Positions 1-54,336 of a stretch of 54,336 bases of DNA are shown here, one piece after another (the first letter of the stretch is position 1; each line of letters starts with the position of its first letter). The notes under the pieces are model-generated. The model was given only the letters and a program-made list of their open reading frames with translations, had not been told where the DNA came from and did not search any database. The stretch spans positions 1 through 54,336 of the forward strand of contig DATHJB010000022.1 of NCBI GenBank assembly GCA_035316325.1, written 5' to 3'. Source of the stretch: Acidimicrobiales bacterium (GTDB lineage: Bacteria; Actinomycetota; Acidimicrobiia; Acidimicrobiales; VFJN01). The position numbers and the translations under genes were made by a program.

Positions 1-1
1 A

Positions 2-541
2 TTCCCCCACCCCCCGCTCGGCGAGCGCATGGACGTGCTCGAGGAGGCGGTGCAGTGCGTCGCCGGCCTGCTCCACGACGAGGCCGTCGACTTCACCGGC
101 AAGCACTTCCGGATCTCCGGAGCGAGCCAGCAGCCCAGGCCTGTGCAGGACCGCCTGCCGGTCTGGGTGGGGACGACCGGCGAGCGCCGGGGGCTCCGCA
201 TCGCCGCCGCCCATGCCGACGGATGGAACGCCGCCTTCGTCTCCCCCGATGCCTTCGCCCACAAGCGCGACGTGCTCCACCAGCACTGCCAGGACGTCGG
301 ACGCGACCCTGCGGAGCTGCGCTGCTCGGTCAACCTGATGCTGATGCTCGGCACCGAGCCGGGCTCCCTACCGGAGGAGCGGCGTGCCAGCGTGCTCGCC
401 GGCAGCATCGAGCAGGTCGTCGATCGCCTCGACGAGTACGTCGACGCGGGGGCGGACCAGATCAATCTCGCCCTCGGCCACCCGTGGGACTTCGACGGCG
501 TCGCGGACCTCGCCGGCGCGCTGAACCTCCCCGCCGCCTAG
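2..541 (+). CDS. LLM-class (luciferase-like) flavin/F420-dependent oxidoreductase, C-terminal part
   Basis: The reading frame is open from base 2, so the gene begins outside the window; about 179 C-terminal residues are visible. The segment LPVWVGTTGERRGLRIAA followed by HADGWNA is the usual beta-strand/helix region of luciferase-like monooxygenases, which act as TIM-barrel hydride-transfer enzymes using F420H2 or FMN. The tail (DQINLALGHPWDFDGV) is typical of the family's last strand. It lies 14 bp before an amidohydrolase gene and looks like a member of the same operon. Two other LLM-class genes occur in the window (10701-11618 and 36156-37061). Substrate unknown. The family call is firm; cofactor choice is inference. 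Confidence 0.85.
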   Translation, partial: FPHPPLGERMDVLEEAVQCVAGLLHDEAVDFTGKHFRISGASQQPRPVQDRLPVWVGTTGERRGLRIAAAHADGWNAAFVSPDAFAHKRDVLHQHCQDVGRDPAELRCSVNLMLMLGTEPGSLPEERRASVLAGSIEQVVDRLDEYVDAGADQINLALGHPWDFDGVADLAGALNLPAA

Positions 542-555
542 CCCCGCGTGCGCTG

Positions 556-1401
556 ATGGAGATCATCGACGCCCAGATCCACGAGGCGACCCCCGCGGCG
601 CCGTGGAGCCCGTGCCTCACCGACGACCAGTCCGCTGCGGCCGGCGCCGAGCTGGCGATCGCCGCCATGGATGCCGTCGGCGTGCGAGCGGCGGTGGTCA
701 ACAGCCTCCTGCCGACCGTGTCGGCCTACCTGGCCCGGCACCCCGACAGGTTCGGTGGACTGCCGCACGCCGGTCCCCAGCTGCCCCTGCAGACGTCGGT
801 CGACGAGTTCGTCGCCGAGCTGCGCGGCACCCCGGGCATCGTCGGCATCCGTCTGGTGATCGCCCACCCGAAGGACGCGTCGCGCGTCGAGCAGCTGCGC
901 AACGGCGCCTACGAGCCGTTCTTCGCCGCCGCCGAGGCCCACCGCCTGCCTGTGTTCGTGCTGCTGCACGGCAGCCTGCGGGAGCTGCACCACGTCGTGC
1001 GGGCCCATCCGGAGCTGGTCGTGGTCGTAGATCACCTGGGCCTCTTCCACCCGCCCTGGCGGTCGGGGCCCGAGATCTTCGACGACATCCCCGAGGTACT
1101 GCAGCTGGCGCAGTTCCCGAACGTCGCGCTGAAGCTCACGGGCGCGCCGGCGCTCTCGGAGCGGGCCTACCCCTTCGCCGACCTGTGGCCACACCTGCAC
1201 ACGATCCTCGAAGGGTTCGGCGTCGGCCGCCTGATGTGGGGCAGCGACTTCACCCGCTGCCGTGGACACCACAGCTACCGCGAGGCGGTCGACTTCCTCC
1301 TCCACACCGACGAGCTGTCGTCGGCGGACAAGGAGGCGCTCTTCGCCGGCTCGATCCGGAAGTGGTTGGGCTGGCCGGTGCCCGGCGGCGCCCAACCCTG
1401 A
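556..1401 (+). CDS. Amidohydrolase family protein (PF04909-type metal-dependent hydrolase/decarboxylase)
   Basis: 281 residues, ATG start at 556. The N-terminus MEIIDAQIHEATPAAPWSP carries the metal-binding strand of amidohydrolase-2 proteins, here as Q-I-H rather than the common H-x-H. Later motifs are FVLLHG (about residue 134), VVVDHLGLF (about 156) and LMWGSDFTRC (about 227), matching the family's His and terminal Asp ligands. Relatives hydrolyse lactones or decarboxylate aromatic/keto acids (ACMSD, 4-sulfomuconolactone hydrolase). It sits between an LLM oxidoreductase and an SDR in a tight + operon. The neighbouring gluconolactonase-like gene makes lactone or ring-product hydrolysis plausible, but the substrate is unknown. 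Confidence 0.8.
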   Translation: MEIIDAQIHEATPAAPWSPCLTDDQSAAAGAELAIAAMDAVGVRAAVVNSLLPTVSAYLARHPDRFGGLPHAGPQLPLQTSVDEFVAELRGTPGIVGIRLVIAHPKDASRVEQLRNGAYEPFFAAAEAHRLPVFVLLHGSLRELHHVVRAHPELVVVVDHLGLFHPPWRSGPEIFDDIPEVLQLAQFPNVALKLTGAPALSERAYPFADLWPHLHTILEGFGVGRLMWGSDFTRCRGHHSYREAVDFLLHTDELSSADKEALFAGSIRKWLGWPVPGGAQP

Positions 1402-1413
1402 AGAGGAGGACCG

Positions 1414-2205
1414 ATGTTCGATCTGACCGGTAGGCACGCGGTGGTCACGGGGGCGTCGAGCGGCATCGGCCGGGCGATCGCCACTGCGCTCGCCGGGGCG
1501 GGGGCCGACGTCGCCAGCCTCTACCTGACCGACCCCGACGGTGCCGCCGCGGCCGAGCGGGACATCGCGGCCGCCGGACGGGCGGCGCTGTTCGTCCAGG
1601 GCGACGTGTCGGACCACTCGCAGGTGGACGCCTTCGCCTCGGCGGTCGAGGAGCGGTGGGGCGCGATCGACATCTGGGTCAACAACGCCGCCCGGCTGAT
1701 GGTGCGCGAGTTCGTCGACATGGATCCGGGCGAGTGGCACGCGCTGCTCGCCACCAACCTGCACGGCTACTACTACGGGTGCCGGGCCGCCGCCGCCCGC
1801 ATGGTCCCCCGCGGGAAGGGCCGGATCGTCAACATCTCCTCGGTCACCCACATCCAGCCGGTGTCGGGCATGACCGCCTACGTCACCGCCAAGGCCGCGG
1901 TCCACGGTCTGACCAAGGCGCTGGCGGTCGAGCTCGGCCCGACGGGCGTGACCGTGAACGCCGTGGCTCCCGGCGCCACCGAGACGCCGCTCAACCGGGA
2001 CGCGTTCACCGCCGAGGTGCGCAGCAACTACGGCGCCCGCATCCCGCTCGGACGCATCGCCGCTCCCGAGGAGGTGGCGTCGAGCGTCGTGTTCCTGGCC
2101 TCCGACGAGGCCGGCTACATCACCGGCCACGAGGTCCTCGTCGACGGCGGGCTGGCGCTCAACGGGACGATGGGCGTCGGCGAGATCCGCAACCCGGCAG
2201 CGTGA
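1414..2205 (+). CDS. SDR family NAD(P)-dependent oxidoreductase
   Basis: 263 residues, preceded by a clear ribosome site (aagaggagg) 4 bp before the ATG. It has the classical SDR layout: cofactor motif TGASSGIG (residues 12-19), NNAA (about 90), catalytic Ser in NISSVT (about 140), Y-x-x-x-K as YVTAK (about 154-158) and the FLASDEAGYITG C-terminus. It should oxidise or reduce an alcohol/ketone in the cytosol. Its stop codon overlaps the start of the downstream SMP-30 gene by one base (TGATG), implying translational coupling. It is one of three SDRs in the window; substrate unknown. Confidence 0.9.
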   Translation: MFDLTGRHAVVTGASSGIGRAIATALAGAGADVASLYLTDPDGAAAAERDIAAAGRAALFVQGDVSDHSQVDAFASAVEERWGAIDIWVNNAARLMVREFVDMDPGEWHALLATNLHGYYYGCRAAAARMVPRGKGRIVNISSVTHIQPVSGMTAYVTAKAAVHGLTKALAVELGPTGVTVNAVAPGATETPLNRDAFTAEVRSNYGARIPLGRIAAPEEVASSVVFLASDEAGYITGHEVLVDGGLALNGTMGVGEIRNPAA

Positions 2206-3062
2206 TGGGACGCACGGTCCGCGTCGTCGCCGACGGCTACTCGTTCCTCGAGGGACCGCGCTGGCACGCCGGGCGCCTGTTCCTCTCCGACTTCTACACG
2301 CACCGGGTGCTGGCGCTCGGGCCCGACGGCAAGGTGACCACGATCTGCACGGTGGCCCACCAGCCGTCGGGGCTGGGGTTCGCCCCCGACGGTGCCCTGT
2401 TGATCGTGTCCATGCTCGACCGCCGGCTGCTGCGGCTCGACGACGACCGGCTGGTCACGGTCGCGGACCTGGGCGAGCACGCCGCCGGGCCGGCGAACGA
2501 CATGGTGGTCGACCACCGCGGCCGCGCCTACGTCGGGAACTTCGGCGAACCGCTCCCCGACGGGACCCACGCACCGACGACGCTGGTGCGCGTCGACCCG
2601 GACGGCGACATCGCGGTCGCGGCGACCGACCTGGTCTTCCCCAACGGGATCGTCATCACGCCCGACGGCGGACGGCTCCTGGTGTCCGAGACGTTCGCCG
2701 GCAGGATCTCCGCCTTCGACGTCGACACCGCCGGTGAGCTGTCCGGGCGGCAGGTGTGGATGCAGTTCGACCACGAGAGCGGGCGGCTCCCCCTGCCTGA
2801 CGGCCTGGCGCTGGACGCCGAGGGTGCCCTCTGGGTGGCCGACGCCACGGGATCCGGCCCGCTGCGCGTCGACGACGGCGTGGTCGTCGATCGCGTCGAC
2901 ACGGGCGACCTGTCCGTCTACGCGGTGGCGCTCGGGGGCGAGGACCGCCGCACGCTGTTCATGTGCGCCGCCCCTCCCCTGGGCTCGGTCGATCCCCGCA
3001 CCAGCCGACTGTCCGTCCTTCTGGCCTGCCAGGTCGACGTCCCGGGCGCCGGGCTCCCCTAG
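2205..3062 (+). CDS. SMP-30/gluconolactonase/LRE family protein (lactonase-like beta-propeller)
   Basis: 285 residues; the ATG at 2205 shares its A with the stop of the preceding SDR. Motifs match the six-bladed SMP-30 propeller and its metal ligands: EGPRWHAGRLFLSDF near the N-terminus (Glu ligand), NDMVVDHRGRAYVGN (Asn), PNGIVITPDGGRLLVSET (Asn) and LPDGLALDAEGALWVADA (Asp). Family members hydrolyse aldonolactones or other lactones with a divalent metal. The gene ends the + operon and its last 4 bp overlap the convergent alpha/beta-hydrolase gene. A lactonase role fits a pathway using Baeyer-Villiger-like or ring-opening steps, but this is inferred. Confidence 0.85.
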   Translation: MGRTVRVVADGYSFLEGPRWHAGRLFLSDFYTHRVLALGPDGKVTTICTVAHQPSGLGFAPDGALLIVSMLDRRLLRLDDDRLVTVADLGEHAAGPANDMVVDHRGRAYVGNFGEPLPDGTHAPTTLVRVDPDGDIAVAATDLVFPNGIVITPDGGRLLVSETFAGRISAFDVDTAGELSGRQVWMQFDHESGRLPLPDGLALDAEGALWVADATGSGPLRVDDGVVVDRVDTGDLSVYAVALGGEDRRTLFMCAAPPLGSVDPRTSRLSVLLACQVDVPGAGLP

Positions 3063-3904
3063 GTCGCCGCGAGGAAGGCAGCGATCGCGTCGGCGACGAG
3101 CTGCGGGCCGGTGCTGATGGCGTAGTGCCCGTGACCCTCGAGGGCGACGATGGAGCTGTCGTCCAGGGCCTCGTCCAGTGCCCGGACGGCGGCGACCTGC
3201 TCGGGTGCGCTCTCGCTGCCGAGCAGGAGGAGCGTCGGCAAAGAGACGGCCCGGTAGCGGTCGATGCTCGTCACGCGATCGACGGCGGCGACGGTCGGCA
3301 CCAGCGTCGGGGCGAGCGTGCACAGCACGGGCCAGACGGGCGATGCCCGCAGCGCGGCGAGATCGGGGGCGCCCTGCTGGGTCAGGAAGACCTCGAGGGC
3401 GTCGTCGTAGGCGCCCGAGGCCACCGCCTCGCTCAGGGTGGCGAAGCCTTCGCCCGGCAGCACGGGCCCGAGGATGGCCGACGCCGGCTCGTAGAGCACC
3501 AGTCGGCCGATCGTCTCTGGTCTCGCCTGCAAGGCCGCCTCGAGCGTGACGGTGGCACCGTAGGAGTGGCCCACCACCGTGGCGACCGGACCGACCGCGT
3601 CCAGGACGGCCAGCACGTCCTCGGCCTCACGCTCGATGGCATGGGGCCCGTGGCCCCAATCGCTCGAACCGTGTCCACGCCGGTCCATCAGGACCGACTC
3701 GTAGCGGTCCTCCAGGTGCGGGGTCACGCCGTTCTGCCCGGGAGCGAGGCCACCGGCGCGCCAGTACAGGCCGGTCCCCAGCCCACCGTGCACGTACAGG
3801 ACCCGCGGCCCTCGGCCGATGGCGAGGTAGGAGATGCGGGTGCCGTCGGGGGATGCCACGCTCCCGCCGCGCACGTTGCCCTCGCTGTCTGCCACCTGGT
3901 TCAC
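3059..3904 (-). CDS. Alpha/beta-fold hydrolase
   Basis: 281 residues from the GTG at 3904; a second GTG at 3895 has a better-spaced ribosome site (gggagaggg) and may be the true start. Alpha/beta-hydrolase features are visible: oxyanion-region HGGLGTG (about residue 39), DRRGHGSS, nucleophile elbow GHSYGA (Ser about residue 114), the strand LPTLLLLGSES and the catalytic His in GHGHYA near the C-terminus. It is a single-gene unit facing the upstream + operon (4-bp tail-to-tail overlap), with operator-like palindrome 3917-3936 immediately upstream. Substrate could be an ester, lactone or C-C bond; not resolvable. Confidence 0.85.
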   Translation of the reverse strand: MNQVADSEGNVRGGSVASPDGTRISYLAIGRGPRVLYVHGGLGTGLYWRAGGLAPGQNGVTPHLEDRYESVLMDRRGHGSSDWGHGPHAIEREAEDVLAVLDAVGPVATVVGHSYGATVTLEAALQARPETIGRLVLYEPASAILGPVLPGEGFATLSEAVASGAYDDALEVFLTQQGAPDLAALRASPVWPVLCTLAPTLVPTVAAVDRVTSIDRYRAVSLPTLLLLGSESAPEQVAAVRALDEALDDSSIVALEGHGHYAISTGPQLVADAIAAFLAAT

Positions 3905-3916
3905 CCTCTCCCGCTA

Positions 3917-3936
3917 ATCGGAATATATAGTCCGAT
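3917..3936 (-). promoter_or_regulatory. Operator-like palindrome (site A) with embedded -10, upstream of the alpha/beta-hydrolase
   Basis: Sequence ATCGGAATATATAGTCCGAT: arms ATCGGA/TCCGAT around TATATA. Read on the - strand it contains TATATT at the position where sites C and I carry TATAAT and TATAGT, suggesting the operator covers a -10 element about 20 bp before the hydrolase start. It matches the CGGAAY-N4-RTTCCG pattern repeated at other promoters here. It also lies at the very end of the GH3 gene region (stop at 3938). Binding protein unproven; the TetR at 41646 is the best local candidate. Confidence 0.55.
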
Positions 3937-3937
3937 A

Positions 3938-6277
3938 CTAGGTTCCGGCAGGTCGGGGGGCAAGCGACTCGGTGGGGGTGACGAGCGCTCGACCCCGCCT
4001 TCCCTCTCGCGCGGATCCAGTGAGCTCGAACTCGCCCCGCAAGCGGATGTCACGGGCGGAGGTCCCGACCATGACCTCGATCCGGCCGGGCTCCACGACC
4101 CAGCCGGCCGGCGGGTCGTAGAGAGCGAGGCGGTCGGCGGCGACGTCGAAGGCGACCCGGGTCGTCTGGCCGGGTGCGAGTGTGAGACGCCGGAAGCCCT
4201 TCAGCTCGAGCGGCGGGCGGGCCGTGCGGCCGACCGCGTCGCGCAGGTAGAGCTGCACCACCTCGTCACCCTCGCCGGGCCCGACGTTCGCGACGCGGCA
4301 GCTCACGCTCACCCGGCCGGCGGTGGACGTGCGGGGCGGGTCGACGACGAGGTCCGAGAGCTCGAAGGTCGTGTAGCTGAGGCCGTGGCCGAAGGGGAAC
4401 AGCGGGTCGTGGCTCCCCTCGTAGTAGATCCGCTGGTCGGGGACGAACGTGCCCGAGGGAGCGTTGTAGGGGCGGGGCAGTGACCCGACCGCCCGGGGAA
4501 AGCTCACCGGCAGCTTGCCGCCCGGGTTGGCGACGCCGAAGAGGACGTCGGCGATGGCCGCGGCTCCTTCCTCACCCGGGAACCAGGCCTCGACGATGGC
4601 GGCCACGATCGGGGTCATCCAGCCGAGGACGAACGGCCGCCCGTTGCACAGGACGACGACGACCGGCGTCCCGGTGGCCGCGACGGCTTCCACCAGCTGG
4701 CGCTGTACGCCCGGCAGCTCGCAGGTCATGCTGTCGAGGCCTTCGCCCACCGTGGCCCCGGTCATGATCCCCGCCTGGTCGCCCACGACCACGACGGCCA
4801 CGTCCGACGAGTACGCCGCCTCCAGCGCCTCGGAGAAGCCGCTGGTGTCGGTGTCGGCGACCCCGCAGCCCCGGGCGAAGCGAAGGTGGCCGACGCGCTC
4901 CCGCAGTGCATCGAGCACGGTCGGCACCGACACGAGGACCTCGGGGGCGACCAGCTCGTCGGCCGAGGCCTGCCGCCTCGTGGACGTGGCGGGGTCGAAG
5001 GCGTCGGCGACGAGCTGGAGCGCTGCGGTAGCGACCGGGTAGCTGTAGTTGCCGAGCAGAGCGAGCGCCCGGTCGGCGTTGGGGCCGATGACCGCCACCG
5101 ATCGCAGGTGGGGGCCGAGCGGCAGGACGTCGCCCTCGTTCTGGAGGAGGACGATCGAGCGGGTGGCGGCCCGCCGCACCACCCGCCGATCGGCCTCGGT
5201 GTCGAGCACGACGGGTGCGGCCGCCTCGTCGGCGTAGGGCTGCTCGAACAGGCCCAGCTCGAACTTCCCGCGCAGGACCCGGGCCACGGCACCGTCGACG
5301 ACGTCCTCGGAGACCAGCCCCTCCTCGACGGCGGCGGCGAGCTCGGAGAAGCAGGATCCCGGCATGTCCATGTCGAGGCCCGACCGCAGGGCGAGCACGC
5401 CCGACTCCATCGGGCCCCCGGTCACCAGGTGCCGGGTGTGGAGCAGCGTGACGGCGCCGAGGTCGGACAGGACGATGCCCTCGAAGCCGTACTCCTCGCG
5501 CAGGACGGTCGTCAGCAGCTCCGGCGATGCCTGGACCGGTACCTGGTCGATCTGGTGGTAGGTCGACATCACGCCCCGCAGGTCGGCATCGCGGATCGCC
5601 ATCTCGAACGGCAGGCCGTGGACCTCGTGGAGCTCCCGGGTGCCGAGGTGTGCCGGCTGCATGTGTCGCCCGCCCTCGCTCGCCCCGTGGGCGACGTAGT
5701 GCTTGGCCACCGCGGCGACGCCACCCTGCCGGGCCCCTTGCACCCCGCGGACGTACGCGGTGGCGAGCGAGCCGACCAGGTACGGATCCTCGCCGTAGGT
5801 CTCCTCGATCCGCCCCCAGCGCGGATCTCGGGCGACGTCGAGGACCGGCCCGAGCGCCTGACGCAGGCCGAGGGACGTCATCTGGCGGCGCACGAGTCCC
5901 CCGAGCTCCTCGACGAGGTCGGGGTCCCAGGTCGAGGCCTGCCCGAGCCCGTCGGGAAGGATCGTCGCCCCGTCGACCTGAAGGCCGCACATCACCTCCT
6001 CGGAGAACAGCGCCGGGATGCCGAGCCGGCTCGCCTCGACGTAGGCGCGCTGGTGGGCGTTCACGTGACGCACGGCCTCCTGCGGGGTGAACCGGCCGGC
6101 CCGGACGAAGTGGGTGATCGCCCCCGGCGGCGCCGCCCCGGGCGCCGGCTCGGGCGGCACCGTCGGGCCCCACAGGCAGCGCATCTGCTCGATCTTCTCG
6201 GACAGGGTCATCCGACCCAGGAGGTGGGCGACGCGTTCGGCGGTCGGTGCCGTCGGATCTCCAGCGACGTCGCTCAC
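3938..6277 (-). CDS. Glycoside hydrolase family 3 beta-glucosidase-like protein
   Basis: 779 residues from a GTG overlapping the upstream stop by 4 bp (GTGA). No signal peptide is seen, so it is probably cytosolic. Domain order is GH3 N-terminal TIM barrel (residues about 15-330), GH3 C-terminal domain (about 380-610), then a fibronectin-III-like domain (about 650-735, DEVVQLYLRD...PPLELKGFRR). Key motifs: DPRWGRIEETYGEDPYLVG, KHYVAHG and the nucleophile strand IVLSDLGAV (Asp). It would release terminal beta-linked sugars from an imported glycoside. It is the last gene of the long - operon that begins with the ABC substrate-binding protein, linking uptake with deglycosylation. Sugar and aglycone unknown. 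Confidence 0.92.
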   Translation of the reverse strand: MSDVAGDPTAPTAERVAHLLGRMTLSEKIEQMRCLWGPTVPPEPAPGAAPPGAITHFVRAGRFTPQEAVRHVNAHQRAYVEASRLGIPALFSEEVMCGLQVDGATILPDGLGQASTWDPDLVEELGGLVRRQMTSLGLRQALGPVLDVARDPRWGRIEETYGEDPYLVGSLATAYVRGVQGARQGGVAAVAKHYVAHGASEGGRHMQPAHLGTRELHEVHGLPFEMAIRDADLRGVMSTYHQIDQVPVQASPELLTTVLREEYGFEGIVLSDLGAVTLLHTRHLVTGGPMESGVLALRSGLDMDMPGSCFSELAAAVEEGLVSEDVVDGAVARVLRGKFELGLFEQPYADEAAAPVVLDTEADRRVVRRAATRSIVLLQNEGDVLPLGPHLRSVAVIGPNADRALALLGNYSYPVATAALQLVADAFDPATSTRRQASADELVAPEVLVSVPTVLDALRERVGHLRFARGCGVADTDTSGFSEALEAAYSSDVAVVVVGDQAGIMTGATVGEGLDSMTCELPGVQRQLVEAVAATGTPVVVVLCNGRPFVLGWMTPIVAAIVEAWFPGEEGAAAIADVLFGVANPGGKLPVSFPRAVGSLPRPYNAPSGTFVPDQRIYYEGSHDPLFPFGHGLSYTTFELSDLVVDPPRTSTAGRVSVSCRVANVGPGEGDEVVQLYLRDAVGRTARPPLELKGFRRLTLAPGQTTRVAFDVAADRLALYDPPAGWVVEPGRIEVMVGTSARDIRLRGEFELTGSAREGRRGRALVTPTESLAPRPAGT

Positions 6278-7119
6278 GGCTGTGTCAGCCGTCGCACCGC
6301 CGGCACGACGCTGTGGACGCCCCGCCGTGCCGTCTCCTCCAGGTCCGCGACCGCGATCCCGCGGCGGCGGGCGACTTCGGACAGATGGCCGACGTCCTTC
6401 CGCACCAGCGCCTGTGCGTGTTCGGCAAGGTCCAGGGGGATGCGTCGCGCGAGCGCGTCGAGGGCGAAGCTCGACCCGCTGCTCGCCAGGACGAGATCGA
6501 CCATCAGCGGCACCTCCAGGCCGAAGGCGTCGGCGAGCGCCAGCATGTCGCCGGCGTTCTTGAGGTTGGCGGCGTAGAGCGCGTTGTTGACGAGCTTGGC
6601 CACCTGGCCGGAACCGGCGGCGCCGAGGTAGGCGATCGCGGCGCCGAAGCTCTCGAAGACCGGTCGCGCCCGCTCGTAGGCGTCCCGATCGCCGCCGGCC
6701 ATCACCGTCAGGCTGTGGTCGCGGGCGCCGGCGCCTCCACCGCTGACGGGCGCGTCGAGGACGAACACACCGTGGCGGCGGGCTCGCGCCGCGAGGGCCT
6801 CGCTCGCCTCGGGTGAGCCGGTGCCGTGGTTGGCCACGATGCCGCCCGGGGCCATCGACTCGAGCAGGCCGCCCGTCACGAGGACCTGCTCGACGTCCCG
6901 GTCGTCGCCGAGGCACAGGCCGACCAGGTCGCACGCCCGTCCCAGGCCGACGAGGTCGTCGGCGACCGTGTGCGCCAAGCCGGCGACCGCATCCAGTGAC
7001 CGCGGGCGTCGCGCCCACACGTGCAGGGACCACCCGGCCTCGGCGATGGCACGAGCCATCGGGGCACCTTGGTCGCCGAGGCCGACGAAGCCGACCTGCA
7101 CGACCGGGCGGGCGTTCAC
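6274..7119 (-). CDS. NAD(P)-dependent oxidoreductase of the 3-hydroxyisobutyrate dehydrogenase family
   Basis: 281 residues, GTG start overlapping the preceding ligase stop (GTGA). The N-terminal Rossmann motif is VGFVGLGDQGAPMARAIAEAG. The substrate loop is VLDAPVSGGGAGA (about residue 121), and the catalytic Lys lies in GSGQVAKLVNNALYAAN (about residue 170), as in 3-hydroxyisobutyrate and tartronate-semialdehyde (GlxR/GarR) reductases. All conserved features are present, so it should be active on a short beta-hydroxyacid or its semialdehyde. A paralogue with a degenerate nucleotide motif is at 23604-24482, also next to an AMP-ligase. A tartronate semialdehyde role would connect to the glycerate kinase at 43583, but this is inference. 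Confidence 0.85.
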   Translation of the reverse strand: MNARPVVQVGFVGLGDQGAPMARAIAEAGWSLHVWARRPRSLDAVAGLAHTVADDLVGLGRACDLVGLCLGDDRDVEQVLVTGGLLESMAPGGIVANHGTGSPEASEALAARARRHGVFVLDAPVSGGGAGARDHSLTVMAGGDRDAYERARPVFESFGAAIAYLGAAGSGQVAKLVNNALYAANLKNAGDMLALADAFGLEVPLMVDLVLASSGSSFALDALARRIPLDLAEHAQALVRKDVGHLSEVARRRGIAVADLEETARRGVHSVVPAVRRLTQP

Positions 7120-8744
7120 CGTCGCTCCCAGGTGACGTCGGCGCGCTCGCGGTCCCAGGTCGAGGGCGTGCAGCCCTCGTCGCGGAGCCGGTGCTTGAGG
7201 ACCTTGCCGACGGCGCTGGTCGGCAGTGCCTCCCGGAACTCGATGTAGCGAGGGAGGGCGAAGTAGGGGACACGCTCCTTCGACCACTCGAACAGCTCCT
7301 CGGGCGCGAGTGCCGATCCGTCGGCGAGGACGGCGGTGACCTTCACGTCGTCCTCGCCGAGCTCGGAGGTGACGGCGTGCACGGCCACGTCGGCGATCGC
7401 CGGGTGGCCGATGTAGGTCGCCTCGAGCTCCTGGCTGGAGATGTTCTCGCCCCGTCGTCGCAGGTAGTCCTTCTTCCGGTCGACGAAGTGCAGGAAGCCG
7501 TCGTCGTCGAACATCCCGAGGTCGCCGGTGCGGAGCCACAGGTCGCGGGTGGCGGCGACGGTGGACTCGGGCTGCTTCCAGTAGCCGTCGAACATCACGT
7601 TCGGGCGCCGGGGGCGGGCGACGATCTCGCCGACCTCGCGGGGAGGGAGCTCGCGATCGTCGGCGTCGAAGATGCGCACGTCGAAGTCACGGTCGTTGCG
7701 CCGCCCCGAGGTGCCGGGCGCCTCGGGCTCTCCGTGGCGCAGTGTCGTGAGGGGGACCGCCTCGGTGAGGCCGTAGGTGCCGCCCCCGACGCGCCGGACG
7801 CCGAACCGCTCACGCCACGTCTGCTGCAGCTCGGCCGGGAACGGTGCGCCGTGGACGACGCGGATCTGTCCGTGGCACCGCGCCATCTCCGGCGTGTCCG
7901 GCATCGCCGCGATCAGCGCTCCCATCGACCCGAGCAGGTTCACCACCCGTGCTCCGGTGCGTTCGATCTCCGGCCAGAACCGCGACACCGAGAAGCGGGG
8001 CGCGATCGCGGCCGTCCCCTGCACCATCAGCGTGCCCGCGATGGTGTTGCCGATCAGGTTGAAGTGGTACATCGGCAGCGGGCTCCAGTTGAGGTCGTCG
8101 CCGCAGCGGTCGGTCTGCTCGAGGAACCGGCGGGCCAGGTTGACGACGTAACCGTGGGAGATGACGCAGCCCTTGGAGGGCCCGGTCGTCCCGCTCGTGT
8201 ACACGAGCAGCGACACGTCCGACGCCGTCGGCTCGATCGGGCCGGCTGTCCCTCCCCCGCTGCAGAGCTCGGCGAGCGACTCGACCGCACACCCGCCGGC
8301 CCGGTTGCGGGGAACTTCATCCCCGCGGACCACGAGCCGCTCCAGCGTGCCGACGCCGCCCTCGACGGCGACGAAGCGATCGACGAAGTCGGCCTCGCAG
8401 AGCGCGACGCGAGCTCCGGAGTCGGCGAGGACGTGTCGGAGGAACTCGCCGCGCAGGGCGGTGTTGATGCCGACCCAGATGGCGCCGATCATGTTGGCCC
8501 CGAACCAGGCGGCGACGCTGTCGCTGTTGTTGTCCAGCATCGAGACGACCGTGTCGCCCTTCGCCACGCCGGTGCTCCGCAGGCCCTGAGCGATGGCGGC
8601 GGCCCGGCTCCAGACCTCGGCATAGGTGAACGACGTGCCGTCGAAGTCGAGGAAGGCCTGGTCGGGCACCTTCTCGGTGGCGTCATGCAGGAGCCGCAGA
8701 GCGCTGTCGGTCGCATCGCTCACGCCCCAGTCGGTTCCCGTCAC
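7116..8744 (-). CDS. AMP-binding acyl-CoA synthetase (fatty/carboxylic acid-CoA ligase)
   Basis: 542 residues from the GTG at 8744, chosen for the ribosome site gaggaga 7 bp upstream; longer ATG alternatives (8771, 8813) lack one. ANL-superfamily motifs in order: phosphate loop YTSGTTGPSKGCVISHG (about residue 170), GGTYGLTEAVP (about 310), RTGDLGMFDDDGFLHFVDRKKD (about 410) and the C-terminal catalytic Lys in SAVGKVLKHRL. It activates a carboxylic acid to its CoA thioester through an acyl-AMP. The upstream genes in the same operon encode an SDR, an acyl-CoA dehydrogenase and an LLM enzyme, so it probably primes a side chain for beta-oxidation. 49 bp separate it from the SDR. Confidence 0.92.
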   Translation of the reverse strand: MTGTDWGVSDATDSALRLLHDATEKVPDQAFLDFDGTSFTYAEVWSRAAAIAQGLRSTGVAKGDTVVSMLDNNSDSVAAWFGANMIGAIWVGINTALRGEFLRHVLADSGARVALCEADFVDRFVAVEGGVGTLERLVVRGDEVPRNRAGGCAVESLAELCSGGGTAGPIEPTASDVSLLVYTSGTTGPSKGCVISHGYVVNLARRFLEQTDRCGDDLNWSPLPMYHFNLIGNTIAGTLMVQGTAAIAPRFSVSRFWPEIERTGARVVNLLGSMGALIAAMPDTPEMARCHGQIRVVHGAPFPAELQQTWRERFGVRRVGGGTYGLTEAVPLTTLRHGEPEAPGTSGRRNDRDFDVRIFDADDRELPPREVGEIVARPRRPNVMFDGYWKQPESTVAATRDLWLRTGDLGMFDDDGFLHFVDRKKDYLRRRGENISSQELEATYIGHPAIADVAVHAVTSELGEDDVKVTAVLADGSALAPEELFEWSKERVPYFALPRYIEFREALPTSAVGKVLKHRLRDEGCTPSTWDRERADVTWERR

Positions 8745-8793
8745 GTCCGTGTCTCCTCGCGTCGCTGCCATCGTTGCCTCGGGCCCCTGTCCG

Positions 8794-9546
8794 TCACGAG
8801 GGGACATAGCCACCGTTCACGGCGACCGTCTGGCCCGTCACCCAGTCGCCCGCGGGGGAGGCCAGCCACAGCACGGCTCCGGCGACGTCCTCCGGGGTTC
8901 CCAGGCGCCGCATCGGATAGCGGGCGATCGCCCGACGAGCCGCGGCATCCGGCTCCTGCCCGGCTGGGGCGATGGAGCCGAGCGACACGCAGTTGCACGT
9001 CACCCCGTGCGGGCCGACCTCCTTGGCCAGCGCCCGGGAGAAGCCCATCGCTCCTGCCTTGGCCGCCGAGTAGGCGGCCATGCCCGGCTCGCCGACGCGC
9101 CCGGCATCCGACACGATCGAGATGACGCGCCCCCACCGTTGGTCGACCATGTGCTCGAGGACGAGCCGGGAGCAGTGCAGGACGCCGTAGAGGTTGAGGG
9201 AGATGAACCTGTCCCAGTCGGGCCGGGTCGTCTCGACGAAGGGCGTCGCCCGGATGCCCGACGGCGGCAGGCCCGCGTTGTTGACGAGGACGTCCACCGG
9301 ACCCACCCGCGCCGCGACGCTGCGGACCATGTCCTCGACCTCGTCCGGCTCGGTGATGTCCGCGGCCACCGTCACGGCCTGTCCCCCGGCCTCGCGGATC
9401 GATTCGGTCACGCCGTCGGCCCGGTCGGCGGCGAGGTCGTTGACCGCCACGGCGGCACCGCGGGCCGCGAGGGCCCGGGCGATGGCGGCTCCGACGCCCT
9501 GGCCGGCCCCGGTGACCAGGGCGACACGTCGGGACAGGTCGTCCAC
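8794..9546 (-). CDS. SDR family oxidoreductase (3-oxoacyl/3-hydroxyacyl-type)
   Basis: 250 residues from GTG. The cofactor motif TGAGQGVG (residues 12-19) differs slightly from the usual TGxxxGIG. NNAG is at about 91, Ser in SIVSDAG (about 141), the YSAAK dyad at about 155-159 and the C-terminus DWVTGQTVAVNGGY. Length and motifs match 3-oxoacyl-ACP/CoA reductase-type SDRs. It lies 3 bp after the acyl-CoA dehydrogenase stop in the - operon headed by the substrate-binding protein. A role as the 3-hydroxyacyl-CoA or ring-alcohol dehydrogenase is likely but unspecific. Confidence 0.88.
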   Translation of the reverse strand: MDDLSRRVALVTGAGQGVGAAIARALAARGAAVAVNDLAADRADGVTESIREAGGQAVTVAADITEPDEVEDMVRSVAARVGPVDVLVNNAGLPPSGIRATPFVETTRPDWDRFISLNLYGVLHCSRLVLEHMVDQRWGRVISIVSDAGRVGEPGMAAYSAAKAGAMGFSRALAKEVGPHGVTCNCVSLGSIAPAGQEPDAAARRAIARYPMRRLGTPEDVAGAVLWLASPAGDWVTGQTVAVNGGYVPS

Positions 9547-9549
9547 GGG

Positions 9550-10701
9550 TCAGACCCCGAGCATCCGGCGGCCGATGAGCTCCTTCATGATCTCGTTCGT
9601 CCCTCCGTAGATCGACATGACCCGCCCGTCGCGCCAGGCCCGGGCGATGGGGTACTCCTCCATGTAGCCGTAGCCCCCGTGGAGCTGCAGGCAGGTGTCG
9701 AGCACCCGCCGGTTGAGATCGGTGCACCACCACTTCGCCTCGGCCGCCTCCTCCGCGGAGAGCTCGCCGCGGTTCAGCGCCTCGATCTGGCGGTCGACGA
9801 AGGCGCTCCCCACGTCCAGCTCCGTGCGCATGGTGGCGAGCGCGAACCGGCTGTTCTGGAACGAGCCGATCGGCGACCCGAAGGCGTGGCGCTCCTTGCA
9901 GTACTCCAGCGTCCAGCCGAAGGCGGCCTCCGCGTGTGCCAGCGCGACCACGGCGATCCCGAGCCGCTCGGAGGGCAGGTTCTCGACGAGGTACCGGAAT
10001 CCCTGGTTCTCCTCGCCCAGCAGGTTGGCGGCGGGGACGGCGACGTCGTCGAAGAACAGCTCGCCGGTGTCCGCCGCGTGCTGGCCGACCTTGTCGAGGT
10101 TGCGACCCCGCCTGAACCCGGGCGTGCCCGACTCCACGACGAGCAGGCTCAGCGCGCGGCCACGGTCGCCGGAGTCGCCCGTCTTGCAGGCGACGACGAC
10201 GAGGTCGCTGCTGTGGGCGCTGGAGATGAAGGTCTTCGCGCCGCTCAGGACGTAGGTGTCGGCGTCGCGGATCGCGCGGGTGGCGATGGCGTTGAGGTCG
10301 GAGCCGGTGCCGGGCTCGGTCATGGCCACGGTGGCCAGGAGCTCTCCGGAGGCGAGCCCGGGGAACCACCGGGCCCGCTGCTGCTCGTCGGCCACCGACC
10401 GGAGGTAGGCGACCGCGACGTTGTGGTTGAGGATGCCCTGGCCGGCGTTGAGCATCCCGCTGGCGCCGAACTCCTCCTGGATGACGGCTTCGAACCGGAA
10501 GTCGGCCGAGCCGCCGCCGCCGAACTCCTCGGGAATCGTGAGGCCCAACAGGCCGGCGGCCCCGGCATGCCGGTAGAGCGCCCGGTCGACGATGCCGGCC
10601 CGCTCCCAGTCTCCGAAGTGGGGGGCGACCTCGCGTTCGATCAAGGTCCTCACGGTCTTCCGGAACAGCTCGTGGGCTTCGTCGTACAGCGTCCTGCGCA
10701 T
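9550..10701 (-). CDS. Acyl-CoA dehydrogenase (long-chain-type catalytic Glu)
   Basis: 383 residues; ATG at 10701 sits in ATGA overlap with the upstream LLM stop, and a GTG one codon earlier is an alternative. FAD-site motif VAMTEPGTGSDLN (about residue 125) and the C-terminal GGYGYMEEYP and IYGGTNEIMKELIGRRML are diagnostic. The last motif has Gly where medium-chain enzymes have the catalytic Glu, as in long-chain ACADs whose base is in the helix LPSERLGIA, visible here at about residue 240. It should introduce an alpha,beta double bond in an acyl-CoA and pass electrons to ETF. One of three ACADs in the cluster. Confidence 0.93.
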   Translation of the reverse strand: MRRTLYDEAHELFRKTVRTLIEREVAPHFGDWERAGIVDRALYRHAGAAGLLGLTIPEEFGGGGSADFRFEAVIQEEFGASGMLNAGQGILNHNVAVAYLRSVADEQQRARWFPGLASGELLATVAMTEPGTGSDLNAIATRAIRDADTYVLSGAKTFISSAHSSDLVVVACKTGDSGDRGRALSLLVVESGTPGFRRGRNLDKVGQHAADTGELFFDDVAVPAANLLGEENQGFRYLVENLPSERLGIAVVALAHAEAAFGWTLEYCKERHAFGSPIGSFQNSRFALATMRTELDVGSAFVDRQIEALNRGELSAEEAAEAKWWCTDLNRRVLDTCLQLHGGYGYMEEYPIARAWRDGRVMSIYGGTNEIMKELIGRRMLGV

Positions 10702-11618
10702 CACGGTGATCCTGACTCTGGGTGGCGGCGGGCGGCCGTGACCGACTCGACCCGGCGGGCGATCTCGGCTGCCGCCTCGGCCACGGCGGCCGGCGACGCA
10801 GGGGGAGCGTCGCCGGCCGGTCGTGGCCCGGAGAGCTGCCAGGGGAGGACGACGAGCCCGTCGATCCCCATGCGGGCGAGGGCGGCGAGACGCTCGTCGG
10901 TGAGGGCGCCTTTCACACCACTGCGCACGAGGAACGAGCTGTCACCGGTGCCGGCCTGCGCCCGCTCCTCCTGCACCAGCGCGAGCAACGCCTGCAGCTC
11001 GTCGAGCTCGGGGTTGACGCCCACCCAGCCGTCGCCTAGCCGGGCGGCGCGCCGGATCGCGGCTCGGCTGTGACCGCCGACGAGAACGGGGACGGGCGAC
11101 GGAGGGAGGGGCCGGACGGACACGCCGCGGAACGCGTGGTGCTTGCCGGGGTGCTCGACGACGCTCTCCTGCCAGAGGCGGCGGAGCAGGGGGATCTCCT
11201 CGTCGAGGCGACTCCCCCGCCGCTCGAAGTCGACCTCGAGGGCGTCGTACTCCTCCCGCATCCAGCCGACCCCGACGCCCAGGTCGAACCGGCCATCCGC
11301 GAAGGCCGCCGCGGTCGCGACCTGGCGGGCGAGCGCGATCGGGTGCCACAGCGGAGCGAGCAGGACATGGGTCATGAACCGGAGCCGGCTCGTGACCCCG
11401 GCCATGACCGCGATCAGCGTGACCGGATCGGGGAACTCGGCGTCCGCGGGGAACTGGGGTGGCCGACCGCCCGCGTACGGGTAGCCCGACGCCACGTCGT
11501 CGGGGACGCACATGTGGTCCGAGACGGCCACTCCCGTGACGCCGGTGTGGTCGAGCTCGCTCGCCAGGGCCACCAGGTCACGTGGCGCGGCCTGCGGCAG
11601 CGACACCCACACGTCCAT
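10701..11618 (-). CDS. LLM-class F420/flavin-dependent oxidoreductase
   Basis: 305 residues. Luciferase-like TIM-barrel motifs are visible: MDVWVSLPQ N-terminal strand, VAVSDHMCVP (about residue 30), VTLIAVMAGVTSRLRFMTHVLL (about 70), FDLGVGVGWMREEYDALEVDF (about 115) and VPVLVGGHSRAAIRRAARLGDGWVGV (about 180). The combination GVGVGWMREE...D/E with LVGGH is typical of actinobacterial F420-dependent members. It sits between an amidohydrolase (18 bp) and an acyl-CoA dehydrogenase (1-bp overlap) in one operon. It probably performs hydride transfer or oxygenation of a pathway intermediate; F420 use is inferred from family resemblance. Confidence 0.87.
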   Translation of the reverse strand: MDVWVSLPQAAPRDLVALASELDHTGVTGVAVSDHMCVPDDVASGYPYAGGRPPQFPADAEFPDPVTLIAVMAGVTSRLRFMTHVLLAPLWHPIALARQVATAAAFADGRFDLGVGVGWMREEYDALEVDFERRGSRLDEEIPLLRRLWQESVVEHPGKHHAFRGVSVRPLPPSPVPVLVGGHSRAAIRRAARLGDGWVGVNPELDELQALLALVQEERAQAGTGDSSFLVRSGVKGALTDERLAALARMGIDGLVVLPWQLSGPRPAGDAPPASPAAVAEAAAEIARRVESVTAARRHPESGSP

Positions 11619-11636
11619 CGCTCGGCAGCTCCCGGT

Positions 11637-12854
11637 TCAGGGCCCGGCGAGATCGGGCAGGTCGGCCGGCGTGAAGTCGAAGACCCGCTCCGCGTTGCCC
11701 CGGAGCACCTTGAACTGCACGTCCTCGGGGAGGTACCCGAGGCGCTCGTGGGCTATCGCCATCGAGTTCGGCCAGGTCGAGTCGGTGTGCGGGTAGTCGG
11801 TCTCGATCATGACGTTGTCGACGCCGATCGCCTCGATCGACTGTGCGCCGTGGGCGTCGTCGATGAAGCAGCCGTAGAGGTGGTCGCGGAACAGCTGCGA
11901 GGGCAGGGCGCCGAGCTCGGCACCGGTCCCCTCGACGAGCTTCGCCTCGCCACTCGACAGGTCGCCCTCGAAGTCGCCCTTGCTCGCCCAGTAGCCCTGT
12001 CGCTCGACCACGTAGTCGCAGCGCTCGAGCACGTAGGGGATCCACCCGATGCCACCCTCGGACAGGCACACCTTGAGGCCCGGGTGGCGGGGCAGGACCC
12101 CGCTGAACAGCCAGTCGATGCAGGTCGACGCGATGTTGATCGGCTGCAGCGCGATGGTCGCGATCATGGGCATGTCCGGTGCCGTCCTGGGCAGCTTCGA
12201 GGACGAGCCGAGGTGGGTGCACAGCGCCATGCCGGTCTCGGCCGCGGCGGCGAACACCGGCTCCCAGTAGCGGTCCCGGTCGTGGATGGACGGGAGGCCG
12301 AGGGGAACGGGGTTCTCGCTGAACGCCACCGCCTTCGCGCCCAGCCCAGCTGTCCGCTCGATCTCCTCCCGAGCCAGCATCGGGTCCCAGAGGGGGATGA
12401 TGATCATCGGGATGAAGCGCCCGGGGGCGCTGCCGGCCCATTCCTCGAGCATCCAGTCGTTGTAGGCCTGCACGCAGAGCAGACCGAGCTCCCGATCCTG
12501 GGCCTCGTAGAAGGTCTGGCCGCAGAAGCGTGGGAACGACGGGAAGCAGAGGGATGCCAGCACCCGGTCGCGGTCCATGTCCTCGAGGCGCGCCCGGGGG
12601 TCGTAGCAGCCGGGGCGCATCTCGTCGTAGGTCATGGGAAGAGGGCTGAACTCCTCCCTCTTCTTCCCTGCCGCGGCGGCCAGCCCGATCGTCGGCATGC
12701 GCTTGCCCTCGAAGAACCAGGCCTCCCCGGCATCGTCCCGCCGGATCGTCGGCCCGACGTCCCGGTACTTGGCGGGAAGCCGGCTCTCCCACACGTGCGG
12801 GGGCTCCAGCACGTGGTCGTCGACCGAGATCATCCAGTCGAGTCGGGCGCTCAT
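11637..12854 (-). CDS. Amidohydrolase family protein (PF04909-type)
   Basis: 405 residues; ATG overlaps the stop of the substrate-binding protein gene (ATGA). The N-terminal metal strand is ISVDDHVLEPPHVWESRLP, the middle His is in ALCTHLGSS (about residue 205), and the final Asp motif is IETDYPHTDSTWP (about residue 345). This matches the ACMSD/amidohydrolase-2 subgroup that includes decarboxylases. It is related in architecture to the protein at 32531-33691 (ESDYPHPTS) and more distantly to 556-1401. Co-transcription with import and CoA genes implies a catabolic step such as decarboxylation or C-C hydrolysis of an intermediate; not provable here. Confidence 0.87.
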   Translation of the reverse strand: MSARLDWMISVDDHVLEPPHVWESRLPAKYRDVGPTIRRDDAGEAWFFEGKRMPTIGLAAAAGKKREEFSPLPMTYDEMRPGCYDPRARLEDMDRDRVLASLCFPSFPRFCGQTFYEAQDRELGLLCVQAYNDWMLEEWAGSAPGRFIPMIIIPLWDPMLAREEIERTAGLGAKAVAFSENPVPLGLPSIHDRDRYWEPVFAAAAETGMALCTHLGSSSKLPRTAPDMPMIATIALQPINIASTCIDWLFSGVLPRHPGLKVCLSEGGIGWIPYVLERCDYVVERQGYWASKGDFEGDLSSGEAKLVEGTGAELGALPSQLFRDHLYGCFIDDAHGAQSIEAIGVDNVMIETDYPHTDSTWPNSMAIAHERLGYLPEDVQFKVLRGNAERVFDFTPADLPDLAGP

Positions 12855-14434
12855 CGCAGCGACACCCGGTCCCACAGCCAGATCCCGTCGACCGCACTGT
12901 CGAGGCCGACGACGTCGTCGGCGACGAGGGCTCGGCTCGGGGTCTGGACGAGGAAGTAGGCGACGGCGTCGTCGTTGACGACGATCTCCTGGACGTCCTT
13001 GAGGAGATCCGCCTGCTCGGCCTCGTCGGTCGTCGCAGCGGCCTCGGCGAGCAGGCGGTCCACCTCGGGGTTGGAGTAACCACCGAGGTTGAGGGGGCCG
13101 CCGGTCTCGTAGAAGGTCCGGAAGTCCGACAACGGGTTGGCGGCAGCCCAGGAGAAGACGGCGACGTCGAACGCCCCGGAGAGCAGACCGGGGAAGTACT
13201 GCGCCCCGTCGACGACGTTCAGCTCGACCTCGACGTTGTCGAACTCCTGCAGTTGGGCCTGGAAGAGCTCGGCCGTCGCCCGCGCCGCCTGGGGGGCGGT
13301 GAACTGGATCGACATCGGCTCCCCCGTCTCGTCGGCGTACTCGTCGAACAGGCTCTGGGCCTCGCCCGGGTCGAAGCCGGGGAACTCCGCCTCGGCGTCG
13401 TGGAACGGGCTGTCGTCGGTGAAGATGCTCGACTCGACCCGGCCCCGGCCGCTGTAGCGGATCTCGTTGACCTCGTCGCGGTTGATGGCGTGCTGGACCG
13501 CCAACCGGGCGGTCTCGCTGTCGAAGGGGGCTTTCGCGGTGTTGAAGATGAGCGTCGATCCGCCGCCGGGCGCACCCTGCTCGACGACCGTGCCCTCGGT
13601 GATCGAGGAGACGTCCTGGGTGATGCCGACACCCATGAGCTGGGCATCGCCCGACAGGAACGTGTTCAGGCGCTGCTCGTCGTCGGACACGAACCGGATG
13701 GTCAGGTGGTCGAGGTAGGGCTTCGGCTGATCCCAGTACTCGGGGTTGCGGTCGAACTCCGCCGTGCCGTCCGCGCCGATCGACGTGACGACGAACGGCC
13801 CGGCCCCCACCGGATCCGATTGGAGGAACGATGCCTCGTCGGCCTGGAGAGCCGTCGGCGAGCCGACGAACGCCAGGTTCCGAGCGACCGTGCGGTCGAA
13901 GGTGCTGTCGGGCGCCGCGAGCTCGATCTCGAGCGTCAGCGGGTCGGCCACAGTGAGGGAGGCGATCTGGGCGGCGACCGGTGCCACCGGGCTCTGGGCC
14001 AACCCCGCGGCCCGCTCCCAGTTGAACTTCACGGCCTCGGCATCGAACGGCGTGCCGTCGCTGAAGGTCACGTCCTCCCGCAGGCCCAACACCCAGTGCG
14101 CCGAGTCGGACGCGGTCAACGACTCGGCCATCGACGGGACGACCTCGCCGGTCTCGTAGTCCTCGTAGACGAGCATCCCGAAGACCGCACCGAGGTACGC
14201 GGCGGCGCTGTCCGCCTCGTTCGAGACGTCCGCCGGCTCGAACGCGTTGAAGCCGGCCCCCGAGTAGAGGAAGGTGAGGTCCCCGCCCGAGACGGGATCT
14301 CCCGGGGTCTCGGTGGGCGACCCGCCCCCACCACCTTCGGCTCCACCGTCGTCCCCGCCGCACGCGACGAGACTCCCTGCCAGGCAGGCCACCAGCGGCC
14401 AGACCAGGCGCGCTCCTGCGAAGCGAGTGCGCAT
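12851..14434 (-). CDS. ABC transporter substrate-binding lipoprotein, family 5 (oligopeptide/dipeptide type)
   Basis: 527 residues, ATG preceded by agggggaa. It has a lipoprotein signal: positively charged MRTRF, hydrophobic stretch, and lipobox ending LVACGG (Cys about residue 25), followed by an acidic/Gly linker. The SBP_bac_5 signature region is visible around residues 75-130 (VPSMAESLTASDSAHWVLGLREDVTFSDG), and NRDEVNEIRYSG and the C-terminal LLKDVQEIVVNDDAVAYFLV also fit. It captures an extracellular oligomeric or amphiphilic ligand for the permease/ATPase genes just upstream (14496-18490), but a palindrome and an operator-like site at 14457-14504 suggest its own promoter. Followed by translationally coupled enzyme genes. 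Ligand unknown. Confidence 0.92.
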   Translation of the reverse strand: MRTRFAGARLVWPLVACLAGSLVACGGDDGGAEGGGGGSPTETPGDPVSGGDLTFLYSGAGFNAFEPADVSNEADSAAAYLGAVFGMLVYEDYETGEVVPSMAESLTASDSAHWVLGLREDVTFSDGTPFDAEAVKFNWERAAGLAQSPVAPVAAQIASLTVADPLTLEIELAAPDSTFDRTVARNLAFVGSPTALQADEASFLQSDPVGAGPFVVTSIGADGTAEFDRNPEYWDQPKPYLDHLTIRFVSDDEQRLNTFLSGDAQLMGVGITQDVSSITEGTVVEQGAPGGGSTLIFNTAKAPFDSETARLAVQHAINRDEVNEIRYSGRGRVESSIFTDDSPFHDAEAEFPGFDPGEAQSLFDEYADETGEPMSIQFTAPQAARATAELFQAQLQEFDNVEVELNVVDGAQYFPGLLSGAFDVAVFSWAAANPLSDFRTFYETGGPLNLGGYSNPEVDRLLAEAAATTDEAEQADLLKDVQEIVVNDDAVAYFLVQTPSRALVADDVVGLDSAVDGIWLWDRVSLR

Positions 14435-14456
14435 GCTTCCCCCTCTCATTCGCTGT

Positions 14457-14490
14457 CGGACAGGTTGCCGAACGTTCGGGAACCTGTCCG
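14457..14490. repeat. 34-bp imperfect palindrome upstream of the substrate-binding protein gene
   Basis: Outer arms CGGACAGGTT (14457-14466) and AACCTGTCCG (14481-14490) are exact reverse complements. The inner core CCGAACGTTCGG (14468-14479) is a perfect 12-bp palindrome; only the G/G pair 14467/14480 breaks symmetry. It lies 23 bp before the lipoprotein start and after the ATPase stop. It could be a dyad operator or, as RNA, a strong stem that protects the binding-protein message after processing, a common way to raise binding-protein levels over permease. No T-run follows, so a simple terminator is unlikely. Confidence 0.6.
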
Positions 14491-14504
14491 GAACATTAAT
14501 TCCA
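14489..14504 (-). promoter_or_regulatory. Operator-like palindrome (site G) upstream of the 14434-3938 operon
   Basis: CGGAACATTAATTCCA matches the repeated CGGAAY-N4-RTTCCG pattern with one arm imperfect at the last base. It overlaps the final codons and stop of the ATPase gene (stop at 14496-14498) and abuts the 34-bp palindrome. Read on the - strand, TAATGT lies where other sites carry a -10. It is placed to control the operon beginning with the substrate-binding protein. Regulator unproven. Confidence 0.5.
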
Positions 14505-15509
14505 TTTCCTGTCGGGGGCAAGGCCTGGGAAGTGACACGCCACGAAATGGCCCGGAGCGGCCTCGCGGATCGCCGGCTCCTCCTCGGCACAGCGGTCGCT
14601 CGCCCGGGGGCAGCGGGTGCGGAACCGGCACCCGCTCGGCGGGTCGATGGGCGAAGGCACGTCCCCCGAGATCCGCAGCGGCTCAACCGCGGCCGACGGG
14701 TCCGGGTGCGGGATCGCGCTCAGCAACGCCTGCGTGTACGGATGCTCCGGCGCGTCGTAGAGCCGGTCGGCCGGCGCGATCTCGCACAGCTTGCCCAGGT
14801 ACATCACCGCCACCCGGTCGCTGACGTTCTTGACGACGGCCAGGTCGTGGGAGATGAAGACCAGGGTCAACCCGTAGCGAGCCTTCATGTCCTCGAGCAG
14901 GTTGATGATCTGGGCCTGCACCGACACGTCGAGCGCGGAGACGGGCTCGTCGCAGATCACGAGGTCGGGACCGAGCACCAGGGCCCGGGCGATGGCGACA
15001 CGCTGGCACTGGCCACCGGACAGCTCGCGGGGTCGGCGGCTCCCGACGACGTCGGGGTCGAGGCCCACCGCCGACAGCGCCTCGTCGACGCGCGGCTGCC
15101 ACGGGCGGGGAGCCCGGCTGATGGCCAACCCTTCGCCGACGATGTCTCGCACCTTGCGTCGCTCGTTGAGCGACGAGGCCGGATCCTGGAAGATCATGTG
15201 GAGGCGGTGGCGCACCCGGCGCAGGTCGCGGCCACCCAGCGCCGTCAGGTCCAGACCGTCGAAGACCACGCTGCCCGAGGTGGGCCGGGTGAGCATCATC
15301 ACGGCCCGCCCGGCCGTCGACTTCCCGCACCCGGACTCGCCGACGAGGCCGAGGGTCTCTCCCCGGCGGACGTCCAGGGCCAGGCCCGACACGGCCTGGA
15401 CCTTGGGGCCGCGCGCCGGTCCACGAGTGGTGTACTCGACCACCAGGTCGTCGACGCGCAGCAGCACGTCGTCGCCGTCGCGCAGGTGCGAGTTCCCGCT
15501 ACCCGCCAC
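14496..15509 (-). CDS. ABC transporter ATP-binding protein (oligopeptide type, DppF/OppF-like)
   Basis: 337 residues from GTG, overlapping the upstream ATPase by 11 bp. Walker [10 protein letters not shown] (about residue 57), Q-loop [12 protein letters not shown], signature [15 protein letters not shown] (about 160), Walker [13 protein letters not shown] (about 180) and H-loop FISHDLAVV are all present; the signature has Cys where QRQR is usual. The C-terminal oligopeptide-transporter extension [16 protein letters not shown] with a Cys-containing tail ([15 protein letters not shown]) identifies the DppF/OppF branch. It should pair with the next ATPase upstream to energise the permeases at 16557-18490. 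Confidence 0.95.
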
Positions 15510-16560
15510 GGGCCTGGTCTCCTACGGCATGGCGCTCCAGGGCGAGGCGATCCTCGGCCGACCCGACGGGGAAGAAGCAGGCGTAGCTGTGCTCGGGCCG
15601 CTCGGGCACCGGGCGGAGCGGGGGGTCCTCGTGCCGGCACTGCGGCTGGGCCCGGGGGCACCGGGACGCGAACCGACATCCCGGCGACGGGTCGACGACG
15701 TCGACCGGCCGGCCCGGGATGACGGCGAGCCGGGTGTGGCTCGGCGCCTCGATGCGGGGCACGGCCGCGAGCAGGCATGCGGTGTAGGGGTGGCGCTGGT
15801 CCTCGAAGATCGACTCGGTCGGGCCCGTCTCCACCACCCGCCCGCCGTACATGACCATCACGCGGCGGGCCCGCCCGGCGACCACGCCGAGGTCGTGCGT
15901 GATCAGCACCATCGCCATGTGCGTCTCGCGCTGCAGGTCGCTCAGCAGGTCGAGGATCTGGCGCTGGATCGTGACGTCGAGGGCGGTCGTCGGTTCGTCC
16001 GCCAGCAGCAGCTGCGGCGAGCAGGCGATGGCCATGGCGATCGAGACGCGCTGGCGCATGCCGCCGGACAGCTCCTGCGGGTAGGCGTCGAGCCGCCGCT
16101 CCGGCTCGGGCACGCCCACCGAGCGCAACAGCTCGACCGACCGCGAGCGGGCCTCACGCTTGCTCGACCGGAGGTGCAGCCGCAGGGGCTCCGCCAGCTG
16201 GCGACCGATCGTCATCACCGGGTTCAGCGACGTCATCGGGTTCTGGAACACCATCGCCACGTCGCGGCCCCACACCGACCGGGCCGCCCGTGGCGCGAGA
16301 GCCCCGAGGTCGCGGCCGAGGAACGTGACCGACCCGGAGGTCATGGCGGTGGAAGGCGTCAGGCGCATGATCGAGCGGGCCAGGACCGACTTCCCGGAAC
16401 CGGACTCGCCGACGATGCCGAGCGTCTCCCCGGTCTCCAGCGTGAACGAGACGTCGTCGACCGCGTGCACGAGGCCTCGTGGGGTCGGGAACCGCACGCT
16501 CAGGCCGCGGACGTCGAGGAGCGCGGCCGCGGGATCGGTGCTGCCGTTGCCGCCGCTCAT
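15499..16560 (-). CDS. ABC transporter ATP-binding protein (oligopeptide type, DppD/OppD-like)
   Basis: 353 residues; ATG in ATGA overlap with the permease upstream. Walker [10 protein letters not shown] (about residue 51), Q-loop [12 protein letters not shown], signature [16 protein letters not shown] (about 160), Walker [15 protein letters not shown] and [11 protein letters not shown] are complete. The C-terminal [15 protein letters not shown] plus [16 protein letters not shown] is the oligo_HPY extension. All importer genes are in the order permease-permease-ATPase-ATPase-binding protein, a standard Dpp/Opp layout, so this is a complete family-5 importer. Confidence 0.95.
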
Positions 16561-17522
16561 CGCCCGCCCTCGCCTGCGTCGAGCCGGTCGCCGAGCCACT
16601 CGCCGACGACCCGGAACGACATCACGGTCAGGACCAGGCAGACCGCGGGGGTGAAGATGAGTTGAGGAGCCACCCGCAGCGACTGGCGACCCTCGTTGAT
16701 CATCCCGCCCCAGCTCGGCTGCGGCGGCGGGACGCCGAGCCCCACGAAGCTGAGCGTTCCCTCGGCGACGATGAAGGCCGCCAGCACCAGCAGCATCACC
16801 GAGAGCAGGACCGGCATGAGGTTGGGGAGGATCTCGCGGAACATGATCCGCCACGTCGTCGCCCCCATCGAGCGTGCGGTCATGACGAACTCGCGCTCCG
16901 CGAGCGCCAGAGTCCTTGCCCTGGCCACGCGGGCGAAGCCCGGCACCCCGAGGACCGAGAGGGCGACGATGACGGTGGTGACGTCCCGGCGCCCGATCGA
17001 GGCGATGGCCATCAGCAGCACCAGGGCCGGAAAGGCCAGCAGCGCGTCGAGCAGCACGCCCACGGTCTCGTCGACCTTGCCCCGCATGTAGCCCGTGACG
17101 ACGCCGATGACGGTGCCGATCGCCCCGGCAAGAGAGGCCGCCACCACCGCGATCAGCAGCGACTGGCGGGCGCCGTAGACGAGCCGCGACGCCATGCTGC
17201 GGCCGAACCCGTCCGTCCCGAGGGGCTCGTCCAGACGCAGGCCGATCGGCGACCGCGGCGGCAACGACCTGACGATGCGGTCGTAGGGCTCGAGGGGCAG
17301 CAGGTCGGCCAGGAGCGCCGTCCCGATCACGAGGGCCAGCCAGCCGACGGCGAGCCAGACGGCGACCCGGCGGCGGCGACGCCTGCCTGCCCCCGTGGTC
17401 CCGGTGGTGAGGAGCCCCAGGCCCCCTTCCTCGATCGGCGACCTGCCCTCGTCGGGACCAACGGGGTCGGACGGGTCCTCGATCTCCGACGACGGCACCT
17501 CGGGCGGCAGGACGCGGCTCAT
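16557..17522 (-). CDS. ABC transporter permease (DppC/OppC-like)
   Basis: 321 residues, ATGA overlap with the upstream permease. An acidic N-terminal stretch of about 45 residues precedes RRRRRRVAVWLAVGWLALVIGTALLADLLP (first helix). Further helices include LLIAVVAASLAGAIGTVIGVVTGY and MPVLLSVMLLVLAAFIV. The cytoplasmic coupling loop EREFVMTARSMGATTWRIMFREILPN carries the conserved EAA-G-P arrangement. The LGTDGFGRS segment is characteristic of DppC-type permeases. It forms the membrane channel with the 17519-18490 product. Confidence 0.93.
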   Translation of the reverse strand: MSRVLPPEVPSSEIEDPSDPVGPDEGRSPIEEGGLGLLTTGTTGAGRRRRRRVAVWLAVGWLALVIGTALLADLLPLEPYDRIVRSLPPRSPIGLRLDEPLGTDGFGRSMASRLVYGARQSLLIAVVAASLAGAIGTVIGVVTGYMRGKVDETVGVLLDALLAFPALVLLMAIASIGRRDVTTVIVALSVLGVPGFARVARARTLALAEREFVMTARSMGATTWRIMFREILPNLMPVLLSVMLLVLAAFIVAEGTLSFVGLGVPPPQPSWGGMINEGRQSLRVAPQLIFTPAVCLVLTVMSFRVVGEWLGDRLDAGEGGR

Positions 17523-18490
17523 GCCGTGGCCCTCAGGCGCACCCGGGGATCGAGGTAGGTGTAGGCCAGGTCGACGGCGCCGTTGATGAGGACGTAGGCG
17601 AGGGCCACGAACATCACGACGCCCTGGACCGTGTTGACGTCCCGCGCCTGGATCGACTCGAGCAAGAGGCTGCCGAGCCCGGGGAAGGCGAACAGCGTCT
17701 CGACGATCACCGCGCCGCCGATCAGCTTGCCGAGCGTGATGCCCGCCATCGTCAGCAGGGAGAACGACGACGGCCGCAGGGCGTGACGCACCAGCACGGT
17801 CGCCGGCGACAGGCCCTTGGCGCGGGCCTGGAGGATGAAGTCCTCGTTGAGCGTGCCGATCATGTCCGCCCGGAGCACGATGGCGAAGCCCGGGACCATC
17901 TCGAGGGCCAGGGCCGAGGCGGGGAGGATCACGTGGCGCAGGTTCTCCAGGGGGTCGTCGGACAGCGACACCCAACCCGTCGCCGGCAACAGCCCCGCCT
18001 GCAGGACGAGCACGAACACCAGCAGCGGGGCCGTCACGTAGACGGGGGTCGACATGAGCACCGAGAACACCGCCGAGGCGGCACGGTCGAACGCGCCACC
18101 CTTCCGGTAGGCCGCGTAGACGCCGATGGGCACCGCCGCCAGCAGGGCGAGGAGGAACGAGAGGACGACGAGCTCCGCGGTGATCGGAAGCGCGCTGGTG
18201 ATCTCGTCGGTGACGCTCACCCGGGCGGCCTCCGAGACGTTGGCCCGGTAGGACGTCCCGAAGTCGCCCCGGACGACGTCGCCCAGCCAGTCCGCGTAGC
18301 GCTCGTAGATCGGGCGGTCCAGGCCGAGATCGGCATGGACGGCCTCGACCGCGTCCGGCCGGGCGTCCGCTCCCAGGATGGCGTACGCCGGATCGCCGGG
18401 GGCCAGGTCGAGGAGCACCACCGTGAAGAAGCTCACGAGCAGCAGCACCACGACCGTCCGCGCGAGCTTGCCGGCGATGTACCTCAGCAC
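17519..18490 (-). CDS. ABC transporter permease (DppB/OppB-like)
   Basis: 323 residues from GTG at 18490; no stronger start is seen. The N-terminus VLRYIAGKLARTVVVLLLVSF and the APGDPA motif after the first helix are typical of DppB. Other features are the periplasmic loop with RPIYERYADWLGDVVRGDFGTS, TM helices near residues 100-120 and 140-160, the coupling loop EDFILQARAKGLSPATVLVRHALRPS and the final AYVLINGAVDLAYTYLDPR. It is the first gene of the importer operon, with a TTGACA-containing promoter about 125 bp upstream. Confidence 0.94.
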   Translation of the reverse strand: MLRYIAGKLARTVVVLLLVSFFTVVLLDLAPGDPAYAILGADARPDAVEAVHADLGLDRPIYERYADWLGDVVRGDFGTSYRANVSEAARVSVTDEITSALPITAELVVLSFLLALLAAVPIGVYAAYRKGGAFDRAASAVFSVLMSTPVYVTAPLLVFVLVLQAGLLPATGWVSLSDDPLENLRHVILPASALALEMVPGFAIVLRADMIGTLNEDFILQARAKGLSPATVLVRHALRPSSFSLLTMAGITLGKLIGGAVIVETLFAFPGLGSLLLESIQARDVNTVQGVVMFVALAYVLINGAVDLAYTYLDPRVRLRATA

Positions 18491-18592
18491 GACGGATCGT
18501 GTCCTCGACCCGCCCCTGTAGACGCCTGGGCCAGCATCGGCCGATCCCCCTTGTGCATCGTGCTCCTCGTCCCCCCAACCCTTTCCGGAAGA

Positions 18593-18619
18593 ATTATTTA
18601 CAACTGCACCCGCTGTCAA
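18593..18619 (-). promoter_or_regulatory. Probable promoter of the ABC importer operon
   Basis: On the - strand a perfect -35 TTGACA (18619-18614) is followed 15 bp later by AATAAT (18598-18593). The short spacer is unusual, and a neighbouring hexamer could be the real -10. Immediately downstream is CTTCCGG, only one half of the window's repeated operator, so control by the same regulator is uncertain. The 137-bp gap 18491-18627 holds nothing else that I can identify. Confidence 0.45.
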
Positions 18620-18627
18620 GGTGCTGT

Positions 18628-20259
18628 TCAGTCCGCATCCGGAGCCTCGGTTCCGCCAGCAACGATGTGCGCCAGTGCCTCGGCGAGCGCTGCGGTCGGG
18701 TCGTCGGGCATCTCGGACGGGCGCCAGGCGACGTGGCCGTCCGGCCGCACCAGGACGGCGCCCGTGGCGCCGAAGGCGATCGGGCCGGCGACGGTCGGGA
18801 GCGTGCGCACCCGCAGCGGGACCGGGGACTCGCCGGCCACGCGCTCCCCCGCGGCCCGCCATTCGTGGGCGTCGGGCCCGCAGACGAGCACGAACTCGGC
18901 GTCGAACCAGTCGATCGTCGACTCGCTCAGCGACCGGTCGACCCACATGTGGGGGAACCTGGCGCCCGGCCGGTCGGTGGGCCAGTAGTTCTGCGGGTCC
19001 ATGGCCGGAACTGCCGTGCCGTCGTCGACGAGCGCACCGCGCTCGTAGACGTAGCCGAGCTGCTGGCCGACGCTGTCCATGTGGTTCTCGAAGTCGAGCA
19101 GCAGCTCGCGCCAGGCCTCAGGGTCCTCGTGTCGCCGCCGGATGACCTCCGGCATCTTCCACATGCGGTGCCCGTTCGCCTTCGACCACTCGATGATCCC
19201 GGCCACCACCGGGCGCCGCTCCGCTTCGTACGTGTCGAGCAGCGCGTCGGGGGCGACGCCCCCGACGACGAGCGCCAGCTTCCAGCCCAGGTTGTGGACG
19301 TCCTGGAAGCCCGAGTTCATGCCCAGCCCCCCGGACGGTGGGATCAGGTGGGCCGCGTCGCCTGCCAGGATCACGCGACCGGACCGGAGCGCGGTCGGGA
19401 GCTGCGCGCTGATGCGCCACAGCTTGACGTTGAGGAGCTCGATGTCGAGATCCGGGATGCCCCAGTGCGCCCGCAGCGTCGGGAGCAGCTCGTCCTCACT
19501 GAGGACCGGCACCTCCTCGTCGGGGTGGTCCATGTCGGAGACCGGCTGGGTGAAGATCCAGCGATCCCCCGCGTTCCCCGCGAACGTGACCCACCCGGGC
19601 CGGACGTCGGGGTCGGTGGGCCAGACACTGAAGGCGAAGGCCTCGTGCACCTGGGGCAGGTGGCCGACCTCGGCCCGGTAGTAGTAGTTGGCGACGCGGG
19701 CCATGGCCTCGTGCCCCTCCAGCTCGATGCCGAGCTTCCGGCGGATGCGGCTGCCGGCCCCGTCGCAGGCGATCAGGTAGTCGGCCCGGATCCCGACGTC
19801 CTCCCCCGTCGCCAGATCCCGCACGGTGGCGGTCACGCCCAGGTCGTCCTGCGTCAGGTCGACCAGCTCGCACCCCCGCCGCAGGGTCGTGTGGCCGTTC
19901 TTGCGCAGCGAGCCGTCGAGCACGTCCTCGACCACGTCCTGCGTCACCGCGCACACCGACGTCGGAGACTGCGCCGACACCCGTGCCCGTGGCACGCCGA
20001 ACACGTGCCCGGTGACGCTCTCGCAGAACCACACCCCGGTCGCCTGAGGTGAGAGGCCCCCGGCGCGCACGGCGTCCTCGAGACCCCAGACACGGAAGTG
20101 CTCCATGGTCCGCACCATGCAGCCGTGCGCCTTCGGGTGATCGGTCGTGCCCAGGCTCCGCTCGACGACGACGTGGGGGATGCCGAACCGGTCCAGCACG
20201 AGCGCCATGGCCATGCCCACCGGACCGGCGCCCACGACCAGCACCGCGGTATCGATCAT
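18628..20259 (-). CDS. FAD-dependent aromatic-ring-hydroxylase-type monooxygenase (class A)
   Basis: 543 residues; ATG at 20259 is placed 5 bp after gggaggg. Class A flavoprotein motifs: dinucleotide fold VVGAGPVGMAMALVL (about residue 8), the DG motif LIACDGAGSRIRRKLGI (about 165) and the GD motif VILAGDAAHLIPPSGGLGMNSGFQDVHNLGWKLALV (begins about 295). These are shared by MhpA, phenol hydroxylase and polyketide oxygenases. The C-terminal domain (about 400-543) is thioredoxin-like in such proteins. It would hydroxylate an aromatic or enolic ring using NAD(P)H and O2. It follows the crotonase gene by 34 bp and probably shares its promoter. Substrate unknown. Confidence 0.9.
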   Translation of the reverse strand: MIDTAVLVVGAGPVGMAMALVLDRFGIPHVVVERSLGTTDHPKAHGCMVRTMEHFRVWGLEDAVRAGGLSPQATGVWFCESVTGHVFGVPRARVSAQSPTSVCAVTQDVVEDVLDGSLRKNGHTTLRRGCELVDLTQDDLGVTATVRDLATGEDVGIRADYLIACDGAGSRIRRKLGIELEGHEAMARVANYYYRAEVGHLPQVHEAFAFSVWPTDPDVRPGWVTFAGNAGDRWIFTQPVSDMDHPDEEVPVLSEDELLPTLRAHWGIPDLDIELLNVKLWRISAQLPTALRSGRVILAGDAAHLIPPSGGLGMNSGFQDVHNLGWKLALVVGGVAPDALLDTYEAERRPVVAGIIEWSKANGHRMWKMPEVIRRRHEDPEAWRELLLDFENHMDSVGQQLGYVYERGALVDDGTAVPAMDPQNYWPTDRPGARFPHMWVDRSLSESTIDWFDAEFVLVCGPDAHEWRAAGERVAGESPVPLRVRTLPTVAGPIAFGATGAVLVRPDGHVAWRPSEMPDDPTAALAEALAHIVAGGTEAPDAD

Positions 20260-20293
20260 CGCCACCCTCCCGTCTGGAGCCCGACGATCCCCG

Positions 20294-21076
20294 TCACGAG
20301 TCCCGCCGGCTGACGAACTCCTCGGCCCGACGTCGGACGTCGTCGGTGCCGAACGACTCGGTCTCCGCCGCCAGGGCGAAGCCGAGAACCAGGTTGGCGG
20401 CCTGCCGCAGGTGCAGGTTCATCGCCCGCTTGGTGTCGCGGAGCGCCTGCGCCGGCTGCTCCGCCAGCCGCGTGGCCAGCGCCATCGCCGTGGCCACCAC
20501 GTCTCCGGTCGGGACCACGCGGGACGCCAGGCCGAGCTGCGCACAGTCCGCGGCCGGGATGCGATCGCCCAGCATCACGTACTCCTTGGCCTTCAGCAGA
20601 CCCATCACCAGCGGCCAGGCCACCGCGCCGCCGTCACCGGCGACGAGCCCGACGCTGACGTGGGGGTCGGCCATGTAGGCCTCCTCGGACATGACCACCA
20701 GGTCGCTGAGAACCGCCAGGCTGCAGCCGAGGCCGATGGCCGGTCCGTTCACCGCGGCCACCACCGGCAGCTCGCAGTCGATCATGGCCTGCGCGAGGCG
20801 CTCGGCCTGACGGATGTCCCGGCGCAGCGCGATCGGGTCCTTGTTGTTGCGGACGAAGTTGGGCAGGTAGCCGCCCGTGCTGAAGGCCTTGCCCGCCCCG
20901 GTGAGCACGACGGCCCGAGCATCCTCGTCGTCGATGAGGCGCCCCCACACCAGCCACATCGCCCGGTGCAGGTCGTCGGAGAAGGCGTTCAGCTGATCGG
21001 GCTTGTTCATCGTGATCACCCGGATCGGCCCGTCGACCTCCACGACGAGAGCTGGGGCGAGATCCGAGTAGTCCAT
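20294..21076 (-). CDS. Enoyl-CoA hydratase/isomerase (crotonase) family protein lacking both catalytic Glu
   Basis: 260 residues, ATG after caggaga. The crotonase fold is clear: oxyanion segments FSTGGYL (about residue 67) and AVNGPAIGLGCSLAVLSDLVV (about 105). The two hydratase glutamates are replaced: Ser in GLGCSLA and His in MADPHVSVGLVAGDGGAVAWP. It is therefore unlikely to be a simple hydratase; isomerase, ring-cleaving hydrolase or thioesterase chemistry is possible. It is divergent from the + operon at 21168, with operator site B between them. Confidence 0.85.
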   Translation of the reverse strand: MDYSDLAPALVVEVDGPIRVITMNKPDQLNAFSDDLHRAMWLVWGRLIDDEDARAVVLTGAGKAFSTGGYLPNFVRNNKDPIALRRDIRQAERLAQAMIDCELPVVAAVNGPAIGLGCSLAVLSDLVVMSEEAYMADPHVSVGLVAGDGGAVAWPLVMGLLKAKEYVMLGDRIPAADCAQLGLASRVVPTGDVVATAMALATRLAEQPAQALRDTKRAMNLHLRQAANLVLGFALAAETESFGTDDVRRRAEEFVSRRDS

Positions 21077-21105
21077 GTCATCTCCTGTGTTCCGTGTGAC
21101 GGGCG

Positions 21106-21135
21106 TTGACAACCGGAATAACTATTCCCTATGGT
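21106..21135 (+). promoter_or_regulatory. Promoter with operator (site B) in the spacer, driving 21168-24482
   Basis: -35 TTGACA (21106-21111), an 18-bp spacer and -10 TATGGT (21130-21135). The spacer contains CCGGAATAACTATTCCC, whose 14-bp core GGAATA-AC-TATTCC is a perfect dyad. A protein bound here would block RNA polymerase directly. The same -35/operator/TATGGT arrangement occurs on the - strand at 36094-36123. The site also lies upstream of the divergent crotonase gene (start 21076) and could control both directions. Confidence 0.7.
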
Positions 21136-21167
21136 TCCGCGCTGCGCAACTGCCGAGCCGGAGGGAC

Positions 21168-22118
21168 ATGGCCCGAGTACTCGTCACGCGGAGGATGCCG
21201 CCCGGCAGCCTCGATCCCCTGCTCGACGCGGGCCATGAGCTCGTCGGCCCGCCGCGCGACGATCGGCCGATGAGCGCCGCCGAGCTGCGGATCGCGGCGG
21301 CCGACGTCGATGCAGTGGTCTGCCTCTTGACCGACCGCATCGACCGCTCCGTCGTCGAGGTCGGCCGGGGCCGGGTGCGGGTGATCGCCAACGTCGCGGT
21401 CGGCGTCGACAACATCGACGTCGCCGCCGCGGCCGAGGCCGGCATCGCCGTCTGCAACACGCCCGGCGTGCTCGACGAGGCCACCGCCGACCTCGCCTTC
21501 CTGCTGATCCTGGCCGCCTCGCGCCGCACCACCGAGGCCGAAGCCGACCTGCGTGCCGGCCGCTGGGCCGGGTGGAACATCAACGACCACCTCGGCCAGG
21601 ACGTGCACGGCCGCCGTCTGGGCGTCGTGGGCTGGGGCCGCATCGGCCGGGTCGTCGCCACGCGTGCCGCGGGGTTCGGCATGACCGTCCGGCACCATGC
21701 TCGCCGCCCGACCGGCGACGAAGGCTTCGTCGCCGACCTCGACGACCTGCTGCGTTGGGCCGACGTCGTGAGCCTGCACGTGCCGCTCGGTCCGGAGAGC
21801 CACCACCTCGTCGATGCCCGACGGCTGGGGCTGATGAAGGCGACGTCGGTGCTCGTCAACACCTCGCGGGGACCCGTCGTCGACGAGGCGGCGCTGGCGG
21901 CCGCCCTGCACGCGGGCACGATCTTCGCCGCTGGGCTCGACGTCTTCGAGGACGAACCGGCGGTGCACCCCGAGCTGGTCCGCGCCCCTGGCGCCGTACT
22001 GCTACCCCACATCGGCAGCGCGACCGTCCGCACCCGCACGGCCATGGGCCGCCTGGCGGCGGAATCGGTCGTCGACCTGTTGGCGGGACGGACCCCCGCC
22101 ACCGTGGTCGCGCCCTGA
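21168..22118 (+). CDS. D-2-hydroxyacid dehydrogenase (glyoxylate/hydroxypyruvate reductase-like)
   Basis: 316 residues, ATG 33 bp after the proposed -10. The NAD(P) domain motif is LGVVGWGRIGRVVATRAAGFG (about residue 147). Catalytic Arg is in LVNTSRGPVVDE (about 230), Glu in DVFEDEP (about 260) and His in LLPHIGSAT (about 280): the complete catalytic set of the family. It reduces a 2-keto acid such as glyoxylate or hydroxypyruvate to the D-2-hydroxyacid, or the reverse. First gene of a three-gene + operon with an acyl-CoA ligase and a HIBADH-like protein. With the glycerate kinase at 43583 it could form a D-glycerate salvage branch. Confidence 0.9.
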   Translation: MARVLVTRRMPPGSLDPLLDAGHELVGPPRDDRPMSAAELRIAAADVDAVVCLLTDRIDRSVVEVGRGRVRVIANVAVGVDNIDVAAAAEAGIAVCNTPGVLDEATADLAFLLILAASRRTTEAEADLRAGRWAGWNINDHLGQDVHGRRLGVVGWGRIGRVVATRAAGFGMTVRHHARRPTGDEGFVADLDDLLRWADVVSLHVPLGPESHHLVDARRLGLMKATSVLVNTSRGPVVDEAALAAALHAGTIFAAGLDVFEDEPAVHPELVRAPGAVLLPHIGSATVRTRTAMGRLAAESVVDLLAGRTPATVVAP

Positions 22119-22144
22119 CATCCGAAGCCTCACCAAGGAGCGAC

Positions 22145-23611
22145 ATGTCGAACCCCCTGCGTCCCATCGGCGAGGTACTCACCACGTCGGCCGCCGCGGA
22201 CCCCGACAGGCCGGCGGTGACGTGCGAGGGCGTCACGATCACCCGCGACGAGCTCGACCGCCGTTCGAACCGCCTGGCCCGCGCCTACGCGTCGTTCGGC
22301 GTGAGCCAGGGCGATCTCGTCACGATCGGGTTGCGCAACGGCATCGAGTTCTACGTCTCGTGCTATGCGACCTGGAAGCTGGGCGCGGTGCCCCAACCCG
22401 TCTCCTGGCGGCTGCCGGCCCGCGAGCGCCGGCAGATCATCGAACTGGCCGACCCGCCGCTGGTCGTCGGGCTCGACGAGCAGCACGCCGATCGCCACAC
22501 GGTCCCGGCCGGGTTCGAGCCCGACGCCGCGTTGAGCGACGCGCCGCTGCCGGCGACCGTGCCGCCGGCGTGGAAGGCACTCACCTCGGGGGGCAGCACG
22601 GGCCGACCGAAGGTCATCGTGTCCGGTTCGGCCGGCGCCATCGCCCCCGAGGCCGCGCAGCGGCGGTTCTTCATGCAGCCCGAGCACGTCCAGCTCGTGC
22701 CCGGCCCGCTCTACCACAACGGCCCGTTCTCCTACTCGATGCTCGGATCGTTCCTCGGGCAGCACCTCGTCGTGCTCCCCCGGTTCGACGCCGAGGCGGC
22801 GCTCGAGGCCATCGAGCAGCACCGGGTCGGCTTCGTCCTGCTCGTCCCCACGATGATGCTGCGGATGTGGCGGGCGATCGAGGCCGCCCCCGGCCGCTAC
22901 GACCTGAGCTCGCTGGAGGTCGTCTGGCACATGGCCGCGCCCTGCCCGCCATGGCTCAAGGAGCGGTGGATCGACCTGGTCGGTGGCAGCCACCTCTTCG
23001 AGCTCTACGGAGGCACCGAGGCCCAGGCCATGACCGTCATCTCCGGCGACGAGTGGCTGGCCCACCCCGGCTCGGTGGGGCGCGTGGCCGAGGGGCAGAT
23101 GAAGGTCGTCGACGCCGCTGGCGACGCTGTCCCACAGGGCCAGGTGGGCGAGATCTACATGCGCAAGGCCCCGGGCGCGCCCGACACCTACCGCTACATC
23201 GGCGCCGAGGCGAAGGTGCTCGACGACGGGTGGGAGTCGCTCGGCGACATCGGCTGGATCGACGCCGGCGGCTATCTCCACCTCACCGATCGGATCTCGG
23301 ACATGATCCTCGTGGGCGGCGCGAACATCTACCCCGCCGAGGTGGAGGCAGCCTTGTCCGAACATCCCCTGGTGGCGTCGAGCGCCGTGGTCGGGCTCCC
23401 CGACGAGGACCTCGGCCACCACCTGCACGCGGTCGTCGAGGCGACCCAGGCCCTCACCGGCGACGAGCTCAGGACCTTCCTCCTGGAACGGGTCGAGCCT
23501 CACAAGATCCCGCGCTCGTTCCGGTTCGTCACCGAGACCCTGCGCGACGACGCGGGCAAGGTGCGACGAAGCGCCGTGCGCGAGCGCGAGATCGAGCTGC
23601 AGCGTGGCTGA
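22145..23611 (+). CDS. AMP-binding acid-CoA ligase (bile-acid-CoA-ligase-like subgroup)
   Basis: 488 residues, ATG after caaggag. ANL motifs: phosphate loop LTSGGSTGRPKVIVSG (about residue 147), LYGGTEAQAMTVI (about 290), LGDIGWIDAGGYLHLTDRISDM (about 365) and catalytic Lys in DAGKVRRSAV near the C-terminus. The loop with GGSTGRPK rather than SGTTGxPK is typical of the BaiB-like group that activates bulky, often steroid- or terpenoid-like acids. The gene overlaps the following oxidoreductase by 8 bp. The subgroup assignment is from motif memory; the substrate is not established. Confidence 0.9.
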   Translation: MSNPLRPIGEVLTTSAAADPDRPAVTCEGVTITRDELDRRSNRLARAYASFGVSQGDLVTIGLRNGIEFYVSCYATWKLGAVPQPVSWRLPARERRQIIELADPPLVVGLDEQHADRHTVPAGFEPDAALSDAPLPATVPPAWKALTSGGSTGRPKVIVSGSAGAIAPEAAQRRFFMQPEHVQLVPGPLYHNGPFSYSMLGSFLGQHLVVLPRFDAEAALEAIEQHRVGFVLLVPTMMLRMWRAIEAAPGRYDLSSLEVVWHMAAPCPPWLKERWIDLVGGSHLFELYGGTEAQAMTVISGDEWLAHPGSVGRVAEGQMKVVDAAGDAVPQGQVGEIYMRKAPGAPDTYRYIGAEAKVLDDGWESLGDIGWIDAGGYLHLTDRISDMILVGGANIYPAEVEAALSEHPLVASSAVVGLPDEDLGHHLHAVVEATQALTGDELRTFLLERVEPHKIPRSFRFVTETLRDDAGKVRRSAVREREIELQRG

Positions 23612-24482
23612 CCGCGGACCGGTCGGGTTCGTGGGGCTGAAGGCGCGCTCCGGGGCGCCGATCGCACAGGCCGTCGCCGAGGCCGGCTGGCCGCTCGTGG
23701 TGTGGGCGGACGACCCGACGACGACCGCGGCGCTGGAGGATGCGCCCGCGACCACCGCAGCGACGCTCCAGGACCTGGCCGCCGCCTGTGAGGTCGTCGT
23801 CTTCCGCGACGTCGAGGACGACGCGGTCGAGCGTCTGGTCGCCGAGCTGGTCGCCGGAATGCGCCCGGGCGGAGTGGTGGTCAACAACCGGCCCCGCGGC
23901 AAGCCGTCCGAGTTGCGCCAATGGGCGGAGCGCGGGCGGGTCGCCGGGGTCTTCGTCCTCGACGCGATGACCAGCGGGCCGGCGGGCGGGCCTGGAGGCA
24001 AGCCGTACCGGTCGATGATGGTCGGCGGCGACCGAGCGGCCTTCGAGCGGAGCCGAGCGATCCTCGAGGCGACCGCGACGTCGGTCCTCCACATGGGTGG
24101 GCCCGGTGCCGGTGAGCTGGCCAAGCTGTTCAACACACTGGTCTACGACGCCAACGTGATGGTCGTCGCCGGCATGCTCGAGCTGGGCGAGCGCCTGGGC
24201 CTGGAGCTGGAGGCACTCGTCGAGCTGATCCGGGTGAGCAGCGGGGGCAGCTACGCGCTGGAGGCCCTGGTTCGCCCGGACATGGTGAACGGCTCCGTCG
24301 AGGAGTACGGCATGGACTGGTACCTGTCCATGTTCCGGGGTCGCCTGGCCGACCTGTCGGCCGACGCCCGCGACCTGGACATCCCCCCGTCCCGGCTCGA
24401 GGGCTGGGCGCGCGACGGCATCGAAGAGCTGCCGGCGGTGATCGACCGGCTCGCCCCGCTGCGGGGCGAGGACCGGCGCTGA
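23604..24482 (+). CDS. HIBADH/6PGDH-family oxidoreductase with altered nucleotide-binding motif
   Basis: 292 residues from GTG, overlapping the ligase by 8 bp. The fold resembles the 6274-7119 protein: N-terminal VGFVGLKARSGAPIAQAVAEAGW, substrate loop VFVLDAMTSGPAGGPGG, and catalytic Lys in GAGELAKLFNTLVYDAN. The glycine motif reads G-L-K-A-R-S-G, so Lys replaces the Gly normally found in GxGxxG, and the loop has MTSG instead of PVSG. Either the cofactor preference changed or the protein has lost dehydrogenase activity. It ends 9 bp before the convergent SDR gene. Confidence 0.8.
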   Translation: MADRGPVGFVGLKARSGAPIAQAVAEAGWPLVVWADDPTTTAALEDAPATTAATLQDLAAACEVVVFRDVEDDAVERLVAELVAGMRPGGVVVNNRPRGKPSELRQWAERGRVAGVFVLDAMTSGPAGGPGGKPYRSMMVGGDRAAFERSRAILEATATSVLHMGGPGAGELAKLFNTLVYDANVMVVAGMLELGERLGLELEALVELIRVSSGGSYALEALVRPDMVNGSVEEYGMDWYLSMFRGRLADLSADARDLDIPPSRLEGWARDGIEELPAVIDRLAPLRGEDRR

Positions 24483-24491
24483 CGGCGGCCC

Positions 24492-25274
24492 TCAGCGGCC
24501 GGAGGCGTCGTCTCCGTCACCCGGGTGACCCGCGGACGCCGTGCGGCCTCCGTCGGCCACGAAGTTGGCGCCCGTGGCGAAGCCGCATTCGTCCGACGCC
24601 AGGAAGACCGCGAGCGCGGCGATCTCGTCGGGGCGCCCGAGGCGCCCGATCGGGTGGAGCGACGCAGCCTGCTCCTGCTGCTCCTCGGGCATCCGCAGGA
24701 CGGGTGGCGACGCCACGGTCCCCATGGAGATGGCGTTCACCCTGATCCCCTGGCGGGCGTTCTCGACCGCGGCCGCCCGGGTGAGCGCCAGCATCCCGGC
24801 CTTCCCCGCCGCGTAGGAGCCCATGCCGGGCCAGGCGACCAGCGCGGAGAGCGAGGCGATGTTGACGATCGACCCGCCCCCTCCCCCGATCATCAACGGG
24901 ATGGCGTGCTTCATGCCCAGGAACGCGCTGACCAGCACACCGTCGAGCGTGCGTCGCAGGTCGTCGGGGTCGACGTCGACGAGCGGCCCCCGGCCCACGG
25001 TCGCCGCTCCGGCGGCGCCGTTGACGAGGATGTCCAGGCGCCCCCACTCGGCACGGGCGCGTTCGACCATTGCCCGGACGTCGGCCTCGACCGAGACGTC
25101 GGCCCGCTGCGCGACGGCGGCCGGGCCCAGCTCCTCGGCGACACCGACCTCCGCCCCCGAGACGTCCACGACCAGCACCGTCGCGCCCTCGTCGACGAGC
25201 CGGGTCGCGATGGCGCGGCCGATGCCGGACCCGGCACCGGTCACGATCGCCCGCTTGCCGGCGACGCCCCTCAC
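24492..25274 (-). CDS. SDR family oxidoreductase
   Basis: 260 residues from GTG (GTGA overlap with the HyuB stop; ribosome site cggagg 8 bp upstream). TGAGSGIG (about residues 12-19), the NNAG position changed to NGAA (about 88), catalytic Ser in NIASLSALVAW, the YAAGK dyad (about 152-156) and FLASDECGFATGANFVADGG are present. This places it in the classical 250-residue SDR group. It is the distal gene of the carboxylase-like operon, so it may act on the keto or hydroxy compound that the complex makes or uses, for example oxidising a secondary alcohol to the ketone. That role is inferred from position only. Confidence 0.88.
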   Translation of the reverse strand: MRGVAGKRAIVTGAGSGIGRAIATRLVDEGATVLVVDVSGAEVGVAEELGPAAVAQRADVSVEADVRAMVERARAEWGRLDILVNGAAGAATVGRGPLVDVDPDDLRRTLDGVLVSAFLGMKHAIPLMIGGGGGSIVNIASLSALVAWPGMGSYAAGKAGMLALTRAAAVENARQGIRVNAISMGTVASPPVLRMPEEQQEQAASLHPIGRLGRPDEIAALAVFLASDECGFATGANFVADGGRTASAGHPGDGDDASGR

Positions 25275-27331
25275 CCCGGTGCACCTCCGTCGGCCACCGC
25301 GACGCGGTCCGGATGGGGCCACGAGCCGTAGTACCGCAGCAGCTCCGGCGGCGGCGCGAGCCGCTCCCACTCGGCCACGAACTCGGCGTAGGGCCGCCCC
25401 CGCTGCAGACGGGCCGCCCGTTCGTCGGCCCGCAGCCGCTCGGTCGCCGCCGGATCGACGTCGAGGGTGGCCGGGTCGAACGCGACCTTGAACACGTTCT
25501 CGGCCGTCCAGGCCGTGTAGACGCCCCGCCGGATGTCGTCCATCACCATGGCCGGGTCACGCTCCAGCACGTCGCCGTAGCCCCCGGCGGCCACGGCCAC
25601 GACACCGATGCTGTCGCCCTCGCCATAGGTCCTGCTGGTCTCCATGCTGCGCAAGGTGTAGTCGCCGTCGACCGGCTGCGCCGACATCAGCTCGGGGAGG
25701 CTCGTCGGGTTCTCGAACCCGGGCTCGGCCAGCGCCTGCTGCCAGGCGCCGTTCTCGACGGTCACCGCCGGGGCGCAGCTCCCGGCGTAGCCGCCGAACT
25801 GACCGATCGAGTTGGGGAAGCGCCAGCACTGCCCGAGGATCATCGCCTCGAAGTGGGGCGAGCCGTGGATGACGACGTTGTTGGCGACTCCCGCCCCGCC
25901 GCGGTACTTGCCCGGCCCGGCCTGGTCGGCGGCCAGCCGCCGGAAGGAGTACAGGTACGGGTGCTGGATCTCGTCGTGCTCGATGTCGAGGCAGTCGGCG
26001 TAGCCCGACCACCAGAAGCCGGCGGAGTCGACGCCGTCCTGGTCGGGCCGGGCCCCGCCGCCGGTGGCGTTCATCGACGAGGCGAGCACGCCGGCGTTGA
26101 AGTGGCCGTACTGGTTGATGCCTCCGTAGCCGAAGACGCGGGCCCCGGTCCCGAAGGGGACGGCGGTCTGCTCGCGCAGCTCGGTGGCGAACATCATCTT
26201 GTTCAGGCACGAGTGCATGCCCTGGACCGCCTTGGGGGCCAGCGAGACGCTGCCCGAGATGCCGGCGTCCATGGTGGGGTTGAGGCAGGTGCCCTCTGCG
26301 GCGGCGATGAACTCGAACGGCTGGTACATGCCGCTGCTGCACGGCAGGTCGGGCAGGAGGTACATCGACAGCATGGCCGCCATGTGGGCGCGGATGACGT
26401 GGGTGGGTGCGTTGATGATCGACGGTGTCTGGGGCGAGCAGCCCCGCAGGTCGACGGTGATCTGGTCGCCCCGCTTGTGGACGGCGATCGACACCCGGCC
26501 CAGGCCCTCGTCGAGGCCGACGTTGTCGAAGAACATGTTCACCCGGAAGGTGCCGTCGAGCATCTTGGCCACGACCTTGCGGGTGCCCTCGGCGGCCGAC
26601 TCGCACGACCGGCGCAGCAGGCCGATCAGGAAGTCCGGTCCCTTGTCGGTCAGCAGGCCGAGGAGCCGGTCGCGCACCTTCAGGCACGCCGCCGTGCGGG
26701 CTCGGAGGTCCACCTCGATGAGGCGGTCGTCGCGCACCATGTTGGCGATCATCGCCAGGACGTCGCCCTTCAGCGTGAACCCCTCGCCCACCTTGAGCGG
26801 GGGTGTCTTGAACCCCTCGTCCCAGCGGGAACGTCCGCTCGGGGGGATGCCGCCCGGCTCGGTCGCGCCGGTCTCGGCCTCGTGGGAGGCGGCGGCCACC
26901 CAGGCGACCAGCTCGCCCTCCCAGAAGATCGGTATGGCGTTCATCTGGTCGGGGTTGTGGATGCCGCCCAGCTGCGCTTCGTTGGCGAAGAAGTTGTCGC
27001 CCTCGCGGACCGAGACCGTGGGGTCGTCCCAGTAGTACTTCAGGATGTACTTCAACGGGATCTGCCCCGTCGCGGCATGGACGCACGTCCCGACGCAGGC
27101 GATGGCCAGGTCCCCCGATGCCGTGTAGACGCCGACGATGCAGTCGCCGGCCTGCATCATCTCCGAGAGGCCGGTCTTCACCATGACCTCCTTGCCCTCC
27201 TCGCAGAAGAGCTCGAGCTTCGTGGAGTAGACGCTGAAGTCGGCAGCACCGAGGGCGTCGGCGACGCGCTCCTCCCGGTCGGTCCTGGGTTCGAGGCGAT
27301 AGCGGGCTACGAGCTCGCGATCGATGCGCAT
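25271..27331 (-). CDS. Hydantoinase B/oxoprolinase family protein; acetone/acetophenone-carboxylase alpha (ApcD/AcxB-like) subunit
   Basis: 686 residues, ATG after aggagag. Extensive similarity to HyuB-family proteins: an N-terminal metal-site region with HAATGQIPLKYIL and EGDNFFANEAQLGGIHNPDQM, RVNMFFDNVGLDEGLGRV, VDLRGCSPQTPSIINAP, and the ACX-like C-terminal PYLYSFRRLAADQAGPGKYRGG. In acetone and acetophenone carboxylases this subunit carries the carboxylation/metal site. It is the fifth gene of a five-gene set (32478 to 25271) matching acetophenone carboxylase in order and size. N-methylhydantoinase or oxoprolinase activity is the main alternative, but those lack the AcxC-like subunit found here. 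Confidence 0.9.
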   Translation of the reverse strand: MRIDRELVARYRLEPRTDREERVADALGAADFSVYSTKLELFCEEGKEVMVKTGLSEMMQAGDCIVGVYTASGDLAIACVGTCVHAATGQIPLKYILKYYWDDPTVSVREGDNFFANEAQLGGIHNPDQMNAIPIFWEGELVAWVAAASHEAETGATEPGGIPPSGRSRWDEGFKTPPLKVGEGFTLKGDVLAMIANMVRDDRLIEVDLRARTAACLKVRDRLLGLLTDKGPDFLIGLLRRSCESAAEGTRKVVAKMLDGTFRVNMFFDNVGLDEGLGRVSIAVHKRGDQITVDLRGCSPQTPSIINAPTHVIRAHMAAMLSMYLLPDLPCSSGMYQPFEFIAAAEGTCLNPTMDAGISGSVSLAPKAVQGMHSCLNKMMFATELREQTAVPFGTGARVFGYGGINQYGHFNAGVLASSMNATGGGARPDQDGVDSAGFWWSGYADCLDIEHDEIQHPYLYSFRRLAADQAGPGKYRGGAGVANNVVIHGSPHFEAMILGQCWRFPNSIGQFGGYAGSCAPAVTVENGAWQQALAEPGFENPTSLPELMSAQPVDGDYTLRSMETSRTYGEGDSIGVVAVAAGGYGDVLERDPAMVMDDIRRGVYTAWTAENVFKVAFDPATLDVDPAATERLRADERAARLQRGRPYAEFVAEWERLAPPPELLRYYGSWPHPDRVAVADGGAPG

Positions 27332-27339
27332 GGTCTCTC

Positions 27340-29475
27340 CTAGCTGGGCCGCAGCACGGCGGTGCCGATGCGGTCGATGGTGAGCGTCCGGTCGGCGGGG
27401 ACGACGATGGCCGTGTCCGGGCCCTGGACGATCGCGTGGCCCTCGATGACGTTTCCCGATCGCAGCGCGTCGGCGTCGTAGACCGGCGTCGGTTCGTAGC
27501 GGCCGAGGTCGGGCCAGAACACCGGGCGGCGCGTCATCAGGGCGGCCGACGCGTCGGCTCGTCCCGTCGGCAGCTCGGGCAGCACCGGCTTGGGGCGGGG
27601 GACGCTGGCCGTGAGGTGGAACCCCTCGACGTCGATGGCACCGTCGACATCGAGCGAGATGTCGGAGTAGCGCCGGCCGTACTCCTCGGCGAAGGCGGCG
27701 GCCACGCCCCGGACGTCGGCTTCACTCGTCAGCACCAGGTGCGGCGAGCGGACCCTCGTGAGGTTGAACCGGTAGCGGTAGCGCATGTCGAGCTCGAGGG
27801 TGCAGACCATCTCGGCCGGTGTGAAGCCCTCGGAGACGACGTCTCGCTCCGCCTCGCGCCGCAGCTGCTCGACGACCGAGTTGAACGCCTCGTGGTCGTC
27901 GAGCCAGAAGCCCTCGGCCGGGTCGCAGAGCACGACGTGACGCGACCGTTCGTAGAGGTGGCGGAGGTCCATGGACGCCCCGCCGAGGGCGCAGAACACG
28001 CTCGAGTACAGGAACGTGTAGCAGTCCAGGTCCGCGTCGAGCTGTCGGGCGTACTCGGCGCAGTGCAGCGGCCCGGCGCCCCCGTAGGCGAACAGCGCGA
28101 ACTCCCGCACGTCGAGGCCCTTGAGGTACAGCTCCTTGGCGATGACGCCGCCCATGTGGGCGTCGATGGCGGTGCGGATGGCCGCGGCAGCCTCGACGAC
28201 GTCGAGGCCGAGCGGCTCGGCGACCCGTCGCCGGATGGCGCGCTCGGCGAGATCGCGGTCGAGGCGCATCCGGCCGCCGAGGAAGCGGTCGGGGTCGAGG
28301 AATCCGAGCACCAGATCGGCGTCGGTGACGGTGGGCTCCCTCCCGCCCTGCGCATAGCTCGCCGGGCCCGGGTCCGATCCGGCGCTGCGGGGCCCGACCT
28401 CGAGGCGGTCGTCCATCTCGGGGTTCAGCCAGGCGATCGAGCCGCCGCCGGCGCCGATGGACTTCACCTCGATCATCGACGTCTCCGTGAGCCACCGGTC
28501 CACGACCGGCTGCTCGGAGAAGAAGCGGACGTCGCCCCCGACGACCGTGCCGAAGTCGAAGCTGGTCCCGCCCATGTCGGTCACGACCACGTTCTCCAGC
28601 CCGTAGTGGCCGGCCAGGTAGGCACTGCCGAACAGGCCGGCGACCGGACCGGCCGCCCAGGTGTCCAGGGCCCGGGTGCGCGTCACCTTGGCCGCCCCGC
28701 CCACGTTGTTCACGACCATGAGCGGGCGGCGGTAGCCCTGCTCGCGCAGCTCGCCGCCGAGGGCGCTCAGCTCGTCCTGCAGGGCCCAGTGCAGGTAGGC
28801 GTTGAGCACGGCCGCGTTGGCCCGCGGGTACTCGTGCCAGGTCGGCGAGACGTCCGACGAGCAGAACACCGGCAGCCCGCCGAGGTGCACGTCGGGGTAC
28901 AGCTCTTCGATCGTCTCCCGGACCGCGGCCTCGTGGGCCGGGTTGACGTGCGACCACAGCAGGGCGACGACGAACCCCTGGGCACCGCGGTCGACGAGGT
29001 GGCGCACCTTGCCGCGGACGTCGTCGAGGTCGAGCGGCGCGACGACCGCGCCCGAGTAGTCGATCCGCTCCCGGATGCCGACCACCATGTCGACCGGGAC
29101 GAGCGGCACCGGCTTGCGGATCCGGGTGATGTCCCGGACCTCGCGGGGGTGGAGCCCGTCGGCCCACTGCCGGGACCGCCCGATCATGAGCATGTGCTCG
29201 TTGCCCGAGGTGGTGATGAGGCCGAGCTTCGGGCCCTTCCGCTCCAGGAGCGCGTTCATCGCGATCGTGGTGGAGTACCGCACGGCGTCGACATCCGACA
29301 GCAGGGCGACGACATCGAGGCCCGCCTGCTCGGCCGCGCCCCTGATGGCCTCCCGCACCCCGACGGCGAGGTCGTAGCGGGTCGTCGGTGTCTTCCACCG
29401 GGTGAGGGCACCCTCCTGCATCAGCACGCAGTCGGTGAAGGTGCCCCCGATGTCGATGTCGACCGTCGTCTTCAC
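27340..29475 (-). CDS. Hydantoinase A/oxoprolinase family protein; carboxylase ATPase subunit (ApcC/AcxA-like)
   Basis: 711 residues from GTG (overlap with the gamma-like gene). Actin/hexokinase-fold ATP motifs: DIDIGGTFTDCV at the N-terminus and VVTDMGGTSFDFGTV (about residue 300), with SIGAGGGSIAWLN and GPRSAGSDPGPASY after it, and FAYGGAGPLHCAEYA (about 475). HyuA-family proteins phosphorylate bicarbonate or the ketone (enol) using ATP. It is the larger of two HyuA proteins in the operon, as ApcC is in acetophenone carboxylase. Motifs look intact, so both HyuA subunits are likely functional. Confidence 0.92.
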   Translation of the reverse strand: MKTTVDIDIGGTFTDCVLMQEGALTRWKTPTTRYDLAVGVREAIRGAAEQAGLDVVALLSDVDAVRYSTTIAMNALLERKGPKLGLITTSGNEHMLMIGRSRQWADGLHPREVRDITRIRKPVPLVPVDMVVGIRERIDYSGAVVAPLDLDDVRGKVRHLVDRGAQGFVVALLWSHVNPAHEAAVRETIEELYPDVHLGGLPVFCSSDVSPTWHEYPRANAAVLNAYLHWALQDELSALGGELREQGYRRPLMVVNNVGGAAKVTRTRALDTWAAGPVAGLFGSAYLAGHYGLENVVVTDMGGTSFDFGTVVGGDVRFFSEQPVVDRWLTETSMIEVKSIGAGGGSIAWLNPEMDDRLEVGPRSAGSDPGPASYAQGGREPTVTDADLVLGFLDPDRFLGGRMRLDRDLAERAIRRRVAEPLGLDVVEAAAAIRTAIDAHMGGVIAKELYLKGLDVREFALFAYGGAGPLHCAEYARQLDADLDCYTFLYSSVFCALGGASMDLRHLYERSRHVVLCDPAEGFWLDDHEAFNSVVEQLRREAERDVVSEGFTPAEMVCTLELDMRYRYRFNLTRVRSPHLVLTSEADVRGVAAAFAEEYGRRYSDISLDVDGAIDVEGFHLTASVPRPKPVLPELPTGRADASAALMTRRPVFWPDLGRYEPTPVYDADALRSGNVIEGHAIVQGPDTAIVVPADRTLTIDRIGTAVLRPS

Positions 29476-29846
29476 GGCCCTCCGATCGCGTCGTCGTCCA
29501 ACTCGCCGTCGTTGCCGAACCGCTGCTTGAGGACGTCGACGTCCAGCTCGATGTCGTGGGTCAGCGGGTGCCCCGGGGGGAGGTACTCGACCTCGACGAG
29601 GGTGGCGCAGCCGGGGCAGTAGAACTCCACGATCCGCACCCACTCCGGGTCGGGCGCGAAGACGCGGCCGGCCGCCACGGGGTCGACGCCGGCACTGTGG
29701 ATCTCCAACGGGTTGCGGGCGGCGACGAGGCAGCCCTGCTTGTAGTCGCCGCGGGCGTCGCCGAGGTCGTGGCCGCAGACGACGCACGTCCAGCGTTCGG
29801 GTTCCAGGTCGATGCTCAGGTACTCGGTGATACGGACCTGCGTCAC
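29472..29846 (-). CDS. Acetone carboxylase gamma-subunit-like zinc protein (AcxC/ApcB-like)
   Basis: 124 residues from GTG, overlapping both flanking HyuA genes by 4 bp. Two CxxC pairs, WTCVVCGHDLG (about residue 22) and EFYCPGCATLVEVEYLPPGHP (about residue 78), form a probable zinc site; GDYKQGCLVA lies between them. The C-terminal HDIELDVDVLKQRF is also characteristic of acetone carboxylase gamma subunits. This small subunit separates the ATP-dependent ketone carboxylases from ordinary hydantoinases and 5-oxoprolinases, so it is the key evidence for the enzyme class of this operon. Confidence 0.9.
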   Translation of the reverse strand: MTQVRITEYLSIDLEPERWTCVVCGHDLGDARGDYKQGCLVAARNPLEIHSAGVDPVAAGRVFAPDPEWVRIVEFYCPGCATLVEVEYLPPGHPLTHDIELDVDVLKQRFGNDGELDDDAIGGP

Positions 29847-31762
29847 CGCACCGCCTCCACGACCAGGCCCGAGCGGCTCGTGCGGGTCAGGCGCCAGCCC
29901 GGCGGGACGACGACGGTGGTGTCGGGCCCCGCGGCGAGCGCCGGGCCCTCCACCGTCGCACCGTCGCCCAGTGAGGCGGCGGGGATCACCGGAGTGTCGG
30001 TCGGTCCGTCGCCCCAGTCGACCGGGCGACGACCTGGCTCGCCGGCGTCGGCCGGGGCGGGCGCGCTGTCCGGGTGGGGCGTCAGCGCCGTCATCGTGAG
30101 CACCAGCAGGTCTCCTTCCATCGCCACTTCGTCGAGCTCGGCGACCAGGGGGACGAGGTCGGACGCCGTGGGCGGGGCGGCGAAGGCGTGGCGCCAGCGG
30201 ACGACACCGGGACGCCGGGGATCGACGAGCTCGAGGTCGGTGTGCTGGTCCGAGCCGGCGAAGCCCTCGGCCTCCATGTCGCGCCGGGCCGCGCCGAGCA
30301 TGTCGGACACCGCCTGGGGCGCCACGGGCCCGGTGACCAGGAGCGGGTAGTGGTGAGCGACGTCCAGGCTGCTCACGCCCAGGGCGCTGAACACGGCCGC
30401 GTGGTCGGGCACGAGCACCCGCCCGATCCCGGCGCGCCCGGCGATGCCGGCGGCGTGCAGGGGGCCTCCGCCGCCGTAGGCCACGAGCACGGCGTCGGCG
30501 GCGTCGACGCCCCGGCGGGCCAGGAGCGCGGACAACCCGTCGGCGATGACGGCCTCGGCCCGGTCGCGCACCCGGCGGGCGACCTCGCCGAGCTCGATCC
30601 CGGACGCGGCCGCGAGCGCGCCCAGGGCGACCTCGGCCCGTGCCCGGACCAGCGGGAGCCGACCGCCGTGGAACGCGTCGGCGTCGAGCAGGCCCAGCAG
30701 CAGGTTGGCGTCGGTCAGCGTCGCCTCGGCTCCCCCGCGGTCGAAGCACGCCGGGCCGGGATGCGCCCCGGCGCTACGAGGACCGAGCTGGAGGCCGGCA
30801 CCGTCGGCCCAGGCGATCGACCCTCCCCCGATCGGCAGGGCGTCGACCGGCACCGAGGGCACGTGGGTGGGGACGAGGCCCACCGAGCCGGTCCAGGTCA
30901 GGCTCGACCCGTCGGACTCCGCCAGGCTCACGTCGGCGCTGGTGCCGCCGATGTCGAGGGTCACCGCGACCTTGCCCAGATCGCTGGTTGCGGCCGCCGC
31001 ACCCCGCACGCCGGCGACCGGCCCCGAGTTGTAGGTGTGGACGGCCAGGGTCTTGGCGCTGCGCGCCAGCCCGGCGTGCCCGTGCACGAGCAGGAGCGGA
31101 TGCCGAAGGCCACGGCGCCGCAGCTCCTCCTCGACCCGGTAGATGCTGCGGGCGAGGCGGTCGTGCACGAAGGCGTTGAGCGCGGCCGTGCCGGTGCGCT
31201 CGGCCGCCCCGGGCAGGGCGCTGAGCTCGCTGGCCAGGAACACCCGCACCGCGCCCAGGTAGTAGGGCGGATAGAGGCTGCGCACCGCGGCGCGCACCGC
31301 CCGTTCGGGCCCGGGATCGTGCCACGAGCCGTCGAGGCTGACGACCAGCGCCCGCGCTCCCCCGTCGAGCAGACGCTCGACGACCACGCGGGTGGCGTCG
31401 AGGTCGACGGGTGTCGCCACCCCGGCGACGAGCTCGGGGCGGACGATGCCGGCCTCGACCAGCGGCGCACCGTAGAGGTCGTGCTCGGCCCCGGCGCTCA
31501 CGATCAGCCCGATGGCGGGGCCCCGCCGCTCGAGGATGGCGTTGGTGGCGATGGTCGACGAGAACCTGACCGCCAGGGCCTCCCGCAGCATCTCCTGCAC
31601 CGGGAGGCCGAGCACACCGGCACCGGCGTCGATGCACTCCAGCATCCCGACGGTGAGGTCGTGCGGCGTGGTCAGGACCTTCACGCCGTGGGCGACCCCG
31701 TCCCGGGTGAACACACCGTCGGTGAAGGTGCCACCGGTGTCGATGTCGATCGTGAGGGTCAC
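29843..31762 (-). CDS. Hydantoinase A/oxoprolinase family protein, second HyuA-like subunit (ApcA-like)
   Basis: 639 residues from GTG. N-terminal DIDTGGTFTDGVFTRDG and mid-protein VTLDIGGTSADVSLAESDG are the paired phosphate-binding loops of the actin-like ATPase fold; PIGGGSIAWADG and GPRSAGAHPGPACFDRGG follow, with YGGGGPLHAAGIAG near residue 435. It diverges considerably from the 711-residue HyuA next door, which argues for distinct roles within one complex rather than recent duplication. In acetophenone carboxylase two different HyuA-like subunits flank the small zinc subunit, as here. Confidence 0.9.
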   Translation of the reverse strand: MTLTIDIDTGGTFTDGVFTRDGVAHGVKVLTTPHDLTVGMLECIDAGAGVLGLPVQEMLREALAVRFSSTIATNAILERRGPAIGLIVSAGAEHDLYGAPLVEAGIVRPELVAGVATPVDLDATRVVVERLLDGGARALVVSLDGSWHDPGPERAVRAAVRSLYPPYYLGAVRVFLASELSALPGAAERTGTAALNAFVHDRLARSIYRVEEELRRRGLRHPLLLVHGHAGLARSAKTLAVHTYNSGPVAGVRGAAAATSDLGKVAVTLDIGGTSADVSLAESDGSSLTWTGSVGLVPTHVPSVPVDALPIGGGSIAWADGAGLQLGPRSAGAHPGPACFDRGGAEATLTDANLLLGLLDADAFHGGRLPLVRARAEVALGALAAASGIELGEVARRVRDRAEAVIADGLSALLARRGVDAADAVLVAYGGGGPLHAAGIAGRAGIGRVLVPDHAAVFSALGVSSLDVAHHYPLLVTGPVAPQAVSDMLGAARRDMEAEGFAGSDQHTDLELVDPRRPGVVRWRHAFAAPPTASDLVPLVAELDEVAMEGDLLVLTMTALTPHPDSAPAPADAGEPGRRPVDWGDGPTDTPVIPAASLGDGATVEGPALAAGPDTTVVVPPGWRLTRTSRSGLVVEAVR

Positions 31763-32478
31763 GCCACCGCGTCCCTTCGCTGACCGTGGACCTCGCGAGC
31801 CCGTGCCCGCAGGGCCTCCGCGTCCGTCGAGCGGGGCGACCATGGGGTGGTGACCACCGCCAATCCGCTGGGTACGCCCAGTGGAGCGGCGACCGCCACC
31901 CCCGCGCCCAACGGCCCGGCGGGCCCGCAGTCGACGGCGTCGACGCCCGCGTCGAGCGCGAACGAGGCGGCGGCGGGGCCGATCACCAGCGTGCGCGCGC
32001 CGTGGAAGGCCGCCATGCGCGCCAGCGTCCGGAAGCAGCCGGCCGACGACGGGTCCGGCCGGGGCTCGTCCAGGGCCAGCACGTCGACGCGGGTCTCGAG
32101 GGCGGCCCGGGCCAGGTCCTCGGCCGCCTCGTCGCGGTCGTCGGCGTCCCCCAGCCCCCGGCGCTCCGCCAGCAGGCAGGGGCCGGGCACGACGGCGACA
32201 CGGTCACGGCGCCCAGCGGCGGCGGCCAGGCGGCGGAGCGCCTCCAGCGCGGGCGCGTCCAGGTCGTCGACCAGCACGACGACCGCGTCGGACTCGACCA
32301 GTTCGGCCGTGAGGCTCAGCGCCGAGACGAGCTCCGTCGGCGACGCCGCCATCGCGGTGACGTCGATCCCGGCCCGTTCGGCGGCCAGCTCCCACACCCA
32401 CGGCAGGAACACCGGGCCGGCGGATCTCCCGCTCAGCGCTGCGTGGACCGCGCCCATTTGCCCCGTACCGACATGCAC
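31759..32478 (-). CDS. Small uncharacterised protein, weakly uroporphyrinogen-decarboxylase-like; candidate fifth carboxylase subunit
   Basis: 239 residues from GTG at 32478 (ggagg 2 bp upstream is close; an ATG at 32457 is an alternative). The N-terminus MGAVHAALSG...GPVFLPWVWELAAERAG and the helix ASPTELVSALSLTAELVESDAVVV recall the start of URO-D-fold proteins (which have about 340 residues), and ALETRVDVLALDEPRPDPS resembles their middle region. The usual metal or substrate residues are not evident and the protein is short. It is the promoter-proximal gene, overlapping the HyuA stop, so it is made with the complex. Acetophenone carboxylase needs a separate small fifth subunit (ApcE, about 34 kDa); whether this is its counterpart is speculation. 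Confidence 0.6.
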   Translation of the reverse strand: MHVGTGQMGAVHAALSGRSAGPVFLPWVWELAAERAGIDVTAMAASPTELVSALSLTAELVESDAVVVLVDDLDAPALEALRRLAAAAGRRDRVAVVPGPCLLAERRGLGDADDRDEAAEDLARAALETRVDVLALDEPRPDPSSAGCFRTLARMAAFHGARTLVIGPAAASFALDAGVDAVDCGPAGPLGAGVAVAAPLGVPSGLAVVTTPWSPRSTDAEALRARAREVHGQRRDAVA

Positions 32479-32510
32479 AACCTCCGTGGTGGGCTGACGA
32501 TCTCAACGTA

Positions 32511-32528
32511 CCGGAATTATAATTCCGG
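32511..32528 (-). promoter_or_regulatory. Perfect 18-bp operator-like palindrome (site C) of the carboxylase operon
   Basis: CCGGAATTATAATTCCGG is a perfect dyad, the best copy of the CGGAAY-N4-RTTCCG motif. On the - strand its centre contains a consensus -10, TATAAT, 33 bp upstream of the GTG of the first carboxylase-operon gene. Occupancy would cover the -10. No convincing -35 was seen. The site is 2 bp from the stop of the upstream amidohydrolase gene. Confidence 0.7.
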
Positions 32529-32530
32529 CG

Positions 32531-33691
32531 CTAGTCGAGGCCGTAGACGCGCGCCGCGTTGTCGTGCACGACCTTGCGCAACAGGTCGTCGGGGAGCGTC
32601 GCCAGGTTGGCGATGATCGTCTCCCTCGGCCCCAGGACGAACTCGAGGTCGTCGGCCGGGGTCAGGCTGGTCGGGTGCGGGTAGTCCGACTCGAACATGA
32701 AGTTGTCGGGATAGAGGTCGGCGAGCCGGGCGACGTCCTGCTCGAACCAGAAGCACCCGTAGATCTGCCGCCGGAAGTACTCCGAGGGCCGCAGCCAGTC
32801 CGGGTGGGTCCGGTGCAGGTTCTGGTTGACGAACTGCCAGTCGAGCGCCTCGATCAGATAGGGGATGAAGCCGATGCCGCTCTCCACCGACACGAACTTG
32901 AGCGTCGGGTACCGCTTGCACAGGCCGCTCATGATCAGCTCGGCGATGCACTGCATGTTGCCGGCGAACAGCGCGGCGGCGAACTTCACCCGGTCGAAGT
33001 CGCTGTGGTCGACGTCGAACTGCAGAGCGGGGTCGTCCGCGGGGTTGCCGCTGAAGCCCACGTGGAAGTTCACCGACCAGCCCATCTCCTCGGCACGCCG
33101 GAGGATGGGGTCCCAATGCATGTCCCGGAGCCGGGGAAGGCCGATCTGCTCGAACCGGAAGCCGAAGTTGAGGCCCTTGTGCCCCATCCCGTGGCAGCGC
33201 TCGAGCTCGGCGACCGACGCGTCCAGGTCCCAGAACGGCAGGTTGGCGAGGGGGATGAGCCGATCGGGCGCGACCGAGGAGAAGTCGGTCTGGAAGTCGT
33301 TGTAGGCGCGGTAGACGTCGATCCCGAAGGCCGGGTCGCGGGTGGCGAACATCGCCCCGAAGAAGCCGACGAGGTTGGGGTAGAGCACCTGCGAGCGGAT
33401 CCCGTGCTTGTCCATCCACCGCAGCCGCGCGTGCGGGTCGGTGGCGCCCGCCCACGTGTCGGTGTCGAGCAGAGGGTGCTCGTCGGCCGCACCGGCCGCG
33501 CCCATGATTCGCTCGCCGCCCGAGAACCACGCACGCCTGCCGTCGGGCCCCGCCTCGACGTGGGGCGTCTCGTCGCCCCACTTCGACGGCATGCGGCTCG
33601 TCCACAGGTCCGGCGGCTCGCTGACATGGGTGTCGACGTCGTGCACCTCGATGGCGTCGAGCCGTTCCTCGATCGATGCTGTTTCGACCAT
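32531..33691 (-). CDS. Amidohydrolase family protein (PF04909-type)
   Basis: 386 residues, ATG after gggaggaa. Metal motif VDTHVSEPPDLWTSRMPSKW (about residue 19), mid-protein VNFHVGFSGNP (about 205), and the terminal FESDYPHPTSLTP (about 335) with Asp. The DxHxxEPP...DYPH pattern is shared with the protein at 11637-12854 and is common in actinobacterial catabolic clusters, often as decarboxylases or C-C hydrolases. It is the last gene of the - operon with two crotonases and an RraA-like protein; 33 bp separate it from the RraA gene. Confidence 0.87.
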   Translation of the reverse strand: MVETASIEERLDAIEVHDVDTHVSEPPDLWTSRMPSKWGDETPHVEAGPDGRRAWFSGGERIMGAAGAADEHPLLDTDTWAGATDPHARLRWMDKHGIRSQVLYPNLVGFFGAMFATRDPAFGIDVYRAYNDFQTDFSSVAPDRLIPLANLPFWDLDASVAELERCHGMGHKGLNFGFRFEQIGLPRLRDMHWDPILRRAEEMGWSVNFHVGFSGNPADDPALQFDVDHSDFDRVKFAAALFAGNMQCIAELIMSGLCKRYPTLKFVSVESGIGFIPYLIEALDWQFVNQNLHRTHPDWLRPSEYFRRQIYGCFWFEQDVARLADLYPDNFMFESDYPHPTSLTPADDLEFVLGPRETIIANLATLPDDLLRKVVHDNAARVYGLD

Positions 33692-33724
33692 TGGTTCCTC
33701 CCTGGTACTGATCGATCGGGTGGG

Positions 33725-34414
33725 CTAGTGCGTCACCCGTTTGCGCATGGCGAGCAGGCCCTCGAGCGTGAAGCCGGGGGCCTGGCAGTAGGCGATGGTC
33801 CGGCGTTCGTTCGCCTCGACCTCGCGGACCTTGTCCGGGAGAGCGGAGACGGCCTCGTCGGGCACGTGGACCACACCGTGCAGGTCGGCGTGGAGCAGGT
33901 CGCCGTGCCGGACGGCGAGCCCGCCGACGGCCACCGGCCCGCCGACCTCCAGCAGGCGCAGCACACCCTTGGACGGGACGAGCCCGCCGGCGAACGTGCG
34001 GAAGCCGACCGCCTGCATCTCCGGCAGGTCGCGGACGACGCCGTTGGTGATCACCGCGTGGCAGTCGAGGGCGACCATCACGTTGGCGTGCACCTCTCCC
34101 CACATGCTCCCGTGCCCCGGCGGCTCGGCGACGTCCTCCATGACGATCACACGGGGTGTCGGGAGCGTGGCGACGTACTCCCACAGGTCCGCGAGCTGCA
34201 ACGACGGCCCGTCGCCGCCCTGGTCCCGCCGGGTGACGACCTTGGCCGTGGCCGCGTGGCCCATGACCGGGGGCAGGGTCGGCGTGAGGCAGCGGATCGA
34301 CGAGTCGGTGTAGCCCTCGTCCCCAGGGCGCAGGTCGAGCAGCTCGATGGCGTTGACGATCGACGGGGTGGAGATGCGGGACAGCTCCAGGACGAGCTCT
34401 CGATCGACGGTCAT
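33725..34414 (-). CDS. RraA family protein (4-hydroxy-4-methyl-2-oxoglutarate aldolase/oxaloacetate decarboxylase-like)
   Basis: 229 residues, ATG after ccaggagga and overlapping the upstream crotonase stop (ATGA). RraA-fold features: STPSIVNAIELL at the N-terminus, VIVMEDVAEPPGHGSMWGEVHANVMVALDC (glycine-rich loop, about residue 90), GVVRDLPEM (about 127; Arg and Asp positions) and VRHGDLLHADLHGVVHVP (about 180; metal-binding Asp). The family includes class II pyruvate aldolases and decarboxylases. In this cluster it may split a 4-hydroxy-2-oxoacid into pyruvate or oxaloacetate-type products. RNase E regulation is not relevant. Confidence 0.85.
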   Translation of the reverse strand: MTVDRELVLELSRISTPSIVNAIELLDLRPGDEGYTDSSIRCLTPTLPPVMGHAATAKVVTRRDQGGDGPSLQLADLWEYVATLPTPRVIVMEDVAEPPGHGSMWGEVHANVMVALDCHAVITNGVVRDLPEMQAVGFRTFAGGLVPSKGVLRLLEVGGPVAVGGLAVRHGDLLHADLHGVVHVPDEAVSALPDKVREVEANERRTIAYCQAPGFTLEGLLAMRKRVTH

Positions 34415-35241
34415 GACGTCTCCTCCTGGCTCGGGCCGGCGGCGGTTCGCCGGTGGTGGGCGGCGCGCTCGTCGAACGTCGAGGAACCCGTGCGCAGCAG
34501 CGAGTTGGCCATGCGGTCGATGTGGCGTTGGGCGTTGCGGTCGGGGACGTCGGCGGCGAGGTCGACGACGAGCTTGGCGAGGCCCAGGGTCTCGGCGCGG
34601 ATCGCGATCAGCTCGCGGCAGAAGGCGTAGACCTCGTCGAGCAGCGTCTCCTCCGGGAGGACCTGGTGCACGAGGCCGATCTCGACAGCCTTCTGCGCCG
34701 TGATCCTCTGGCCCGCCATCGCCAGCCACTTCGCCCAGTGCGGCCCGACGAGCCGGGTGAGGCGGGTGGTGCCCCCGCTGCCGGCGAGCACACCGAGCCC
34801 CGGCTCGGGCAGGCCCCACGCGGTGCGGGGGGTGCAGAACCGGAAGTCGCACGCGACGGCCGTCTCGACGCCCCAGCCGAGCACGGTCCCCTGGGCGGCG
34901 AGGACGATCGGCTTCTCCGTGGTCTCCATCTCGTCGTAGAGGAGGTGATGGCTGCGGTAGTTGCGCCGATAGCTCCAACCCGGGTGCAGGTGGGCCGTCT
35001 CGGGGTTCGCCGGGCGCCGGCCGGCTCCGTGAGCCAGGTCGATGCCGGCGCTGAAGTAGCTGCCCACGGCGGTGATGACCATGCACCGCAGGTCGTCGCG
35101 GTCCATCAGCGCGTCCAACGCCGACCACAGCGCGTCGGTCATGGCGGGGTTCACCGCGTTGCGCTTCTCGTCGCGGTCGAACGTCACGGTGATGATCCCG
35201 ACCTCGGGCTCTGTGATCGTCACCTCCGGATGATCACTCAC
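34411..35241 (-). CDS. Enoyl-CoA hydratase/isomerase family protein with both catalytic Glu
   Basis: 276 residues from GTG. Oxyanion segment FSAGIDLAHG (about residue 63). First Glu in VLGWGVETAVACDFRF (about 125), second in WGLPEPGLGVLAGSGGTTRL (about 147): both hydratase glutamates are conserved. It is therefore a good candidate for the true enoyl-CoA hydratase of the pathway, alongside 37080-37856. Overlaps the preceding crotonase gene by 8 bp. A longer than usual insert with aromatic residues (HPGWSYRRNYRSHHLLY, about residue 85) may shape a bulky substrate pocket. Confidence 0.9.
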   Translation of the reverse strand: MSDHPEVTITEPEVGIITVTFDRDEKRNAVNPAMTDALWSALDALMDRDDLRCMVITAVGSYFSAGIDLAHGAGRRPANPETAHLHPGWSYRRNYRSHHLLYDEMETTEKPIVLAAQGTVLGWGVETAVACDFRFCTPRTAWGLPEPGLGVLAGSGGTTRLTRLVGPHWAKWLAMAGQRITAQKAVEIGLVHQVLPEETLLDEVYAFCRELIAIRAETLGLAKLVVDLAADVPDRNAQRHIDRMANSLLRTGSSTFDERAAHHRRTAAGPSQEETS

Positions 35242-36031
35242 CGTGGTCGCCCGTGGCGAGCGGCTGGGTCGTCGGGCGCCGGCTCCAGGCGGGGGGACGC
35301 TTGGCGAGGAACGCGCCGAACCCCTCCGTGACCTCCGGGCTGCTGGCGGCCGCCTCCTGGCTCGACTCGTCGACCACGCCGTACGAGGCGTTGACCGCCC
35401 GGCGCCAGGCGTTGCGCGCCAGCGGCGCCGCCTCCAGCAGCTCGTAGGCGGCCTCCTCGGCGGCCTGTTCGAGCTCGTCGTGGGCGACCACCCGCTCGAC
35501 GAGGCCGATGGCGCAGGCCTCGCGGGCGTCGACCCGGCGGCCCGTGAGCATCAGATCGCGGGCCCTCCCGACGCCGACGTGCGCGGGCAGGACCGCGGCG
35601 AACCACATGTCGGGAAAGCCCCGCAGCAGCTCGGGGGCGCGGAACACCGCCCGGTCGCTGGCGACGGCGACATCCGAGAGCAGGGCGAGCAGCAGGCCGG
35701 AGGCCTGGCAGATGCCGTTCACGGCGGTCACGACCGGAACGCGGCTGTGCCGCAGGGCCCCGAAGGGCAGGACCTGCCCGGGCCAGGGCTCGGCCTGCGT
35801 GGGGTCTCCCATGTCGCCGCCCGGCACGAACACGTCGCCGGTCCCCGTGAGCACGAGCGCTTCGAGCTCGTCGGAGGCAGTGACCAGCTCCAAGGCCCGG
35901 CCGATGCCCCGGTACATGGCGGGGCTCAGGGCGTTCCGCGCCTCGGGGCGGTCGATCGTGCACCACGCGAGGACGCCTCGGCGCTCGAGGACGAGGTGCG
36001 GTGTACCGAGGTCGATCACTCGTGAGCCCAC
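35234..36031 (-). CDS. Enoyl-CoA hydratase/isomerase family protein, first catalytic Glu replaced
   Basis: 265 residues; GTG chosen because of the strong ribosome site ggaggagggg just upstream. Crotonase segments: FVPGGDMGD (about residue 58), VVTAVNGICQASGLLLALLSDVAV (about 92) and FRAPELLRGFPDMWFAAVLP (about 121). Leu occupies the first hydratase-Glu position, while a Glu remains in the second, a pattern compatible with isomerase-type members. First gene of the 36031-32531 operon, behind the operator-bearing promoter 36094-36123. Confidence 0.87.
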   Translation of the reverse strand: MGSRVIDLGTPHLVLERRGVLAWCTIDRPEARNALSPAMYRGIGRALELVTASDELEALVLTGTGDVFVPGGDMGDPTQAEPWPGQVLPFGALRHSRVPVVTAVNGICQASGLLLALLSDVAVASDRAVFRAPELLRGFPDMWFAAVLPAHVGVGRARDLMLTGRRVDAREACAIGLVERVVAHDELEQAAEEAAYELLEAAPLARNAWRRAVNASYGVVDESSQEAAASSPEVTEGFGAFLAKRPPAWSRRPTTQPLATGDHGE

Positions 36032-36093
36032 TGCATCTCCCCTCCTCCGTCGCCGGGCGGCCGTTCGGCGCCGCGCTCCTTCACCGTGTCGCC

Positions 36094-36123
36094 ACCATAC
36101 GGAACTTAACTTCCTGTTGTCCA
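36094..36123 (-). promoter_or_regulatory. Promoter with operator (site D) in the spacer, driving 36031-32531
   Basis: On the - strand: -35 TGGACA (36123-36118), an 18-bp spacer, -10 TATGGT (36099-36094). The spacer holds GGAAGTTAAGTTCC, a 14-bp dyad of the same family as the other sites. Geometry and -10 hexamer are the same as at 21106-21135. The site also lies 41 bp upstream of the divergent LLM gene (start 36156), so it may act on both. Confidence 0.65.
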
Positions 36124-36155
36124 TTGGACCTCAAGTGTAGTAATTGTTCCGAATC

Positions 36156-37061
36156 ATGAAGCTCGGCCTCCACCTCCCCCAGTCGGGCCCTCGCACCACG
36201 GTCGACGCGGTCCTCCGGGTCGCCCGTGCCGCCGAGGACTCCGGCTACCACTCGCTCTGGGTGTTCGATCACCTGATCGGGCCCGCGAAGGTCGCGAGCC
36301 GGTACCCGGGGACCGCCGACGGCGCCTACGACTTCGATCCGTCCTTCCCCTACCTCGAGGCCACCGCTCTGCTCGGGGCCGTCGCCGGTGCCACCACGCG
36401 GATCCGCCTGGGGACGCGGGTGCTGGTCTCGATCCTGCGGCCGCCGGTGATCCTCGCCAAGCAGCTCGCCACCGTGGATGCCTTCGCCGGGGGGCGCCTT
36501 CTGCTCGGCGTCGGGACCGGGTGGATGAAGGAGGAGTTCGACGCCGTAGGCGTCGGCATGGACCGGCGGCTCGCCCGGCTCGACGAGCACACGGAGCTGA
36601 TGCAGCGCGCCTGGCAGCAAGGCGTGAGCTCGTTCGCCGGCGACTTCTACCGCCACGTCGAGGCCGGCTTCCACCCGCAGCCGCCGCAGCCCGGGAACCG
36701 GATCCCTGTGCTGCTCGGAGGGTTTCGCGACGCGGTGCTGCGGCGGGTTGCGGCCTACGCCGACGGCTGGGCCGTCTACTCGCCCCCGACGCCCGGGCGC
36801 GACACCCACGAGCTGCTGCCGCCCGCGGTGCTCGCCGAGCGACTGGATGCGCTCCGCCGCTTCTGCGACGAGGCCGGTCGGGACTTCTCCGAGCTGGTCA
36901 TCGTGACCGGGGGCAAGCTGTCGAGCGAGCCGGCCGACCTGGCCGCGCACGCCCGCCTGGGCGTGACGGTCTGCGACCTGGTCAGCTTCGCCCCGCCCGA
37001 CGCCCTCATCGAGCGGGCCACCCGGCTGGCCGAGACCGTAGGGACCGAGATCACGGGCTGA
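36156..37061 (+). CDS. LLM-class F420/flavin-dependent oxidoreductase
   Basis: 301 residues from ATG at 36156; a TTG at 36144 is in frame, but MKLGLHLPQSGP is the normal family start. No ribosome site is visible, so the message may be leaderless or nearly so (TAGTAA at 36138-36143 could be the -10). Motifs: DSGYHSLWVFDHLIG (about residue 28), GRLLLGVGTGWMKEEFDAVGV (about 113), IPVLLGGFRDAVLRRVAAYADGW (about 183). GTGWMKEE and LLGG are typical of actinobacterial F420-dependent LLM enzymes. Single-gene unit divergent from the crotonase operon. Confidence 0.88.
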   Translation: MKLGLHLPQSGPRTTVDAVLRVARAAEDSGYHSLWVFDHLIGPAKVASRYPGTADGAYDFDPSFPYLEATALLGAVAGATTRIRLGTRVLVSILRPPVILAKQLATVDAFAGGRLLLGVGTGWMKEEFDAVGVGMDRRLARLDEHTELMQRAWQQGVSSFAGDFYRHVEAGFHPQPPQPGNRIPVLLGGFRDAVLRRVAAYADGWAVYSPPTPGRDTHELLPPAVLAERLDALRRFCDEAGRDFSELVIVTGGKLSSEPADLAAHARLGVTVCDLVSFAPPDALIERATRLAETVGTEITG

Positions 37062-37079
37062 CCGGCGAGCGGGCGTCGC

Positions 37080-37856
37080 TCAGCGCCCCCGGTACACGGG
37101 CGGGCGTCCTTCGGCCCGGGCGGAGCGGGCTTCGGCCACGTCGTCGCTGGCGTACAGAGCCATGAGCACCGGGAGCTCCGCCCGGAGCTCGTCGAGGACC
37201 CGGCCGCGGTGCACCTGGTCGACGAGGTGCTTGAACATGCGCACGGCCAACGGAGGCCTGCTGGCCAGGCGCCGGGCGATCTCGAGGGCACGCTCGTCGA
37301 GCTGGTCCGGATCGACCAGCCAGTCGGCCAGCCCCCAGGCGACGGCCTGGTCGGCGTCGATGGTCTCGCCGGTCATGAGCAGGTGCTTCGCCCGTGACGG
37401 GCCGGCGAGCACGGTGGCCAGGCCGGCGCCGCCGTTGTCGGTCGACAGCCCGTGGTTGACCTCGGGGAAGCCGATCGAGGTCCCACGGGCGATCACCCGG
37501 ATGTCGGCCGACAGCGCGATCTCGAGCCCCACGCCGAGCACGTGGCCCTTGAGCGCCGCGACCACCGGTTTGGGACAGGTGACGAGACGAACGGCTGCCT
37601 CCTGCACCTGCCCGGCGAAGGCGTACAGCCCCCGGTCGCCGTGGTGCCCGAGGGCCGTCGTGTCGCGGCCGGAGGAGAACGACGGCCCCTCGCCGCGCAG
37701 GAGGACGGCCCGGACCGAGTCGTCGTCGATCGCGTCGGCCACGGCGGCCCACAACGCCTCCTGGAGGGCGTCGTCGAGGGCGTTGTGCTTGGCCGGCCGG
37801 TTCAGCGAGACGACCGAGACCCCGTCGACCAGTTCGGTCCTGAGCACGCTAGACAT
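37080..37856 (-). CDS. Enoyl-CoA hydratase/isomerase family protein with both catalytic Glu
   Basis: 258 residues; ATG after gagcggaggg, overlapping the CoA-transferase stop by 8 bp. FSSGRDTTA is the oxyanion segment (about residue 60). First Glu in VLGVGLEIALSADIRV (about 110) and second Glu in GFPEVNHGLSTDNGGAG (about 132) are both present, supporting true hydratase activity. It is the last gene of the 41637-37080 operon, which also encodes an acyl-CoA dehydrogenase and a CoA-transferase, so dehydrogenation and hydration steps are co-expressed. It converges with the LLM gene (18 bp apart). Confidence 0.9.
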   Translation of the reverse strand: MSSVLRTELVDGVSVVSLNRPAKHNALDDALQEALWAAVADAIDDDSVRAVLLRGEGPSFSSGRDTTALGHHGDRGLYAFAGQVQEAAVRLVTCPKPVVAALKGHVLGVGLEIALSADIRVIARGTSIGFPEVNHGLSTDNGGAGLATVLAGPSRAKHLLMTGETIDADQAVAWGLADWLVDPDQLDERALEIARRLASRPPLAVRMFKHLVDQVHRGRVLDELRAELPVLMALYASDDVAEARSARAEGRPPVYRGR

Positions 37857-38991
37857 CCGTCCCTCCGCTCCCTTCGAGGTCGTACTCCCCCAGCTCCGGG
37901 GGCGACGTCGCCGCCCGAAGCGGGCCCCGCCGGGCGAAGAGCGCCGGGTAGCGGACCGTGCGCACCGGTCCCATGCCCGGCCAGTCGTCCAGCTCGTAGA
38001 TCTCGTTGTGCGCCACCTGCGGGTCGGCGAGGTGCTCGTCGATGGTGAGGCACGGGGCCGCGGGAACGTCGTGGGCGTCGAAGAGGGCCAGCCACTCGGC
38101 CTGGGGGCGCCCCCGGAGGACCCGTTCGAGCCGCTCGAACAGCAACGCGGCCGACTCAGCCGCGGTCGGCTGCGCGCGCAGCTCGTCGACCCACTCCGGA
38201 TGGCCGACCGCCCGGCACAGGGCGCCGACCTGAGCACCGCTCACCGGCGCGAGGACGAGCCAGCCGTCGCTCGCCGGCAGCGGCCGGAGGGAGGTCGCCT
38301 GGACGTTCGTGGCCTCCTCCGGCTGGCCCTCCACGAACGTGCGGTTGGCGAACAGCTCGACGAAGTCGACGTAGGCCGCGACGTCGAGCATGGCGATGTC
38401 GATGCGCTCACCCGAGCCGTCGCGCTCCCGCGCAAAGAGACCGGCGAGCACCGCCTGGGCGGCCAGGATGCCCGTGGTCTTGTCGACCGGATAGCCGGGG
38501 AGCAGTACCGGCGTCCCGTCGGGCGAGCCGGCATGGCACAGCGCGCTCCGGGCCTGGACGACGGAGTCGAAGGCCGGCGCCCCCGCTTCCGGGCCCGCGG
38601 CGCCGTATCCGGTGATGTAGACGCGGATGAGGCGCTCGTTGGCCGCGGCCAGCGCGGCATCGCCGAGGCGGAGCCGATCGGCCACGTCCGGGCGCCAGTT
38701 GCACATGAAGACATCGCTCTGCGCCACGAGGTCGAGCAGTGCCTGCCTGTCGGCGGGCGACTTGAGGTCGAGCGCGACGCTGCGCTTGCCGCGGTTGCAG
38801 TTGGCGAACTCGGCGCTCACCGGCGTGGTCGGCCGGCGGAACCGCCGGAACGGATCGCCCGTCGGTGGCTCGACCTTGATGACCTCGGCGCCGAGGTCGG
38901 CGAGCATCAGTCCCGCGTAGGGACCGCTCACCCAGCTCGACGCCTCGACCACGCGCACACCGGCAAGGGGCGGCTGTGCGATCGCGCCCAT
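37849..38991 (-). CDS. CaiB/BaiF-type (class III) CoA-transferase
   Basis: 380 residues. Class III signatures: N-terminal LAGVRVVEASSWVSGPYAGLMLADLGAEVIKVEPPTGDPFR, the helix NRGKRSVALDLKSP (about residue 67), the catalytic Asp in YPVDKTTGILAAQAVLAGL (about 168) and RERDGSGERIDIAMLDV. These enzymes move CoA between acyl-CoA and a free acid through an aspartyl anhydride. CaiB/BaiF/racemase (Amacr) relatives share this motif set, so 2-methylacyl-CoA racemase activity is an alternative. It overlaps the ACAD by one base (TGATG) and the crotonase by 8 bp. Confidence 0.92.
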   Translation of the reverse strand: MGAIAQPPLAGVRVVEASSWVSGPYAGLMLADLGAEVIKVEPPTGDPFRRFRRPTTPVSAEFANCNRGKRSVALDLKSPADRQALLDLVAQSDVFMCNWRPDVADRLRLGDAALAAANERLIRVYITGYGAAGPEAGAPAFDSVVQARSALCHAGSPDGTPVLLPGYPVDKTTGILAAQAVLAGLFARERDGSGERIDIAMLDVAAYVDFVELFANRTFVEGQPEEATNVQATSLRPLPASDGWLVLAPVSGAQVGALCRAVGHPEWVDELRAQPTAAESAALLFERLERVLRGRPQAEWLALFDAHDVPAAPCLTIDEHLADPQVAHNEIYELDDWPGMGPVRTVRYPALFARRGPLRAATSPPELGEYDLEGSGGTDV

Positions 38992-40157
38992 CAGTACGAC
39001 CTCGGCAGGCCGAGGACGTGCTCGGCCACGAAGTTCATGACCATCTCCTGGGAGATCGGCGCGAGCTTCATCAGTCGGGACTCGCGCCAGTAGCGCTCGA
39101 CGTCGTACTCCTTGGCGTACCCGAAGCCTCCGAGCGTCTGCACCGCCCGGTCAGCCGCGAAGTGCCCGGCGTCGGCCGCCAGCCACTTGGCCAGGTTGGC
39201 CTGCTCGGCGCACGCGAGGCCCCGGTCGTAGCGCCACGAGGCCTCGCGGATGACCAGCTCTGCCGCGTGCAGGCGAGTGTGGGCCTCGGCGAGCGGGAAC
39301 GAGATGCCCTGGTTCTGGCCGATGGGCCGGCCGAACACCTCACGCTCGCGTGCGTAGTCGACCGCCCGGGCCAGGGCCCGCTTGCCGGTGCCCAGCGCCT
39401 CGGCCGCGACCAGGATGCGCTCGGGGTTGAGCCCGTCGAGCAGGTAGTGGAAGCCGCGGCCCTCCTCGCCGACGCGATCGGCCATCGACACGGGCAGGTC
39501 GTCGTAGCGCACCTCGCACGAGACCACGGCGTTCCGGCCCGCCTTGGGGATCGGTCGGATGTCCACCTCGGGGCGCTGGAGGTCGGCGAGGAGCAGCGTC
39601 ATCCCGTCGGTGCGCCGCTCGCATTGCTCGAGGGGGGTGGTGCGCACCAGCAGCAGCACCTTCTCGCAGAGCGAGGCCTTGGTGGTCCAGACCTTGCGGC
39701 CCCGGACCAGGTAGCGATCGCCGTCGGGTATCGCCCTCGTCGTGATGGAGGTGGTGTCGGTACCGGCGTCCGGCTCCGTCACACCGAAGGCGACGTGGAG
39801 GTCGCCGGCGGCGACGCGGGGCAGGTACTTGGCCTTCATCTCGTCCGAGCCGTGCTTGACGACCGGGTTCATGCCGAAGATCGACAGGTGCAGGGCGCTG
39901 CATCCGTTCATCGCCGCTCCGGACGCCGCGATCTCCTCGAGCACGATCGACGCCTCGGTGATCCCCTGGTCGCCGCCGCCGTACTCGTCGGGGATGGCGA
40001 TGCCGACCCAGCCGCCGGCCGCCATGACGTCGTAGAACTCGTGCGGGAACTGGTGGGCTTCGTCGCACTCCCGCCAGTAGCGGTCGTCGAACCTGCGGCA
40101 CGTCGAGCGGACCGCCTCCCGGATCTCGTCCTCGGCCTCCGCTGAGCTGAAGTCCAC
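38991..40157 (-). CDS. Acyl-CoA dehydrogenase
   Basis: 388 residues from GTG (ribosome site agggggac). FAD motif FGVTEPDAGTDTTSITT (about residue 124) and WTTKA (about 160). Catalytic Glu is probably in LNPERILVAAEALG (about 243), because the C-terminus (YWRESRLMKLAPISQEMVMN) lacks the YEGT-type Glu. The QTLGGFGYAKEYDVERYWRE region is well conserved. It is similar in type to actinobacterial ACADs in terpenoid and steroid clusters. Its operon also encodes a CoA-transferase and two crotonases, so it is a central dehydrogenation step. Confidence 0.92.
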   Translation of the reverse strand: MDFSSAEAEDEIREAVRSTCRRFDDRYWRECDEAHQFPHEFYDVMAAGGWVGIAIPDEYGGGDQGITEASIVLEEIAASGAAMNGCSALHLSIFGMNPVVKHGSDEMKAKYLPRVAAGDLHVAFGVTEPDAGTDTTSITTRAIPDGDRYLVRGRKVWTTKASLCEKVLLLVRTTPLEQCERRTDGMTLLLADLQRPEVDIRPIPKAGRNAVVSCEVRYDDLPVSMADRVGEEGRGFHYLLDGLNPERILVAAEALGTGKRALARAVDYAREREVFGRPIGQNQGISFPLAEAHTRLHAAELVIREASWRYDRGLACAEQANLAKWLAADAGHFAADRAVQTLGGFGYAKEYDVERYWRESRLMKLAPISQEMVMNFVAEHVLGLPRSY

Positions 40158-40174
40158 CTCGTCCCCCTCTGGGT

Positions 40175-40930
40175 CTATTCCGGTTGTGGCCCGAGCAGGC
40201 GTGCGACGCGCTCGGCGACCGCTGGGCTGGCGAGCAGTCGGGGCTGCACCTCCGCGCACTCGGCCAGGTGGGCGGGCAGCTCCCGCCGCAGGGTCGACCG
40301 GTGCAGCGACGTGTAGGCGAGCACGGTCTCCCGGGGAAGATCGGCCAGAGCAGTGGCCCGGCCGAGAGCCGCGTCGAGCGCAGAACCGGAGGACACGGCC
40401 TCGCCAAGGCCCCAGCGCTCGGCCTCGGGGCCGGTGATGCGCGGCTGCTGTTCGAGCAGCCGCCAGAGGATCGACGGGTTCAGCAGCCGAAGCAGCAGCT
40501 CCCCTCCCGCTCCGGGGATGACTCCGATGCGCCCCCACCCCTGCATCATCCAGCCTCGGGGGCCGATCAGTCGGCAGTTGCAGGCGAGTGCCAGGTCGAA
40601 CCCGAGCCCGACGGCCGGTCCGTCGACGGCGGCGATGACGGGGATCGGCGCGTCGACGACCGCCCTGATCAACCGATGGGCGACGTTCTCGACGAGCGAC
40701 CGTCGTTCCGTCTCGGACAGCGCCGACCGGGACGTCACCTTCCGGAGGTTGGCGCCAGCGCAGAACGCTCCGTTTCCGGTCAGCACGATGACGCTCGTGT
40801 CGCCGCCGGCGGCCTCTTCCAGCGCCGCCGAGAGGTCCGACATCTGGTCGACGTCGAGCGCGTTGCGCTTCTCGGGCCAGTCGAGCGTGACCAGCGTCGT
40901 ACCGTCCTGCCGGCTGATCCCGATGCCCAT
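40175..40930 (-). CDS. Enoyl-CoA hydratase/isomerase family protein with non-canonical catalytic positions
   Basis: 251 residues, ATG after gaggcgg and joined to the EthD stop as TGATG. Crotonase segments FCAGANLRKV (about residue 56) and VDGPAVGLGFDLALACNCRL (about 100) are clear. Asp replaces the first Glu; in MMQGWGRIGVIPGAGGELLLRL the second Glu position is occupied by a Gly/Trp stretch. IPGAGG is normal. A single acidic residue suggests isomerase- or hydrolase-like chemistry. 17 bp separate it from the acyl-CoA dehydrogenase. Confidence 0.87.
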   Translation of the reverse strand: MGIGISRQDGTTLVTLDWPEKRNALDVDQMSDLSAALEEAAGGDTSVIVLTGNGAFCAGANLRKVTSRSALSETERRSLVENVAHRLIRAVVDAPIPVIAAVDGPAVGLGFDLALACNCRLIGPRGWMMQGWGRIGVIPGAGGELLLRLLNPSILWRLLEQQPRITGPEAERWGLGEAVSSGSALDAALGRATALADLPRETVLAYTSLHRSTLRRELPAHLAECAEVQPRLLASPAVAERVARLLGPQPE

Positions 40931-41637
40931 CAGACCGCCTCCTCGCCGAGGCGCGCCTGCTCGGTCGTGATCACCTGGGGCGGCACGCCGGCGACGAAGT
41001 TGGGCTCGTCGGCACGCGTGGCGGCGTACTCCGGCGTCGCCGCCGCCTCTCGCATCGCGGCCGTACTGTCGAACCAGGTCACGGCGCAGCCCTCCAGCAC
41101 CTGGCCCTCCGCCGACCTGACCGGCCGGACCGCATGGCACTGCACGTAGCGCACCAGCTGAGGGATCGCGGCAGCGGTCGGGCCGTGCACGTCGCGCCAG
41201 TACCGGAAGAACTCGTCGCGCTCCTGGTCCGGCCGGCGGCACACCGGCGCGAAGGCGGTCACGCCGCCGGCCGCCGGTGCTCCGGACTTCACCAGCACTT
41301 CGGTGACGACCATCCCCAGGCTCCTCGACCGGTCGACGGCGGCCGCCGCGGCCGCGGAGCACGCCCCGACGCCCCCGAGCACGTCGAGGTCCGGCTCGTC
41401 CGCCGCGAGCGACAGCTCCACGACCAGATCGAACGCAGGCTCGCCCCGCCGATACCCGCCCGGCAGTGCATGGTGCTGGACGTAGCGACGCGGACGGAGC
41501 GACCGGACGGCTGTGAGCTCGCGAGACAGGAACAGCTCCCGGAGCGCTGCGACCTCGATCCCCGGTCGGCGTTTGACGAAGAAGACGGCCTTCGCAGGAA
41601 CGAGCCCTTCTCCTCCGAACGATCCGGAACGTAACAT
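40930..41637 (-). CDS. EthD domain-containing protein (dimeric alpha/beta-barrel), tandem repeat; uncertain start
   Basis: About 235 residues if the ATG at 41637 is used. It contains two ferredoxin-like halves: VFFVKRRPGIE...LFLSREL (about residue 18) and the better-conserved EthD signature RDEFFRYWRDVHGPTAAAIPQLVRYVQCHAV (about 145). EthD proteins are small accessory or enzymatic barrels in ether and aromatic degradation. Oddity: the only in-frame ATG near the expected start lies inside operator H, while an excellent ribosome site (ggaggagaaggg) precedes KAVFFVKRR, where the codon at 41601-41599 is GTT. First gene of the 41637-37080 operon, divergent from TetR. Confidence 0.75.
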   Translation of the reverse strand: MLRSGSFGGEGLVPAKAVFFVKRRPGIEVAALRELFLSRELTAVRSLRPRRYVQHHALPGGYRRGEPAFDLVVELSLAADEPDLDVLGGVGACSAAAAAAVDRSRSLGMVVTEVLVKSGAPAAGGVTAFAPVCRRPDQERDEFFRYWRDVHGPTAAAIPQLVRYVQCHAVRPVRSAEGQVLEGCAVTWFDSTAAMREAAATPEYAATRADEPNFVAGVPPQVITTEQARLGEEAV

Positions 41638-41641
41638 CCGG
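41624..41641. promoter_or_regulatory. Operator-like palindrome (site H) between the TetR gene and the EthD operon
   Basis: CCGGAACGTAACATCCGG: arms CCGGA/TCCGG with the GGAAC half-site spacing found in the other copies. It is 4 bp before the TetR ATG, overlapping that gene's presumed -10 (TAACAT), and covers the first codons assigned to the EthD gene. Such placement is expected for an autoregulating TetR repressor that also controls the divergent operon. Confidence 0.65.
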
Positions 41642-41645
41642 TGGG

Positions 41646-42326
41646 ATGCGGACATCACGAGAGGGCGACCACAGGGCCGAGCGTCGCTCCGATGCCCGGC
41701 GCAACGGCGAGCGGATCCTCGATGCGGCCTTCGCGGTCTTCGCCCGGTCGGGCGTCGATGCGCAGATGAGCGACATCGCGGAGGCTGCCGGGGTGGGGGT
41801 GGCGACGCTCTACCGCAACTTCCCCACCAAGGAGGCGATCGTCCACGCCCTGGTGCTCGACCGGTTGGTGCGCTGTACCGCGGTCGCCAACGATGCCGCG
41901 GGCGACGACGACCCCTGGCGGGCGCTGGTGCAGTGCTGCCGGTTCATCACCGACCTGCAGCTCGAGAACCTGGTGCTCGCGCAGTTCCTCTCGCGCCGCA
42001 TCACGGGCTCGCCCGAGCTGCTCGACCAGCGCGACGCCATGTACGAGGTGATCGACGGCATCGTGCACCGCGCCCAGGCGGCAGGCCAGCTCCGCCCCGA
42101 CGCGAACGTGAGCGACGTCCGCATGGCGCTGGTCGCGTTCGCCCAGGTCTCGGGGCACGAGTCGCAGATCGCTCAGCGCCTGGTGCGGCGCTACGTCGGC
42201 ATCGTGATGGACGGGCTCCGGGGGCCCGGAAGAGAGGTGCTCGGCGGGCCACCCCTGACCATCGAGGAGTCCGAGGATGCCTTCGCCCTGCGAGGCCGAC
42301 AGCCGAACGCAGCCGAGTCCCGCTGA
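41646..42326 (+). CDS. TetR/AcrR family transcriptional regulator
   Basis: 226 residues. N-terminal TetR HTH: RRNGERILDAAFAVFARSG (helix 1, about residue 19) followed by MSDIAEAAGVGVATLYRNFPTKEAIVHALV (helices 2-4, about 41-70). The C-terminal ligand domain (about 75-226) is divergent and its inducer cannot be predicted, but an acyl-CoA or pathway acid would be typical. The ATG lies 4 bp after site H without a ribosome site, so the transcript may be leaderless. It is the only DNA-binding regulator between bases 1 and 46300, and its position strongly suggests it is the repressor of the whole cluster. It converges with the acyl-CoA dehydrogenase gene (5 bp gap). Confidence 0.92.
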   Translation: MRTSREGDHRAERRSDARRNGERILDAAFAVFARSGVDAQMSDIAEAAGVGVATLYRNFPTKEAIVHALVLDRLVRCTAVANDAAGDDDPWRALVQCCRFITDLQLENLVLAQFLSRRITGSPELLDQRDAMYEVIDGIVHRAQAAGQLRPDANVSDVRMALVAFAQVSGHESQIAQRLVRRYVGIVMDGLRGPGREVLGGPPLTIEESEDAFALRGRQPNAAESR

Positions 42327-42331
42327 GGTCG

Positions 42332-43543
42332 TCATCGAAGGAGGTCCCGGGCGATGTGCGTCACCTGGATCTCGTCGGTGCCCCCGTAGATCTGGAACAC
42401 GCGCGCATCCCGGTAGAGCTGTTCGACGTGGTTCTCGGCCATGTAGCCGTTGCCGCCGAAGACCTGGACGGCTGCGGACGCCACGTCGACCGCGGCCCGG
42501 GCCGAGTACAGCTTCATGGCCGACGCCTCCGCCAGCGACGGCCGCCGCCCGGCGTCGGCCATGGCGATGTAGCCGAGGACCAGGTTCTCCACGTTGAGCC
42601 TCGCCACCTCCATGTCCGCCAGCTTCAGCTGCACCAGCTGGAAGTCGCCGATGCGACGACCGAACTGCACGCGGTCCCGGGCGTAGTCGACGGCCAGCTC
42701 GAGGCACCGCTCGATGACGCCGAGGGCCATGGCGGCCACGCCGGCCCGCTCGGTGGCGAAGTTGGCCCGCACGCCGTCCTGGGCCTTGGCGTCCCCGCCC
42801 GCGGACGAGCGCAGCAGCCGGTCGGCGCCGACCCGGACGTCGGCGAGCGAGACCTCGCCGGTCGGCGACGAGTGAAGCCCCAGCTTGCGCAAGGGCCCGC
42901 TTTGCGCCAAGCCCGGCATGCCCCGGTCGAGGACGAACGTGAGGACCTCGCGGTCCTTCGGCGGGCGCCCGTCGTCGAGCTTGCAGATCACGACGAGCGT
43001 GTCGGCATAGGGCCCGTTGGTGATGAAGGTCTTGGACCCGTTGAGGACGAAGCCGTCGCCGTCGGGCCGGGCGACGGTGCGCATCGAGCCGAAGGCGTCG
43101 GAGCCGGAGTCCGGTTCGGTGATCGCCCAGGCGCCGACCTTCTCCAGGGTCAGGAGGGGAGGCGCCCAACGCTCCCGCTGTTCGGCCGAACCGGACCGGA
43201 GGATCGTTCCGGCCGCCAGGCCGACGCTCACGCCGAGGGCCGTGACCAGCCCGGGGCACCATCTGCTGAGCTCGATCATCGGGATCAGGACCTCGGCGGC
43301 CGAGCTCCGGGGTGAGCGATCGGCCGCTCCGGTGCCGGGCCCGTCCGCTCGGCGCGCACTGGCCCGCCGGAAGCGATCGAGCGCGGCGTCGCCGAGCCCG
43401 AAGGCGGCGTAGTACGAGCGGAGGACCCCGTAGGGAGGGAGGTCGCCCAGCTCGAGCTCGGTCCTCCGCGGCGCGACCTCGGCCTCGACGAAGCGCCGCA
43501 CGACCCGGCGGAACTCCTGCTGCTCCTCCGTCCATCCGGTCAC
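42332..43543 (-). CDS. Acyl-CoA dehydrogenase
   Basis: 403 residues from GTG at 43543. FAD motif AWAITEPDSGSDAFGSMRT (about residue 137) and FITNGPYADTLVV. Catalytic base probably the Glu in NFATERAGVAAMALG (about 258), because the C-terminal motif is FQIYGGTDEIQVTHIARDLL with Gly in the Glu position. VFGGNGYMAENHVEQLYRDARV is the usual FAD-contact region. The N-terminal domain contains an inserted Arg/Ala/Ser-rich loop (about residues 60-80). Single-gene unit with its own operator-bearing promoter (site E). Confidence 0.92.
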   Translation of the reverse strand: MTGWTEEQQEFRRVVRRFVEAEVAPRRTELELGDLPPYGVLRSYYAAFGLGDAALDRFRRASARRADGPGTGAADRSPRSSAAEVLIPMIELSRWCPGLVTALGVSVGLAAGTILRSGSAEQRERWAPPLLTLEKVGAWAITEPDSGSDAFGSMRTVARPDGDGFVLNGSKTFITNGPYADTLVVICKLDDGRPPKDREVLTFVLDRGMPGLAQSGPLRKLGLHSSPTGEVSLADVRVGADRLLRSSAGGDAKAQDGVRANFATERAGVAAMALGVIERCLELAVDYARDRVQFGRRIGDFQLVQLKLADMEVARLNVENLVLGYIAMADAGRRPSLAEASAMKLYSARAAVDVASAAVQVFGGNGYMAENHVEQLYRDARVFQIYGGTDEIQVTHIARDLLR

Positions 43544-43570
43544 GATCCACGTACTCCAACCACGTCGACG

Positions 43571-43600
43571 ATTGTGAAGGAATTATTCCGGTTGTGTCAA
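43571..43600 (-). promoter_or_regulatory. Promoter with short operator (site E) in the spacer, driving the 43543-42332 acyl-CoA dehydrogenase
   Basis: On the - strand: -35 TTGACA (43600-43595), an 18-bp spacer and -10 CACAAT (43576-43571). The spacer contains GGAATAATTCC, an 11-bp palindrome whose arms match the other sites but with a centre three bases shorter. The promoter lies over the stop region of the upstream glycerate kinase gene (TAA at 43583-43585). Confidence 0.6.
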
Positions 43601-44596
43601 GCCGTGGCCCGCCTCCCACATGCCGAGGAGGTCGGTCGTCACCTCGGCAACGCAGGCGAGCACGTCACGCCGGGCACGTGCGTCCCCGAAGCGCCGGGCC
43701 AGCGAGACAGCCGGCACGGTCATGGCCGGATCGACGCCGCCGGCGATCACGATGCCCCGCCGGCCTTGCGACCGGCACAGCTCGAGCACTCCCCCGACGG
43801 CCTTGCCGCGCAGCGACTGCTCGTCGAGGTGGCCCTCGCCCGTGACCACCAGATCCGCAGCCTCGACGTGGGTACGCAGGTCCAACTGATCGGCCACGAC
43901 CCGGAACCCGGGAACGAGCCGACCTCCGAGCGCGAGCAGCCCACCGGCCAGACCTCCCGCAGCACCGGCGCCCGCACAGCTCCGCACGTCGACGCCGAAC
44001 CGGGCCCGGTACTCGTCGGCCAACCCCTGGAGCCGCGCGTGCAGCGCCGCGACCTGCTCTCCACCTGCCCCTTTCTGAGGGCCGAACACCGGGGCTGCCT
44101 CCTCGAAGCCGACCTCCACGTCGCAGGCGACGACGAGGTCGATGTCGTCGAGGTCTGCCGTGGAACCGAGAACGACCTCGAGGCAGGCCGCCCCGCCGTC
44201 GGTGCTGGCCGACCCCCCGAGCGCCACGATGATCCGCCGCGCCCCGCAGCGGACCGCCTCCACGATGAGCTCGCCCGTGCCGGCGGTGTCGGCCCGCCAG
44301 GGGTCGTTGCCCTCGGCTCCCCCGACCAGCCCGAGGCCCGAGGCCTGTGCCATCTCGACGACGGCGACGTCGCCGTCCAGGCGCCACAAGGCCGTCGCCA
44401 TCTCGCCCAGCGGGCCGTGGACGACCGTCGCCCGGTTGGCGCCACCCAGCGCCTCGAGGGTGCCCTCACCGCCGTCGGCCACCGGCGTCGACCGACACTC
44501 CCAACCCGAGGCAGTCGCCGCCCCACGGATGGCCTCGGCGATCTCGGCGGCCGTCGCCGTGCCCCTGAACTTGTCGGGCGCCGCCAACAGCCTCAC
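43583..44596 (-). CDS. Glycerate kinase (GlxK/GarK family)
   Basis: 337 residues from GTG. Family signatures: N-terminal LAAPDKFRGTATAAEIAEAI, PVADGGEGTLEAL (about residue 40), ALGGSASTDGGAACLEVVLG (about 125), FGPQKGAGGEQVAALH (about 172), AGAAGGLAGGLLALGG (about 212) and VTGEGHLDEQSLRGKAVGGV (about 250). It phosphorylates D-glycerate, in this family usually to 2-phosphoglycerate, feeding lower glycolysis. Last gene of the DUF35-thiolase operon, 21 bp after the thiolase. Its presence suggests the cluster releases a C3 hydroxyacid, together with the D-2-hydroxyacid dehydrogenase and HIBADH-like genes. Confidence 0.93.
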   Translation of the reverse strand: MRLLAAPDKFRGTATAAEIAEAIRGAATASGWECRSTPVADGGEGTLEALGGANRATVVHGPLGEMATALWRLDGDVAVVEMAQASGLGLVGGAEGNDPWRADTAGTGELIVEAVRCGARRIIVALGGSASTDGGAACLEVVLGSTADLDDIDLVVACDVEVGFEEAAPVFGPQKGAGGEQVAALHARLQGLADEYRARFGVDVRSCAGAGAAGGLAGGLLALGGRLVPGFRVVADQLDLRTHVEAADLVVTGEGHLDEQSLRGKAVGGVLELCRSQGRRGIVIAGGVDPAMTVPAVSLARRFGDARARRDVLACVAEVTTDLLGMWEAGHGLTQPE

Positions 44597-44617
44597 GTCA
44601 TCGCGACCCTCGGCCCG

Positions 44618-45823
44618 TCAGGCCGCCGACCTCTCCAGGATGTGGACACCGCACGCGGAGCCGAGACCGATGACGTGGGCCAGTCCGACCATGGCTCCGT
44701 CGATCTGGCGGTCGCCGGCCTCGTTCCGAAGGTGGTGACAAACCTCCCAGACGTTGGCGATGCCGGTGGCCGCGATGGGGTGGCCCTTCGATTGCAGTCC
44801 ACCGGACACGTTGACCGGGAGGCGGCCGTCGCGCCAGGGAGCACCGGACTCGAAGAAGTCGACGGCACCACCCTCCTCGCACAGCCCGAGGTTGTCGTAG
44901 TGGACGAGCTCGGCCGTGGCGAAGCAGTCGTGCAACTCGACGAGATCGAGGTCCTGGGGCCCGACTCCGGCCTGCTCGTAGGCCTGCGCGGCCGCCCGCT
45001 TGGTCAGGGTGTTGACGTCCGGCAGGACCTGGCAGGCCTCCGTCCAGGGATCCGACGTGAGGATCGACGCCGAGACCTTCACCGCGCGCCTCCGCTGGTC
45101 GAGCGACAGGGTCTTCAGCTTCTCGCCGGAGACGACCACCGCCGCGGCGGCGCCGTCGCAGTTGGCGGAGCACATCGGCCGGGTGTTCGGGTAGGCGATC
45201 ATCACGTCGCCCATGATCTGCTCGAGCGACATCTTCTTGGTGTACGCCGCGAGCGGGTTGAGGGTGGAGTGGGCGTGGTTCTTCTCGGAGATGCGGGCGA
45301 ACAGCTCGAAGCTGGTGCCGCCGTAGCGGTGGCCGTACTCCATGCCGACCTGGGCGAACACGCCCGGCATGGTGTCGGTGCCGATCCGCCCGTCCACCGG
45401 CGCGACCGCCCCGAACCGGCCCTGGGGCGTCCACGAGTCGCCGTCGGCCTTCGCCTGACCGCCGCCGCCGAGCAGGCCGGCGCCGGCGAGCTTCTCGACA
45501 CCGACCGCGAGGCCCACATCGGCCTCGCCCGCTTTGACCGCCATGATCGCCGTGCGGAGCGCCGTCGCGCCCGTCGCACAGGCGTTGGCCACGTTGTAGA
45601 CGGGGATGCCGGTCTGGCCGATCTGCTTCTGCAGCTGCTGGCCGATGCCGGCCGGCCCGCCCATGAGGTTGCCGGCGGCGAGCACCTGCACGTCCCCGAT
45701 GGCCACGCCACCGTCGGCCAGAGCCCCCATGGCTGCTTCGGCCGCGAGATCGACCGTGTCGAGCTCCGGGTGCTTGCCGAACTTCGTCATGTGGATCCCC
45801 AGGATCCAGACGTCATCAGCCAT
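44618..45823 (-). CDS. Thiolase family protein (SCP-x-like acetyl-CoA acetyltransferase)
   Basis: 401 residues; ATG after ggaggg. Nucleophilic Cys in NVANACATGATALR (about residue 81), HDCF motif LVELHDCFATAELV (about 295), GGLQSKGHPIAATG (about 350) and C-terminal GLGSACGVHIL. The thiolase set is complete and of the SCP-x/non-decarboxylating type that often works with an OB-fold DUF35 partner, here the adjacent gene. Function is thiolytic release of acetyl-CoA or propionyl-CoA from a 3-ketoacyl-CoA; a retro-aldolase role, as in Ltp-type proteins, is less likely because the Cys and His are retained. Confidence 0.92.
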   Translation of the reverse strand: MADDVWILGIHMTKFGKHPELDTVDLAAEAAMGALADGGVAIGDVQVLAAGNLMGGPAGIGQQLQKQIGQTGIPVYNVANACATGATALRTAIMAVKAGEADVGLAVGVEKLAGAGLLGGGGQAKADGDSWTPQGRFGAVAPVDGRIGTDTMPGVFAQVGMEYGHRYGGTSFELFARISEKNHAHSTLNPLAAYTKKMSLEQIMGDVMIAYPNTRPMCSANCDGAAAAVVVSGEKLKTLSLDQRRRAVKVSASILTSDPWTEACQVLPDVNTLTKRAAAQAYEQAGVGPQDLDLVELHDCFATAELVHYDNLGLCEEGGAVDFFESGAPWRDGRLPVNVSGGLQSKGHPIAATGIANVWEVCHHLRNEAGDRQIDGAMVGLAHVIGLGSACGVHILERSAA

Positions 45824-45824
45824 G

Positions 45825-46250
45825 TCAGTTGCCCTCCAGAGGCTCGAAGCCGAAGGCGATCGCCTCGGTCCCGGCCGAGTCGACACCCACCGGCACGGTC
45901 GTGAGTCGAACCTTCATGCCCAGCGACACATGGTCCGGATCGGGCTCGACGCCGACGACGTTCCCTCGCACGCTGGTGCCGGCGCAGTCGACGAGCGCGG
46001 CCACGAACGGCACCGGTACCCCTGGTGCCGCATGGGCCACGATCGTGAACGCCCGCACCTCGCCCTCGGTCGCGACCCGGACGCCGGCGAAACCCTCTCC
46101 CCCACACGACGCGCACGCGTTGCGCCGGCCGAAGAACCGGGCGCCGCACGACGTGCACTCGTTGGCCACCAGGTGCGGATCGTCCCCCAGCACCAGGTAG
46201 TCGACCAGCGGGACCACACCCCGCTCTCCCCCGGAAGTCTTTCCGGCCAT
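45825..46250 (-). CDS. OB-fold/zinc-ribbon DUF35 protein, partner of the thiolase
   Basis: 141 residues; ATG after gaggaga. A rubredoxin-like zinc ribbon NECTSCGARFFGRRNACASCG (begins about residue 30) is followed by an OB-fold domain (about 55-140) with VRAFTIVAHAAPGVPVPFVAALVD. DUF35 proteins form heteromers with SCP-x thiolases or Ltp2 aldolases and help bind CoA or stabilise the complex. Its stop lies 1 bp before the thiolase start. First gene of the 46250-43583 operon, with operator site I 32 bp upstream. Confidence 0.9.
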   Translation of the reverse strand: MAGKTSGGERGVVPLVDYLVLGDDPHLVANECTSCGARFFGRRNACASCGGEGFAGVRVATEGEVRAFTIVAHAAPGVPVPFVAALVDCAGTSVRGNVVGVEPDPDHVSLGMKVRLTTVPVGVDSAGTEAIAFGFEPLEGN

Positions 46251-46281
46251 GCTCGTCTCCTCGCAGCCCCGATGTACGAAT

Positions 46282-46297
46282 CGGAACTATACATCCA
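46282..46297 (-). promoter_or_regulatory. Operator-like palindrome (site I) upstream of the DUF35-thiolase operon
   Basis: CGGAACTATACATCCA, closest to site H (CGGAACGTAACATCCG). On the - strand TATAGT, a near-consensus -10, lies at the centre, as TATAAT does in site C. It is the last copy on the right; none was seen beyond 46.3 kb. Confidence 0.5.
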
Positions 46298-46393
46298 CCT
46301 ATCGACGCCAGCCACCCGGCGGTGGGCGAAGGCTTCGTACAGGGTCCGGACACGGTCGCGTAACGGGGTGCTCGTAGAGTCGTCAGTGGTGAG
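46291..46393 (-). pseudogene. Possible remnant of a SnoaL-like coding sequence
   Basis: In the 192-bp gap 46251-46442 the - strand can be read as VRTLYEAFAHRRVAGVDRWM, which resembles the start of SnoaL-like/NTF2-fold proteins (LYEAFARRD...). The frame continues into operator I without a conserved remainder and has no start signal. It may be a decayed gene end or chance coding resemblance. Besides this, the gap contains only site I and the NhaA ribosome site. Confidence 0.25.
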
Positions 46394-46442
46394 CCGGGAA
46401 GTCTGGTCGGCACGTTTCTGACGCGCGATCGGGAGGGCTCCC

Positions 46443-47879
46443 ATGCAGGTGAACGGCGGGATGCCGGTACGGCACACCTGGTCGGAGTCGGGCCGCTTCG
46501 TGCCGCGGGCGATGGTTCAGCCGGCGCAGCGGCTGCTGCGCCATGAGGCTGCCGGCGGGATCGTGATGCTGGTGGCGGCGGTGGTGGCGATCGTGTGGGC
46601 CAACTCGCCGTGGTCCCAGAGCTACGTGGACCTGTGGTCGACGCCGCTGCTGATCGAGCTCGGCGAGGTGATCCACCTCGACCACCTGAGCCTGCAGGCA
46701 TGGGTGAACGACGCGCTGATGACCGTGTTCTTCCTGCTGGTGGGGTTGGAGATCAAGCGTGAGGTGGTGCACGGGGCGCTGCAGGACATGCGGTCGGTGG
46801 CACTGCCGGTGATCGCGGCGTTGGGTGGGATGGTGGTGCCGGCGGGGGTGTTCTGGGCGTTCAACGCCGGTGGTGGCGGTGTCGACGGCTGGGGGATCCC
46901 GATGGCGACCGACATCGCCTTCGCCGTGGGGGTGGTGACGCTGCTGGGCCGGCGGGTGCCGTTGGCGGCGAAGGTGTTCCTGTTGACGTTGGCGATCGCG
47001 GATGACATCGGCGCCATCGTGGTGATCGCCGTCTTCTACACGGGCGACCTGTCGCTCGGCTGGTTGGCCGCCGCGCTGGTCGGGCTGGGGATCATCTTCG
47101 TGATGCGTCGGGCCGACGTGCAGGCGCTGGCGCCGTACCTGGCGGTGGGCGCGCTGCTGTGGCTGGCGCTCCTGGAGTCCGGGGTGCACGCCACGCTGGC
47201 CGGCGTGGCGTTGGGGTTGCTGACGCCGGCGTGGCCCCTGCGGTCACCGCGGCGCTACCCGACCGAGGCCCGCCGGCTGTTGGACCGCGTCGAGCGGGCC
47301 TACTACGACCGGGTGGTGACGGGCGAGGAGTTCGAGGCCAACGAGCACCTGATCGCCGAGGTGTCCCGCCTGTCGATGCACTCGACGAGCCCGCTGGAGC
47401 GGCTGGAGCGGGCGCTGTCGCCCTGGGTGGCGTTCGTGATCGTGCCGGTGTTCGCGCTGGCCAACGCCGGCGTCCCGCTGTCGGGCGACGCGATCGGCGG
47501 GCTGGTGTCGGACCCGGTGACGGTGGGCGTGGTGCTGGGGCTGCTGATCGGCAAGCCCGTCGGGGTGCTGCTGGCGTCGTTCCTGGCGGTGCGCCTGGGC
47601 GCCGGCCGCCTCCCCGAGGGCACGACGTGGCGGCAGATGGCGGGCCTGGGGGTGTGCGCCGGCATCGGGTTCACGGTGGCGCTGTTCGTGACCAGCCTGT
47701 CGTTCACCGATCCCGCCTTCGCCGCCTCGGCCAAGGTCGGCATCCTGGCGGGCAGCCTGCTGGCCGGCACGATCGGCTACCTGCTGCTGCGTTCGAGTGG
47801 CGGTCCTCCGGTGACCCGGTCCCAAGACGATGGCGAGGTGCAGGAGGGTCGGCCCGAGCCGGTCCTTGCCGTGGGTTGA
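46443..47879 (+). CDS. nhaA: Na+/H+ antiporter NhaA
   Basis: 478 residues, ATG after gggaggg. NhaA signatures in order: LRHEAAGGIVMLVAAVVAIVWANS (TM1, about residue 31), VNDALMTVFFLLVGLEIKREVVHG (about 87), GWGIPMATDIAFAVGVVTLLG (about 150) and LLTLAIADDIGAIVVIAVFY (about 180; the two transport Asp), with GLLIGKPVGVLL and GIGFTVALFVTSLSF near the C-terminus. Longer than the E. coli protein (about 388) owing to an insert (about residues 275-320) and a polar C-terminal tail. It exports Na+ in exchange for protons at the inner membrane. Operator sites are absent, so it probably lies outside the catabolic cluster. Confidence 0.95.
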   Translation: MQVNGGMPVRHTWSESGRFVPRAMVQPAQRLLRHEAAGGIVMLVAAVVAIVWANSPWSQSYVDLWSTPLLIELGEVIHLDHLSLQAWVNDALMTVFFLLVGLEIKREVVHGALQDMRSVALPVIAALGGMVVPAGVFWAFNAGGGGVDGWGIPMATDIAFAVGVVTLLGRRVPLAAKVFLLTLAIADDIGAIVVIAVFYTGDLSLGWLAAALVGLGIIFVMRRADVQALAPYLAVGALLWLALLESGVHATLAGVALGLLTPAWPLRSPRRYPTEARRLLDRVERAYYDRVVTGEEFEANEHLIAEVSRLSMHSTSPLERLERALSPWVAFVIVPVFALANAGVPLSGDAIGGLVSDPVTVGVVLGLLIGKPVGVLLASFLAVRLGAGRLPEGTTWRQMAGLGVCAGIGFTVALFVTSLSFTDPAFAASAKVGILAGSLLAGTIGYLLLRSSGGPPVTRSQDDGEVQEGRPEPVLAVG

Positions 47880-47882
47880 GCG

Positions 47883-48851
47883 GTGGCTGTCGTCCTGGCT
47901 GCGGTGGTCGGCGGGTTCGTGCTGCTGGCGTTCGCGCCGGACCGGTTCGTCGCCGGCTCGGCCGGGCTCGCCGAGCGGTGGGGTGTGTCGAGGGTCGTCG
48001 TCGGTGCGGTCATCGTGGGCTTCGGCACGAGCACCCCGGAGATGCTCGTCAGCGGGCTCGCCGCCGCGGATGGCGAGCCGGAGGTGGGTGTCGGCAACGT
48101 CATCGGCTCGAACATGGCCAACCTCGGCCTGGTCCTGGGTGTGGCGGCGCTGATCGGCCGCATCGGGGTGTCGTCGGGCATCCTGCGCTGCGAGTTGCCC
48201 CTGGCCGTTGCGGCGACGGTGCTGTTCGCCGTGCTGGTGCAGGGTGGCCTCAGCCGCGCCGACGCCGTGTTGCTGCTCCTCTCACTCGTGGCCGCCTTGA
48301 CGATCCTGCTGCGCCAGGCAGGGATCGCGCCCTCCGGCCCTGGGGCTGGCGACGACGAGCTGGCCGAGGAGGTCGGCGAGTTCCTCGACGTGGAGGAGCA
48401 CCGGTCCCCGTGGCAGATGGCGGCCAGCACCGGCCTCGGTCTGGTCGGCACGTTGATCGGTGCGCAGCTGCTCGTCTGGGGTGCCGTGGACATCGCCGAG
48501 CGCGTCGAGCTCTCCGGCGGGTTCATAGGACTGACGATCGTGGCGATCGGGACCTCGTTGCCGGAGCTGGTCACCGCCGCGGCCGCGGCACGGGTTGGTG
48601 AGGACCAGCTGATCGTCGGCAACGTCGTCGGGTCGAACCTGTTCAACTGCCTGGCGGTCGGCGGCGTCATAGGGCTCGTCGGACCGGCTGACCTCGACGA
48701 CGCGGCGCTCACCCTGGGCGCCGTGGGCCTGATGCTCCTGGTCACGGGCCTCGGCGCGGGGGCGCTGGTCCGCCGGCGGCACGTCACCCGCGGTGAGGCG
48801 GTGGCGTTGCTCGTGACCTACGCCGGTTGCCTGCCCCTTCTCGCTCTCTAG
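47883..48851 (+). CDS. Calcium/sodium:proton antiporter, CaCA family (YrbG-like)
   Basis: 322 residues from GTG, 3 bp after nhaA. It has two inverted halves, each with a CaCA alpha-repeat: VIVGFGTSTPEMLVSGLAAADG (about residue 43) with GNVIGSNMANLGLVLG, and LTIVAIGTSLPELVTAAAAAR (about 217) with GNVVGSNLFNCLAVGG. The repeats supply the conserved Glu residues for cation exchange. A central acidic cytosolic loop (about 150-175) separates them. Translationally linked to nhaA, suggesting a joint role in cation homeostasis. Confidence 0.93.
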   Translation: MAVVLAAVVGGFVLLAFAPDRFVAGSAGLAERWGVSRVVVGAVIVGFGTSTPEMLVSGLAAADGEPEVGVGNVIGSNMANLGLVLGVAALIGRIGVSSGILRCELPLAVAATVLFAVLVQGGLSRADAVLLLLSLVAALTILLRQAGIAPSGPGAGDDELAEEVGEFLDVEEHRSPWQMAASTGLGLVGTLIGAQLLVWGAVDIAERVELSGGFIGLTIVAIGTSLPELVTAAAAARVGEDQLIVGNVVGSNLFNCLAVGGVIGLVGPADLDDAALTLGAVGLMLLVTGLGAGALVRRRHVTRGEAVALLVTYAGCLPLLAL

Positions 48852-49009
48852 CGCCGCAGCACGACCGTTCTCGAGGTCAGGGATGCGTCAGGTCTTCGTG
48901 CATCTCCCGTAATCGAGCGCGAACGGTGAGGAAACCGCGGCTCCTTAGCGTCACGAACGAGTCAGGCCCAAGGTGGGCGGTCGGCGACCGGAGCGGGGAG
49001 GTGAGCGGG

Positions 49010-49345
49010 ATGACCAGGCGTGCAGCGCTGTGCCTCTTCCTGCTCCTCGGCATCCTGGTCGGCCTCACCCTCGAGCCCGACTCGGGCACGCCCGCCAGCC
49101 TGGGTCGCCCTGACGTCACCGGTTCCACCGTGGGCGCCAACCACGCGAAGCCGTTGCCGCGCATCACGACGATCGACGAGATCGCCCGGGCCATCGTGCC
49201 CACCCTCGTCGTGATCCTGATGCTGACCTCGCTCATGCTGGTCAGCGCGATCCTGCGCACCACCGACGAGCCCGGCCCCCGCCGGTCGTTGCTGTGGGCG
49301 CGCATTCCCACACGGCGGGGACCACCCGCGCTCGCTCTCGGCTGA
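49010..49345 (+). CDS. Small hypothetical membrane protein with two predicted helices
   Basis: 111 residues from ATG at 49010 (gggagg 8 bp upstream; a GTG at 49001 is possible). Helix 1 is AALCLFLLLGILVGLTL (about residues 5-21) and helix 2 is IVPTLVVILMLTSLMLVSAIL (about 63-83), joined by a polar loop and followed by a basic tail (RRSLLWARIPTRR). I do not recognise the family. It lies between the antiporters and the ammonium transporter; the 158-bp gap before it shows no clear promoter or hairpin. Confidence 0.6.
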   Translation: MTRRAALCLFLLLGILVGLTLEPDSGTPASLGRPDVTGSTVGANHAKPLPRITTIDEIARAIVPTLVVILMLTSLMLVSAILRTTDEPGPRRSLLWARIPTRRGPPALALG

Positions 49346-49556
49346 CGCCCCCTCGCCGACGTCGACGTCGCGGCCACCCGAGCCCGCCACGTAGCTGACG
49401 CCTCGCCGAGGCCGCGTCACCGGCCCCAACGCGCCCGGTCCCGGCGTGTCCCGGAGTCGCCCCGTGCGGCGAGCACCTGGACGAACGCATGCCCGGGCAC
49501 GTCCCTGCGCCTCACCCGAGTGCGCAGCTCACCCGCCGTGAGTGGTCAACGCCTGC

Positions 49557-49576
49557 CCGACGACGTGCGTCGTTGG
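49557..49576 (+). promoter_or_regulatory. Hairpin or dyad in the amt leader
   Basis: CCGACGAC-GTGC-GTCGTTGG can form an 8-bp stem (one G-T pair) with a 4-base loop, 36 bp before the amt start. It could be a leader hairpin or a protein-binding dyad. The remainder of the 267-bp gap 49346-49612 shows no recognised regulatory motif; no clear GlnR box was found by eye. Confidence 0.35.
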
Positions 49577-49612
49577 CACGCGCGGCATCCCTTCACCAAG
49601 GAGAGACGACAG

Positions 49613-51085
49613 ATGCATACCCCGCGCAGTCACCCCGCCAGGTCGGGGTGGCGCCGCAAGCTCCTCGTCGGAGCCGGCGTCGCGACCGCTGCCGGCATGG
49701 CGGGCATCCTGCTCGCCGGCCCGGTCGGCGCTCAGGACGCCGAGGTCGACCCCGTCGCCCTCGTGCAGACGAACCTCAACAACATCTTCGTGTTCCTGGC
49801 TGCCGTGCTGGTGATCTTCATGCAGGCCGGCTTCGCGCTGGTCGAAGCCGGGCTCACCAGGGCCAAGAGCGTTGCGAACATCATGATGAAGAACCTGATG
49901 GACTTCTGCGCCGGCGCAGTGGCGTTCTTCGCCGTGGGCTACGCCTTCGCCTTCGGAGCCCCCGAGACCTCGGGGATCAAGAAGTTCATCGGCCTCGACG
50001 GCTGGTTCCTCGGCGACAACGCCGGCACCTACGGCGACCTGTCGGTGTCGACGTTCTTCATCTTCCAGGTGGCGTTCGCGGCCACGGCGGCGACGATCGT
50101 GTCCGGGGCGATGGCGGAGCGGACGAAGTTCAAGGCCTACTTCGTCTACTCGTTCATCATCTCGGCGATCATCTACCCCGTTGTCGTCCACTGGGTGTGG
50201 GGCGGCGGCTGGCTCCTGCAGCTCGACACCCCGTACCACGACTTCGCCGGCTCGTCGATCGTGCACATGGTCGGCGGCATCGCGTCGTTCTGGGGCGCCA
50301 AGGCCCTCGGGCCACGCCTCGGCAAGTACAACGCCGACGGCTCGTCGAACACGATCGCGGGCCACAACATCCCGTTCGTGATCCTCGGATGCTTCATCCT
50401 CCTGGTGGGCTGGTACGGGTTCAACCCGGGCTCGGAACTGGCAGCTGACGGGGCGGTCAGCGCCATCGCCGTGACCACCACCCTGGCGGCGGCGGCGGGC
50501 GCGATCGCGGCCATGGGCACCGTGTGGCTCAAGACCGGCAAGCCCGACGTCGGCATGACCGGCAACGGCCTGCTCGCCGGGCTCGTCGCCATCACCGCCG
50601 GCTGCGCGGCCGTCACCGGCCCGTGGGCGATCCTCATCGGCGCCGTGGGCGGCGTGCTCGTGGTGTTCGCCGTCGACTTCTTCGACAAGGTGGTCAAGGT
50701 CGACGACCCGGTCGGGGCGATCTCGGTGCACGGCGTCTGCGGCGTCTGGGGCGTGCTCGCCGTCGGGCTGTTCGCCAGCCAGGACGTCGAGGGCTTCTGG
50801 AAGCAGGGCCTGCTGCTGGGCGGTGGCGCCGACCAACTCGTCTCCCAGGTCATCGGCATCCTCGCCGTCATCGCCTGGGTATCGGTGGCCTCGTTCGTCA
50901 TGTTCTTCCTCATCAAGCTGGTCGTCGGCCTCCGTGTGTCGGAGGAGGAGGAGCTGGCCGGCCTCGACGTCGAGGAGCACGGCAGCCCCGGCTACGGCGA
51001 GGGGTTCGGCACCTTCGTCCCCGCGGCCGCCAGCAACGGCGGCTCACCGGCCGCCGAGCCCGAGCTCGAGACCGTCACGCCGTAG
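49613..51085 (+). CDS. amt: Ammonium transporter (Amt family)
   Basis: 490 residues, ATG after aaggaga. An N-terminal signal-like segment (RRKLLVGAGVATAAGMAGILLAGPVGAQ) precedes 11 membrane helices. Amt signatures: FLAAVLVIFMQAGFALVEAGLTRAKSVANIMMKN (TM1), FQVAFAATAATIVSGAMAERTKFKAY, GGWLLQLDTPYHDFAGSSIVHMVGG (pore His) and GAISVHGVCGVWGVLAVGLF (second pore His). It conducts ammonium across the cytoplasmic membrane. A PII (glnK) gene usually follows amt; here two winged-helix genes follow instead. The C-terminal tail (GLDVEEHGSPGYGEGF) is the usual PII-contact region. Confidence 0.96.
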   Translation: MHTPRSHPARSGWRRKLLVGAGVATAAGMAGILLAGPVGAQDAEVDPVALVQTNLNNIFVFLAAVLVIFMQAGFALVEAGLTRAKSVANIMMKNLMDFCAGAVAFFAVGYAFAFGAPETSGIKKFIGLDGWFLGDNAGTYGDLSVSTFFIFQVAFAATAATIVSGAMAERTKFKAYFVYSFIISAIIYPVVVHWVWGGGWLLQLDTPYHDFAGSSIVHMVGGIASFWGAKALGPRLGKYNADGSSNTIAGHNIPFVILGCFILLVGWYGFNPGSELAADGAVSAIAVTTTLAAAAGAIAAMGTVWLKTGKPDVGMTGNGLLAGLVAITAGCAAVTGPWAILIGAVGGVLVVFAVDFFDKVVKVDDPVGAISVHGVCGVWGVLAVGLFASQDVEGFWKQGLLLGGGADQLVSQVIGILAVIAWVSVASFVMFFLIKLVVGLRVSEEEELAGLDVEEHGSPGYGEGFGTFVPAAASNGGSPAAEPELETVTP

Positions 51086-51155
51086 CGACAACCCATCCGG
51101 TGTGCCCCGGCCCGCGCGGTGCCGGGGCACACCCACCCCTCCGGAGGACGGCCCA

Positions 51156-51746
51156 ATGCCCGAACCCAGCCCCGCCACGCTCTCCCCCTCCCCCTCCCCG
51201 TCCGCCTGGGCCTCGGTCGGCCCGCTGCCCCACGTCGAGGTCCTCCACTGGCCGACCCAGGAGCACCGTCGCCGACTCCTCGCCTCCCTCGGCGAACCCC
51301 GCGTCCTCCTCCTCGCCCCCGGCTCCACGCCCCCGAACATCATCGACGACCTCGAACAGTGGATCCCGGAAGCGGCCGACCCGCTCGCCATCGTCCGAGG
51401 CGTCACCAACCTCCAGCACCGCCTGCTCCACACCCGGGCCGAGCCGATCCTCGACGACGACGGCCTCGTCCGCTTCCGAGGACGCTGGGTCGCCGTCTCC
51501 ACCACCCAGATGCCCGTCGTCGACCTCCTCATCCAGAACTACCGGCGCCTCGTCACCCACGACGAACTCATCCGCACCTACCAGGACCACGGCGGCAGCA
51601 CCTCGGATGCCTCCCGCCGCAACTTCGTCCGGCGCATCGCCGCCCGCCTCGCCGACGTCGGCCTCCGGCTCCACGTCGTGCGCAAGCGCGGCGTCATCCT
51701 CTCCGACGACGCCCCCACCCCCACACCGAAGCGACGAGCACGATGA
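51156..51746 (+). CDS. Winged-helix (OmpR/PhoB-type) DNA-binding protein with unknown N-terminal domain
   Basis: 196 residues; ATG after ccggaggac, 70 bp downstream of amt. A Pro/Ser-rich leader is followed by an alpha/beta N-terminal domain (HWPTQEHRRRLLASLGEPRVLLL...PPNIIDDLEQWI, about residues 29-72). The C-terminal part resembles a Trans_reg_C winged helix: RFRGRWVAVSTTQMPVVDLLI, LVTHDELIRTY, RRNFVRRIAARLADVGL, VVRKRGVILSD (about 105-185). No phospho-acceptor Asp in a receiver context is evident, so it is not an ordinary response regulator. Overlaps its paralogue by 4 bp. Position after amt suggests a nitrogen-related role, but this is conjecture. Confidence 0.7.
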   Translation: MPEPSPATLSPSPSPSAWASVGPLPHVEVLHWPTQEHRRRLLASLGEPRVLLLAPGSTPPNIIDDLEQWIPEAADPLAIVRGVTNLQHRLLHTRAEPILDDDGLVRFRGRWVAVSTTQMPVVDLLIQNYRRLVTHDELIRTYQDHGGSTSDASRRNFVRRIAARLADVGLRLHVVRKRGVILSDDAPTPTPKRRAR

Positions 51747-52240
51747 CGATGACGATGACGCCACCCGAGATCGTGCGCTGGCCGAGGGACGCCGACCGGC
51801 GAACCGAGCTGGCCGCACGCCGGGTACCCCGCCTACTGCTCCTCGACGACGACACCACCCCACCAACGATCGACGACGACGAGGACTGGATCCGGGCGTC
51901 CGCCGGCGAACGCGACACATGGGCCCGCCTCCAGGCGCTCGCTCTCAGGGCCACCGGCAAACGACGCCGGCCCCGACTCACCGACGACACCCAACTCCAC
52001 TACGACGGCCACCACGTCTCCCTGGCCACCGGCGACAGCCGGCTCGTCGGCCTCCTCGTCGACCGGTTCGGGACCGTCGTCCTTTGGACCGACATCACCG
52101 GCGCCCTCCGACCCGACGGTCGGGGCACGAAGCGCCAGGCCACCGCCCGCCTGTCCCGCCTACGCGCCCGACTCGCACCCATCGGCCTCACCATCGACAC
52201 CAGCCGAGGACACGGCATCCTCCTCGACCACAAGACCTGA
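51743..52240 (+). CDS. Second winged-helix protein, paralogue of the preceding gene
   Basis: 165 residues; first of three in-frame ATGs (MTMTMT, from three ATGACG repeats) in ATGA overlap. The layout repeats the upstream protein: N-terminal VRWPRDADRRTELAARRVPRLLLLDD...PPTIDDDEDWIRASA (about residues 11-54) and C-terminal winged helix YDGHHVSLATGDSRLVGLLV, WTDITGAL, RQATARLSRLRARLAPIGL, GHGILLD (about 88-160). The shared W-P-x-x-x-x-R-R and PPxIxDDxxxW motifs show they belong to one family. I do not recognise the N-terminal domain. Possibly the two act as a heterodimer. Confidence 0.65.
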   Translation: MTMTMTPPEIVRWPRDADRRTELAARRVPRLLLLDDDTTPPTIDDDEDWIRASAGERDTWARLQALALRATGKRRRPRLTDDTQLHYDGHHVSLATGDSRLVGLLVDRFGTVVLWTDITGALRPDGRGTKRQATARLSRLRARLAPIGLTIDTSRGHGILLDHKT

Positions 52241-52378
52241 CCAACCACACCCGACCTACCTGCCGGCGGCGGGCCGCCTTCGGTGTCGGCCGGTACGACG
52301 AAGGTCGTAGTGGGGGTGGGGCGAAGACCAGACTGCAGGCTGTTTTCGGCGGTGGGACGCGTCCTTACGGTGGCGTCC

Positions 52379-53296
52379 ATGATCGAGATCGACCAGTTGA
52401 CCAAGCGGTACGGCGACAAGACGGCCGTGCAGGATCTGTCGTTCAGCGTGCGGCCCGGCCAGGTCACGGGCTTCCTCGGCCCCAACGGTGCGGGCAAGTC
52501 CACCACGATGCGGATGATCGTCGGGCTGGACCGTCCCACCCGCGGCCGCGCCACGGTGGACGGCCGCAGCTACGTGGCGCATACGGCGCCGCTGCAGAAG
52601 GTCGGGGCGCTGCTGGAGGCCCAGTCCGTGCACCGGGGTCGGACGGCGCGCAACCACCTGATCGCGCTGGCGCAGACCCATGGCATCCCCGCCGGCCGCG
52701 TCGACGAGACGCTGGAGAGCGTCGGCCTCGGTGACGCGGCCCGGCGCCGCGTCGGGGCGTTCTCCCTGGGCATGGGCCAGCGGTTGGGCATCGCCGCGGC
52801 GCTCGTCGGCGACCCGGAGGTGATCATCCTCGACGAACCGGTCAACGGCCTCGATCCCGACGGCGTGCTGTGGATCCGCAACCTGCTGAAGGACCTCGCC
52901 GGGCAGGGTCGCACCGTCCTGGTGTCGAGCCACCTGATGAGCGAGATGGCAGTCACCGCCGAGCACCTGGTGATCATCGGCCGCGGCCGCCTGCTCGCCG
53001 ACACCACCGTGGAGGAGCTCATCGCCCGCGTCGACACCGACACCGTCACGGTGCGCTCCCCGCAGGCCGGCGAGCTGCGGGACCTGCTCGTCGGCGACGG
53101 CGCCACGGTGTCGAGCACCGAGCGCGGTGTGCTGCAGGTCCACGGCGTGGCGGTGGAGAGGATCAGCGCGCTGGCGGCCGATCGCGGCATCGCGCTGCAC
53201 GAGCTGACCCCGAAGCGCGCCTCGCTGGAGGAGGCCTACATGGACCTCACCCGGGACGCATTGGAGTACCGGACCGACGACAGGAGCGCCGCATGA
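52379..53296 (+). CDS. ABC transporter ATP-binding protein (ABC-2 exporter type)
   Basis: 305 residues; ATG at 52379 has no ribosome site but a TANNNT-type -10 (TACGGT, 52366-52371) lies at leaderless distance. Walker A LGPNGAGKST (about residue 38), Q-loop GALLEAQSVHRGRTARNHL, signature FSLGMGQRLGIAAALV (about 135), Walker B VIILDEPVNGLDPDG and H-loop VSSHLMSEM. The signature is degenerate (SLGMGQR), as is usual in the Bcr/DrrA-like exporter subgroup. The C-terminal domain (220-305) with ITALAADRG-like sequence and LEEAYMDLTRD fits this subgroup. Pairs with the permease overlapping it by 4 bp. Confidence 0.93.
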   Translation: MIEIDQLTKRYGDKTAVQDLSFSVRPGQVTGFLGPNGAGKSTTMRMIVGLDRPTRGRATVDGRSYVAHTAPLQKVGALLEAQSVHRGRTARNHLIALAQTHGIPAGRVDETLESVGLGDAARRRVGAFSLGMGQRLGIAAALVGDPEVIILDEPVNGLDPDGVLWIRNLLKDLAGQGRTVLVSSHLMSEMAVTAEHLVIIGRGRLLADTTVEELIARVDTDTVTVRSPQAGELRDLLVGDGATVSSTERGVLQVHGVAVERISALAADRGIALHELTPKRASLEEAYMDLTRDALEYRTDDRSAA

Positions 53297-54129
53297 CCAC
53301 CCTCGACGCCACCGTCGACGCCGCCCTCGACGTCACCGCCCCGGCATACCGCGTGACCCTGCCCCGGGTGTTCCGTTCGGAGCTGACCAAGCTGTGTTCG
53401 CTGCGCTCCACCTGGATCGTGCTGGCCGGCGTCGGCGCCGCACTGGTCGGTCTGGCCGCCATCTTCGCCGCCGCGTACGCCTCCGACGTCGACGGCGGCA
53501 AGATCGAGCCGTCCACGGCCGCGGCCATCGACACCGCCTTCGACGCCCTGCACCTGGGCTCGCTGATCGTCGTGGTCCTCGGCATGCTGCAGATGACCGG
53601 GGAGTACGCCTCCGGGTCGATCCGGTCGAGCCTGACCGCGGTGCCCCGCCGCCTGCCGCTGCTGTGGGCCAAAGCGTTGGCGCTGACCGTGGTGATCGCC
53701 CCGGTGATGCTCGTGGTCTGCGTGGTGTCGTTCCTGGTCAGCCAGGCCGTAGCCGGCGATCACGGTGTCGGCATCGTCGACGACGGTGCGCTGCGCGCCA
53801 TTCTCACGGGGCCGCTGACCGTGGTGGCGCTGGCTTTGATCGGCCTGGGGCTCGCCACCGTCATCCGCCACACCGCCGGGGCTCTGACCACCTACATCGG
53901 CCTGATGATGGTCACGCCGGCGCTGCTGGCACTGGCGGTCCCCGAGTCGGCCCGCGACGCGGTCCTCCCCTTCCATCCCGGCCTGGCCGCCGAGGCGGTC
54001 TATACGCTCGACACCGCCGCGGTGGAAACGGACCTGCTCACGCCCGTTGCGGCCGGCGCCCTGCTGGCCGTCTACATCGTGGCCGTGCTCGCCGCCGGAG
54101 CGGTGGTGCTGCGTCGCCGGGACGCCTGA
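53293..54129 (+). CDS. ABC-2 type transporter permease
   Basis: 278 residues; ATG in ATGA overlap, ribosome site caggag. After a polar N-terminus, RSELTKLCSLRSTWIVLAGVGAALVGLAAIFA is the typical first segment of ABC-2 permeases (a short amphipathic region plus TM1). Further helices include LGSLIVVVLGMLQMTGEYASGSIRSSLTAVP (the TGEYxxGxIRxSL motif of bacterial ABC-2 proteins), VVIAPVMLVVCVVSFLVS, ALIGLGLATVIRHTAGALT and the C-terminal LLAVYIVAVLAAGAVVLRRRD. About six helices. With the ATPase it forms a lipid- or drug-export-type transporter. A histidine-kinase gene begins 12 bp downstream. Confidence 0.92.
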   Translation: MTTLDATVDAALDVTAPAYRVTLPRVFRSELTKLCSLRSTWIVLAGVGAALVGLAAIFAAAYASDVDGGKIEPSTAAAIDTAFDALHLGSLIVVVLGMLQMTGEYASGSIRSSLTAVPRRLPLLWAKALALTVVIAPVMLVVCVVSFLVSQAVAGDHGVGIVDDGALRAILTGPLTVVALALIGLGLATVIRHTAGALTTYIGLMMVTPALLALAVPESARDAVLPFHPGLAAEAVYTLDTAAVETDLLTPVAAGALLAVYIVAVLAAGAVVLRRRDA

Positions 54130-54141
54130 CCCTCGAGGACC

Positions 54142-54336
54142 ATGCTCACGACCCCCGCCCTCATGGCACGGCAGCCCCGAACGGCCGACGCCGCCCTGGC
54201 CGCCGGGCTCGCCGCGGTCAGCCTCGCCGTGGCAGGCGGCGAGACCGGCGTGGTCGGCTGGATCTGCACCGTCGCCGTCCACATCCCCCTGGTGTGGCGG
54301 CGGCGGGCGCCGGTCGTGGTCTTCTGGGCGGTCGCC
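54142..54336 (+). CDS. Sensor histidine kinase, N-terminal membrane part (truncated by window end)
   Basis: 65 residues visible from ATG (gaggacc upstream). Hydrophobic segments AALAAGLAAVSLAVAGGE and GWICTVAVHIPLVWRRRAPVVVFWAVA are typical of the multi-helix N-terminal domain of actinobacterial NarL-type sensor kinases, especially the VHIPLVWRRRAPVVVF stretch. The kinase domains lie beyond the window. It sits directly after the ABC-2 exporter, a frequent arrangement in which the two-component system controls the transporter. Function is inferred only from the N-terminus. Confidence 0.65.
   Translation, partial: MLTTPALMARQPRTADAALAAGLAAVSLAVAGGETGVVGWICTVAVHIPLVWRRRAPVVVFWAVA

Follow-up and report, generated by a model that had tools for sequence, protein, structure and literature searches.

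Gene content and organization of the locus

The window analysed here, a 54,336-nucleotide stretch of a contig from an Acidimicrobiales bacterium (DATHJB010000022.1), contains five closely coupled genes on the minus strand, running from 32478 to 25271, that encode a small protein, a HyuA protein (HyuA1), a zinc protein, a second HyuA protein (HyuA2) and a HyuB protein. The first three junctions are start/stop overlaps of 4 bases (GTGA) and the HyuA2-HyuB junction is an 8-base gap containing AGGAGAG; GC content by codon position is consistent with all five genes being coding. The operon extends past HyuB, across a gap of 5 bases, into an SDR dehydrogenase gene. In order of transcription it comprises:

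31759–32478, minus strand: gene opening the operon, for the epsilon subunit of 239 aa, an ApcE homologue with URO-D fold
29843–31762, minus strand: alpha-prime subunit gene (ApcA-like HyuA, HyuA1), 639 aa, presumed bicarbonate kinase
29472–29846, minus strand: gene for the gamma subunit, an ApcB-like zinc protein of 124 aa (Pfam Acetone_carb_G)
27340–29475, minus strand: alpha subunit gene (ApcC-like HyuA, HyuA2), 711 aa, presumed ketone kinase
25271–27331, minus strand: beta subunit gene (ApcD-like HyuB), 686 aa, assigned by its match to 5l9w_A and by tree
24492 to about 25265, minus strand: SDR dehydrogenase gene, last of the operon (Pfam adh_short_C2, 1e-60; longer reading frame)

An initial annotation had proposed an acetophenone carboxylase (Apc)-like five-gene set at this position, and the coordinates and Apc matches agree with it in genes, sizes and core order (alpha-prime, gamma, alpha, beta). 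The further small gene ahead of the core, which that annotation had left unrecognised, encodes the epsilon subunit as judged by profiles and fold, giving the operon the order epsilon-A-gamma-C-D as opposed to A-gamma-C-D-epsilon, with the SDR dehydrogenase gene following D.

Identity of the subunits

The solved Apc core complex 5l9w, whose chains served as the Aromatoleum aromaticum reference sequences, is the top PDB match for each of the four core proteins. In the PDB sequence search its scores for beta (5l9w_A, E 7.5e-136, 37% identity), gamma (5l9w_C, E 1.6e-37, 58% identity) and alpha (5l9w_B, E 1e-197, 45% identity) lie far above those of acetone carboxylase (Acx) and hydantoinase structures, while alpha-prime has both HyuA chains of 5l9w as its best matches and aligns with the ApcA chain over its full length at 34% identity. 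Gamma also matches Pfam Acetone_carb_G (PF08882) at 2e-34. The NCBIfam models ApcA-D, equivalog models for acetophenone carboxylase proper (NF042960, NF042974, NF042975, NF042976), are the top-scoring models for the core proteins, with scores below their equivalog cut-offs (ApcA 349 against 1250 bits, ApcB 151 against 250, ApcC 700 against 1500, ApcD 496 against 1500).

Zinc cysteines, ATP motifs and an alpha-only RERIDxxG fingerprint have been put forward as motif criteria for the Apc type (PMC5214803). Both HyuA proteins of the window retain the ASKHA motifs PHOSPHATE1, PHOSPHATE2 and ADENOSINE and, as far as sequence can tell, both ATP sites; the fingerprint occurs in alpha (RERIDYSG at 135) and is absent from alpha-prime, the same pattern as in that paper; and gamma carries its four zinc cysteines as two Cys pairs (21/24 and 77/80).

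The epsilon subunit, termed elusive in 2017 (PMC5214803), required a family profile for its recognition, as the protein alone returned nothing useful from Pfam, NCBIfam and PDB sequence searches. A leave-out profile built without the window protein found it at E 1.7e-9 to 4.4e-17, and the family profile matches solved ApcE (9fou) at 2.6e-32. PF01208 is matched by 19 of 50 epsilon relatives and not by the window protein itself. The top three Foldseek matches of its AlphaFold model (pLDDT 84) are all ApcE 9fou, and the model aligns with 4exq at Z 18.6 (rmsd 3.4 over 231 residues) and with 9fou_D at Z 16.9 (rmsd 3.3 over 210 residues), a comparison in which a uroporphyrinogen-decarboxylase (URO-D)-like fold spans the whole predicted domain.

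Phylogenetic placement and distribution

A phylogeny of the HyuB and HyuA proteins had been suggested as the check on the assignment, with placement among hydantoinases or oxoprolinases as the contrary outcome. Beta falls inside the Apc clade (SH-aLRT 99), apart from the acetone carboxylases (Acx clade, 100) and the hydantoinases (Hyd clade, 98), so that the contrary outcome did not occur. The HyuA tree, made with FastTree only, gave a clear answer for alpha, which groups with ApcC (97), but placed alpha-prime less firmly. Within its clade the window beta lies outside a 13-row subclade (support 100) containing A. aromaticum, and the window copy, at 34–58% identity to the A. aromaticum proteins, forms a deep separate branch of the Apc type in these sequence comparisons.

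A genome scan returned at least 80 Apc-type loci; A. aromaticum is not among the matches listed. Among these matches, the epsilon gene is present in 63 of 70 comparable loci and directly follows beta in 54, and a ligase or thiolase homologue lies nearby in at least 34, the ligase counts being lower bounds because only the second CoA ligase served as query. The SDR neighbour recurs at two Apc-type loci (L055 and L056). Apc-type clusters among the matches listed come from Pseudonocardia, Arthrobacter, Streptomyces, Nocardia, Gordonia, Corynebacterium, Bacillus, Helicobacter and others, and the initial view that the enzyme type is limited to denitrifying aromatic degraders is thus not borne out. 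According to PMC4729919, A. aromaticum itself employs Apc aerobically or anaerobically. The Apc type is already known and fairly widespread, Actinobacteria included, which weakens the novelty first claimed for this locus; as of 2017, acetophenone carboxylase itself was the only biochemically characterised enzyme of the Apc branch (PMC5214803).

A putative operator and its regulon

A perfect 18-base palindrome upstream of the epsilon gene is a likely operator. The exact palindrome is single-copy in the genome and its 14-base core occurs once at up to one mismatch; the regulon is visible only with a relaxed motif, which gave 13 strand matches against 0.29 expected. All matches in the genome (6.4 Mb) at up to 2 mismatches fall within the window. 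A TetR protein encoded at 41646–42326 is a candidate for binding the palindrome. The operator sites and the associated CoA ligase and thiolase genes are:

32511–32528, no strand: perfect palindrome CCGGAATTATAATTCCGG containing TATAAT, located upstream of epsilon and likely to be an operator
3919–3934, no strand: operator motif copy upstream of an alpha/beta hydrolase gene
14489–14504, no strand: operator motif copy near the start of a solute-binding protein gene
21114–21129, no strand: operator motif copy between a hydratase gene and a 2-hydroxyacid dehydrogenase/CoA ligase unit
43575–43590, no strand: weaker operator motif copy upstream of an acyl-CoA dehydrogenase gene
46282–46297, no strand: operator motif copy upstream of the OB-fold/thiolase genes
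22145–23611, plus strand: CoA ligase that may act on the beta-keto acid (Pfam AMP-binding, 3e-56; start by inspection)
7116–8813, minus strand: second CoA ligase (Pfam AMP-binding, 2.6e-62)
44618–45886, minus strand: SCP2/BbsB-type thiolase, candidate for thiolysis (best PDB matches SCP2-thiolase and benzoylsuccinyl-CoA thiolase)
45825–46250, minus strand: OB-fold (ChsH2-type) thiolase partner (Pfam OB_ChsH2_C, 5.6e-11)

Across 42 kb, the putative shared operator connects the Apc operon to genes for CoA ligases, thiolase, acyl-CoA dehydrogenases and hydratases. CoA ligase and thiolase lie within the regulon and outside the Apc operon, and the distribution of the motif upholds the earlier proposal of one regulon with two CoA ligases and a thiolase.

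Substrate and alternative interpretations

The ketone pocket is changed relative to Apc (L81M, F281W, N282A, I333V, Q344E, T345V). Because of this altered pocket, in particular F281W, N282A, Q344E and T345V, and the deep separate branch, acetophenone itself is predicted to be an unlikely substrate. A true carboxylase of acetophenone or other aryl methyl ketones, the substrate class of the A. aromaticum enzyme, would be in keeping with Apc as the closest characterised enzyme and with a class A FAD monooxygenase (aromatic hydroxylase type) encoded in the same region, but we regard it as unlikely given that canonical Apc relatives have F/Y281, mostly N282, I/V333 and mostly Q344 where the window has W, A, V and E, and that the window copy falls outside the A. 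aromaticum subclade. The case for a terpenoid or multi-ring substrate is circumstantial. An amidohydrolase in the region has numerous paralogues across the order as relatives and does not narrow the pathway.

It is improbable that the operon encodes an amidohydrolase driven by ATP, of the N-methylhydantoinase, oxoprolinase or caprolactamase type, that has gained extra subunits. Such enzymes belong to the same HyuA/HyuB superfamily, with 6yra and 7hk5 matched at lower scores, and most members of the Apc branch were never assayed; hydantoinases, however, lack gamma, alpha-prime and epsilon, the window beta sits in a separate clade, the scores against amidohydrolases are far lower, and the other HyuA/HyuB loci of the genome lack gamma. 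Outright membership in the hydantoinases or oxoprolinases (two subunits only, Hyd clade) is rejected by tree and subunit set. Least probable is an acetone-carboxylase-type enzyme for small aliphatic ketones: AcxABC (5m45, 5svb) has the HyuA, HyuB and gamma (PF08882) families in common with the window, but its alpha-beta-gamma gene order, single HyuA without alpha-prime, lack of epsilon, larger beta and gamma (776 and 168 aa against 686 and 124 aa) and separate clade (Apc and Acx split at 99/100) lead us to reject that membership.

Highly probable, in our assessment, is a complete, biotin-independent, ATP-dependent ketone carboxylase of the Apc type (alpha, alpha-prime, beta, gamma, epsilon) whose substrate is probably not acetophenone. 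By analogy with characterised Apc, which carboxylates acetophenone at the expense of 2 ATP, alpha would phosphorylate the enol form of the ketone, alpha-prime would make carboxyphosphate, and epsilon would bring phosphorylated enol and carboxyphosphate together to yield a beta-keto acid. Genomic context suggests that the SDR dehydrogenase may supply the ketone from a secondary alcohol, and that the beta-keto acid may be activated by one of the CoA ligases in the regulon and then cleaved by the thiolase/OB pair. It is conceivable, though doubtful, that this separate-branch five-subunit enzyme uses an alicyclic or multi-ring ketone as its carboxylation substrate, within an actinobacterial pathway of aerobic degradation, in which case ring or side-chain removal would proceed via carboxylation and thiolysis and not via a Baeyer-Villiger oxygenase. 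The locus combines a complete Apc-type set with a defined putative operator, a diverged pocket and a regulon that points to likely partner enzymes; it could provide a second enzyme of the Apc type for finding substrate determinants and would be useful for testing the role of the URO-D-fold subunit.

Comparison with known systems

A. aromaticum ApcABCDE (5l9w core, 9fou epsilon) resembles the window set in all five subunits and their sizes, in the A-gamma-C-D order of the core genes, in its ATP motifs, zinc cysteines and alpha fingerprint, in its epsilon fold, and in having CoA ligase and thiolase as follow-up. Beyond the identities given above, it differs in its epsilon gene, which comes last and encodes 303 aa, and in alpha-prime E248/K281, which are N/D in the window, as well as in the ketone pocket. 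Pseudonocardia dioxanivorans CB1190 and actinobacterial relatives likewise possess an Apc-type set with epsilon, but the CB1190 locus belongs to the A. aromaticum subclade (58% to its ApcD). ApkABC of Rhodococcus rhodochrous GD02, a putative alkyl-phenyl ketone carboxylase homologous to EbN1 CAI06286-88, similarly represents aerobic actinobacterial ketone carboxylation, proposed there for acetovanillone; the likeness is by description only, and the set is described as three genes as opposed to five in the window (PMC8461187). The epsilon-first order E-A-gamma-C-D recurs at a locus from the same phylum (L177, genome G593; 38% ApcD identity to the window) with thiolase and acyl-CoA dehydrogenase genes downstream; unlike in the window, its thiolase lies in the same gene run as the Apc set, and its other flanks differ.

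Identity and layout of the core genes

The genes encoding a putative acetophenone carboxylase (Apc)-type set and their neighbours are arranged as follows:

32478 to 25271, minus strand: Apc-type five-gene operon, head-to-tail, encoding 239, 639, 124, 711 and 686 aa in order
24492 to about 25265, minus strand: SDR gene, start placed by inspection of the translation, 5 bases 3' of gene 5
32511-32528: perfect palindrome CCGGAATTATAATTCCGG, with TATAAT inside, upstream of gene 1 (epsilon)
32531-33691: amidohydrolase (PF04909), adjoining the operon

The first three gene junctions are GTGA stop/start overlaps, and genes 4 and 5 are spaced by 8 bases with a ribosome site between them. In searches of all solved structures, the 686-aa protein (beta, HyuB) matched Apc (5l9w_A) at 7.5e-136, versus 1e-44 for acetone carboxylase (Acx) and 1e-28 for hydantoinase, the 124-aa protein (gamma) matched 5l9w_C at 1.6e-37 versus 1e-10 for Acx, and the 711-aa protein (alpha, HyuA2) matched 5l9w_B at 1e-197 versus 4e-92 for hydantoinase. 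The first matches of the 639-aa protein (alpha-prime) were both HyuA chains of 5l9w. Identities to the 5l9w chains are 37% (686 aa), 58% (124 aa), 45% (711 aa) and 34% (639 aa). The best NCBIfam models for the four are ApcA-D; as scores reach only roughly 1/4 to 6/10 of the equivalog cut-offs, these proteins are classed by sequence as Apc-type rather than Apc proper.

An IQ-TREE phylogeny of 44 HyuB proteins resolved Apc (30 rows, support 99), Acx (7, support 100) and hydantoinase/oxoprolinase (7, support 98), each group occupying one side of a branch. HyuB of the window falls inside Apc and outside a 13-row subclade containing Aromatoleum aromaticum (support 100), and a 121-row FastTree again placed it within the Apc clade. 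In a separate FastTree of HyuA proteins, HyuA2 clusters with ApcC (support 97), alpha-prime being placed less firmly. The features by which PMC5214803 describes Apc are all present: the order of the genes, their lengths, the branch in the tree, R/KERiDsxG as fingerprint of alpha, four gamma cysteines and ATP motifs. The position of epsilon (first) is the sole exception. The initial annotation of an Apc-like five-gene set, for which a phylogeny of both HyuA proteins and HyuB was a proposed check, is borne out by the structure matches, these features and the tree.

The epsilon gene

Alone, the 239-aa protein had no usable match in Pfam, NCBIfam or PDB. Most Apc-type loci carry a 230-340-aa gene 3' of apcD, and in profiles of 63-68 of these small proteins, built from four different seeds with the window protein excluded, it alone among the window ORFs scored significantly (E 1.7e-9 to 4.4e-17). 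A 50-member family profile including it matches ApcE of 9fou (2.6e-32), and 19 of the 50 members match Pfam URO-D. Its AlphaFold model (pLDDT 84) has ApcE 9fou as Foldseek matches 1-3, and VIA-align scored the model at Z 16.9 against 9fou_D and at up to Z 18.6 against uroporphyrinogen decarboxylases. Agreement of leave-out profiles, family profile and model fold identifies this as the epsilon gene, completing the Apc-type set.

A predicted regulon

The relaxed palindromic motif CGGAATWATWNTTCCG has 13 strand matches in the window versus 0.29 expected:

3919, 14489, 18586, 21114, 32512, 36136, 43575, 46282: CGGAATWATWNTTCCG copies, most at transcription-unit starts

Every whole-genome match with 0-2 mismatches falls inside the window; when up to three are allowed, the window holds 13 of the 23. 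We posit that 3919-46297 is most likely a 42-kb pathway-specific regulon marked by CGGAATWATWNTTCCG as predicted operator. Candidate members are two CoA ligases, an SCP2/BbsB-type thiolase with an OB-fold partner, acyl-CoA dehydrogenases, enoyl-CoA hydratases, an RraA-type aldolase, a class A FAD monooxygenase, F420-type luciferase-like oxidoreductases and a peptide-type ABC transporter. The confinement of the motif's good copies to the window and their placement mostly at unit starts indicate that the Apc operon is most likely co-controlled with the ligases, thiolase and the rest of the set, as first proposed for the ligases and thiolase. A TetR protein (41646-42326) is perhaps the regulator.

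Ketone pocket and inferred pathway

Residue numbering of A. aromaticum maps exactly onto the window alpha and alpha-prime proteins. Alpha pocket residues L81, F281, N282, P285, I333, Q344 and T345 become M, W, A, P, V, E and V, while canonical relatives have F/Y (281), mostly N (282), I/V (333), mostly Q (344) and S/T (345). Because of these differences, the pocket argues against acetophenone as substrate, without pointing to another. Alpha-prime E248, D274 and K281 become N, D and D, likewise in most non-canonical Apc-type proteins sampled; E248 and K281 are retained only in the canonical subclade (scanned loci L064-L070 and L134), with N/S/Q and D in the other Apc-type proteins of the sample.

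The SDR would supply a ketone, the enol of which alpha would phosphorylate while alpha-prime phosphorylates bicarbonate, as suggested by motifs and PMC5214803. Epsilon, after Apc, would close the gap, letting the two products meet. A CoA ligase would then activate the beta-keto acid for thiolase cleavage, steps proposed because both enzymes lie in the same regulon and recur beside Apc-type genes.

The closest solved relatives of the adjoining amidohydrolase are PtmU3 and DitZ. By eye, motifs fitting the D-x-H, His, Glu and D-x-x-H metal ligands are visible, with Thr at the AibH2 Asp342/PtmU3 Glu313 position. Given these relatives, and motifs fitting most ligands of amidohydrolase-related dinuclear oxygenases, the protein is possibly an oxygenase rather than a hydrolase. 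DitZ belongs to diterpenoid degradation. In diterpenoid biosynthesis, PtmU3 acts as a diiron hydroxylase on CoA-ligated substrates (PMC7782822). This likeness may hint at a multi-ring substrate, at most a hint since proteins of this family abound in the host order. Glycerate kinase, tartronate-semialdehyde/hydroxyisobutyrate-type reductase and 2-hydroxyacid dehydrogenase genes (43583-44596, 23604-24482 and 21075-22118, respectively) share the region, which suggests a C3 (hydroxypyruvate/glycerate) end product.

Distribution of Apc-type loci

Among the matches listed in a scan of genome contigs, Apc-type loci occur in many phyla, with hosts including Pseudonocardia, Arthrobacter, Streptomyces, Nocardia, Gordonia, Corynebacterium, Paenibacillus, Bacillus and Helicobacter; given this spread, the family is an already known, widely distributed one in which actinobacterial hosts are no novelty. 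Epsilon is present in 63 of 70 comparable loci (immediately 3' of beta in 54), and at least 34 of the 70 have a ligase or thiolase homologue within reach. The actinobacterial cluster L177 shares the epsilon-first order of the window, and for three Helicobacter core sets (L087, L090, L092) no epsilon gene could be recognised in the flank retrieved. The window branch has no close relative among the ApcD compared (best identity 41%) and none in the six other genomes of the host's family. That closest ApcD-type gene is on a Candidatus Tectomicrobia contig (L076), and neither HyuA nor gamma was found within 10 kb of it. Tandem ApcD-type pairs occur in loci L055 (12022-16343), L074 and L106, the two copies in L055 being nearly identical.
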